Source: Acidimicrobiaceae bacterium (GTDB lineage: Bacteria; Actinomycetota; Acidimicrobiia; Acidimicrobiales; Ilumatobacteraceae). From it: 36,164 nt of DNA. The translations under genes were made by a program, and so were the position numbers. This document shows positions 1 through 36,164 of the stretch, in pieces. The DNA lies in the NCBI GenBank assembly GCA_002698945.1, contig NZZV01000016.1:1-36164 (forward strand), in the 5' to 3' direction. The notes below the pieces were generated by a model. The model did no database searches and was not told the origin of the DNA. It worked only from the letters and a program-made list of their open reading frames with translations. Position 1 is the first letter of the stretch. Every line of letters begins with the position of its first letter.

Positions 1-1511
1 ACGATGACGACGATGACGGCGAGCTGACGGCCCGCTTCACGGGTCGGTTGCAGTTCGGGACCGCGGGCCTGCGTGCCGCCGTCGGAGCCGGACCCCAACG
101 CATGAACCGGCTCGTCGTACGACAGGCGGCGGCCGGACTCGGTGCGTATCTGCTCGAACACGACGAGGCCGCCCGCGAACGCGGGATCATCGTCGGCTAC
201 GACGCCCGACGCAAGAGCGACGTGTTCGCGCTCGATTCGGCGCGCGTGTGGGCGGCGATGGGGATCCGGGTGCGCCTGTTCGACCAGCAGGTGGCGACCC
301 CGGTGCTGGCATGGTCGATCACCGAGACCGACTCGGCGGCGGGCGTCGTCGTGACCGCCTCGCACAACCCTCCGGCCGACAACGGGTACAAGGTGTACCT
401 GGCCGACGGCGCCCAGATCGTCCCGCCGCACGACACCGGGATCGCCGAGTGCATCGACCGCTACGACCCGACCACGGTCGAGCTCGCCGACGTCGACGAC
501 CCCCTGATCGAGTCGGTCGGCGACGAACTCGTCGACGCGTACGTCGCGTCCGTACCGGCGGTGCGCCGACGGCCCGACGTCGACGGTGTCACCGTGGCGT
601 ACACGGCGATGCACGGTGTGGGTGGCGCGACGATCCTGCGGGCGTTCGAGGCGGCCGGGCTCCCCGAGCCGGCCGTCGTCACGGCCCAGTTCGAGCCCGA
701 CGGGACGTTCCCGACGGTCTCGTTCCCCAATCCTGAGGAGCCGGGGGCGATGGACCTCCTGCTGGAGACCGCAGCGGCGGCGAACGCCCACGTGGCGATC
801 GCCAACGATCCTGACGCCGACCGTCTCGGCGCGGCCATCCCGCAACCGGCCGGCTCCTGGCGGCGGCTCGGCGGCGACGAGCTCGGATGGCTCTTCGCCG
901 ACTACATCCTCGCGACGACCGAGGGCGACGACCGGCTCGTCGTGACGACGCTCGTGTCGTCGTCGCTGCTCGGGAAGATGGCCGACGCCCACGGTGTCGC
1001 GTCGACCGAGACGTTCACCGGGTTCAAGTGGATCGCCCGAGCTGTGCACGACCATCCCGACCACCGGTTCGTGTTCGGGTACGAGCAGGCGCTCGGCTAC
1101 CTCGTGGCCGGTCAACCGCTCGACAAGGACGGCATCTCCGCCGCGGTGCTGTTCGCCGAGATGGCCGCCGTCGCCGCGGCCGAGGGCCGCACGATGCAGG
1201 GATGGCTCGACGACATCGCCGCCCGCTACGGCCGCCACGTGCTCGCGGACGCGTCGGTGCGTATGCCGCCGGCGGAAGCCAAGGCCAAGGTGCTCGAGCT
1301 GCGCACCACCCCACCGTCGGAGATCGGTGGTCGCGCGGTGCGGGCGACCGAGGAGTATCCCGAAGCCGACCTGTTGCGGTTCGAGCTCGACGGCGGGGTG
1401 CGGGTGCAGATCCGCCCCAGCGGCACCGAACCCAAGGTCAAGCTCTACGGCGAAGCCGTCGACGAAGACCCCGCCCCCTACGTCGAAGCCCTCGCCGCCC
1501 TGCTCGCGTGA
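1..1511 (+). CDS. Phosphohexomutase-family protein (phosphoglucomutase/phosphomannomutase, possibly phosphopentomutase), 5' end off window
   Basis: Alpha-D-phosphohexomutase superfamily enzyme that moves phosphate between C1 and C6 (or C5) of a sugar phosphate. The frame is open from base 3, so the TTG at 48 is not the start: about 15 upstream codons are visible, including a RF-G-LQFGTAGLR stretch typical of these enzymes before the first conserved domain. Counting from codon 48, the active-site serine lies in TASHNP (Ser105, codon at 360). The metal loop DPDADR, the sugar-binding loop GYEQALGY and the phosphate-binding RPSGTEPKVKLYGE follow in the usual order. It converges on a glycosyltransferase gene across a palindromic element. 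From memory, M. tuberculosis keeps pmmB beside upp and near add, so with upp and add close by, a phosphopentomutase role in nucleoside catabolism is plausible. The substrate cannot be read from the sequence. Confidence 0.9.
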   Translation, partial: DDDDDGELTARFTGRLQFGTAGLRAAVGAGPQRMNRLVVRQAAAGLGAYLLEHDEAARERGIIVGYDARRKSDVFALDSARVWAAMGIRVRLFDQQVATPVLAWSITETDSAAGVVVTASHNPPADNGYKVYLADGAQIVPPHDTGIAECIDRYDPTTVELADVDDPLIESVGDELVDAYVASVPAVRRRPDVDGVTVAYTAMHGVGGATILRAFEAAGLPEPAVVTAQFEPDGTFPTVSFPNPEEPGAMDLLLETAAAANAHVAIANDPDADRLGAAIPQPAGSWRRLGGDELGWLFADYILATTEGDDRLVVTTLVSSSLLGKMADAHGVASTETFTGFKWIARAVHDHPDHRFVFGYEQALGYLVAGQPLDKDGISAAVLFAEMAAVAAAEGRTMQGWLDDIAARYGRHVLADASVRMPPAEAKAKVLELRTTPPSEIGGRAVRATEEYPEADLLRFELDGGVRVQIRPSGTEPKVKLYGEAVDEDPAPYVEALAALLA

Positions 1512-1530
1512 ACGCGCACAGATGGTGTCC

Positions 1531-1616
1531 GCACTGATGGTGTCGGATACCTCCCGTGCGCGCCGGCGGTGCTCACGCCAGCTGAATGCACGGGAGGTAT
1601 CCGACACCATCTGTGC
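1531..1616. repeat. Palindromic element A: two inverted core copies 57 bp apart
   Basis: Arms 1531-1559 and 1588-1616 are reverse complements with one mismatch in 29 bases, around a 28-base loop. Each arm holds the 13-base core GGTGTCGGATACC (1539-1551, and on the other strand 1596-1608), with centres 57 bp apart. A further partial copy of the outer arm lies at 1516-1529. The element fills the gap between two convergent genes and ends 3 bases before the glycosyltransferase stop, so it could terminate both transcripts. It belongs to the same family as the repeats at 6449, 18320, 21632 and 26358. Confidence 0.85.
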
Positions 1617-1619
1617 AGG

Positions 1620-3308
1620 TCAGCGGGCTGTGTAGATGCGGAATCGGGAGTTGGACCACGCCTCGCGGTAGCGGTCGGCGTGGTCGGACATCATCTGGAG
1701 GTCGAACGGATCGTTGACCTCCACGACCACCAGCGACGGCGACCAGGTGTCGGGCAGCGGCCGCCACTGATCGACCTGGATCGCCCGACGTTCGGTCATC
1801 AGGGTCAGCGCACGCGCCTTGGGCCCGGCGACGACGTCCCCCGGGTCGCTGAGCGCCACGACGGCGTCGAACATCTCCACCGCGGACGGGTGGGTCGGGC
1901 CGTACTCGACGGCTCCCGCGTCGGCCGTACGTTGTGCACTGTCGATGCGGAGGTGCACGTTCGCCATATTGCCGGCCACGACGGCGGCACACACCACGAA
2001 CGCCGCCGTCAGGCCGACCCAGCGTCGCCGAAAGCCGAGCAGGGTCGCGACTCCCACGAGGGCGAGCAGGAGGACGATCGGCCCGACCGTCGTCATGTAC
2101 CGGTTGATCGCCGAACGGAAGCTGCCACCGATCGCGAACGCGACGAGTCCGTACACGACGATGTGGAGGTCGCGCCGTCGATGCACGGTGACCGCGGCGG
2201 CGACGCCGATCAGCATGGCAATGAGCACACCCCACATGGCGACGAGCCCGAGCCCTTCGCTCCCGAGGACGACGACGTGGCGGTCCCACGGTCGCTTCAG
2301 CCCGACCAGGTCGGCGACGTGGCGGAAGTGGCGCTCCGAGAAGCGGTAGGTGTTGCGGATGCTCGTGCCGTCGTACTGCGGTACGAGTGTGCTGGGCAGC
2401 GTCCACTGCAGTGCGTACACCGTCGCCAGGGCCGCCAGGTGCGGCACCAGGAGCCGCGCCACGAGGAGACGATCGGCGAACCACTCGCGCATCGGCGGCG
2501 ACCCCGTGGTGAGCAGCGCCAGTTGTGCGCCGCCGATCGCGGCGGTCATGGCGAGGCCCTCGCGTCGCACCGAGAACGCCGCAGCGGCGCCGACGCCGAG
2601 GAGCACGAGCGGCCACCAGCGCGCGGTCACGTCGGTGAGGACCCTCGACTCGATCGCCCGGTCGACGGCGACGAGCATCGCGAAGGTGACGGCCAGGAAG
2701 GGCCACTCAGACTGGATCAGCTCCGACCAGGAGAACAGCACCGGCGTCAGCACGATCGCCGGTGTGCTCACGAACGCGACGGTCGTGCCGAGACGCCGGC
2801 GGACGAGCACGAACCAGGCGCACGCAAAGACGCTGGCGCTGAGCACCGGCACCACGGCGAGCGCGTCGACGTCGACACCCACCACTGCCACGAAGGGCGC
2901 CAGGATCAGCGGGAACCCCCACGGATACAGCGGTGGGCTGAACGGGGCGCCGAGCGACTCGGTGACGGTGAACTCGTTGTCGGCGGTGATCGCACCGGGG
3001 TTGCCGTCGACGAGGCTCTGCGCCTGGCGGATGTAGAGCGCCCAGTCGTCGCCCCACCAGTGACCGGGGCGGTGACTGGCGAACATCAGCGCGGCCATCG
3101 CACCGACCAGGAGGGCGAGCCCCAGCCCGACGAGCACCGGGTGCGGTCGACGCCACCAGGGTGCCGGCGATTCGACCGGTGGGCCGTCGTATGGATGTCC
3201 GGTGGCCGGATCGGCCGGTCGATGTTCCGGGGGGTCGTCGCCTCGGGCGTGGTCGCTCCAGGTGTCGTGGGGCGCGGTGGGCGCGTCGTCGACGACCTGA
3301 CCGTCCAT
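1620..3308 (-). CDS. GT-C fold membrane glycosyltransferase (ArnT/PMT-like), 562 aa
   Basis: Probable polytopic membrane glycosyltransferase using a polyprenyl-phosphate sugar donor. A Pro/Asp/His-rich cytoplasmic N-terminus of about 50 residues is followed by a first membrane helix (about residues 56-77). The first outer loop contains WGDDWALYIRQAQ, the acidic motif typical of GT-C enzymes. About ten further hydrophobic segments and a soluble C-terminal region follow. It starts 8 bases after the upp stop, so it is probably the last gene of the phyH-add-upp operon, although its role does not obviously belong to salvage. Acceptor and donor are unknown. The class assignment rests on topology and the loop motif only. 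Confidence 0.7.
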   Translation of the reverse strand: MDGQVVDDAPTAPHDTWSDHARGDDPPEHRPADPATGHPYDGPPVESPAPWWRRPHPVLVGLGLALLVGAMAALMFASHRPGHWWGDDWALYIRQAQSLVDGNPGAITADNEFTVTESLGAPFSPPLYPWGFPLILAPFVAVVGVDVDALAVVPVLSASVFACAWFVLVRRRLGTTVAFVSTPAIVLTPVLFSWSELIQSEWPFLAVTFAMLVAVDRAIESRVLTDVTARWWPLVLLGVGAAAAFSVRREGLAMTAAIGGAQLALLTTGSPPMREWFADRLLVARLLVPHLAALATVYALQWTLPSTLVPQYDGTSIRNTYRFSERHFRHVADLVGLKRPWDRHVVVLGSEGLGLVAMWGVLIAMLIGVAAAVTVHRRRDLHIVVYGLVAFAIGGSFRSAINRYMTTVGPIVLLLALVGVATLLGFRRRWVGLTAAFVVCAAVVAGNMANVHLRIDSAQRTADAGAVEYGPTHPSAVEMFDAVVALSDPGDVVAGPKARALTLMTERRAIQVDQWRPLPDTWSPSLVVVEVNDPFDLQMMSDHADRYREAWSNSRFRIYTAR

Positions 3309-3316
3309 ACGGGTCG

Positions 3317-3952
3317 TCAGCCGCCGGTGCCGAACTGGCGGTCGCCGGCGTCGCCCAGTCCCGGCACGATGAACGCCTGATCGTTCAGGTGGTCGTCGAT
3401 CGCCGCCGTGAAGATCTCCAGGTCGAACCCTGCATCGGCGAGCCGCTGGATCCCCTCGGGCGCGGCCAGGGCACAGACGACGGTGATCGGGGTCGGTGCT
3501 CCTCGTTCGAGCAACAACTCGACGGTGTACGCCAGCGACCCACCGGTCGCGAGCATCGGGTCGAGCACGATCACCGGCCGCCCGGCGAGGGAGTCGGGCA
3601 GCTTGTTCACGTAGGCGTGCGGCTCGAACGTCTCCTCGTTGCGCGCCACACCGACGAAGCCGACGTCGGCGACCGGCATCAGCTCTTGAGCGGCGTGGAC
3701 GAACCCGAGACCGGCGCGCAGGATCGGCACGAGCACCGGCTGGACCGCGAGGCGCTTCGCCGGCGCGGTCGTGAGCGGCGTCTCGACATCGACGTCCTCG
3801 GTCGGCAGGTTCTCGGTCGCGGCGGCGATGAGGAGCGTGCCGATCCGTTCGAGGTTGAGCCGGAACAGCGCGTCGGGTGTCTCCTTGTCGCGGATCCGGC
3901 GCAGCGAGTCGGCGACCAGTGGATGGTCGACCAGGTGGACTTCGACGGGCAT
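3317..3952 (-). CDS. upp: Uracil phosphoribosyltransferase
   Basis: Cytosolic pyrimidine salvage enzyme converting uracil and PRPP to UMP. At 211 aa it has the normal family length. The PRPP loop DPMLATGGS (residues 131-139) and the uracil-binding C-terminal segment VPGLGDAGDRQFGT are intact. A good ribosome-binding site (GGAGGAG) precedes the ATG at 3952. It lies 40 bases downstream of the adenosine deaminase gene and 8 bases upstream of the glycosyltransferase, all on one strand, consistent with a nucleoside/base salvage operon. Confidence 0.96.
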   Translation of the reverse strand: MPVEVHLVDHPLVADSLRRIRDKETPDALFRLNLERIGTLLIAAATENLPTEDVDVETPLTTAPAKRLAVQPVLVPILRAGLGFVHAAQELMPVADVGFVGVARNEETFEPHAYVNKLPDSLAGRPVIVLDPMLATGGSLAYTVELLLERGAPTPITVVCALAAPEGIQRLADAGFDLEIFTAAIDDHLNDQAFIVPGLGDAGDRQFGTGG

Positions 3953-3992
3953 CAGGCGGCTCCTCCGGCGGTTTCAGGTGGGGACGAACGCA

Positions 3993-5072
3993 TCATCGGG
4001 CTCCGATCGTCGACTCGGCACGCAGTAGCGCGTAGCGCGGCTTGATGTAGCCGTTGATGATCTTCAGCCGCTCGGGGAACGGGGCGAACGCCGACTTCAT
4101 CGCGTTGATGGTGAGCCACTCAAAGTCGTACAGGTCCCAGCCGAACGCGTCGTGGAGCTGCTGCATCTCCTTGCTCATCGACGTGTCGCTCATGAGGCGG
4201 TTGTCCGTGTTGACCGTCACGCGGAAGCGGAGGCGCCGGAGCAGCCCGATCGGATGCTCGGCGACCGTCGCGCAGACCCCGGTGTTGACGTTCGAGGTCG
4301 GGCACAGCTCGAGACAGACGCGTCGATCGCGGACGAAGGAGGCGAGTCGACCGAGCTGTTCCTCGCCGGGTGGGCCGGTGATGTCGTCGACGATCCGGAC
4401 GCCGTGGCCGAGCCGCGCCGCACCGCAGTACTGCAGCGCTTCCCAGATCGACGGAAGCCCGAACGCCTCACCGGCGTGGATCGTCGAGTGGAAGTTCTCG
4501 TGGGCGACGTACTGGAAGGCGTCGAGGTGACGTGACGGCGGGTGCCCGGCCTCGGCGCCGGCGATGTCGAAGCCGACCACGCCGCGGTCGCGGTTGGCGA
4601 CGGCCAGCTCGGCGATGTCGCGGCTGTGTGCGGCGGTGCGCATCGCGGAACAGATCGTGTAGATCGTGAGGTCGGTGCCCGCCGAACCGCGCTCGAACCC
4701 TGCCAGGACGGCGTCGAGCACCTCCTGCAGGGTGAGGCCGCCTTCGATGTGCAGTTCGGGAGCGAACCGGACCTCGGCGTAGACGACATTGTCGGCCGCC
4801 AGATCCTGGGCGCACTCGTACGCGACTCGTTCGATCGCGTCGCGATGCTGCATGACGCCGACGGTGTGGGCGAAGGTCTCGAGGTACAGCACGAGGTCGT
4901 TACGTTTGGCGCCACGGTTGAACCACGAGCTCAAGGAGGCGATGTCGTCGGTGGGCAGCGCGCCGTAGCCGTATTCGTGGGCGAGCTCGAGGACGGTCGC
5001 CGGGCGGACGCCGCCGTCCAGGTGGTCGTGGAGGAGAACTTTCGGGGCGCGCTGGATCAGTTCGTCGATCAT
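3993..5072 (-). CDS. add: Adenosine deaminase (first copy), 359 aa
   Basis: Zinc enzyme deaminating adenosine and deoxyadenosine to inosine forms. The ATG at 5072 ([10 protein letters not shown]) is chosen because the frame upstream has no similarity and is rich in Arg/Ser/Thr; a weak GAGG lies 6 bases before it. Metal ligands HDH (His15, His17), the catalytic HAGE (His199, Glu202), GHG (His223) and NTDN (Asp290) are all present. The second Asp of the usual NTDDP is Asn here, as I recall for Streptomyces-type enzymes, so this is not a defect. It follows the phyH gene by 37 bases and precedes upp, so it is probably co-transcribed with both. A second paralogue lies at 6637-7689. Confidence 0.95.
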
Positions 5073-5109
5073 CGTGCGCCTCGGCGAGCGTCGTCGGTCG
5101 TCGTGGCGG

Positions 5110-5988
5110 TCATGCGGCCACGCTAGCGAGCCGGCGCAAGGGGAGATCGTCGCCGCGGCGGAGCCAGTTCCAGTCCGGGTACTCCGCTGCGGCCGAGATG
5201 CAGTGCACGGTGTACGCATGACGGCTTCGGGCGGAACGGTTCGCGTCGCTCCAGTGGGGGAGCAGACCGTCGAGGAGCACCATGGTGCCGGCGGCGACCT
5301 CGAGCGGGACGAGCTCGTGCGGAGGCGACGGTAACGGGGTCGGGTCGAGCACCTCGAAGACGGTGCCGTCGTCGTCGGTCATCGCCCCGGTGCGTTTGAA
5401 CAGCTGCCGGAGACCGGTGCGATGGCCGCCCGGTGCCGCCCACAGGCAACCGTTCTCGAGGGTGGCGTCCTCGAGCGCGAACCAGAAGCCGACGACGCTG
5501 ATCGGGTCGGTGTAGAGGAACGTGGCGTCCTGATGGCACGACACCTCGCCACCGATCGACGGTTGCTTGAAGATGTACATGCTCTGGAGGACCAGGGCGT
5601 CGTCGAGCCCGATGTCGGTCGCGACCTCCGCGAGCCGGGGTGTGTACGTGAACCGCTCGAAGACGGGGTCGAGATCGTGCATCGCGTGGCCGAGCTTGTT
5701 GATGCTCAGTTCTTTCGCCTGGACGAGCTCGCCGTCGGCGTCGAACGCCTCCTCCTCGAAGAAGCACCAGGTCGCGTCGCCGCTCGACAGGAACTCGCGA
5801 TTGCTCGACCGCTCCTGCTCTTCGGTGGTGAACACGGTGCGTTCGTCGGTCGGGTCCCATCCGTCGACGATCTCGACCGCACGCGATCGCAGCTCGGCGA
5901 TCGCGCCCGCGTCGACGAAGTCCGGTACGACGAGGAATCCGTCGCGCCGGAACCGGTCGACCTGCTCAGCGCTCAACATGGCGGACAT
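5110..5988 (-). CDS. Phytanoyl-CoA dioxygenase (PhyH) family protein, PHYHD1-like, 292 aa
   Basis: Fe(II)/2-oxoglutarate-dependent oxygenase. The facial triad is visible as CHQDATF (His152, Asp154) and LPHW (His245), with an Arg-rich 2-oxoglutarate-binding stretch RSRHAYTVH just after it. The [11 protein letters not shown] and [12 protein letters not shown] blocks and the length match eukaryotic PHYHD1 more than true phytanoyl-CoA hydroxylase. The ATG at 5988 is used, with ATG at 5979 as alternative; neither has a clear ribosome-binding site. It is probably the first gene of the operon with adenosine deaminase and uracil phosphoribosyltransferase, and divergent from the QueF-like gene, so a nucleoside-related substrate is a reasonable inference. 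The family is secure, the substrate is not. Confidence 0.85.
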
Positions 5989-6048
5989 CGTACGTCGACA
6001 CAGTCGGACTCCGATCGGTGGCGAGCGTCACGACCGTAGGCTGATCCG

Positions 6049-6435
6049 ATGAGTGAGCAGACCGAGAAGTTGACGGTGCTCGGGCAGACCGTGCGGCACG
6101 CCATCGACCACGTCGAGGTGTTCCCGGCGCCACCGAACGTGTCGGTCGTCAAGTTCACCAACGACGAGCTGAACTCGATGTGCCCGGTCACCGAACAGCC
6201 CGACCTGTCCAGGGTCGTGATCGAGTACGAGCCCGACGGATGGTGTATCGAGTCGAAGAGTCTGAAGCTCTACCTCTGGGGATTTCGCGACCGGGCCGTG
6301 TTCGCCGAGGCGCTCGCTGCCGAGATCGCCGGCGAGGTGATGGCCACGGCGACGCCCCGCTGGGTCAAGGTCACCCTGACGCAACGTCCCCGCGGCGGGA
6401 TCGAGATCGAGGTCACCAGCGAGCTGAACCGCTGA
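6049..6435 (+). CDS. Short QueF-like protein (preQ0 reductase family), 128 aa
   Basis: T-fold protein of the QueF family, which in canonical form reduces 7-cyano-7-deazaguanine (preQ0) to preQ1 with NADPH for queuosine in tRNA. The thioimide-forming Cys45 and Asp52 are in MCPVTEQPD, followed by the family signature ESKSLKLYLWGFR and a closing RPRGGIEI. The usual FHE substrate-binding motif reads FAE (Ala86-Glu87), and the protein is shorter than the roughly 165-aa single-domain bacterial enzymes, ending just after RGGI. It could be a divergent reductase or closer to the QueF-like amidinotransferase group. No other queuosine genes are in the window. It is divergent from phyH (60-base gap) and has no clear ribosome-binding site. 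Confidence 0.8.
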   Translation: MSEQTEKLTVLGQTVRHAIDHVEVFPAPPNVSVVKFTNDELNSMCPVTEQPDLSRVVIEYEPDGWCIESKSLKLYLWGFRDRAVFAEALAAEIAGEVMATATPRWVKVTLTQRPRGGIEIEVTSELNR

Positions 6436-6448
6436 TCCGGTCGGTTGG

Positions 6449-6644
6449 TCGGTTGAGGTCAGACCCCAACCGACATTGCCGGTCTGCGACGTCCGGGCAT
6501 GCCCGTCGGTTGGGGTCAGACCTCAACCGACATTGCCGGTCGGCGACGTCCGGGCATGCCCGTCGGTTGGGGTCTGACCTCAACCGACATTGCCGGTCTG
6601 CGACGTCCGGGCATGCCCGTCGGTTGGGGTCTGACCTCAACCGA
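6449..6644. repeat. Palindromic element B: four 25-bp palindromes at exact 57-bp period
   Basis: Near-perfect 25-base palindromes lie at 6449-6473, 6506-6530, 6563-6587 and 6620-6644, each beginning TCGGTTG and ending CAACCGA with a central GGTC(A/T)GACC. The first copy is the exact reverse complement of the third and fourth. The 32-base spacers are almost identical to each other. The array lies between convergent genes, and the last palindrome contains the stop codon of the leftward deaminase gene (6637-6639). Same family as elements A, C, D and F. Confidence 0.93.
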
Positions 6645-7689
6645 CGTGTGACGCGAGACGCTTGCGGAGGTCGAGGCTGGCGAAGCCGGCCATGATGCCG
6701 TTGCGGAGCAGCTGAGCGATCTCGTCGTCCGCGAGATCGAACGTGTTGGCCACGGCCGCGAGTTCCGACGACGGCATGACGTCGCTCATGAGACGATTGT
6801 CGGTGTTGACGCTGACGTCGAACCCCGCCCGCAGCATCGGCCCGATCGGATGGCTCGCCAGATCGGGGACGGCGCCGACGTGCACGTGACAGGTCGGCGC
6901 GACCTCGAGCGGGACCTGGTGATCGAGCACGTAGGCCGCCAGCGGGCCCATGGCGACGATCTCACCGTCGCGGATGTCGAGATCGGCTTGCAGCCGTACA
7001 CCGTGCCCGATGCGATGTGCACCGTGCACGAGCGCGTCGGAGATCAGCTCGAGGTCGGGCGGTTCGGAGGCGTGGATCGTCACGTTGAGGAGCCGCTCGC
7101 GAGCGAACGCCAGCGCCTCGGCGTGCAGCGAGGGTGGGAAACCGGTCTCGGCGCCCGCCAGGTCGAACGCCACGACCTTGTCGTCGCGTTCGCGCATCGA
7201 GTCGACCAGTCGGGCGATCTCGAGCGACCGCTGTTCGGTCCGCATGGCACAGAGGATCGCGAAGGCGTGGATCTCACGGCCACGCGCCGCGGCGTCGTGC
7301 TCGGCACGTCGGAAGCCGTCGGTGACCGCGCTCACGATCTCGTCGAGCGGGAGTCCCTGCTGTTGGTGGAGTTCCGGTGCGAAGCGGATCTCGGCGTACA
7401 CGACGCCGTCGTCGGCGAGGTCGGTGACGGCCTCGTAGGCGACGCGCCCGATGTGATCGACCGTCTGCATGACTGCGAGGGTGTGTTCGAAGGTGGCGAG
7501 GTACTGGAGCAGGTCGAGCGAGTTGGCGCCGGCCGTGAACCAGGTCTGCAGTTCGTCCGGATCGGTGCACGGCAGTGTCCAGCCGATCTCCTCCGCCAGT
7601 TCGAGCACCGTGCCGACACGCAGCCCACCGTCGAGATGGTCGTGCAGCACCGACTTCGGTGCCGCGACGGCGGCCGCGGTGTCGAGCAC
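6637..7689 (-). CDS. Adenosine deaminase-family protein (second copy), divergent, 350 aa
   Basis: Member of the adenosine/AMP deaminase superfamily, starting with GTG one base after the permease stop and so translationally coupled to the nucleoside importer. Metal ligands HDH (His16, His18), GHG (His229) and NTDN (Asp297) are kept, and the catalytic Glu209 is present. The usual HAGE reads HASE (206-209), and the CPTSN segment of the first copy is APTCH (264-268). It is therefore likely an active deaminase with altered specificity, perhaps for another imported purine nucleoside or an adenine analogue. The last two codons and the stop lie inside palindrome B4, so the element shapes its C-terminus. 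Confidence 0.88.
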   Translation of the reverse strand: MLDTAAAVAAPKSVLHDHLDGGLRVGTVLELAEEIGWTLPCTDPDELQTWFTAGANSLDLLQYLATFEHTLAVMQTVDHIGRVAYEAVTDLADDGVVYAEIRFAPELHQQQGLPLDEIVSAVTDGFRRAEHDAAARGREIHAFAILCAMRTEQRSLEIARLVDSMRERDDKVVAFDLAGAETGFPPSLHAEALAFARERLLNVTIHASEPPDLELISDALVHGAHRIGHGVRLQADLDIRDGEIVAMGPLAAYVLDHQVPLEVAPTCHVHVGAVPDLASHPIGPMLRAGFDVSVNTDNRLMSDVMPSSELAAVANTFDLADDEIAQLLRNGIMAGFASLDLRKRLASHVG

Positions 7690-7690
7690 G

Positions 7691-9085
7691 TCAGTGGTCG
7701 CCGCGCCGATACGGCACCCCGGCTGCCTTCGGCGGACGGAGACGCTGGGCGGCGAAGACGAGCACGAGCAGGACGAGCACGTACGGCATCGTGTTCGGCA
7801 GCCATGCAGCAGCCGACTCGGTCAGCAGATACCAGACGAGCGCCACCGTCCCGAGTCCGAACGCCAGCAGCGTCAGCCCACCGCCCTTGCCGCCGAGGGT
7901 GGCGACCATCTTCATGTACGAACTCGTCGGTGTGTCGTACGCAGCGGCGTCGATCTCGGGTGGTGGGGCATCGTCGCCGCCCGTTCGCCACAGGTAGACC
8001 GCCGTCGCGTACAGCGCGATCGCGATGACGAGCAGGAGGGCGCGTGTGGCGACCCCGCTGCCCGAGGCGTCGAAGTCGATCAGCGCGAGACCGAACGGGT
8101 AGCTGAACAGCAGCGAGCCGACGAGGATGCCCACCGCCCGCCAGTTCCCGAAGATCAGCGCGGCGAGACCGATGAAGCCACGGCCGACCGTCTGGCCGCC
8201 GCGGTAGAGGCCGGACAGTTCGATCACGATGTAGGCGCCGGCGAGGCCGGCGAGCGCACCGGAGATCATGACCGCGACGTACTTGTGGCGGTAGATGCCG
8301 ACGCCGAGCGATTCGCCCGCCGACGGGTTCTCACCACAGATCCGAACCCGGAGACCGAACTTGGTGCGGGTGAGCACGAACGCCGACAGTGGCACGATCA
8401 AGAGAGCGAGCAGGGTGAACCAACGCATGTCGGTGACGAATCCGAGCAGGACACTGGCGACGTCGGAGATGAAGAAGATGCCCCAGTCCTTGATCGTCTC
8501 CAACACGTCGGAGACGCCCGGGATGGTGAACGAACCGGCACTGCGAACGCGTGGCGATTGCGACACCGATCCGCCCTGCATCTCCCCGAACACTCGCTCG
8601 GACAGGTAGCGGGCGAGACCGGGCGCCAGGATGTTGATCGCGACGCCGGACACGATCTGGTCGACACCGAACTGGACGGTGGCGATCGCATGGAGGAGGC
8701 CGCCGAGCGCCCCGCCGATGAACCCGGTGAGCAGACCCCACCACGGCGATCCGAACTCGAGCGCCCCCCACGCGCCCGCCCACGTGCCGAGGATCATCAT
8801 CCCTTCGAGCCCGATGTTGACGACACCGGATCGTTCGGAGAAGAGGCCGCCGAGTCCGGCGAGGAGGATCGGGATCGACCAGCGCAGCATGGCGCTGGAG
8901 GTCACGTCGGACGTCAGCAGCGAAGTGCCGGCGAATTCTTCCACGATCGACAGGACCAGGATGCCGAGCGCGGCGGTGATCATCCAGCGCGCCCAGCCGG
9001 GCAGCGAGGTGTACGCCTCGGTGATCCCGCCGGAACCACCGGTGCCGTTCACGCTCGCGACGTCGAGGGGAGCCGTGTTGCTCAT
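7691..9085 (-). CDS. ABC nucleoside importer permease, second subunit (YufQ/NupQ type), 464 aa
   Basis: Inner-membrane permease of the branched-chain/ribose-type permease family, paired with a BMP-family binding protein for nucleoside uptake. After a short cytoplasmic N-terminus there are about ten hydrophobic helices. The segment LLAGLGGLFSERSGVVNIGLEGMM (written in part: SERSGVVNIGLEG) is the hallmark of these permeases. A further C-terminal extension has one or two more helices and an acidic loop (GGDDAPPPEID). Its ATG overlaps the stop of the upstream permease by 4 bases. It belongs to the five-gene operon of binding protein, ATPase, two permeases and deaminase. Confidence 0.92.
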   Translation of the reverse strand: MSNTAPLDVASVNGTGGSGGITEAYTSLPGWARWMITAALGILVLSIVEEFAGTSLLTSDVTSSAMLRWSIPILLAGLGGLFSERSGVVNIGLEGMMILGTWAGAWGALEFGSPWWGLLTGFIGGALGGLLHAIATVQFGVDQIVSGVAINILAPGLARYLSERVFGEMQGGSVSQSPRVRSAGSFTIPGVSDVLETIKDWGIFFISDVASVLLGFVTDMRWFTLLALLIVPLSAFVLTRTKFGLRVRICGENPSAGESLGVGIYRHKYVAVMISGALAGLAGAYIVIELSGLYRGGQTVGRGFIGLAALIFGNWRAVGILVGSLLFSYPFGLALIDFDASGSGVATRALLLVIAIALYATAVYLWRTGGDDAPPPEIDAAAYDTPTSSYMKMVATLGGKGGGLTLLAFGLGTVALVWYLLTESAAAWLPNTMPYVLVLLVLVFAAQRLRPPKAAGVPYRRGDH

Positions 9086-10191
9086 GCCGATGCCTCCACG
9101 AGTTGCGCCGCCCGTTTGACCTCGTCGCGCTGGCGGATCCGATTGACGACCTCGTACGCGATGACCGCCACCAGCAAGATGGTGGCCTGCATGATGACGA
9201 CGATCTCGCTCGAGGCGAGGTTGCTGACCTGCAGCACCGCCGCCGACGAGTCGAGGAAGCCGAACAGCAAGGCGGCGAACGCCATGCCGAGCGCCGTGTT
9301 GCGCCCGAGCAGGGCCACGGCGATGCCGGCGAAGCCGAGGCCCTGAACGAATCCCTGGTCGTATGCATTGGTGTCGGAGAGGATCTCCGGCATGCCGACG
9401 AGGCCGGCGACGAGGCCGCCACCCACCATCGCGAGCATGATCATCCGCTTCGGCGGCACGCCGCCCGCCCGTGCTGCGGTCGGGTTCATACCGCTGGCGC
9501 GGATGTCGAAGCCGAGCCGGCTGCGGTTGATGACGACGTGGTAAATGATGCCGACGATGATCGCCACGACGAAGACGCCGGTGAGTTGGCGGCCCTTGGT
9601 GATCTCACGCGTGAACACCTCGACCCAGCTGTTGAGGTCGGGGAGGCGGCCGGACTCGGCGATCGGGGTCGTGCCCTGGTTGGTGGCGGTGGGATCGTCG
9701 ATGAACTTCGGGAGCAGTCCGGCGACGAGACCACCCACAGCGATGAAGTTCAGCATGATCGTCGAGATGACCTCGTTGACCCCGCGGGTCACCTTCAAGA
9801 GGCCAGCGAGGCCTGACCAGGCGGCGCCCACGAGCATCGCCGTCAGCATGATGGCGGCGACGTGCAGCGGTGCCCAGAGGTCGAGTTCGGCGCCGACGAC
9901 GGCGGCGACGAAGGCCGCCAGGATGTACTGCCCCTCGACGCCGATGTTGAACAGGTTCATGCGGAACCCGATCGCAGCGGCGATCGCGGACAAGTACAGC
10001 GGCGTCGCCCGGTTGAGCATGTCGATCATCGACTCGAGCTTCGTACCGTTCTCGATCATCGTCCGGAACGTCTCGACCGCGTCGGAACCCGACAACTCGA
10101 GCACGATCGCCGAGATCAGGATTGCGATCGCCGCGCTCACGAGTGGTGCGGCGACCGCGAGGCCGACTCGGCGCAGCAGGCCCGTGTTCAT
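9082..10191 (-). CDS. ABC nucleoside importer permease, first subunit (YufP/NupP type), 369 aa
   Basis: Polytopic inner-membrane protein of the BMP-type nucleoside importer. It has about eight to ten hydrophobic segments and the family signature FRMNLFNIGVEGQY near the third helix. A long outer loop between helices (around FIDDPTATNQGTTPIAESGRLPD) probably faces the binding protein. Its start overlaps the ATPase stop by 4 bases and its stop overlaps the next permease start by 4 bases, so the three genes are translationally coupled. Confidence 0.92.
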   Translation of the reverse strand: MNTGLLRRVGLAVAAPLVSAAIAILISAIVLELSGSDAVETFRTMIENGTKLESMIDMLNRATPLYLSAIAAAIGFRMNLFNIGVEGQYILAAFVAAVVGAELDLWAPLHVAAIMLTAMLVGAAWSGLAGLLKVTRGVNEVISTIMLNFIAVGGLVAGLLPKFIDDPTATNQGTTPIAESGRLPDLNSWVEVFTREITKGRQLTGVFVVAIIVGIIYHVVINRSRLGFDIRASGMNPTAARAGGVPPKRMIMLAMVGGGLVAGLVGMPEILSDTNAYDQGFVQGLGFAGIAVALLGRNTALGMAFAALLFGFLDSSAAVLQVSNLASSEIVVIMQATILLVAVIAYEVVNRIRQRDEVKRAAQLVEASA

Positions 10192-11744
10192 GCGTCACCT
10201 CCGTGCACGACGTCTCCTTCCGAGGCGGCGCTGGTCTCGAGCGCGGCGCCCGTCATGTAACTCCCGAGTGTTCGGGGGGTGACCTCGTTCGGGTCGAGCG
10301 TCGCCACGAGCTTGCCGTGGAACATCACGACGATCGTGTCGGACAACCCGATCAGTTCGTCGAGGTCGGCCGACACCAGCAGTGTCGCCATGCCGTTGGC
10401 ACGAGCCTCACGGATGTCGTTCCAGACCTCGGCCTGCGCGCCGACGTCGATGCCTCGAGTCGGATGGGCGGCGATCAGCACGATCGGGTCGGCCGTCATC
10501 TCGCGGCCGATGATCAGCTTCTGCTGGTTGCCTCCCGAGAGCGCACGCGCACTGACGTCCACGCCGGGGGAGCGGACGTCGAACTCCCGACGGATCTCCT
10601 CGGTGCGCTCCCGGCTGCCGGCCCGATCGATCCAGAACCCCTTCGAGAACGGCGGTTTCGTCTGGTGGCCGAGCGCGGCGTTCTCCCAGAGCGTGGCGTC
10701 GAGGAGGAGGCCCTCGGCATGTCGGTCCTGCGGGACGAACCCGATGCCGGCTTCGCGCCGATGGCGTACCGACGACTTGGTGATGTCCTGTCCCATCAGG
10801 CGGACGCGACCGCGGACCGGGTCGCGGGTGCCGATCAGTGCTTCGATCAGCTCGGCCTGCCCGTTGCCCTCGATGCCGGCGACGCCGAGCACCTCGCCAC
10901 GGCGGACCTTCATCGAGACGTCCTCGACGGCGGCCCTCCCGTCCTCGTCCAGCACGGTCACGCCGGTGACCTCGAGTGCGACCTCGTCGGTGACCGTCGA
11001 GTCGGTGGTCTCGGGTGACGGCAGTTCGGATCCGACCATCAACTCGGCGAGATCGGCGGCGGTGACCGCATCGGCATCGACGGTGGTGACCGTCTTGCCG
11101 CGTCGGATCACCGTGATGCGATCGGAGATCTCGAGGACCTCCTGGAGCTTGTGATCGATGAAGATGATCGTCGCCCCATCGGCCTGCAGTTCGCGCAGGT
11201 TGCGGAACAGTTCTTCGACCTCCTGGGGGACCAGCACGGCGGTCGGCTCGTCGAGGATCAGGATCTTGGCACCGCGGAACAGCACCTTGATGATCTCGAC
11301 GCGCTGCTTCTCGCCGACCTCGAGTGTTTCGACGAGATCGTTCGGGTCGACGGTGAGCCCGTACGCCTCACCGACCGCTCGGAGGTGACGTTCGGCCTCC
11401 GCCTGGTCGATCAGTCCGTACTTCGACGGCTCGGAACCGAGGATGACGTTCTCGAGCACGGTCATCTGGTCGGCGAGCATGAAGTGCTGGTGCACCATGC
11501 CGATGCCCTGTGCGATCGCATCGGTGGGGGACGAGAAGTGGACCTCCTCACCGTGGATCTTCATGACACCCTCGTCGGCGGGCTGCATGCCGTAGAGGAT
11601 CTTCATCAGTGTCGACTTGCCGGCACCGTTCTCACCACAGATGGCGTGGATCTCGCCGGGCTCGACGCGCAGGTTGACGTCGTCGTTCGCGATCACGCCG
11701 GGAAACCGTTTCGTGATGCCGATGAGCTCGATCGCTGCCGTCAT
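10188..11744 (-). CDS. ABC nucleoside importer ATPase, double nucleotide-binding domain, 518 aa
   Basis: Cytoplasmic ATPase of the nucleoside importer, with two fused ATP-binding domains as in sugar/nucleoside ABC ATPases. Domain 1 has Walker A GENGAGKST, signature LEVGEKQR and Walker B ILILDEPTA. Domain 2 has a degenerate Walker A (GIEGNGQAE) and Walker B (LIAAHPTRG), with a good signature LSGGNQQK. That asymmetry is normal for the family. The ATG at 11744 is preferred because it follows AAGGAGG by 6 bases and the residues upstream are Arg-rich and unrelated. Two hairpins separate it from the binding protein gene upstream. Confidence 0.93.
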   Translation of the reverse strand: MTAAIELIGITKRFPGVIANDDVNLRVEPGEIHAICGENGAGKSTLMKILYGMQPADEGVMKIHGEEVHFSSPTDAIAQGIGMVHQHFMLADQMTVLENVILGSEPSKYGLIDQAEAERHLRAVGEAYGLTVDPNDLVETLEVGEKQRVEIIKVLFRGAKILILDEPTAVLVPQEVEELFRNLRELQADGATIIFIDHKLQEVLEISDRITVIRRGKTVTTVDADAVTAADLAELMVGSELPSPETTDSTVTDEVALEVTGVTVLDEDGRAAVEDVSMKVRRGEVLGVAGIEGNGQAELIEALIGTRDPVRGRVRLMGQDITKSSVRHRREAGIGFVPQDRHAEGLLLDATLWENAALGHQTKPPFSKGFWIDRAGSRERTEEIRREFDVRSPGVDVSARALSGGNQQKLIIGREMTADPIVLIAAHPTRGIDVGAQAEVWNDIREARANGMATLLVSADLDELIGLSDTIVVMFHGKLVATLDPNEVTPRTLGSYMTGAALETSAASEGDVVHGGDA

Positions 11745-11780
11745 GCGGCGCCTCCTTCCGAATCTGTCACATGGCCGTCG

Positions 11781-11851
11781 CCCGGGAACGGACACCGATT
11801 CCCGGGCCGAAAACGACGGAGCGGAGGCCGAACATAGTCGACCTCCGCTCC
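11781..11851 (-). terminator. Tandem intercistronic hairpins between binding protein and ATPase genes
   Basis: Read on the minus strand after the binding protein stop, a 10-bp perfect stem (11842-11851 with 11818-11827, 14-base loop) is followed by a short T run (CGTTTTCGG). A second perfect 8-bp stem (11799-11806 with 11781-11788, 10-base loop) comes next. The first looks like a leaky intrinsic terminator or 3' mRNA stabiliser, which would give more binding protein than transporter, as is usual for ABC importers. Confidence 0.65.
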
Positions 11852-11908
11852 ATCACTTGATTCTCACTTCATATCCGACAACCGGTCGATACCGGTGTCA
11901 GGGCTCGA

Positions 11909-13087
11909 TCAGCCCTCCGGGGCGGTGGGGACCTCGATGGCGCCGTCGATGATCTGGGCCTTGAAGTCCTCGATCTGGGCGATCTGGTCCTCGGTGAGGA
12001 AGTCACCCGACGTCGAGTAGCCGACGCCGTCGACCGACAGGTCGTACACGACGTTGCCGGCCTCGAAGGTGCCGTCCTGCTGGGCCTTGGTGATCTCGAA
12101 CACGGCGTTGTCGACACGCTTCAGCATCGAGGTGAGGATGTACTCCTGCACCTCGGGAGCTGCGGTGAGGTACTGGTCGGAGTCGACACCGATCGCCCAC
12201 ACCTTGGAGCCCGACGATTCGGACTGCTCGGCGGCGGCCTCGAAGAGACCGGCACCGGAGCCACCGGCTGCGTGGTAGATCACGTCGGCACCCTGGTCGT
12301 ACATCGCGAGAGCGATCTCACGGGCACGGTCCGGGGCGGTGAAGCCGTCGAAGTCCGGGGCCTGGGTGATGTACTGCGGGATGATCGTGATGTCGGGGTT
12401 GACGGCCCGGGCGCCGGCGGCGAAGCCGGCCTCGAACTTCTCGATCAGACCGAAGCCACCGACCCCACCGATGAAGCCGAGCGTGCCGCTCTCGCTGTTG
12501 AGTGCCGCTGCGGCACCCACGAGGAACGAGCCCTGCTCTTCGGCGAACGTCAGACCGGCGCAGTTCTCACACAGTGGCGCAGGGCCACCTTCGGCCTCGA
12601 AGTCCATCATCGCGTCGTCGACGACGGCGAAGTTGGTGTCGGGGTTCTCGGGGGCGGTCGCCGCCACGTCGCCGGCGAACAGGAAGCCGACGCCGATCAC
12701 GAGGGCGCTCTGGTCGGCCTGCAGCTGCAGCAGCTCGGCGCGGTTCGAACCGTCGGCGTTGGGCTCGGCCTCGGTGAAGGTGATGCCCAGTTCGGACTCG
12801 GCACGGTCGATGCCTTCGGCGGCCGAGTCGTTGAACGACTGGTCGCCGCGGCCACCGATGTCGTAGGTGAGGCCGACGTTGAACGACTCGCCGCTCGGCT
12901 CCTCCGACGGCTCCTCCGCCATCGTGGTGTCGGTGGTGTCGTCCGAGGGCTCCTCGGCAGGTTCTTCGGTGGGCTCTTCGGTCGGCTCGTCACTGGGCTC
13001 GTCGGCGGTGTCGTCGTCGTCGCCACATGCAGCGAGGACGAGCGAGGCAGCGAGACCGGCGGCAAGCAGTCGCTTGCTCTTCATCAT
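11909..13087 (-). CDS. BMP-family nucleoside-binding lipoprotein, 392 aa
   Basis: Extracytoplasmic solute-binding lipoprotein of the BmpA/PnrA (basic membrane protein) family, which binds purine nucleosides. The signal peptide ends in a lipobox LAAC (Cys21). A very acidic Asp/Glu/Pro/Thr linker (residues 22-68) tethers the binding domain, which begins FNVGLTYDIGGRGDQSFND, a family signature. A strong ribosome-binding site (GGGGGAG) precedes ATGATG; the start may be 13087 or 13084. First gene of the nucleoside importer operon. The same style of linker is found in the other lipoprotein at 24840. Confidence 0.93.
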   Translation of the reverse strand: MMKSKRLLAAGLAASLVLAACGDDDDTADEPSDEPTEEPTEEPAEEPSDDTTDTTMAEEPSEEPSGESFNVGLTYDIGGRGDQSFNDSAAEGIDRAESELGITFTEAEPNADGSNRAELLQLQADQSALVIGVGFLFAGDVAATAPENPDTNFAVVDDAMMDFEAEGGPAPLCENCAGLTFAEEQGSFLVGAAAALNSESGTLGFIGGVGGFGLIEKFEAGFAAGARAVNPDITIIPQYITQAPDFDGFTAPDRAREIALAMYDQGADVIYHAAGGSGAGLFEAAAEQSESSGSKVWAIGVDSDQYLTAAPEVQEYILTSMLKRVDNAVFEITKAQQDGTFEAGNVVYDLSVDGVGYSTSGDFLTEDQIAQIEDFKAQIIDGAIEVPTAPEG

Positions 13088-13166
13088 GTTCTCCCCCTTC
13101 GGGATTGATGTTCGTGCTGGATGTCCAGCGGTGTTCACGGGAACGCCGCCACGTTACCCGTTGGTA

Positions 13167-13191
13167 GGGCCCGATCCGTGATGTCGGGCCC
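13167..13191. promoter_or_regulatory. Perfect inverted repeat upstream of the nucleoside importer operon
   Basis: Eight-base arms GGGCCCGA and TCGGGCCC flank a 9-base centre, about 80 bases upstream of the binding protein start and about 80 bases upstream of the divergent crotonase gene. A weak minus-strand -10-like TAACGT lies about 15 bases further toward the importer. This placement suits an operator for a repressor of nucleoside uptake, but no regulator gene is adjacent. Confidence 0.35.
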
Positions 13192-13272
13192 GGGTAGGAA
13201 CGGGGCCGGTCGAGCGGCCGACTCGTCGTTGCCGATACGGGACCGACGAGGTCGGTTTGTCAGACTGCAACC

Positions 13273-14028
13273 ATGTCGATCGTGCTGACCAGCATCACCG
13301 AGGGCGTCGCCACGCTCACGCTCAACAACCCCGACGAGCGCAACACCATGACCGCCGAGATGGTCGAGGCCATCGTGGCGTCGATGGACGACTTCGAGGC
13401 GGACGAATCGGTCGGTGCCGTCGTCGTCACCGGCGCCGGATCCGCGTTCTGCGCCGGCGCCAACTTGGGGAATTTGCAGTCGGCGACGCGAGAGAGTCTC
13501 GGCAAGGTGTACGAAGGGTTCCTGCGGATCGCCCGGAGCCCGCTCCCGACCCTCGCGGCGGTGAACGGCCCCGCGGTCGGCGCCGGGATGAACCTGGCGC
13601 TCGGCTGCGACGTCCGCCTCGCGGCGCAGCGAGCCCGCTTCGACACCCGGTTCCTGCAGATCGGTCTGCACCCCGGCGGCGGCCACACCTGGATGCAACG
13701 ACGGATCGTCGGACCGCAGGCGGCGATGGCGGCCGTCGTGTTCGGTCAGGTGCTCGACGGTCCCGAAGCCGAGCGCGTGGGTCTGGCATACCGCTGTGTC
13801 GCCGACGACGACTTGCTCGACGCCGCGCACGAGTTCGCTCGAGGTGCGGCGTCCGCACCGCGGGAGCTGGCGATCCTCACCAAGCGGACGATCCAGGACA
13901 TGGCCGACATCGACAGCCACCGCGACGCCGTTCAACGCGAGTTCGATCCCCAGCTCTGGACGGTCAAGCAGCCCTGGTTCGAGGAGCGCATCGCAGCGTT
14001 GAAGGCCAAGATCTCGTCGAAGAAGTGA
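13273..14028 (+). CDS. Enoyl-CoA hydratase/isomerase (crotonase) family protein, 251 aa
   Basis: Crotonase-fold protein, probably acting on an acyl-CoA. The oxyanion-hole segments FCAGANL (59-65) and NGPAVGAG (98-105) are present, so thioester binding is expected. By alignment to rat mitochondrial enoyl-CoA hydratase, the two catalytic glutamates (Glu144 and Glu164) correspond to Asn107 and Phe127. A standard syn-hydration of enoyl-CoA is therefore unlikely, and an isomerase, hydrolase or other crotonase chemistry is more likely. No ribosome-binding site is visible before the ATG. It is transcribed alone, divergent from the importer operon. Confidence 0.85.
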   Translation: MSIVLTSITEGVATLTLNNPDERNTMTAEMVEAIVASMDDFEADESVGAVVVTGAGSAFCAGANLGNLQSATRESLGKVYEGFLRIARSPLPTLAAVNGPAVGAGMNLALGCDVRLAAQRARFDTRFLQIGLHPGGGHTWMQRRIVGPQAAMAAVVFGQVLDGPEAERVGLAYRCVADDDLLDAAHEFARGAASAPRELAILTKRTIQDMADIDSHRDAVQREFDPQLWTVKQPWFEERIAALKAKISSKK

Positions 14029-14111
14029 TCCTGACGACGGATCGGAAATCGCGCAGAACTGTTACCGAAGTCCCTTTCCCGGCCCGTTACCCGCGATCTA
14101 TGGTGAGTTCA

Positions 14112-14158
14112 CGTGGGAGGAACACCCACTCCCACGGCTACACGGACCGCAAGGAGGT
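14112..14158 (+). promoter_or_regulatory. Leader hairpin and strong ribosome-binding site of the small basic protein gene
   Basis: A 7-bp hairpin (14112-14118 with 14130-14136) is followed by AAGGAGGT at 14151-14158, 7 bases before the ATG at 14166. This strong Shine-Dalgarno sequence decides the start over an in-frame ATG at 14100. The rest of the 14029-14165 gap shows no firm promoter. Confidence 0.5.
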
Positions 14159-14165
14159 AGCCCAG

Positions 14166-14489
14166 ATGAGCCAGCGTCACCGCACCACTGAGGTGCAGAT
14201 GCCGCCCAAACAGGAGCTGAAAGCCCACGCACACAGCGAGCGGCATCGGATCCATGTGGAGCTCAATCAAGTTGCGCAGGAGGTGAGCGCCGGACTCGAC
14301 CCGGAAGATCTGCACGAGCCCGGCACGGCATGGAAGCCGATCCACCACCATGACGCCGAAGTCGCCAAGGAGAAGCTCGCGAAGCAGCGCAAGCGCAACC
14401 GGCGACACTGGAAGACCAAGATGTGGAAGCGGCGCACGAAGATGCGCCAGGCGAAAGCCGAAGCGTTCCGCTTGGCGGGAGAGAACTGA
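14166..14489 (+). CDS. Small, highly basic hypothetical protein, 107 aa
   Basis: Not assigned to a known family. The N-terminal half is polar and His-rich (HAHSERHRIH, then HHHD). The C-terminal third is strongly basic with a helical look (KQRKRNRRHW, KTKMWKRRTKMRQ), suggesting nucleic-acid or ribosome binding. It has the best ribosome-binding site in the window and its own intrinsic terminator, so it is probably a well-expressed monocistronic gene. A start at 14100 would give 129 aa but lacks a ribosome-binding site. Confidence 0.75.
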   Translation: MSQRHRTTEVQMPPKQELKAHAHSERHRIHVELNQVAQEVSAGLDPEDLHEPGTAWKPIHHHDAEVAKEKLAKQRKRNRRHWKTKMWKRRTKMRQAKAEAFRLAGEN

Positions 14490-14501
14490 ACTGACCCGAT
14501 C

Positions 14502-14527
14502 GGGGGCCGGCCGCAGGGCCGGCCCCC
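14502..14527 (+). terminator. Intrinsic terminator after the small basic protein gene
   Basis: An 11-bp all-GC stem (14502-14512 with 14517-14527) with a GCAG loop begins 12 bases after the stop and is followed by CGTCGTTT. Confidence 0.75.
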
Positions 14528-14537
14528 CGTCGTTTCA

Positions 14538-14582
14538 TCCTGACGGCCGTGCTCGTCCTGACGGTCGTTTCGTCCTGACGGT
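14538..14582. repeat. Three short direct repeats, TCCTGACGG, period 17-18 bp
   Basis: TCCTGACGG occurs at 14538, 14556 and 14573, each followed by a CGT/TGT-like trinucleotide. The block lies between the intrinsic terminator and the 3' end of the convergent acetyltransferase gene. Its function is unknown; it does not match the 57-bp palindrome family. Confidence 0.6.
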
Positions 14583-14585
14583 TGT

Positions 14586-15224
14586 TCAGCCGGAGACCCA
14601 GGCTGCGAGCAACTCGTCTCGTCGCTCGGTCCACTCCTCGACGGTGATGCCGTAGCGGATGTGGTCCTCCCAGACCCCGTTGATCTCGAGGAACCGGAGC
14701 GCGACCCCCTCCTCGCGGATCGCCAGCTTGTCCATCACACGGCGACTGTTGGTGTTCCGCGGGACGATGCAGATCTCGAGCCGGTGCAGGTGGAGCTCCT
14801 CGAACGCGTAGCGAGCGACCACGACCACCGCCTCGGCGATGTATCCGTGTCCGGCGCGCGCTTCGTCGATCCAGTAGCCGATCGTCGCGCTCTGGAGCGC
14901 ACCGCGAGTGACGTTGTTGAGATTCACCTCGCCGGCGAGGCGCTGATCCACGAAGACGCCGAATGGATACGCGTGATCGGCGGAGCGCTCACGCTCACGG
15001 GCCGTGCAACGGTGTTCGAACGCCGACCGGTCGCGCGTCGGATCGGCAGAGGCGGCCGGGCGCTTCGGTTCCCACGGGACGAGCCAGTGTTCGTTGCGGA
15101 TGCGCACCTCGTTCCATTCGGGGAAGTCGTTGGCCGCGAGCGGTCGGAGCATCACTCGCTTGCCGTAGAGCCGGGGCGAGGGTTGGCGACGGAACAGTGA
15201 CGAGGGGTGCCGCACGATGCTCAC
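14586..15224 (-). CDS. GNAT acetyltransferase, RimJ/RimL-like, 212 aa
   Basis: Gcn5-related N-acetyltransferase of the ribosomal-protein/peptide N-terminal type. RVMLRPLAANDFPEWNEVR at the N-terminus, GYWIDEARAGHGYIAEAV (the acetyl-CoA binding region) and the late HRLEICIVPRNTNSRRVMDKL segment match RimJ-like enzymes. It starts with GTG 6 bases after the DUF501-fusion stop, so the two are probably co-transcribed. The acceptor is unknown. Confidence 0.88.
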   Translation of the reverse strand: MSIVRHPSSLFRRQPSPRLYGKRVMLRPLAANDFPEWNEVRIRNEHWLVPWEPKRPAASADPTRDRSAFEHRCTARERERSADHAYPFGVFVDQRLAGEVNLNNVTRGALQSATIGYWIDEARAGHGYIAEAVVVVARYAFEELHLHRLEICIVPRNTNSRRVMDKLAIREEGVALRFLEINGVWEDHIRYGITVEEWTERRDELLAAWVSG

Positions 15225-15230
15225 CTCATG

Positions 15231-16151
15231 TCACCTGGTGCCACTCGTCGACAGGCTGATCCGTTCGAGCCCGAGACGACGCATCACCGCCACGACGGTG
15301 CAGAGCGCTGCGAGCACGGTGTCCACCTCGGAGGACGGTAGTCCCGGATTGTGGGCGCGATCGGCGCGCGACTCCGTGGCGGCGAGTCGGAAGATCTCCT
15401 CGGCGATCTCGCGGTCGAGCGGGAACGGCATCGGAGGATCGTCCAGTCCGGTCTCGAGCTGGACGATCGAACGGGTTGCAGGACCGGTCGCGTCGATCTC
15501 GGCGAGCGCTTCGGCCTCCGGTCGTGCACGGATCACGTCGTCGACGTGATCGGCGACGACACCGAGTGCGTTGGTCAGCGCGGCCGGGTGGGGCGGGTCG
15601 CCGTCGCGGAGCCACTGGTCGAGCAGGTGCTCGATGCCGACCGGGAAGTGCCACTGGTCCTCGCCCCAAGCGATCGACAGTTCCGCCTCACCGATGTGCA
15701 GTGCGAACCGGTCACGAACAGCCAGTTCACGCTCGATCCAGCGACCCACCGGATCGTCCCCGCCGGCGAGATACCAGGCCCAATGGGCGTGCAGACACTT
15801 GAGTCCGACCCGGGTACCGCCGACGCCGCCGGACGGTCGGGGACCGTCGTGATCGGGGGGAATGTGCGCGTCGCGCTCGGCGGCATACCGGTCGTGTGCT
15901 GCTCGGACCGCGTCAGGATCGAGCTCGGCCTCGGCCCGGTCGACGCCACCTTCCGACTCGAGGCGACCGATGCGGCGGATCTCGTCCGGACCGATCAGCC
16001 AGTAGCGCGTCGGCATCGGTGTGCCGTCGTGCAACAGCGGAGCGTTGCGCAACACGACCGGGTCGCCGGCTGCGTCCCGGACGACGACCTCGTAGTCACC
16101 ACGCGGCTCGCGACCGAGCAGCTCCCGAACGCGTTCGTGGTCGGTCGGCAT
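15231..16151 (-). CDS. DUF501 protein fused to a degenerate Ppx/GppA half-domain, 306 aa
   Basis: Residues 1-145 are a DUF501 domain (RGDYEVVVR, PVVLRNAPLLHDGTPMPTRYW, KCLHAHWAWYLAGGDDPVGRW). Residues 148-306 follow the order of the second half of an exopolyphosphatase/GppA phosphatase domain: LHIGEAELSI in place of the DIGGGSTEL phosphate loop, a DPP turn (185-187), ATGPATRSI in place of GGTATTL, then NPGLPSSEVDTVLAA and RRLGLERISLS. The N-terminal half with the catalytic Glu is missing and the glycine-rich loop is altered, so hydrolase activity is unlikely. In many actinobacteria DUF501 lies beside ppx downstream of eno and ftsB; here the two look fused and lie some 20 kb away from eno-ftsB. 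Confidence 0.78.
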   Translation of the reverse strand: MPTDHERVRELLGREPRGDYEVVVRDAAGDPVVLRNAPLLHDGTPMPTRYWLIGPDEIRRIGRLESEGGVDRAEAELDPDAVRAAHDRYAAERDAHIPPDHDGPRPSGGVGGTRVGLKCLHAHWAWYLAGGDDPVGRWIERELAVRDRFALHIGEAELSIAWGEDQWHFPVGIEHLLDQWLRDGDPPHPAALTNALGVVADHVDDVIRARPEAEALAEIDATGPATRSIVQLETGLDDPPMPFPLDREIAEEIFRLAATESRADRAHNPGLPSSEVDTVLAALCTVVAVMRRLGLERISLSTSGTR

Positions 16152-16175
16152 GCGCGAGCGGCCGAGGAGCGCCGG

Positions 16176-16880
16176 TCAGGAACCGCGGCGGCGGAGCAGG
16201 AGCAGCAGGAGCAGCACCGCGATCACGACCGGCACGACGCGTTTGGCGACGGCGGGACCGGCCATGTCGGCCAGATCGACCGGTTCGGCGGCCGGCCCCT
16301 CGATGCGGCGCACCTTCGGAGCGGGTTCGTCGTTGGAGGATCGGTCGGCAGCGGGTTCGTCGCTCGTGGCCGAGGTGTCGGCCGTCGCAGCCGAGGTGTC
16401 GGCGGGTGTCGGCTCGTCGGACGTCGGCTGCTCGTCGAGCATCTCGTTGAGGTTGTTGGCGAACTGATCGACGAGTTTCTTGCTCACGTCGCCGAGGATG
16501 CCCCGGCCGAACTGGGCGATCTTGCCCGTGATGTGGATGTCGGCGACGACCGTGCACTTGGTGCTGGTGGGCGACAGCGCCTCGGCGGTGGCCGAGATGT
16601 CGGCGGACGCGTTGCCACGGCCCTTGGTGTCGCGGCCCTTGCCGACCAACTTCGCGGTGTGGGCATCGTCATCACGTTCGACGAAGTGGGCCTCGCCCTT
16701 GAACTCGGTGGCGACCGCCCCGAGCTTGACCTTCACCCGACCGCGGTGGGTCTCACCTTCGATCTCGTCGAGCTGCGCGCCTGGCATGCACGGGGCGATG
16801 CGCTCGAGGTCGCAGATGATCGGCCACGCCTCGTCGATCGGGCGGTTCACGGTGAATTCGTTGACGATCTGTTCTGCCAT
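16176..16880 (-). CDS. coxG: CoxG-like SRPBCC protein with C-terminal membrane anchor, 234 aa
   Basis: CO dehydrogenase subunit G family: an SRPBCC (START-like) domain over residues 1-150 (FTVNRPIDEAWPIICDLERIAPCMPGA). A Ser/Thr/Asp/Pro-rich linker (about 152-195) and a C-terminal membrane helix ending in basic residues (VVIAVLLLLLLLRRR) follow. In CO-oxidising bacteria CoxG is thought to recruit the enzyme to the membrane. Its start overlaps the mocA 3' end by 34 bases, and it is followed 24 bases later by the DUF501 fusion gene. It is part of the scattered cox-like set in this window. Confidence 0.88.
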   Translation of the reverse strand: MAEQIVNEFTVNRPIDEAWPIICDLERIAPCMPGAQLDEIEGETHRGRVKVKLGAVATEFKGEAHFVERDDDAHTAKLVGKGRDTKGRGNASADISATAEALSPTSTKCTVVADIHITGKIAQFGRGILGDVSKKLVDQFANNLNEMLDEQPTSDEPTPADTSAATADTSATSDEPAADRSSNDEPAPKVRRIEGPAAEPVDLADMAGPAVAKRVVPVVIAVLLLLLLLRRRGS

Positions 16881-17452
16881 GAGCGGAGGTCCTCCAGGGT
16901 GTCGATGTCGGCGGCCGACCCCACGCAGGGTACCTGTTCCACGAGTTCGGGCCGCAACCTGATGAGGTGACGGGCGCCGTGGTCACCCGAGGTCGGGAGC
17001 AGGGGCCACACGGACCGATGGAGGCGGACCGGGTTGCGGGGGCCGTCGTCGTAGCGAGCGACGGCGATCGCCGAACGCGACGCCGCGACGGCTCGCCATG
17101 CGTCCGTGGTCACGAAGGGTTGATCGGCGAGCCCGACGACGATCGCGTGTGCATGTCGCGCATCGGCCGCAGCGACGGCGGCGCGCAGCGAGGTGCTCTG
17201 TCCCTCGGCCCACCTCGGATTGTGCACGAGCGTGACGCGGTCGTCCGTCAGCTCGCTCGTCAGCGATGAGAGCGTCGGTGTCGACGCGCCGGTGACGACG
17301 ACGACGGGTCCGATGTCGGCGTCGAGCGCGGCGCGTACCGCGTGTTCGGCGACGGTCGACCCGTCCAGTACGGCATCGAGCTTGTGGTCGGCGCCGGCGA
17401 ATCGAGAGCCTGCGCCGGCGGCCAGGAGCACCGCGATCGTGTGCGACGACAT
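16847..17452 (-). CDS. mocA: Molybdenum cofactor cytidylyltransferase (MocA-like), 201 aa
   Basis: Nucleotidyltransferase of the MobA/MocA type that converts molybdopterin to the cytosine dinucleotide form used by xanthine-dehydrogenase-family enzymes. The nucleotide-binding loop LLAAGAGSRFAG (9-20), the Lys24 position and the metal site LADQPF (108-113) are present. It overlaps coxG by 34 bases, and the operon mocA-coxG-DUF501-acetyltransferase fits. Its presence implies that an active Mo hydroxylase is made in this cell even though coxL is absent here. The start is ATG at 17452, without a clear ribosome-binding site. Confidence 0.85.
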   Translation of the reverse strand: MSSHTIAVLLAAGAGSRFAGADHKLDAVLDGSTVAEHAVRAALDADIGPVVVVTGASTPTLSSLTSELTDDRVTLVHNPRWAEGQSTSLRAAVAAADARHAHAIVVGLADQPFVTTDAWRAVAASRSAIAVARYDDGPRNPVRLHRSVWPLLPTSGDHGARHLIRLRPELVEQVPCVGSAADIDTLEDLRSWQNRSSTNSP

Positions 17453-17551
17453 GGAGCGCAGTCTCGCGGACGATTCGGGATCGTGTGTCCGAATGGCTTC
17501 AGTTCGCCGCCGTTCATGTCGAAGAGATGACGAGAACATGGACCGAATGGG

Positions 17552-17579
17552 TTGTATGTTACGGACGCGTGACGATAAC
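17552..17579 (+). promoter_or_regulatory. Probable promoter of the NlpC/P60 gene
   Basis: TTGTAT (17552-17557) and GATAAC (17574-17579) are separated by 16 bases and lie about 65 bases before the ATG at 17645. This leaves a leader of roughly 60 bases. Confidence 0.45.
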
Positions 17580-17644
17580 GTCGTCCGCTGACATGACGCC
17601 GGGTTGTTGGGACCCGCCGAAACAGAAAGTTCCCGCCTTTCCTC

Positions 17645-18304
17645 ATGACCACCACCACCCCTCGCCGCTCCACCGCGGCCCGCGTGACCGCCGCCGTGGC
17701 AGCCGTCGCCGGGATTGCCGGTACCACCCTCGTGGCGAACCCAAACCGCGCCGGCGCATCGGTGCGTACCGACGCCGCCGACATCGCCGCACAGGCCGGG
17801 CGGGCCCTCGACGCCCTCGAGCGATGGGAGGCGTCCGACCGGCCCGTGCACTACGTGCGCTTCGTCCGTGCCCGCGAGACGGCCGCCGATCTGCTGGCCG
17901 CCGATCTCGGCATCTCGGGCGATGATCTCGTCGCCGAGTGGGCGGCAGCGGACGAGCCGAAGCAGGTGGCGATGCTGTCGGCGCTGACCCAGCTGGGTGT
18001 GCCGTACCGGTCGATCGCCAGCGAGCCGGGGGTCGGCTTCGACTGCTCTGGACTCACGATCTGGGCGTTCGCTCAGGCCGGCATCGAACTCCCGCGCGTG
18101 AGCGGCGATCAGATCTCGGCGACCGAACGCATCGAGTTCGCCGACGCCGAACCGGGCGATCTCGTCTACTACCCCGGGCACATCTCGATCTACGTCGGCG
18201 AGGGCATGATGGTGCACAGCCCGTACACCGGTAGCACCGTCGAGGTCACCGGGGTCGCGAGCCGCACCAGCCGCTGGGGCGACTCGATGACCGCCGACGA
18301 CTGA
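17645..18304 (+). CDS. Secreted NlpC/P60 peptidoglycan endopeptidase, 219 aa
   Basis: Cell-wall hydrolase cleaving the peptide stem of peptidoglycan. A signal sequence (residues 1 to about 39, basic start then Ala-rich hydrophobic core) is followed by a helical region (42-115) and a C-terminal NlpC/P60 domain. The catalytic Cys134 is in FDCSG, His179 is in PGHISIYVG, and the third polar residue is His191 in VHSPYTG. It stands alone between the divergent mocA operon and palindromic element C. Confidence 0.92.
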   Translation: MTTTTPRRSTAARVTAAVAAVAGIAGTTLVANPNRAGASVRTDAADIAAQAGRALDALERWEASDRPVHYVRFVRARETAADLLAADLGISGDDLVAEWAAADEPKQVAMLSALTQLGVPYRSIASEPGVGFDCSGLTIWAFAQAGIELPRVSGDQISATERIEFADAEPGDLVYYPGHISIYVGEGMMVHSPYTGSTVEVTGVASRTSRWGDSMTADD

Positions 18305-18319
18305 CCGCTCGCCTGAAGG

Positions 18320-18401
18320 TCGGATGAGGTCAGACCCCAACCGACCTCGCAGAACGGCGCACTCGATGCATGCCGGTCGGTTGGGGTCTGACCTCAACCG
18401 A
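18320..18401. repeat. Palindromic element C: two 25-bp palindromes 57 bp apart
   Basis: Copies at 18320-18344 and 18377-18401 share the B-type sequence (TCGGTTG...CAACCGA around GGTC(A/T)GACC, first copy with TCGGATG). The second is identical to copies B3 and B4, 12 kb away, and the first is their inverted form with one change. The 32-base spacer has the same length as in B but a largely different sequence. It fills the gap between convergent NlpC and XdhC genes. Confidence 0.92.
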
Positions 18402-18412
18402 CATCGACCGAC

Positions 18413-19216
18413 TTATTGATGGATCGGGCCGCTGGCGTCGCGGAGTGACGGCGCGACCCGACCGGTGCGTCGGGCGATGATCTCGGCACAGATCGAGATC
18501 GCCGTCTCCTCCGGAGTGCGTGCCCCGAGATCGAGCCCGATCGGCGACATCAGGCGATCGAGTTCCTCCGGGGCGTCGGTGCCCGCTTCGGCGAGTCGCT
18601 CGAGGCGCTTGTCGTGCGTGGTGCGGCTTCCCATCACGCCGATGTAGCCCACCGCGGTCGCCAACGCGCCCTGCACGGCCGGCACGTCGAACTTCGGATC
18701 GTGGGTGAGGATGCACACGGCGTCGCGCGGGCCGAGCTCGTCGCCCCGCTCGTCGAACATCGGCCCCGGCCACGTGACGCGGACCTCGTCGGCCATCGGA
18801 AAGCGTCGACGGGTGGCGAAGATCTCACGGGCGTCGCACACCGTGACGCGATATCCCAGCACCTTGGCGACCTTGGCGAGGGCGGCGGTGAAGTCGACCG
18901 CTCCGAAGATCCACATTTGTGGCGGCGGTGCCCAGCTCTCGACGAAGACGCGGACGAGGGGAGTGTCGACCAGGTCTTCGGGCGTCGTCTCGCCGGCCGG
19001 ACCGTAGTGCCGGACGCCCGACCGGCCGGCCTCCAACTCGGCCAAGGCGTCGCGGTGGGCGACCCGGTCGAGTTCGGGATGGCCGAGCCCACCCGCCGGT
19101 TCGTGGTCGGGCCGCACGAGCAGCTTGGCGCCGGTGTTCGGGCCGTCGATGACGGTCACGAGCGCGACGGGCTCCTCCGCCCGGATCGCCGCCGACAGGT
19201 CGGCGTAGACGCTCAC
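18413..19216 (-). CDS. XdhC-family maturation factor, Rossmann-domain part, 267 aa
   Basis: XdhC/CoxF-type factor that binds molybdenum cofactor and helps its sulfuration and insertion into xanthine-dehydrogenase-family enzymes. The C-terminal Rossmann domain shows WIFGAVDFTAALAKVAKVLGY, CDAREIFATRRRFP, GYIGVMGSRTTHDKRLERL and SPIGLDLGARTPEETAISI. The start is a GTG at 19216 that overlaps the stop of the upstream XdhC N-terminal-domain gene (GTGA), so the two are translationally coupled and may form one functional XdhC. Confidence 0.9.
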   Translation of the reverse strand: MSVYADLSAAIRAEEPVALVTVIDGPNTGAKLLVRPDHEPAGGLGHPELDRVAHRDALAELEAGRSGVRHYGPAGETTPEDLVDTPLVRVFVESWAPPPQMWIFGAVDFTAALAKVAKVLGYRVTVCDAREIFATRRRFPMADEVRVTWPGPMFDERGDELGPRDAVCILTHDPKFDVPAVQGALATAVGYIGVMGSRTTHDKRLERLAEAGTDAPEELDRLMSPIGLDLGARTPEETAISICAEIIARRTGRVAPSLRDASGPIHQ

Positions 19217-19530
19217 CAGGCGAGTTCCTCGATGAACAGCCGGATCGTGCCGCCGCAGGTGAGCCCGACCGCGAACGCCTCGTCGTCGCTGTAGCCGAAC
19301 GTGATCACACCGGGCGCCCGTTCGCCCTGCAGGATCGACAGCGCTTCGGTGACGACGGCGCCTTCGACGCAACCACCGCTCACACTGCCGACGACCTCGC
19401 CGACCTCGTTCACCGCCATCGCGGCTCCGGGATCACGAGGACCGGATCCCTCGATGTCGACCACTCGTGCCAACGCGACCCGCTTGTCGTCGGCTCGCCA
19501 GCGGTCGATGTCGTCCAACAAGTCCTTCAT
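19213..19530 (-). CDS. XdhC/CoxI N-terminal domain protein, 105 aa
   Basis: Stand-alone XdhC_CoxI domain. GSGPRDPGAAMAV, GSVSGGCVEGAV and GLTCGGTIRLFIEEL are the conserved blocks, including the Cys residues. The ATG at 19530 (MKDLLDD) is preferred over 19563 because similarity starts there; no ribosome-binding site is visible for either. It lies 49 bases after the coxE stop and overlaps the next gene. Together with its partner it forms a split XdhC. Confidence 0.88.
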   Translation of the reverse strand: MKDLLDDIDRWRADDKRVALARVVDIEGSGPRDPGAAMAVNEVGEVVGSVSGGCVEGAVVTEALSILQGERAPGVITFGYSDDEAFAVGLTCGGTIRLFIEELAW

Positions 19531-19579
19531 GTGCCCAGTGTGCCGTGTCGATCGGCTCGGCACCAGGTCGAAGCGGCGC

Positions 19580-20707
19580 TCACGGCGCGGCGATCACGTC
19601 GGCGAGCCGCTCGATCGCGTCGATGGAGTGCCCTTCCACGAACTCGTCGACGAACGGGAGCGCTGCGGCCATGCCGCGGGCCAGCGGTGCGTAGCCGGGT
19701 GTGACCTTGAGCGGATTGACCCAGATCAGCTTGTGGGCGACCCGCTGCAGGCGCTGCATCTGCTCGGCGAGCACGTCGGGGTCGCCGCGGTCCCAGCCGT
19801 CGGAGAGGACCACGACGATGGCGCCGCGAGCCATCCCGCGCTGACCCCACTCGTCGTTGAAGATGCGCAGACCGTCCCCGAGGCGGGTGCCGCCGCCGTA
19901 GTCAGCGACGGCCGTCGCGGCACGGCCGACCGCCTCGTCGGGGTCGCGCGATCCGAGCTCTCGGGTGATGCGGGTGAGCCGTGTGCCGAGGGCGAACGCC
20001 TCGACCTTCTGCCGTCCGGCGACGGCAGCATGCACGAAACGGATCAGCGCACGTGCATACGGTTCCATGGATCCGCTGACGTCGAGGAGCAGCACGAGTC
20101 GTCGCGGGCGGGTGGTGTGCTCGAGGTAGTGGCGTCGCATCGGCTCGCCGTGGGACCGCATCGCGGCACGTACGGTGCGCCGCAAGTCGGGTCGCGACGT
20201 GCGGCCGTCGGCTGCCGCCAGCCGCAGCGATCGTCGTGGCGACCCGGCGAGGCGAAGCTGCGACATCATCCGTTGCGCCTCGTCGAGCTCGGTCGGGGAG
20301 TAGTCGGCGAAGTCCTTCTGGCGCAGTACCTCGGTCGTGGAGAACCGCAGCTCGATCGTCGGGTCGTCCGACGCGTCGGCGTCGTCGGGCCCGTCGTCGT
20401 CGTCCTCCTCGTCGCTGTCGACGACGAGTTGGAGTTCCTCTTCCTCGGTCAGCTCGAAGATCGTGTTCGCCGCCGCGTGCTCCCAGAACACGGCGAACGC
20501 CCGGTCGAACAGGTCGATGTCCTCAGGGCGGCGGACGAGGGTCGCGCGGCCCGCCCAATAGGTGTGATCACGGTCGTCGACGCCGAGTTCGGCCAGTGCC
20601 TCCCCGAACGCGATCGTCGAACTCGTCGGTACCTGGATGCCGGCGCCGCGCAGCACCCGTGTGAACGCGACGGCGATCTCGCCGACGTCGCGCGTGCTCG
20701 TCGCCAT
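19580..20707 (-). CDS. coxE: CoxE-like VWA-domain protein, 375 aa
   Basis: Von Willebrand factor A-domain partner of the CoxD AAA ATPase in maturation of the Mo active site. The VWA metal site DVSGSM is at 209-214, followed by DYGGGTRLGDGL and VVVLSDGWDRGDP. An acidic run (about 99-116, mostly Asp/Glu) separates the N-terminal helical part from the VWA part. The ATG at 20707 follows TGAGG by 10 bases. It lies 11 bases after the coxD stop, the classical coxD-coxE order. Confidence 0.92.
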   Translation of the reverse strand: MATSTRDVGEIAVAFTRVLRGAGIQVPTSSTIAFGEALAELGVDDRDHTYWAGRATLVRRPEDIDLFDRAFAVFWEHAAANTIFELTEEEELQLVVDSDEEDDDDGPDDADASDDPTIELRFSTTEVLRQKDFADYSPTELDEAQRMMSQLRLAGSPRRSLRLAAADGRTSRPDLRRTVRAAMRSHGEPMRRHYLEHTTRPRRLVLLLDVSGSMEPYARALIRFVHAAVAGRQKVEAFALGTRLTRITRELGSRDPDEAVGRAATAVADYGGGTRLGDGLRIFNDEWGQRGMARGAIVVVLSDGWDRGDPDVLAEQMQRLQRVAHKLIWVNPLKVTPGYAPLARGMAAALPFVDEFVEGHSIDAIERLADVIAAP

Positions 20708-20718
20708 CGGCCGGTGCC

Positions 20719-21615
20719 TCAGCGCCGAGCGAGCGCCTGTTCGAGCAGCAGTTGGGTGCCACCCTTGCGGACGCGGTCGTGGTCCTCGCGGTACTTGAGC
20801 ACCGTGCCGAGCGTCGTCTCGACGCTGCGCTCGTCGAGCCGGGTGACGCCGAGCTTGCCGAGCGCCGTGGCCCAGTCGATCGTCTCGGCCACGCCGGGCG
20901 GCTTGTACAGGTTCAGGTCGCGCATCGCCTCGACCGCGGCGGCGACCTGGCGGGCGAGTTCGTCCGAACACTCCGGGACGCGGAGGCGGACGATCGCCAC
21001 CTCTCGTTCGAAGTCGGGGTGCTCGACCCAGTGGTAGAGGCAGCGGCGCTTCAGGGCATCGTGCACGTCGCGAGTGCGGTTGCTCGTGAGGATGACGACC
21101 GGTGGTGTCGCCGCCCGGAACAGACCGAGTTCGGGCACGGTGATCTGGTAGTCGCTGAGCACCTCGAGCAGGTACGCCTCGAACTCGTCGTCGGCACGGT
21201 CGACCTCGTCGATCAGGAGCACCGGGGGCGGGCCGTCGCCGTGCCCGATGGCTCGCAACAGGGCTCGCTTGATGAGGAACCGCTCCTGGTACAACTCGGC
21301 CTCGATCGCGTCGGACGACCGACCGGCGGTCTCGCCGGTCGCCTCGGCGGCGCGCAGGTGGAGCAGCTGACGTGCGTAGTCCCAGTCGTAGACGGCCTGG
21401 GCGGCGTCGATGCCCTCGTAGCACTGGAGCCGGATCAGTTCGCCGCCGGTCCAGGCGCTCAACACCTTGGCGAGCTCGGTCTTGCCGACGCCCGCTTCCC
21501 CTTCGAGCAGCAACGGCCGCTGGAGTTGCAGAGCGAGAAAGACCGACGTGGTGAGCCCATCGTTGGGGAGGTACCCGTGGGCCGTCAAGGCCGCCGAAAC
21601 ATCACCCGGAGTCAT
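20719..21615 (-). CDS. coxD: MoxR-type AAA+ ATPase, CoxD-like, 298 aa
   Basis: AAA+ chaperone of the MoxR/CoxD group, needed in CO dehydrogenase systems to build the sulfido-Cu-Mo site. Walker A GEAGVGKT (39-46), Walker B VLLIDEVDRAD (from 132), sensor-1 TSNRTRDVHDALKRRC and a C-terminal lid domain are all present. It directly precedes coxE. Palindrome D and the end of an FAD oxidoreductase gene lie just upstream, so it may have its own promoter. Confidence 0.93.
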   Translation of the reverse strand: MTPGDVSAALTAHGYLPNDGLTTSVFLALQLQRPLLLEGEAGVGKTELAKVLSAWTGGELIRLQCYEGIDAAQAVYDWDYARQLLHLRAAEATGETAGRSSDAIEAELYQERFLIKRALLRAIGHGDGPPPVLLIDEVDRADDEFEAYLLEVLSDYQITVPELGLFRAATPPVVILTSNRTRDVHDALKRRCLYHWVEHPDFEREVAIVRLRVPECSDELARQVAAAVEAMRDLNLYKPPGVAETIDWATALGKLGVTRLDERSVETTLGTVLKYREDHDRVRKGGTQLLLEQALARR

Positions 21616-21631
21616 CCTGCGAACCTACCCG

Positions 21632-21713
21632 ACGAAAGGTGTCGGATCCGTTGCGTCGGGTCACCCGGGCGGTGACAGCGATTCGGCGACGCAACGGATC
21701 CGACACCTTTCGT
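21632..21713. repeat. Palindromic element D: perfect 27-bp inverted arms, cores 57 bp apart
   Basis: Arms 21632-21658 and 21687-21713 are perfect reverse complements around a 28-base loop, the same loop length as element A. Cores GGTGTCGGATCCG (21638-21650) and its inverse (21695-21707) are 57 bp centre to centre. It lies 13 bases after the FAD oxidoreductase stop on the minus strand and 17 bases before the coxD start, so it probably ends the oxidoreductase transcript. Confidence 0.88.
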
Positions 21714-21726
21714 ATGGCCCTTCTGG

Positions 21727-23154
21727 TCAGGAGTCGAAGCCGAGGCCCATGCGGTCGAGGCTCTTGAGCCACAGGTTGCGCTTGCCGGTCCGGTCCTCCC
21801 GGTCCATCGACCAGCGGGTGGCCTGGATGCCGACGAAACGGAACGGCTCGGGCGGGAATGGCAGCGGACGGCCTTGCACGAACTGGGTGCGGGTGGCGAT
21901 CGAGTTGCGGCCGTGCAGGAGATCGAGCATGACCGCGGCACCGAATCGCGAGGCGGCGACCCCGAGGCCGGTGTAGCCGAGCGCGTAGGACACACGACCG
22001 CCCATCGCCCGCCCCCAGAACACGGTGAACCGACTCGAGGTGTCGATCACGCCGCCCCACACGTGGCTGAAGCGGACGTCGGCCAGCTGGGGGAACGTCT
22101 CGAAGAAGTGCTGGCTCAGCTTCGCCCACGTCTCCGGTCGGCTCTCGAGCTCGGACGACACCTTGCCGCCCCAGTAGTAGATCGCGTCGTAGCCGCCCCA
22201 CAGGATCCGGTTGTCGGCGGTGAGTCGGTAGTAGTGGAACTGGTTGGCCAGATCGGAGAGCCCCTGACGGTTCTCCCAACCGATCGACGCCAGCTGGTCG
22301 TCGGTGAGCGGCTCGGTCACCATGCAGTAGTCGTAGACGGGTGCGATGTAGTTGGCGAGGCGTCGCAACAGCGGCTTGAACGCGTTGGTCGCCAACGCCA
22401 CCTTGCCGGCGCGGATGGCGCCGAGCGGGGTGGTCACCATGACCCCGATGCCGTCGCGCTTGAGATCGGTCGCCTTGGTGTCTTCGTAGATCCGGACGCC
22501 CAATCGCTCAGCGGTCGCCTTGAGGCCCCACACGAGCTTGGCCGGGTCGACGATCGCACTGGTCGACTTGCTCCACAGGCCGCCCGTGTAGATCGGCGAG
22601 TGGACCTGCGCCTGCATCGCCTCGGCGTCGAGCCACTCGACGTCGTACCCCCACTCGGCGAGCAGTTGGTACTCGGTTCTGACCTCGTCGAGGTACTCGG
22701 ACGGGTGCGTCGTGTTCGCGACCTCGATCACGCCGGTGCGTTCGTAGTCGCAGTCGATGTCGTACTTGCGGATCGTCGACTCGATGTCGTTGAGGTTGCG
22801 CCAGCCGAGTTCCTCCAGGATCTCGACCTCGTCGGGCCATCGGGCCATCGCGTTCCCGACGCCGTGGGTGAGTGAGGCGTCCATGAAGCCGCCGTTGCGA
22901 CCGCTGGCAGCACCGCCGACGATGCCGGCCTCGATCAGGACGACGTCGCGCGACGGGTCGCGCTCCTTCGCGATGATCGCGGTCCACAGCCCCGTGTACC
23001 CGCCACCGACCACGCAGAGGTCGCAGTTCTCGGTCCGGACCAAGGTGGGATTGCTGTCGGGCTCGTCGGCGCCGTCGTACCAGTAGGGGTACTGGTCGGC
23101 GTCGGCGATCGCATCGAGATGGCGCTGATCGATCTCGTCGGATGGGAGCGACAT
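21727..23154 (-). CDS. FAD-dependent amine oxidoreductase (DAO family, PuuB-like), 475 aa
   Basis: Flavoprotein of the D-amino-acid oxidase/glycine oxidase superfamily. The dinucleotide-binding motif VVGGGYTGLWTA is near residue 50, a GGAASGRNGG flavin-contact segment follows, and a C-terminal GYTGLGVAASRFGAAVMLDLL block closes the FAD fold. The overall pattern resembles gamma-glutamylputrescine oxidase-like enzymes. The ATG at 23154 (MSLPSDEIDQ) is preferred because upstream residues are not conserved-looking. It sits between coxM and coxD but is bracketed by hairpins on both sides, so it is probably transcribed separately from the cox-like genes. Confidence 0.85.
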   Translation of the reverse strand: MSLPSDEIDQRHLDAIADADQYPYWYDGADEPDSNPTLVRTENCDLCVVGGGYTGLWTAIIAKERDPSRDVVLIEAGIVGGAASGRNGGFMDASLTHGVGNAMARWPDEVEILEELGWRNLNDIESTIRKYDIDCDYERTGVIEVANTTHPSEYLDEVRTEYQLLAEWGYDVEWLDAEAMQAQVHSPIYTGGLWSKSTSAIVDPAKLVWGLKATAERLGVRIYEDTKATDLKRDGIGVMVTTPLGAIRAGKVALATNAFKPLLRRLANYIAPVYDYCMVTEPLTDDQLASIGWENRQGLSDLANQFHYYRLTADNRILWGGYDAIYYWGGKVSSELESRPETWAKLSQHFFETFPQLADVRFSHVWGGVIDTSSRFTVFWGRAMGGRVSYALGYTGLGVAASRFGAAVMLDLLHGRNSIATRTQFVQGRPLPFPPEPFRFVGIQATRWSMDREDRTGKRNLWLKSLDRMGLGFDS

Positions 23155-23197
23155 GGTTTCACCTGGTCCTTCGGACCCGGAGTGTACGTTGCTCGGG

Positions 23198-23230
23198 TGT
23201 GTCGAATCGTGCCTGGCACGATTCGACACA
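23198..23230 (-). terminator. Perfect 16-bp hairpin after coxM
   Basis: Arms 23198-23213 and 23215-23230 are perfect reverse complements around a single central base, 2 bases after the coxM stop. It contains GTGTCGAAT, reminiscent of the A/D core, but has no partner 57 bp away. No T run follows, so it is either a hairpin-only terminator or a single copy of the repeat family. Confidence 0.65.
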
Positions 23231-23232
23231 GG

Positions 23233-24057
23233 TCAGCCGGAAGCTTCGGTGAGGGCTCGCTTCACCAGCACCTTGGCGAGGTGGGTGCGGTACTCGACGC
23301 TCGCGTTCAGGTCGGCCTGCGGTTCGGCCTCAGCGGCCGCCTGCTCGGCGGCGTCGTCGATCGACGCCCCGCTCGACAGGGCGGAGGACACGCTCGTCGC
23401 GAGCACCGGGACCGACCCCATGTTGACGAGTGCGACGGCCGAGTCGCCGTTGCGGCGCCAGGCGGCGACGCCGACGATCGCCCAGTCCTGGGCGCGACGG
23501 TTGAACTTCTGAAAGCTCCAGCCCGCACCGTCCATCTTGGGCACGCGGATCTCGGTGAGCATCTCGTCGGGCGCGAGCGCCGACTCGAGGAAGCCCTCGT
23601 AGAAGTCGGCCGCCGCGATCTCGCGGGTGCCGTTCGGGCCCTGGGCGACGTAGGTCGCGCCGAGCGCCAGCGTCGTGGCCGGCAGGTCGGACGCCGGGTC
23701 GGCGTGGGCGATCGTGCCGCCGAGCGTGCCGCGATGGCGTACCTGCGGATCGCCGACGTGGCTCGCCGCGTGGGCGAGCAGTGGCACCTCGCTGCGGAGC
23801 AGCTCGCTGTTCTCGACGTCCATGTGCCGGGTCAGGGCGCCGATCGCGACATGGTCGCCACCGTCGCGGATGTACGACAGGTCGTTCACGCGACCGATGT
23901 CGACGAGCACCGTCGGCTGGGCGAGACGGAGCTTCATCAGGGGGATGAGGCTGTGGCCGCCGGCGAGGAACTTCGCCTCGTCGCCGTGCTCGCCGATCAT
24001 GCTGATCGCCTCGTCGGCCGAACCGGCCCGGACGTACTCGAATGCTGCTGGGATCAT
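23233..24057 (-). CDS. coxM: FAD-binding medium subunit of a CO/xanthine dehydrogenase-type enzyme (CoxM-like), 274 aa
   Basis: Middle subunit of a Mo hydroxylase, passing electrons from the FeS subunit to FAD. The two FAD-binding motifs AGGHSLIPLMKLRL (about 32-45) and TLGGTIAHADPASDLPA (about 111-127) are intact, and the length is normal. A strong GGAGGAG precedes the ATG at 24057. It follows coxS by 28 bases. In most operons coxL would come next; here a hairpin and an unrelated flavin enzyme follow. Confidence 0.94.
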   Translation of the reverse strand: MIPAAFEYVRAGSADEAISMIGEHGDEAKFLAGGHSLIPLMKLRLAQPTVLVDIGRVNDLSYIRDGGDHVAIGALTRHMDVENSELLRSEVPLLAHAASHVGDPQVRHRGTLGGTIAHADPASDLPATTLALGATYVAQGPNGTREIAAADFYEGFLESALAPDEMLTEIRVPKMDGAGWSFQKFNRRAQDWAIVGVAAWRRNGDSAVALVNMGSVPVLATSVSSALSSGASIDDAAEQAAAEAEPQADLNASVEYRTHLAKVLVKRALTEASG

Positions 24058-24085
24058 GGCTGCGTCTCCTCCCGACTCGTCGCGA

Positions 24086-24541
24086 TCACTTGGCGGCCGC
24101 GAGGACTGCTTGGACGATGTTGTGGTAGCCCGTGCAGCGGCACAGGTTGCCCTCGAGCCCGATGCGGACGTCGTCCTCGGTGGGGCTCGGATTCTCCTGG
24201 AGGAGGCTGGTCGCGGCCATCACCATGCCCGGCGTGCAGTAGCCGCACTGGAGGGCGTGGTTGTCCATGAAGGCCTGCTGCATCGGGTGCAAGGTGCCGT
24301 CCTCGGCGGCGAGGCCCTCGATCGTGGTCAACTCGTGCCCGTCGGCCTGGACGGCCAGCACGGTGCAACTCTTGACCGCTTCACCGTCGAGGTGGACGCT
24401 GCACGCGCCGCACGACGAGGTGTCGCAGCCGATGTTGGTGCCGGTCAGTCCGACGTGCTCGCGGATGTAGTGCACGAGCAGCGTGCGCGGCTCGACATCC
24501 CCGGTGTGCGTGACCCCATTGATGGTGACGCTGATTTCCAC
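24086..24541 (-). CDS. coxS: [2Fe-2S] small subunit of a CO/xanthine dehydrogenase-type enzyme (CoxS-like), 151 aa
   Basis: Iron-sulfur subunit carrying two [2Fe-2S] clusters: a plant-type set Cys39, Cys44, Cys47, Cys59 and an alpha-helical set Cys99, Cys102, Cys134, Cys136 (CGYC and CRC). A GTG start at 24541 is chosen because similarity starts at [10 protein letters not shown] and GAGGGGAG lies just upstream. It is the first gene of a leftward unit, divergent from the binding-protein gene across a 298-base gap. Confidence 0.94.
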
Positions 24542-24749
24542 TGGGACTCCCCTCGGTCTTGATCGTGGAACAGGTTCGCCCGACCGTAGTCGGCGCCCGA
24601 ACATCATGCACCATTCGCGAGCGGGGTCTCGACACGAGCCGTCCGCGAACGTCCGTGAACACCCCGTGACGGTCGGGTGCCGGGTGCGATCGACGTCGTT
24701 GAGCAGGGATGACGAGTGTCCCTCGAACGACGGCGAGATGGCGCGCTCC

Positions 24750-24829
24750 TGAACTCGGAGGTGCGGAAGGTGTACGCTGATCGGACCCAACGGTGCACGG
24801 GCATACGGCTCGTGCCAGAACAGGGGGAG
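24750..24829 (+). promoter_or_regulatory. Putative promoter and ribosome-binding site of the binding-protein gene
   Basis: TGAACT (24750-24755) and TACGCT (24773-24778) are spaced by 17 bases. AGGGGGAG (24822-24829) lies 10 bases before the ATG at 24840 and resembles that of the nucleoside-binding lipoprotein gene. The rest of the gap to coxS (24542-24749) shows no recognisable feature. Confidence 0.35.
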
Positions 24830-24839
24830 AACAACACCT

Positions 24840-26276
24840 ATGCAGAAATCACGCGTGAAGCGCGTCGGCGCTCTGCTGGTCGGCCTTTCACTCATCGCGG
24901 CAGCGTGTGGCGACGATGAGGACGACGAGCCGGTTGAAGACAGCACTCCGGAGGCCGAAGAGCCCTCGGAGGAGACGACCGACACCACCGAGGCCATGGA
25001 CGAAGAGCCGGCCGAAGAACCGGCCGAGGAGACGACCGACACCACCGAGGCCATGGACGAAGAGCCGGCCGAAGAGGGTGCGGCAACGACCGTCGCCGGT
25101 GACGGCGGCGAAGCGGCCGCCGGTTGCGACTCCGACGGTGTGCTCACCATCGGCACGATCCTCCCGGTGACGGGCGACCTCGCGTTCCTCGGACCCCCGG
25201 AGATCGCTGGCGCCGACCTGGCCGTCGAGGACATCAACGCCGCTGGTGGCGTGCTCGGCGCCGACGTCGTCCTCGAACAGGGCGACTCCGGCGACACCAC
25301 GACCGACACCGCCAACCTCGAAGTCGACCGCTTGCTCGCGGCCGGCTCCGATGCCATCGTCGGCGCGGCCTCCTCGGCCGTGTCGAAGACCGTGATCGAC
25401 AAGATCACCGGTTCGTGCACCATCCAGTTCAGCCCGGCGAACACCTCGCCGGACTTCACGACGTACGACGACAACGGTCTGTTCTTCAGGACGGCTCCGT
25501 CCGACCTGTTGCAGGGCCGCGTCCTCGCCAACGTCGTGCTGGAAGACGGTGCCGAGACGGCGTCGGTCCTCTACCGTCAGGAGAGCTACGGCATCGGTCT
25601 GGCCGAGTCGTTCCAGGAGAACTTCACCGCCAACGGCGGCGTCATCGACGAGTTCCTGGCCTACGCGGTCGACACCGAGAGCTTCGACGCTGAAGTCGAC
25701 GCCCTCGTGGAGGCCGACTCCGACGCGATCATCGTGATCGGGTTCGCCGAGTCGGCGAGCATCCTCACCACGATGAACGAGCGTGGCATCGGCCCGGCCG
25801 ACAAGGCTGTGTACGGCACGGACGGCAACATCGGTGGTATCGGCGCAGAGCTCGCCGACCCGTCGATCATCGCCGGTATGCGCGGTACCGAGCCCTCGGT
25901 CGACCTGTCGACGATCTCGGACTTCATCGCTCGTCTCGACGAGGCCGGCGACATGGGCGGCGTGTACGCCTATGGAGCCGAGACCTACGACGCCATCATC
26001 ATCACGGCGCTCGCTGCGGCGGTCGCTGGAACGGATGATCCGTCGGCGGTCGCTGCCGAGATCAACGGCGTGACCGGTGGAGGAGAGAAGTGCACGACGT
26101 TCGCTGACTGCATCGCGCTCATCGACGCCGGCACCGACATCGACTACGACGGACTGGGTGGTCCGTACGAGTTCGTCGAAGCCGGTGAGCCGGCTGCGGC
26201 CAGCTTCCGTATCGCCACCTACGACGGTGAGGCGACTCCGAACAACGAACTCGACGAGTTCGTCTTCGCGAGCTGA
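24840..26276 (+). CDS. Leu/Ile/Val-type ABC substrate-binding lipoprotein, 478 aa
   Basis: Extracytoplasmic binding lipoprotein of the type I periplasmic fold (LivJ/LivK, amide-binding family). The signal peptide ends in a lipobox IAAAC (Cys23). A 75-residue acidic Glu/Asp/Thr/Pro linker with a 19-residue tandem duplication follows. The binding domain starts near residue 100 with [18 protein letters not shown] and includes [13 protein letters not shown]. The ligand may be a branched-chain amino acid or another small amide or acid. It converges on livHMGF, presumably its transporter, with an intrinsic terminator and palindrome F between them. Confidence 0.92.
24969..25075 (+). repeat. In-frame 57-bp (19-codon) tandem duplication in the lipoprotein linker
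   Basis: 24969-25025 and 25026-25075 match over 50 bases without mismatch, encoding [17 protein letters not shown] twice. Perfect identity at the DNA level suggests a recent duplication that lengthens the acidic tether. The 57-base length reflects 19 codons and is probably unrelated to the intergenic palindrome spacing. Confidence 0.9.
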
Positions 26277-26292
26277 TCCGTAACACCTGAAG

Positions 26293-26336
26293 CGACGGCC
26301 CGTCGTCCCGGTTCCGACCGGGGCGGCGGGTCGTCG
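26293..26336 (+). terminator. Intrinsic terminator after the binding-protein gene
   Basis: Arms 26293-26312 and 26317-26336 pair at 17 of 20 positions (the rest mostly wobble-compatible) around a 4-base loop, followed by TCGTTTT. The hairpin starts 17 bases after the stop codon. Confidence 0.75.
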
Positions 26337-26357
26337 TCGTTTTCGGTACCGGGTCGG

Positions 26358-26440
26358 CCAGAAGGGGTCAGGCACCTTCAGGCGCGCAGGTCGAAGTGGG
26401 CTCGAAGCTCGGTTGCCAGAAGGTGTCTGACGCCTTCTGG
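26358..26440. repeat. Palindromic element F: two palindromic copies 58 bp apart
   Basis: Cores GGGGTCAGGCACC (26364-26376) and GGTGTCTGACGCC (26422-26434) have centres 58 bp apart. Each lies in a 25-base near-palindrome starting CCAGAAGG. The two arms 26358-26383 and 26415-26440 also pair with each other at 23 of 26 positions. It lies between convergent genes, 8 bases before the livF stop. Confidence 0.85.
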
Positions 26441-26447
26441 GGGTGGG

Positions 26448-27179
26448 CTACTTGACGCGAGCGAGGGTGCCGAGGTAGAGCTCGATGACCTTGGGGTCGT
26501 GGAGCAGGTTGCGGCCCGTGTCGCTGTACGCGTTGGTGCCCTGGTCGAGCACGTAGCCGCGATGGCAGATCTGCAAGCACCGGCGCGCGTTCTGCTCGAC
26601 CATCACGACCGAGACACCGGCTTGGTTGATCTCCCGGGTCCGCACGAACACCTGGTCCTGGAGGGCGGGGGAGAGGCCGGCAGACGGCTCGTCGAGCAGG
26701 ATGACCTCGGGGTTCATCATCAGGGCGCGGCCCATGGCCAACATCTGACGTTCACCACCGGACAACGAGCCGGCGCGCTGGCCGAGACGCTCCGCGAGGC
26801 GGGGGAAGATCTCGGTCACGAAGGCGATTCGTTCGCGGAAGATCGACGGCCGCAGGAACACGCCCATCTCGAGGTTCTCCTGCACGGTGAGCGACGGGAA
26901 CACGTTGTCGCGCTGGGGGACGTAGCCGATGCCCTTCTCGACCAGCTCGTGGGCGGGAGCGTCGGAGATGTCCTCGCCCTTGTAGAGCACCTGACCCTCG
27001 CGCACCGACAGCAGTCCGAACAGCGCCTTGAGCAGGGTCGACTTGCCGGCACCGTTGGGTCCGATGATGCCGATCAGCTCGCCTCGGCGGAGCTCGAGGG
27101 AGCAGCCGTTGAGGATGTCGACGCCCGGTACGTAGCCGGCGCGGATGTTGTCGACGTGGATCAAGAACTCGTCGCTCAT
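26448..27179 (-). CDS. livF: Branched-chain amino acid ABC importer ATPase LivF
   Basis: Cytoplasmic ATPase of the HAAT importer family, 243 aa. Walker A GPNGAGKST (40-48), signature LSGGERQML and Walker B VILLDEPSAGLSP are present. The ATG at 27179 overlaps the livG stop by 4 bases and removes an Arg/Ser-rich upstream stretch that is not family-like. Last gene of the livHMGF operon. Confidence 0.94.
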   Translation of the reverse strand: MSDEFLIHVDNIRAGYVPGVDILNGCSLELRRGELIGIIGPNGAGKSTLLKALFGLLSVREGQVLYKGEDISDAPAHELVEKGIGYVPQRDNVFPSLTVQENLEMGVFLRPSIFRERIAFVTEIFPRLAERLGQRAGSLSGGERQMLAMGRALMMNPEVILLDEPSAGLSPALQDQVFVRTREINQAGVSVVMVEQNARRCLQICHRGYVLDQGTNAYSDTGRNLLHDPKVIELYLGTLARVK

Positions 27180-28198
27180 GCGGATCCCTCGTCGTCGGGC
27201 GATGCTGCGTCGGTCGATGCTGCGTCGTTCGGTGCTGCGTCGGTCGAGTCGGTCGGGAGTTCGACCGGTGCCGGACCGTCGTCCCAACTCTCGAAGTCGG
27301 CGTCGTGGCTCGAACCGAGGTAGGCGTCGATCACGTCGGGGTTCGCGGCGATGTCGTCGGGTGTTCCCTCGGCGATGATCTGGCCCTCGGCCATCACGAC
27401 GACCCAGTCGGAGATGTCGTGCACGACGTCCATGTCGTGTTCGACGAAGATCACGGTGCGTCCCTCGGCACGCAGCCCTTTGACGTGACCGAGCAGCGAC
27501 TGGGTGAGCGCCGGGTTGACGCCCGCCATCGGCTCGTCGAGCATCACCAGCTTCGGGTCGGTCATGAGCGCCCGGGCCATCTCGACCAGCTTGCGCTGCC
27601 CGCCGGACATGGTGCCGGCGAACTCGTCGCGCATGTGGGTCAGGTTGAACCGGTCGAGCAGCTTGTCGCCGCGCGCTTCGACCTCTTCCTCCTGGCGTTT
27701 CCAGACCGGCAAGAGCGCTCGCCAGAAGTGTTCGCCCGTCTGGTTGACGGCACCCAACTTCATGTTGTCGATCACCGTCATGCGCGACAGCGCCTTGGTG
27801 AGCTGGAACGTCCGCACCATGCCCTTGTTGGCCAGCTTGTGGGGCGGCACGCCGTCGATCGACGAGCCGTCGAGCACGACGTGGCCCGTGTTGGGCTTGT
27901 CGAATCCGGTCAGCAGGTTGAAGAAGGTCGTCTTGCCGGCACCGTTCGGTCCGATCAGCGCTGTGATGGCGCCACGCTGGATCTCGAGGTGCTCCACGTC
28001 GACGGCCGTGAGACCGCCGAAGGTCTTGGTCACGTGATCGGCGATCAGGATGGGATCGGGCTTCTTCGAACCCGGGATGGCCTCGACGTCATCGAAGACG
28101 CCGGCCACCGGGTTGTCGTGATCGTGGATCGCTCCCGCGGCGCCGCCGCCGCCGGCGGTCGAGCCGAACACGATCTCGGGGCGTGGTTCACCGGTCAT
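27176..28198 (-). CDS. livG: Branched-chain amino acid ABC importer ATPase LivG, with extended termini, 340 aa
   Basis: Second ATPase of the importer. Walker A GPNGAGKTT (83-91), signature MSGGQRKL and Walker B LVMLDEPMAGVNP are clear, with the LivG-type C-terminal GTPDDIAANPDVIDAYLG. It is longer than the usual 250-260 aa: about 48 extra residues at the N-terminus (Gly-rich) and about 35 Asp/Ala/Ser-rich residues at the C-terminus, containing small repeats (DAAPNDAASTDAASPDD). The extra tails have no recognised function. It overlaps livM by 11 bases and livF by 4. Confidence 0.93.
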   Translation of the reverse strand: MTGEPRPEIVFGSTAGGGGAAGAIHDHDNPVAGVFDDVEAIPGSKKPDPILIADHVTKTFGGLTAVDVEHLEIQRGAITALIGPNGAGKTTFFNLLTGFDKPNTGHVVLDGSSIDGVPPHKLANKGMVRTFQLTKALSRMTVIDNMKLGAVNQTGEHFWRALLPVWKRQEEEVEARGDKLLDRFNLTHMRDEFAGTMSGGQRKLVEMARALMTDPKLVMLDEPMAGVNPALTQSLLGHVKGLRAEGRTVIFVEHDMDVVHDISDWVVVMAEGQIIAEGTPDDIAANPDVIDAYLGSSHDADFESWDDGPAPVELPTDSTDAAPNDAASTDAASPDDEGSA

Positions 28199-29198
28199 CG
28201 AGCGCCATCTCCTCTCGGGATCCGAAGATGCCCTGTGGACGGTAGCGGGCCAGCAGGATCAGCCCGACGCCGACCATGATGAAGCGCACCTGGCTGATGT
28301 TGAAGTCGCTGAGCTTGATGGTGTCCTCCAACGTGTTCGAGGTGCCTTCGGGCAGCTGTCGCAACGTCGTTTCGAGGAACGCGATCAGGGTCCAGTAGAT
28401 CATCGAACCGATGACGGGTGACCAGGTCCGGCCGGGACCGCCGAGGATCAGGATGGCCCAGATGGTGAACGTGATGACCGGGTTGAACGTGTCCGCCTGG
28501 ATCGAACCCTTCTGGATCACCTGCAACATGCCCGCCATGCCGCCGATCACGCCACCGAGCATGAGGGACTGCAGCTTGAACCAGTAGGCGTTCTTGCCGA
28601 GTGCCCGGGCCGCATCCTCGTCTTCGCGGATCGCTTTGAGCGCGCGACCCCACGGCGACGACATCAGGCGTTTCACGAACAGCACCGTGAGAATCAGGAT
28701 GATCCAGCCGACGGTCAGGACCCACAGGTCGCGCCCGAGATAGCTGAACGGTCCGAAGTCGTAACGAACACCGACGTCGAACGGGTTGAGCGCCGTCTCG
28801 TAGAACGGATCGGCGAACTCGCCCAGTCCCTCGGATGCGCCGGTGAACTCCTTCATCTTGCGCCACCGCACGAACAGGCGGATCGACTCGGACGCTGCGA
28901 TGGTGACGATGGCCAAGTAGTCGCCGCGGAGTCGCAGGGTCGGCAAGCCGAGGATCGCGGCGAGGATCAGCGAGTAGACCACGCCGAAGACGACGCCGAT
29001 CATGAAGTTCCACTCGAAGTAGTGGATCGTCACGCCGAGGCCGTACGCGCCGGCGGCCATGAAACCGACTTGTCCGAAGTTGAGCAGGCCCGTGTAGCCG
29101 AAGTGGACGTTGAGTCCGACTGCGGCGAGGGCGAACACCATGACCTCGACGCCGAACAGCGTCGAGAAGGTGCGTTCGAGAATGAATCCCCAATCCAT
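28188..29198 (-). CDS. livM: Branched-chain amino acid ABC importer permease LivM, 336 aa
   Basis: Inner-membrane permease with about eight to ten helices. VGLNVHFGYTGLLNFGQVGFMAAGAYG is the LivM hallmark (key residues G-LNFGQ-GFMA-GAY). The cytoplasmic coupling loop reads SPWGRALKAIREDEDAARALGKN. It begins 3 bases after the livH stop. Confidence 0.94.
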   Translation of the reverse strand: MDWGFILERTFSTLFGVEVMVFALAAVGLNVHFGYTGLLNFGQVGFMAAGAYGLGVTIHYFEWNFMIGVVFGVVYSLILAAILGLPTLRLRGDYLAIVTIAASESIRLFVRWRKMKEFTGASEGLGEFADPFYETALNPFDVGVRYDFGPFSYLGRDLWVLTVGWIILILTVLFVKRLMSSPWGRALKAIREDEDAARALGKNAYWFKLQSLMLGGVIGGMAGMLQVIQKGSIQADTFNPVITFTIWAILILGGPGRTWSPVIGSMIYWTLIAFLETTLRQLPEGTSNTLEDTIKLSDFNISQVRFIMVGVGLILLARYRPQGIFGSREEMALDDR

Positions 29199-29201
29199 CG
29201 G

Positions 29202-30557
29202 CTATCCGATCCTCTCCGCTCGACCGAGCAGGCCCTGTGGCCGGACCATGAGGGCCACGGCGAGGATGATCAACGCGACCATGTTCTTGACCTCGGCGTC
29301 GATGAACAGTGTGGACAGGTTGATCACGAGACCGACGATGATCGATCCGAGCAGGGCGCCGTAGGCGGAACCCAGGCCGCCGAGCACCACGGCGGCGAAG
29401 ACGAGCAGCAGGATTCGGAAACCGAAGTCCCACTTGACCTGGTCGAGTCCGAAGAACACGCCGGACAGTGCGGCGAGTGCCGCTCCCCAGATCCAGACCT
29501 GGCTGATGACTCGTTCGACGTCGATGCCGGTCGATTCGGCGAGCTCTCGGTTGTCGGACACGGCCCGCATCGCCTTGCCCATGCGGGTCAGCTGCAGGTA
29601 GAGCCCGACGCCGACCAGGATGACGATCGACAACCCCATCGCCACCATGTCCTTGGTGGTCAGTTCGATCGGACCGATCGACTTGGCTCGCTGGGCGGCG
29701 AAGTCGCCGAACGAACGAGGGCCGCCCCGGAAGATGTAGAGCATGAAGTAGCGCAGCAGGATCGACAGGCCGATGGTCATCACCATCTGGGCGATGAGGC
29801 TGACCCCGGCACGGCGAGCGGGTCGGAACATCGTGCGGTTGATCAGCCAGCCGAGCAGCCCGCCACACGCCATGCCGAGGACCGCAGCGGGAACGAGGTT
29901 GACCCCGCCACCGAACGGTGGTGGGAGCGGGGCGAGGAAGCCGATCACGCCCGCCAACCCGTAGAAGTTGAAGAAGTAGGTCGTCAACATGCCCCACGTC
30001 ACGAGTTCGGCGTGGGCGAAGTTGACGAGGCCGGTCGTCCCGAAGATCAACGACAGGCCGATCGCCGCCATCGCCAGGTAGAGACCCTGCTTGAGCCCTT
30101 CGGCGGTGAGCTGCGCGACGCGACGGCCGCTGAAGCTGCCCCCTTCGTCATCGCCACCACCCTCGCCGAGCGTGAGCGGGAACAGCACCCGCCGGTCGCG
30201 GCCGTCGTTCACCTCGGTCTCGAGCGGGTTGTTGTCGGCGTTGCGCAGGCTGACGCCCTCCGGCAGCGTCGAGGCGTCGAGTTCGACGATGTAGGCGCCG
30301 TCACCGGGTACCTCGACACTGAACTCGCCCGCGTCGTCGGTCGCGCTGGTCGCTTCGAACCCGTCGGCTCCGCTCACCGTGATCACGACGCCGACGACCG
30401 GGACGTCCTCCTCGAGCTCGGTGTCCTCGTAGTCGAGCGAGCCGAAGATGACGGGTCCGGAGTCTTGGGCCTGTGTGGGTGATGCGACGCCGAGGAGCGT
30501 GAGCGCTGCGGTCACGAGCGCCAGCAGGCCCTTGAGAATGGTCCTCCCCGAATACAT
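29202..30557 (-). CDS. livH: LivH-type permease with N-terminal secreted beta-sandwich domain, 451 aa
   Basis: Residues 1-30 form a cleavable-type signal peptide (basic start, Leu/Ala core, PTQA-QD). Residues 36-130 form a carboxypeptidase-regulatory/Ig-like beta-sandwich (VVGVVITVSGADGFEATS, DDAGEFSVEVPGDGAYIVELD). A Gly/Asp linker leads into a normal LivH permease from about residue 148 (GLYLAMAAIGLSLIFGTTGLVNFAHAEL). Ordinary LivH is about 290-300 aa without such a domain. The ATG at 30557 is preferred because the signal peptide begins there; no ribosome-binding site is present. First gene of livHMGF. Confidence 0.9.
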   Translation of the reverse strand: MYSGRTILKGLLALVTAALTLLGVASPTQAQDSGPVIFGSLDYEDTELEEDVPVVGVVITVSGADGFEATSATDDAGEFSVEVPGDGAYIVELDASTLPEGVSLRNADNNPLETEVNDGRDRRVLFPLTLGEGGGDDEGGSFSGRRVAQLTAEGLKQGLYLAMAAIGLSLIFGTTGLVNFAHAELVTWGMLTTYFFNFYGLAGVIGFLAPLPPPFGGGVNLVPAAVLGMACGGLLGWLINRTMFRPARRAGVSLIAQMVMTIGLSILLRYFMLYIFRGGPRSFGDFAAQRAKSIGPIELTTKDMVAMGLSIVILVGVGLYLQLTRMGKAMRAVSDNRELAESTGIDVERVISQVWIWGAALAALSGVFFGLDQVKWDFGFRILLLVFAAVVLGGLGSAYGALLGSIIVGLVINLSTLFIDAEVKNMVALIILAVALMVRPQGLLGRAERIG

Positions 30558-30565
30558 TGTCGGAC

Positions 30566-30571
30566 ACTGTA
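30566..30571 (-). promoter_or_regulatory. Possible -10 box for a leaderless livH transcript
   Basis: TACAGT on the minus strand lies 8 bases before the livH ATG, which lacks a ribosome-binding site. This is consistent with a leaderless mRNA. No convincing -35 box is seen. Confidence 0.3.
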
Positions 30572-30636
30572 CGTCACGCCGGGCGTGCACATGGAATATC
30601 GCCGAGTTACCGCCGTGCCCGGCCGTGCCCCGGGGT

Positions 30637-31428
30637 TCATGCGCCGGACGCGCTGGCCTTCAGGAAGGGCGCCAGCATCGCCTGCAGGCGGTGTTCGAAC
30701 CCCTCGTAGGCGGCCCGGAGATCGTCGACCGGCCAATCGGCGGGTGTGAGTTCACCCGGCAGGAGCGGATCGCTGCGCAGGAAGCGGAGGATCTCGGCGG
30801 CGAGCGTGAACGCTGTCGGGATGCTGCGCGGGTCGTGTGGATCGAGGCGGGCGTCAACCTCGTGGAGGCGCCGACCGAGTTCGGTCGCCCGTGCCGCCAG
30901 GTCGTCGGTCGACCACAGCCGATCGACCAGCACCGCGGGTGCGGCGCCGCTCGCGGTGCCGGTGACGACGACCCAGTCGTCGTCGAGCGCGGGCGGCGCC
31001 AGGTTGGACGGTCGCATCCAGACGGTCGGGCGCAGCTCCCCGAACCGGCTGTTCGCCATCAGGCCGCGCACGTGTCGACGATCGGCGAGATCTCGGTGTT
31101 CCACGGTGGCGACGGCCGTGTGCCAGCGCCCGTCCCAGGCGCTGGTGGTGGTCCGTCGTCCGGAGTCCTGGGCCTCCTGGCGGGCGCGCAGCCGAGCGGA
31201 CAGGGTGTAGCGCCCGTCGGCCAGCTCGACGTCGCCCGCCGCGACGAGCCGCGAGAGGGCGGTCCGCATCGTGCCACCGTTGATGCCGAACAGCTCGGCG
31301 AGTGCGACGAGCGAGCTGGCCGGGAGTGAGGGCGGGTGCGTGCCGAGCAGCGTCGACAGCGCGATCGAACGAGCGTTGAGCGGGCGCATCGCGCCGGCGA
31401 ACCGGTCGATGTCACTCACCGATGTCAC
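30637..31428 (-). CDS. PaaX-family transcriptional regulator, 263 aa
   Basis: GntR-like winged-helix repressor of the PaaX type, known from phenylacetyl-CoA control. The N-terminal helix-turn-helix shows LFGINGGTMRTALSRLVAAGDVE. WDGRWHTAVATVEHRD marks the central PaaX domain, and a C-terminal helical domain follows. The effector is probably an acyl-CoA. The start is GTG at 31428 or 31419, made ambiguous by a 13-base tandem duplication over the start. It is divergent from a fatty acid desaturase 41 bases away and upstream of livHMGF on the same strand. It could regulate the desaturase; no paa genes are in the window. Confidence 0.87.
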   Translation of the reverse strand: MTSVSDIDRFAGAMRPLNARSIALSTLLGTHPPSLPASSLVALAELFGINGGTMRTALSRLVAAGDVELADGRYTLSARLRARQEAQDSGRRTTTSAWDGRWHTAVATVEHRDLADRRHVRGLMANSRFGELRPTVWMRPSNLAPPALDDDWVVVTGTASGAAPAVLVDRLWSTDDLAARATELGRRLHEVDARLDPHDPRSIPTAFTLAAEILRFLRSDPLLPGELTPADWPVDDLRAAYEGFEHRLQAMLAPFLKASASGA

Positions 31429-31433
31429 TCACC
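31408..31433. repeat. 13-bp perfect tandem duplication over the PaaX-type start codon
   Basis: GATGTCACTCACC occurs at 31408-31420 and 31421-31433. It duplicates GTG start-like triplets for the leftward regulator gene but, at 13 bases, shifts frame between copies. Confidence 0.85.
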
Positions 31434-31434
31434 G

Positions 31435-31463
31435 TTGCTCACCACGATCGAAAAGTGTAACAT
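31435..31463 (+). promoter_or_regulatory. Promoter of the desaturase gene, probably leaderless
   Basis: TTGCTC (31435-31440) and TAACAT (31458-31463) are separated by 17 bases. The ATG at 31470 lies only 6 bases after the -10 box, so the transcript probably begins at or next to the start codon. The region also lies just upstream of the PaaX-type gene, a natural place for repressor binding. Confidence 0.5.
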
Positions 31464-31469
31464 ACGGCC

Positions 31470-32519
31470 ATGAGCGCCACTGCGAACCCACCCGCGAATC
31501 CGTCGGGAGTCCGGCACGTTGCAGCGACCGTTGCAGCGACGATGGTGCCACCTGCCGATTCGCTGCCCGACGTGTTGCCGAACGAACGGTTCAACGCCCG
31601 TGGGATGCCGATCCGCGAACTCCGCGACGAGTTGCGCCGGATCCCGAACGTCCGCAACGCGATCGCGGTCGTGTCGACGCTGCTCCAGTCGTACGGCGTC
31701 GTCATCGCCGCTGCGGTCGTCAACACGTGGTGGGCCTACGTCATCGCCTTCTTCTTGATGGCTCGGGGTCATGTGTGCCTGAACATCCTCGGTCACGAGG
31801 CCGCGCACCGCCTGCTGTTCAGCAACCGTCGACTGAACGACCTCGTCGGCCGGTTCCTGTCGTATTCCTCGTACACGGCGATGCTCGCGTACCGCCGGGC
31901 ACACTTTGCCCACCATCGCGACGAGATGGGGCCCGACGAGCCCGACCTGTCGCTGTACGCCGGCTATCCGATCGCCAAGGATTCGTGGCACCGAAAGCTG
32001 CGACGAGACCTGACCGGTGTCAGCGCATACAAGAACCTGCGCGTGTTGTTCTCTGCCGCTCGCCACGGCAAACGCGAGGCGATCATCATCCTCGGCCTGC
32101 ACGCCGGTCTGCTCGGGTTGGCGGTCGCGTTCCAGCGTCCCTGGGCGTACGTGGTCTGGATCCTGTCGTGGTCGACACTCTGGAAGTTCTCGAACCGGTT
32201 GCGGGCGATCGCCGAGCACGGTGGCATGCAACGCTCACGCGACCGACGCGAGACCACCCACGTCATTCGGCAGTCGCTACTCGCTCGGTATTGGATGGTG
32301 CCGTACCACACCGGTTGGCACCTCGCCCACCACGCCGACATGGGAGTGCCGTGGACGAACCTGCCCCGGCTCCACGACGAGCTGGTCGCAACCGGGTGGA
32401 TCACCCCTGAACTCGAGTACCCGAGCTACCGGGCCTTCTGGAAGGCGTGCTCGTCGGGCGACGGCGGCAACGCGAGTCAGCGGGCAACGGGCACCAGCTT
32501 CCTCGCCTTCGACGACTGA
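31470..32519 (+). CDS. Membrane fatty acid desaturase/hydroxylase, 349 aa
   Basis: Di-iron membrane enzyme. Histidine boxes GHEAAH (108-113), HFAHH (145-149) and HLAHH (284-288), with a further AEHGG (His250), match the membrane fatty acid desaturase superfamily. Hydrophobic pairs flank them (about 65-100 and 205-240). The substrate may be an acyl-lipid, acyl-CoA or another lipid. It is divergent from the PaaX-type regulator and converges on a small membrane protein gene 14 bases after its stop. Confidence 0.9.
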   Translation: MSATANPPANPSGVRHVAATVAATMVPPADSLPDVLPNERFNARGMPIRELRDELRRIPNVRNAIAVVSTLLQSYGVVIAAAVVNTWWAYVIAFFLMARGHVCLNILGHEAAHRLLFSNRRLNDLVGRFLSYSSYTAMLAYRRAHFAHHRDEMGPDEPDLSLYAGYPIAKDSWHRKLRRDLTGVSAYKNLRVLFSAARHGKREAIIILGLHAGLLGLAVAFQRPWAYVVWILSWSTLWKFSNRLRAIAEHGGMQRSRDRRETTHVIRQSLLARYWMVPYHTGWHLAHHADMGVPWTNLPRLHDELVATGWITPELEYPSYRAFWKACSSGDGGNASQRATGTSFLAFDD

Positions 32520-32533
32520 GCCGACGGTCGCGG

Positions 32534-32962
32534 TCAGGAGACGATCTCGGTGAGATCGCGCACGATCTCGAACACCATGAACCCCATCACCGCGGTGCCG
32601 AGCACCGTGTAGTGCCACCGCTTCGAGTGGTCGGCACGCCAGAACCTGCGGATGCTCATGACGATCGCCACGATCGCCACGATCGAGATCGTGAGACCGA
32701 TCCACGGCCCGACACCGCTGGCGACGCCGATCGCCGGCAGGACGAACGGGAAGAAGATGTACATGAGCAGGCACCGGACCGTCGCGACCAGGATCGACGT
32801 CTGGAACGCCTTCTGGGCTTCGGCGGCAGTCGCCTTCGGTCCGTCGACGGGCAGGCGGAGCAGCCGACGCATGAAGCGGTCGGCGGTCGACGGACGGTGC
32901 GTCGGTGCCGCCGCAGTCGTGGCCGGCTGTTCGAGAGGGGAGGCGTCGAGGGGGTGCGTCAT
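32534..32962 (-). CDS. Small membrane protein, 142 aa, unknown function
   Basis: Three predicted membrane helices (about 58-78, 86-104, 116-136) follow a 50-residue Ala/Thr/Pro-rich cytoplasmic N-terminus. Short basic stretches (RRFWRADHSKRW) lie between helices 2 and 3. No family is recognised. The ATG at 32962 overlaps the HAD phosphatase stop by 4 bases, so the two are co-translated. Confidence 0.75.
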   Translation of the reverse strand: MTHPLDASPLEQPATTAAAPTHRPSTADRFMRRLLRLPVDGPKATAAEAQKAFQTSILVATVRCLLMYIFFPFVLPAIGVASGVGPWIGLTISIVAIVAIVMSIRRFWRADHSKRWHYTVLGTAVMGFMVFEIVRDLTEIVS

Positions 32963-33639
32963 GAGCTCCGCAAACGGTACGGCTGGGCGACCAGCTCTGC
33001 AACTTCGGCGGGCGTCTCGGCCAACGCGACCGCACCGGCCCCGAGCAACTCCTCGATCGACCCGTAGCCCCACGTCACCCCGATGCAGGGGATGCCGTGG
33101 TGCATGGCGCCGATCACGTCGTGGTCGCGGTCGCCGACCATGATCACCATCTGCTCGAGTTCGGGATGCCCGTAGATCCCGAGTTCCTGGAGCGCGTATG
33201 CGATGACCTGGGCCTTCGTGCGGCGTTCGGACGTCATCGTCGCTCCTGCTCGCACGTCGAATCGGTGGCTGATCTCGAAGTAGTCGAGGATCGGGTGCGC
33301 GGTCTTCTCGGGTTTGGCGGTGGCCACCGACAGCGACAGGCCCTGCAACGCCATCGAGTCGAGCATCTCGAGGACGCCGTCGTACAGGGTGTTCTCGAAC
33401 GCGCCCTTGGCCTCGTAGCGGCGTCGGTACGTGTTGATCACCCGCTCGAGTGCGTCGTCGGGGATGCCGATCGACGGCAGCCCGACCTCGAACGGTGGCC
33501 CGATCACCGAGCGGACCTCGTCTTCGGACGGGATCGGGAAGCCTTCCTGTTCGCACGCCCACTGCAGCGAACGGAGGATGCCCGGCTCGGAATGGGACAG
33601 GGTTCCGTCGAGGTCGAGGAGGACGTGGGTGCGGGGCAT
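32959..33639 (-). CDS. HAD-superfamily hydrolase, phosphoglycolate phosphatase-like, 226 aa
   Basis: Cytosolic phosphatase of the haloacid dehalogenase superfamily. Motif I LLDLDGTLSHSE (catalytic Asp pair), a helical cap after it, motif II/III around VATAKPEKT, and motif IV GDRDHDVIGA are present. The N-terminal layout and the GVTWGYGS end resemble Gph/PpaX-type enzymes. The ATG at 33639 is preferred because the DLDGTL motif then falls at the usual distance; GGAG lies 8 bases upstream. Confidence 0.88.
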   Translation of the reverse strand: MPRTHVLLDLDGTLSHSEPGILRSLQWACEQEGFPIPSEDEVRSVIGPPFEVGLPSIGIPDDALERVINTYRRRYEAKGAFENTLYDGVLEMLDSMALQGLSLSVATAKPEKTAHPILDYFEISHRFDVRAGATMTSERRTKAQVIAYALQELGIYGHPELEQMVIMVGDRDHDVIGAMHHGIPCIGVTWGYGSIEELLGAGAVALAETPAEVAELVAQPYRLRSS

Positions 33640-33677
33640 CAGGGTGTCTCCGGGATCGAGCGGCGGCCGACCATCCG

Positions 33678-33717
33678 TCGGCACATGGGTCGTCTCGTGT
33701 CCTGACTCATGTGCCGA
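33678..33717 (-). terminator. 10-bp inverted repeat at the 3' end of the potassium channel gene
   Basis: Arms 33678-33687 and 33708-33717 are perfect reverse complements with a 20-base loop, overlapping the channel gene's last codons and stop. It is possibly a weak terminator or mRNA end; no T run follows. Confidence 0.4.
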
Positions 33718-34699
33718 CCTCGTCGAGGCGCCGCAGGGCGTCGGCCGTGCCGACGGCGATGATCACATTGTGGGCGTGCAGCACCGTATCGGGATCGGGG
33801 TTGGTGTTGAACGTCCCGTCGTCGCCACGCAACGCGAGCACGAGGACGCCGGCGCGTTGGCGCAGATTCGCGTTGCGCAACGTCGTCCCGGCCAGCGTCG
33901 AGTGCTCGGCGATCTCCAGTTCCTGCATCCGGAAGTCCATCGACCGCTCGTGCATCGTCACGTCGACGAACTCGGCGACGTTGGGCTGGACGACGAAGGA
34001 GGCCATACGTGCAGCACCGAGCTCCTGCGGGTTGACGACACGATCGGCACCGGCCCGTTCGAGCTTCGAGATGCTCTCCTCCTGTCTGGCACGCGCCACG
34101 ATGAACAGGTCGTTGCGGACCGCGCGACTCGACAGGGTGACGAACAGGTTCTCGGCGTCGCCCTCGAGCGCTGCGATCAGCGCGAACGCCCGCTCGATGC
34201 CGGCGGCGCGCAGCACCCCGTCCTCGGTGGCGTCGCCGGCGACGGTCGGGAGCGCGATGCCACGGAGGCGGTGCTCGTCGACGTCGACGACGACCACCTC
34301 TCGGCCGGCGTGGTGCAGATCGGTGGCGACCGCTTTGCCGACACGGCCCCAGCCGCACACGATGACGTGGCCTTCCATCTGGGAGATCTTCTTGTCCATC
34401 CGTCTCCTCCCGACGAACTCGCGGAGCTGACCTTCGACCACGGATTGGATCGTCAGGGTGAAGGTGTACAGCACCGTGCTGACGCCGACAACGATCAGGG
34501 CCATCGTGAAGATCTTCTCGGGTGTGCTCACGTCGGGGCCGGTGATCTCGCGGTATCCGACGGTGGTGATCGTGGTGATCGTCATGTACATCGCGTCGAT
34601 CAACGCGAGGCCGAGCACGACGTAGCCGATCGTGCCGATCACGAAGACGGTCGTGACCATGCCGATGGCAAGGCGCAGCCGTCCGATCGTGGTCGTCAT
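33707..34699 (-). CDS. Two-helix potassium channel protein with RCK (TrkA-N/TrkA-C) domains, 330 aa
   Basis: Membrane K+ channel subunit. Helix 1 (about 10-34), pore loop TTITTVGYRE (41-51), helix 2 (about 61-86), then a cytoplasmic RCK domain with the nucleotide motif CGWGRVGKA (115-123) and an acidic VVDVDEHRL end of strand 2, and a TrkA-C-like domain (about 240-330). The filter reads TVGYR rather than TVGYG, a variant I recall in bacterial channel-TrkA proteins. It would assemble as a tetramer gated by nucleotide or ions. Confidence 0.9.
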   Translation of the reverse strand: MTTTIGRLRLAIGMVTTVFVIGTIGYVVLGLALIDAMYMTITTITTVGYREITGPDVSTPEKIFTMALIVVGVSTVLYTFTLTIQSVVEGQLREFVGRRRMDKKISQMEGHVIVCGWGRVGKAVATDLHHAGREVVVVDVDEHRLRGIALPTVAGDATEDGVLRAAGIERAFALIAALEGDAENLFVTLSSRAVRNDLFIVARARQEESISKLERAGADRVVNPQELGAARMASFVVQPNVAEFVDVTMHERSMDFRMQELEIAEHSTLAGTTLRNANLRQRAGVLVLALRGDDGTFNTNPDPDTVLHAHNVIIAVGTADALRRLDEVGT

Positions 34700-34756
34700 C
34701 GACGGTCCACGCTAATCGGCCCCGCTCGGCAGGACCCGAACGACGTCGCGGCGCGG

Positions 34757-35326
34757 TCAGAGGATTCCGGCGGCGAACGCGTAGCCCAAGCCGCCGAAGC
34801 TGAGGCCGTCGGTGATGTCGCCGTCGAGGAAGCGCCGGCGAACCTCGTCGATCGGCAGCCACTCGACGCGAGCCGCCTCGTTGGTGTCGGTGGGGTCGCC
34901 GACATGCTCGGCGTCGTGACTGACGAAGATCTGGAACGTTTGGTCGAGCATGCCGTTCGCTGGGTGGAACGAGCAGATCTGCTCCAGCGTGCGGGGCGCC
35001 CAGCCCGACTCCTCGACCGCTTCGCGGCGGGCGGCCTCCAGCGGGGACTCACCGTCGTCGACGGCGCCGGCGGGCAGCTCCCAACCCCACGTGTCGGTGA
35101 CGAACCGATGACGCCACAGCAGAAGCACGGAGCGGTCGTGCACCATGATCGTCCCGGCGGCGGGTCGCGGGAGGCGCACGACGTGGTGGTCGATGCGTGT
35201 GCCGTCGGGGAGTTCGACGTCGGTGGTGACCAGGCGCACCCACTCAGAGTCGTAGATGACCGTGTCACCGCGATCGATCCATCGTCCGGCGTCGACCGGT
35301 GGATCGCCGGCGGTGCCGTGGTGCAT
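34757..35326 (-). CDS. Nudix hydrolase, ADP-ribose pyrophosphatase-like, 189 aa
   Basis: Cytosolic pyrophosphohydrolase. The Nudix box is complete at residues 87-109 (Gly87, Glu93, Arg101-Glu102, Glu105-Glu106, Gly108). ELPAGAVDDGES just before and within it, and the preceding beta-strands, resemble ADP-sugar pyrophosphatases. Its ATG at 35326 lies 4 bases after the ftsB stop, so the two genes are probably co-transcribed. The substrate is inferred only from family resemblance. Confidence 0.87.
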   Translation of the reverse strand: MHHGTAGDPPVDAGRWIDRGDTVIYDSEWVRLVTTDVELPDGTRIDHHVVRLPRPAAGTIMVHDRSVLLLWRHRFVTDTWGWELPAGAVDDGESPLEAARREAVEESGWAPRTLEQICSFHPANGMLDQTFQIFVSHDAEHVGDPTDTNEAARVEWLPIDEVRRRFLDGDITDGLSFGGLGYAFAAGIL

Positions 35327-35330
35327 GCGG

Positions 35331-35873
35331 CTAGCCGCCCGCGGGCGGGGCCGTGCTGGTGACGACCGTCGGCGGGGTTTCGGTCGCGATCGCCGGCGCC
35401 GGCAACCCGCCGCGCCGCAGGCTCGTGATCTCGGTGACGACGCTGTACGGCCAGCCGTCGGGGAGGTCGGTCGGCACGTCGGGATAACCGAGCACCGACT
35501 CGCGGATCTCACCGGCTTCGACGTAGCCGAGCTCCTCGCGTGCCGCCTCGCGGATGCCGTCCTCAGTGTGCAACCGGTCGACTTCGGTCCGCAGATCGGC
35601 GACGACCGCCTCGAGTTCGTCGACCTGTTCGCTCCGTTCGGCGATCCGTTCGTCCTGGTCGAACAGGGTTCGGAACGGGATACCGAACAGCGCATACGCG
35701 AGCGCCGCGGCGATGCCGATCGCGACCACTGCCAGGAGCACGGTGCTGCTCTTGGGGCCGATCAGCACCCGCCGATCGCGCACGACCGGTCGTGTGACGT
35801 CGCCGAGGCGCGACCGACCGGCGTCGGCGGCCGGGCGCGCCGGCTTGTCGAGCGTCGTTCGTCGATCGGACAC
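35331..35873 (-). CDS. FtsB/DivIC-family septum formation initiator, 180 aa
   Basis: Bitopic cell-division protein that with FtsL and FtsQ activates septal wall synthesis. A basic cytoplasmic N-terminus (1-42), one membrane helix (44-65), an extracytoplasmic coiled coil (about 72-103, Glu/Leu/Val heptads) and the AREELGYVEAGE motif typical of the family are present. A Pro/Thr-rich tail (about 130-180) extends beyond the core. It starts with GTG without a ribosome-binding site. It lies 96 bases downstream of enolase, the classical actinobacterial arrangement. Confidence 0.9.
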   Translation of the reverse strand: MSDRRTTLDKPARPAADAGRSRLGDVTRPVVRDRRVLIGPKSSTVLLAVVAIGIAAALAYALFGIPFRTLFDQDERIAERSEQVDELEAVVADLRTEVDRLHTEDGIREAAREELGYVEAGEIRESVLGYPDVPTDLPDGWPYSVVTEITSLRRGGLPAPAIATETPPTVVTSTAPPAGG

Positions 35874-35969
35874 GTGGAGAGTCTGTCAGTCGCAGCGACC
35901 GAATCCGTGGCACCGCGCCGAAACGACCGTCACGACGCGATCGTCGGACGGAATCCGGCGGGGTCGATG

Positions 35970-36164
<195 letters not shown>

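Follow-up and report, generated by a model that had tools for sequence, protein, structure and literature searches.

Probable REPIN-type palindrome pairs at gene 3' ends in an Ilumatobacteraceae genome and their association with a RAYT-like transposase

Repetitive extragenic palindromes (REPs) of the classical type carry a GTAG tetranucleotide at one end (PMC8266576; PMC3733652) and are known to favour positions downstream of genes and between convergent genes (PMC3733652). In the REPINs of Pseudomonas fluorescens SBW25, the length and the hairpin capacity of the element are kept, with compensatory changes in the sequence (PMC3116915). The so-called TIRYT genes have inverted repeats on their flanks, many of them with the motif GGGGWSAS (PMC3733652), and most TIRYT examples were placed in subclass 2.1 by a survey that found no REP-like sequences near these genes (PMC6006769). 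Among the open-access papers listed for our searches, we found no account of REPINs of the kind described below in this lineage, none that contains the core strings and none that joins Ilumatobacter with "repetitive extragenic palindromic"; the printed literature may differ.

The starting point of the present analysis was a stretch of 36,164 nucleotides from an Acidimicrobiaceae bacterium (contig NZZV01000016.1 of assembly GCA_002698945.1), which is called the window throughout. It holds elements at five loci and one apparent empty site. The gene calls used throughout were made with our own script.

1531..1616: family B REPIN-like element with 29-bp arms and a 28-bp loop, in the convergent gap 1512-1619
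6448..6645: family A array of four 27-bp arms (6448-6474, 6505-6531, 6562-6588 and 6619-6645)
18319..18402: family A pair in the convergent gap 18305-18412
21632..21713: family B3 variant pair with 27-bp perfect arms and a 28-bp loop, in a tandem gap directly behind the 21727-23154 (-) gene
26358..26440: family C1 pair with imperfect arms, in the convergent gap 26277-26447
32520..32533: apparent empty site without an element, a 14-bp convergent gap; the orthologous gap in the congener G001 measures 110 bp and holds an A2 pair

An earlier note, made from the sequence of the window, had described 12 copies of a 13-base core at the five occupied loci. The core pattern GRNGTCNGRYNCY has 14 matches in the window, compared to a mean of 4.5 (sd 2.0) in shuffled sequences, none of which reached 14 in 100 attempts; the matches comprise 10 sites at the five loci, one of them on both strands, and 3 elsewhere. 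Ten of the 12 proposed copies fit the pattern exactly as it was written, but the two at 21632-21713 (GGTGTCGGATCCG) differ at the last base, and they clearly represent the same core as the remaining copies. The proposed centre-to-centre spacing of 57 or 58 bp is found at all loci, with 57 bp at 1539/1596, three successive steps of 57 bp at 6455/6512/6569/6626, 57 bp at 18326/18383, 57 bp at 21638/21695 (by sight) and 58 bp at 26364/26422. Four of the five loci lie between convergent genes according to our gene calls, as had been stated, and the element at 21632 occupies a tandem gap. The conserved unit exceeds the 13-base core, since it consists of arms of 26-29 bp around a loop of 28-31 bp, giving a pair length of 82-86 bp. 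In the four-arm array, the three 30-bp loops are nearly identical to one another, and the last arm runs into the end of the 6637-7689 (-) gene.

The source genome (G000; 4.36 Mb in 226 contigs, 82% complete) contains 733 matches to the core pattern (376 + 357), compared to 117 (63 + 54) for the same pattern reversed. An inverted-repeat search of a 406-kb sample of this genome, i.e. the window and 20 stretches picked for holding core matches, returned arms of up to approximately 29 bp, with a loop of mostly 27-31 bp, that fall into three main families. Their arms read GTCGGWTGAGGTCAGACCCCAWCCGAC in family A, GCACRGATGGTGTCGGATMCCTYCCGTGC and relatives in family B, and CCAGAAGGGGTCAGGCACCTTCTGGC in family C; by sight, the A and C arms are near-perfect palindromes themselves and the B arms imperfect ones. 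Hence, the repeats of the earlier note are real, but its single family has to be replaced by at least three families with differing arms and a single geometry. Exact pairs occur 29 times for A, 58 times for B and 13 times for C in the source genome (100 together; controls 0). Among 37 genomes, exact A pairs were also detected in G001 (23) and exact C pairs in G001 (51) and G004 (64), and B pairs were found in the source genome only, which makes the families nearly species-specific within one genus. The exact 27-mer of family A had 0 matches in named genomes.

The preferred distance is equally evident beyond the window. Successive arms less than 100 bp apart in the 406-kb sample were spaced by 56-58 bp in 43 of 56 cases and by 55-60 bp in 48 of 56, and when pairs were sought in two species within a limited range of 50-64 bp, 113 of the 146 obtained had distances of 56-58 bp; the lack of a genome-wide 57/58-bp excess, which had been named as a result that would speak against the family, was not observed, and the excess is strong. 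Two arms per cluster are the rule (37 of 50 clusters in the 406-kb sample, scanned with looser settings). The elements hence combine a pair of inverted palindromic arms, a preferred spacing and the capacity to fold into one hairpin, as expected for REPINs.

Arms that belong to one element are closer in sequence than those of different elements, with mean mismatches of 0.36 within versus 1.45 between elements for family A (22 elements) and 1.44 versus 4.94 for family B (16 elements), values that were reached in 0 of 2000 permutations in either case; in the five elements of family C no such within-pair excess was found (420 of 2000 permutations). The possibility that the loops are wholly unrelated is not supported, because their mean similarity exceeds that of shuffled loops, though the effect is small: 1.49 versus -1.16 for A (276 pairs), 2.08 versus -0.46 for B (120 pairs) and -0.2 versus -1.74 for C (10 pairs). 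In all, 8 of 276 A loop pairs and 6 of 120 B loop pairs were above the 99.9% level of the shuffles, and several of these A pairs involve adjacent copies in L025. Furthermore, clearly conserved loops exist at at least two orthologous sites of G000 and G001. The earlier note had taken constant spacing despite differing spacers as a sign of one factor that recognises the paired unit or of a copy mechanism. With weakly related loops, and at least two orthologous ones conserved, a special pairing factor is unneeded; the constant distance is compatible with loops that drift in sequence while the length of the hairpin is constrained, and the REPINs of SBW25 show the same spacer pattern, so that a constant distance with differing loops needs no new factor. 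In three clusters with third arms (L030:1919-2050, L030:11808-11960 and L023:15762-15895), a repeated piece of the loop precedes the additional arm, which suggests tandem growth by slippage or template switching. Another dispersed palindromic repeat of approximately 147-180 bp was noticed at L024:13796-13975 (contig C9 of G000); its arms read CGACACCCGACCCG and CGTTTCGGGAGATCACCCGAC, it has dozens of matches in G001, and it looks like a MITE without an assigned transposase.

The position of the elements relative to genes is highly biased. Only one of 59 multi-arm clusters in 0.72 Mb of the source genome was located inside a called gene (58 of 59 outside), and none of 83 in 1.38 Mb of G001, where one touches a gene edge; a looser earlier scan placed 2 of 50 clusters inside genes, one of them being a single arm with 6 mismatches. 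Equal occurrence inside genes, the other result named as speaking against the family, was therefore not found, and clusters are nearly absent from genes. A stop codon lies within 30 bp of 49 of 58 clusters in G000 and 73 of 82 in G001, with expected shares of 0.10 and 0.11, respectively, calculated from residual intergenic bases. Convergent gaps hold 23 of 58 clusters in G000 compared to a share of 0.196 of the residual intergenic bases (p 3.5e-4) and 34 of 82 in G001 compared to 0.255 (p 0.0012). Eight clusters in G000 and 27 in G001 overlap the coding end, and the element at L035:12278 appears to supply the stop codon of its neighbouring gene. On a larger scale, the region of approximately 1.4-3.0 Mb in G001, whose bounds were chosen after viewing the pair list, contains 0 of 23 exact A pairs and 7 of 50 tested C pairs (51 exist), with an expected share of 0.335.

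A Y1 transposase gene flanked by the same sequence, as sought by the earlier note, is present in the source genome. The only Y1_Tnp gene detected there by a PF01797 search of this 82%-complete genome (C46:18491-18814) is of the RAYT type and sits between family A pairs, one adjoining it upstream with a distance of 58 bp and one at the end of the frame downstream with a 2-bp loop (L001:2285-2340). A short-loop hairpin akin to the latter, with D-type arms, was also seen in the G001 gap orthologous to L028:11298. The frame is interrupted by one TAG, real or an assembly error, and this RAYT may therefore be dead. In G004, one RAYT gene has family C pairs on both sides, at 58 and 57 bp, so that a RAYT lies between its cognate arms for A in G000 and for C in G004. 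We found no RAYT flanked by B, A2, C2 or D arms, and in the 82%-complete source genome none flanked by family B, despite its 58 pairs, or by family C.

RAYT relatives were detected by profile in 8 of 10 genomes of the genus and are absent from G009 and G007. Fifteen of the relatives were aligned, without the interrupted G000 gene and a number of weaker or incomplete ones; all were found with PF01797, so that their 15/15 match to that profile is not independent. The N-H-x-H and Y-x-x-x-N motifs are invariant among them, which provides the HUH motif and catalytic Tyr of a RAYT within the Y1_Tnp core, and a long C-terminal extension follows. A profile built from this alignment had E. coli TnpA-REP (4er8; E 0.0014) as its sole match in the PDB up to E 0.01, and the NCBIfam model REP_Tyr_transpos matched 6 of 7 queries with 46-64 bits, below its cut-off of 80. 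A C-terminal helix-turn-helix exceeded the Pfam cut-off in only 1 of 15 RAYTs (Sigma70_r4_2), and no Bac_DnaA_C was detected; the residues 212-256 of the RAYT at L043 (G021) match sigma-70 region 4, i.e. a helix-turn-helix fused to the Y1 transposase.

The presence of a RAYT gene does not predict a large element population, at least by the patterns applied here. The complete genome of G001 harbours the arm types A, A2, C1, C2 and D, and the single RAYT of this genome has a different unit on its flanks, GGGTCAGGTGCC...GAGGTGACGACTCGC, which still contains GGGTCAGGTG. Exact A, B or C pairs were found neither in the RAYT-bearing congeners G002, G003, G005, G006 and G008 nor in G009 and G007 without RAYT, and patterns taken from the RAYT flanks of two other congeners yielded just 3 pairs in G006, spaced by 62 bp, and a single one in G003. 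Several families may share one RAYT, most families may have outlived RAYTs that are now lost, or the other congeners may have families of their own that these patterns miss.

The relation to known RAYT branches was assessed through short motifs. None of 8 arm consensuses contains GTAG or CTAC, which occur in just 4 of 142 clusters and, outside the elements, within 8 nt of 11 of 284 ends; the palindromes thus lack the 5' GTAG-like tetranucleotide of classical REPs. No conserved insertion motif was seen outside the arms, where the most conserved position reached 0.80 bits (C, family D, 14 flanks) and family A at most 0.21. The core of family C, GGGGTCAGGCACC, matches GGGGWSAS, most A arms read GGGGTCTG and are one base off, with a match in the window arm 6505-6531, and the B arms (GGTGTCGG) are two bases off. 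Among 80 named RAYT relatives that were kept, including five Acidimicrobiales or Acidimicrobiia records, 14 had flanks too short for the flank-repeat analysis, and 49 of the remaining 66 share a repeat of at least 11 bases between upstream and downstream sides (a sharing without chance control), with GGGTCA in 36 of these 49. GGGGWSAS occurs 90 times in 62,217 bases near the RAYT genes (1.45 per kb) versus 59 times in 181,306 bases far from them (0.33 per kb), a 4.4-fold difference. The palindromic 13-bp core was considered as a universal RAYT tag and rejected, because just 7 of 80 named loci have it nearby (0.18 versus 0.06 per kb far away); the shorter GGGTCA is commoner near named RAYT loci than this core. 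We infer an origin of the core from the tag of a long, TIRYT-type branch of RAYTs, and it is likely, if unproven, that the RAYTs found here belong to subclass 2.1.

Comparison with the complete and syntenic congener G001, which shares 80-85% nucleotide identity along the window, revealed that all five window sites are occupied there as well. The orthologous gap of the 1531 site holds a C2 pair, the 6448 site an A element whose loop departs from the G000 one at 2 of its 30 bases (by sight), with a C element nearby, the 18319 site an A2 pair plus one A arm, the 21632 site a C2 pair and the 26358 site an A2 pair. In 145 orthologous gaps, from which the 6448 site is absent due to extra sequence in G001, elements were found in 21 gaps of G000, in 21 of G001 and in 15 of both, with 3.0 expected (p 2.4e-11); tandem gaps account for 6 shared ones versus 0.92 expected (p 1.5e-5). 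Some of the G001 stretches had been picked for holding elements, and the others had not, except for extensions of C9 and C37. The contiguous blocks B0-B3 comprise 126 gaps, with 18 occupied in G000, 16 in G001 and 12 in both versus 2.3 expected; some of their stretches were initially picked for holding elements, a choice that inflates the margins but is not expected to produce co-occurrence by itself. Split by gap type, the blocks have 5 shared tandem gaps versus 0.72 expected (p 6.6e-5) and 6 shared convergent ones versus 4.0 (p 0.066), and the tandem excess persists without short gaps (residual length at least 40; 5 versus 1.12, p 4.9e-4). Five of the 12 shared block gaps contain the same arm type, three the sister arm type only and four unrelated families. 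The coincidences of unrelated families are not significant within gap types (convergent 3 versus 1.92, p 0.25; tandem 1 versus 0.18, p 0.17), so that an exchange of families where sites are kept is suggested rather than established, and it was dropped as a separate effect. Of 14 shared sites with comparable loops, only C37:22980 has clearly homologous ones, and two further sites are borderline cases, namely window 18304 (rank 0 of 27) and L022:4432 (rank 1 of 27).

The evidence for the mobility of the unit consists of its presence or absence between species and one nested copy. Apparent empty sites in the sister species, as asked for in the earlier note, exist in both directions. Besides the window gap 32520-32533 (14 bp in G000 versus 110 in G001), the gaps at L035:5057 (7 versus 284) and L022:9850 (9 versus 97) are short in G000, and those at C37:3965 (103 versus 25) and C9:27857 (105 versus 32) are short in G001, the last with a possible arm remnant. 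One insertion is nested: an A element that is intact in G000 has a C1 element within its left arm in G001 (L034/S086), and the A2 pair beside an A arm at the 18319 site may be a second such case. A fixed cleavage point was considered for partial arms that abut elements and is not claimed, since these occur at 16 of 292 flanks versus 10 in a shifted control; in seven of the 16, the partial arm stops at GTCGGWTGAT or extends one base beyond it. In the complete genome of G009, which has no RAYT by profile, the inverted-repeat search found 0 elements in a 60-kb stretch that includes the neighbourhoods of all window sites but the one at 26358, a region missing from that stretch. The same search detected 4 elements in the window (36 kb) and 8 in a G001 stretch of 60 kb. 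As a control, G009 has to be read with the fact that its zero exact pairs are common to RAYT-bearing congeners, too.

Together, the genome-wide pairs, the RAYT gene between the same arms and the apparent empty sites support the REPIN-like reading proposed at the outset, and the elements are very probably REPIN-type miniature mobile elements spread by a RAYT-like transposase. Each unit has a pair of inverted REP-like arms, 26-29 bp long, around a loop of approximately 30 nt, and it would spread via single-stranded DNA by means of an HUH/Y1 RAYT-like enzyme that recognises the folded arm and the core. The RAYT found here would be the one that moves them. Length and hairpin, rather than the loop sequence, are presumably kept, and tolerance plus target choice would lead to the 3'-end bias; the RNA hairpins of approximately 84 nt may also act at transcript ends, and hypothetically an occupied site would for this reason tend to remain occupied while the resident family changes. 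It is improbable that the elements are instead immobile terminators or mRNA 3'-end stabilisers made by the host, similar only through selection on hairpin and core. Such an origin would agree with the stop-codon placement, the enrichment in convergent gaps, the sites common to both species beyond chance and the strong RNA folds (z -6.5 to -10 in five folds of four elements; -9.8 for 1531..1616), but it leaves exact arms at dozens of sites that are missing from most congeners, presence and absence at orthologous gaps, the nested insertion and the RAYT between the same arms without an explanation. Moreover, the U-tract behind the hairpin of intrinsic terminators is almost always lacking: T-runs, defined as 5 or more T among 8 bases within the next 12 nt, are present behind 0 of 118 element ends in G000 and 3 of 166 in G001 (3/284 together). 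Some clusters also reside in divergent gaps (6 of 58 and 7 of 82, respectively). A terminator scan of window positions 1-20000 permits loops of 3-8 only, to which whole pairs are invisible. Termination without a U-tract, protection of mRNA ends and mere tolerance are all possible, and the role as bidirectional terminators suggested in the earlier note is hypothetical. Degenerate or mini CRISPR arrays, in turn, have next to no chance: the 27-bp repeats with supposedly unique spacers of approximately 30 bp, four of these repeats in the window array, do have CRISPR-like lengths, but most sites have just two repeats (37 of 50 clusters), usually in inverted orientation, the spacers of the window array are near-identical, several arm families have one geometry, and a RAYT gene lies between such repeats.

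Compatible with the spread of REPIN-type elements by a RAYT is an exaptation after the mobile origin, in which sites are kept for a useful hairpin and families replace each other. We regard it as possible, though we do not lean towards it. The co-occupation of gaps (15 of 145 versus 3.0 expected, tandem alone 6 versus 0.92; 12 versus 2.3 in the blocks, including four unrelated families and three sister arm types only), the tandem excess that remains without short gaps (5 versus 1.12) and the loops at shared sites, clearly homologous at only 1 of 14 with two more borderline, point in this direction. However, convergent sharing alone is weak in the blocks (6 versus 4.0, p 0.066), few acceptable sites may explain the coincidences of unrelated families, as these are not significant within gap type, and the insertion into an older arm (G001 S086) demonstrates that targeting could yield the pattern without selection. 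In its strongest form, gene 3' ends in this genus would be standing "berths", i.e. positions that persist between species while the resident REPIN family is exchanged, with new families inserting into older arms and the host keeping the hairpin. This extension is tentative and on the doubtful side, with one clear and one probable nested case behind it; if true, REPIN populations would represent a renewable supply of transcript-end structures, originating from a RAYT type thought to be REP-less.

The kind of element is already known, and the new aspects are its pairing with a transposase type reported as REP-less and the observation that corresponding gene ends of a congener frequently bear a hairpin as well. 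The REPINs of SBW25 are alike in being extragenic, RAYT-linked inverted REP doublets that form hairpins, in having a preferred inter-REP distance (71 bp in GI and 110 bp in GII) and in having a spacer less conserved than the arms; here, the distance is 57 bp, the arms are without GTAG and the core is another one (PMC3116915). E. coli BIME/REP sequences with TnpA-REP likewise are intergenic palindromes in inverse pairs and tandem copies, usually with one RAYT gene, but have GTAG and a bulge, unlike the arms here (PMC8266576). The turnover of REP classes in Pseudomonas and Stenotrophomonas is similar in that repeat classes replace one another between related strains; there it was described at orthologous RAYT genes, whereas here the arm types differ in orthologous gaps away from RAYT (PMC3686654). 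With TIRYT genes and TIRtrons the elements share inverted repeats flanking a Y1 transposase, many with GGGGWSAS, and some of those TIRs form moderately abundant families, dimers or clusters, but the present case differs in having several families of arms that all keep one geometry, dozens of pairs in a single genome, and an A core one base and a B core two bases off GGGGWSAS (PMC3733652). TnpA-REP subclass 2.1 (RAYT group 1 in that survey) resembles the RAYTs found here in the long proteins with a C-terminal extension, in NH[YF]H and Y[IV]H-NP-like motifs and in GGGG[AT][CG]A[CG] flanking repeats; in contrast to the surveyed members, the arms here both bracket the gene and are dispersed genome-wide, and a helix-turn-helix was found in 1 of 15 C-termini (PMC6006769). 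Long C-terminally extended RAYTs, surveyed as REP-less near the gene, are now linked to large REPIN populations, and two syntenic species with presence, absence, nesting and arm-type exchange at mapped gene ends make it a testable question whether REPINs are kept for a host function or tolerated where they are least harmful.
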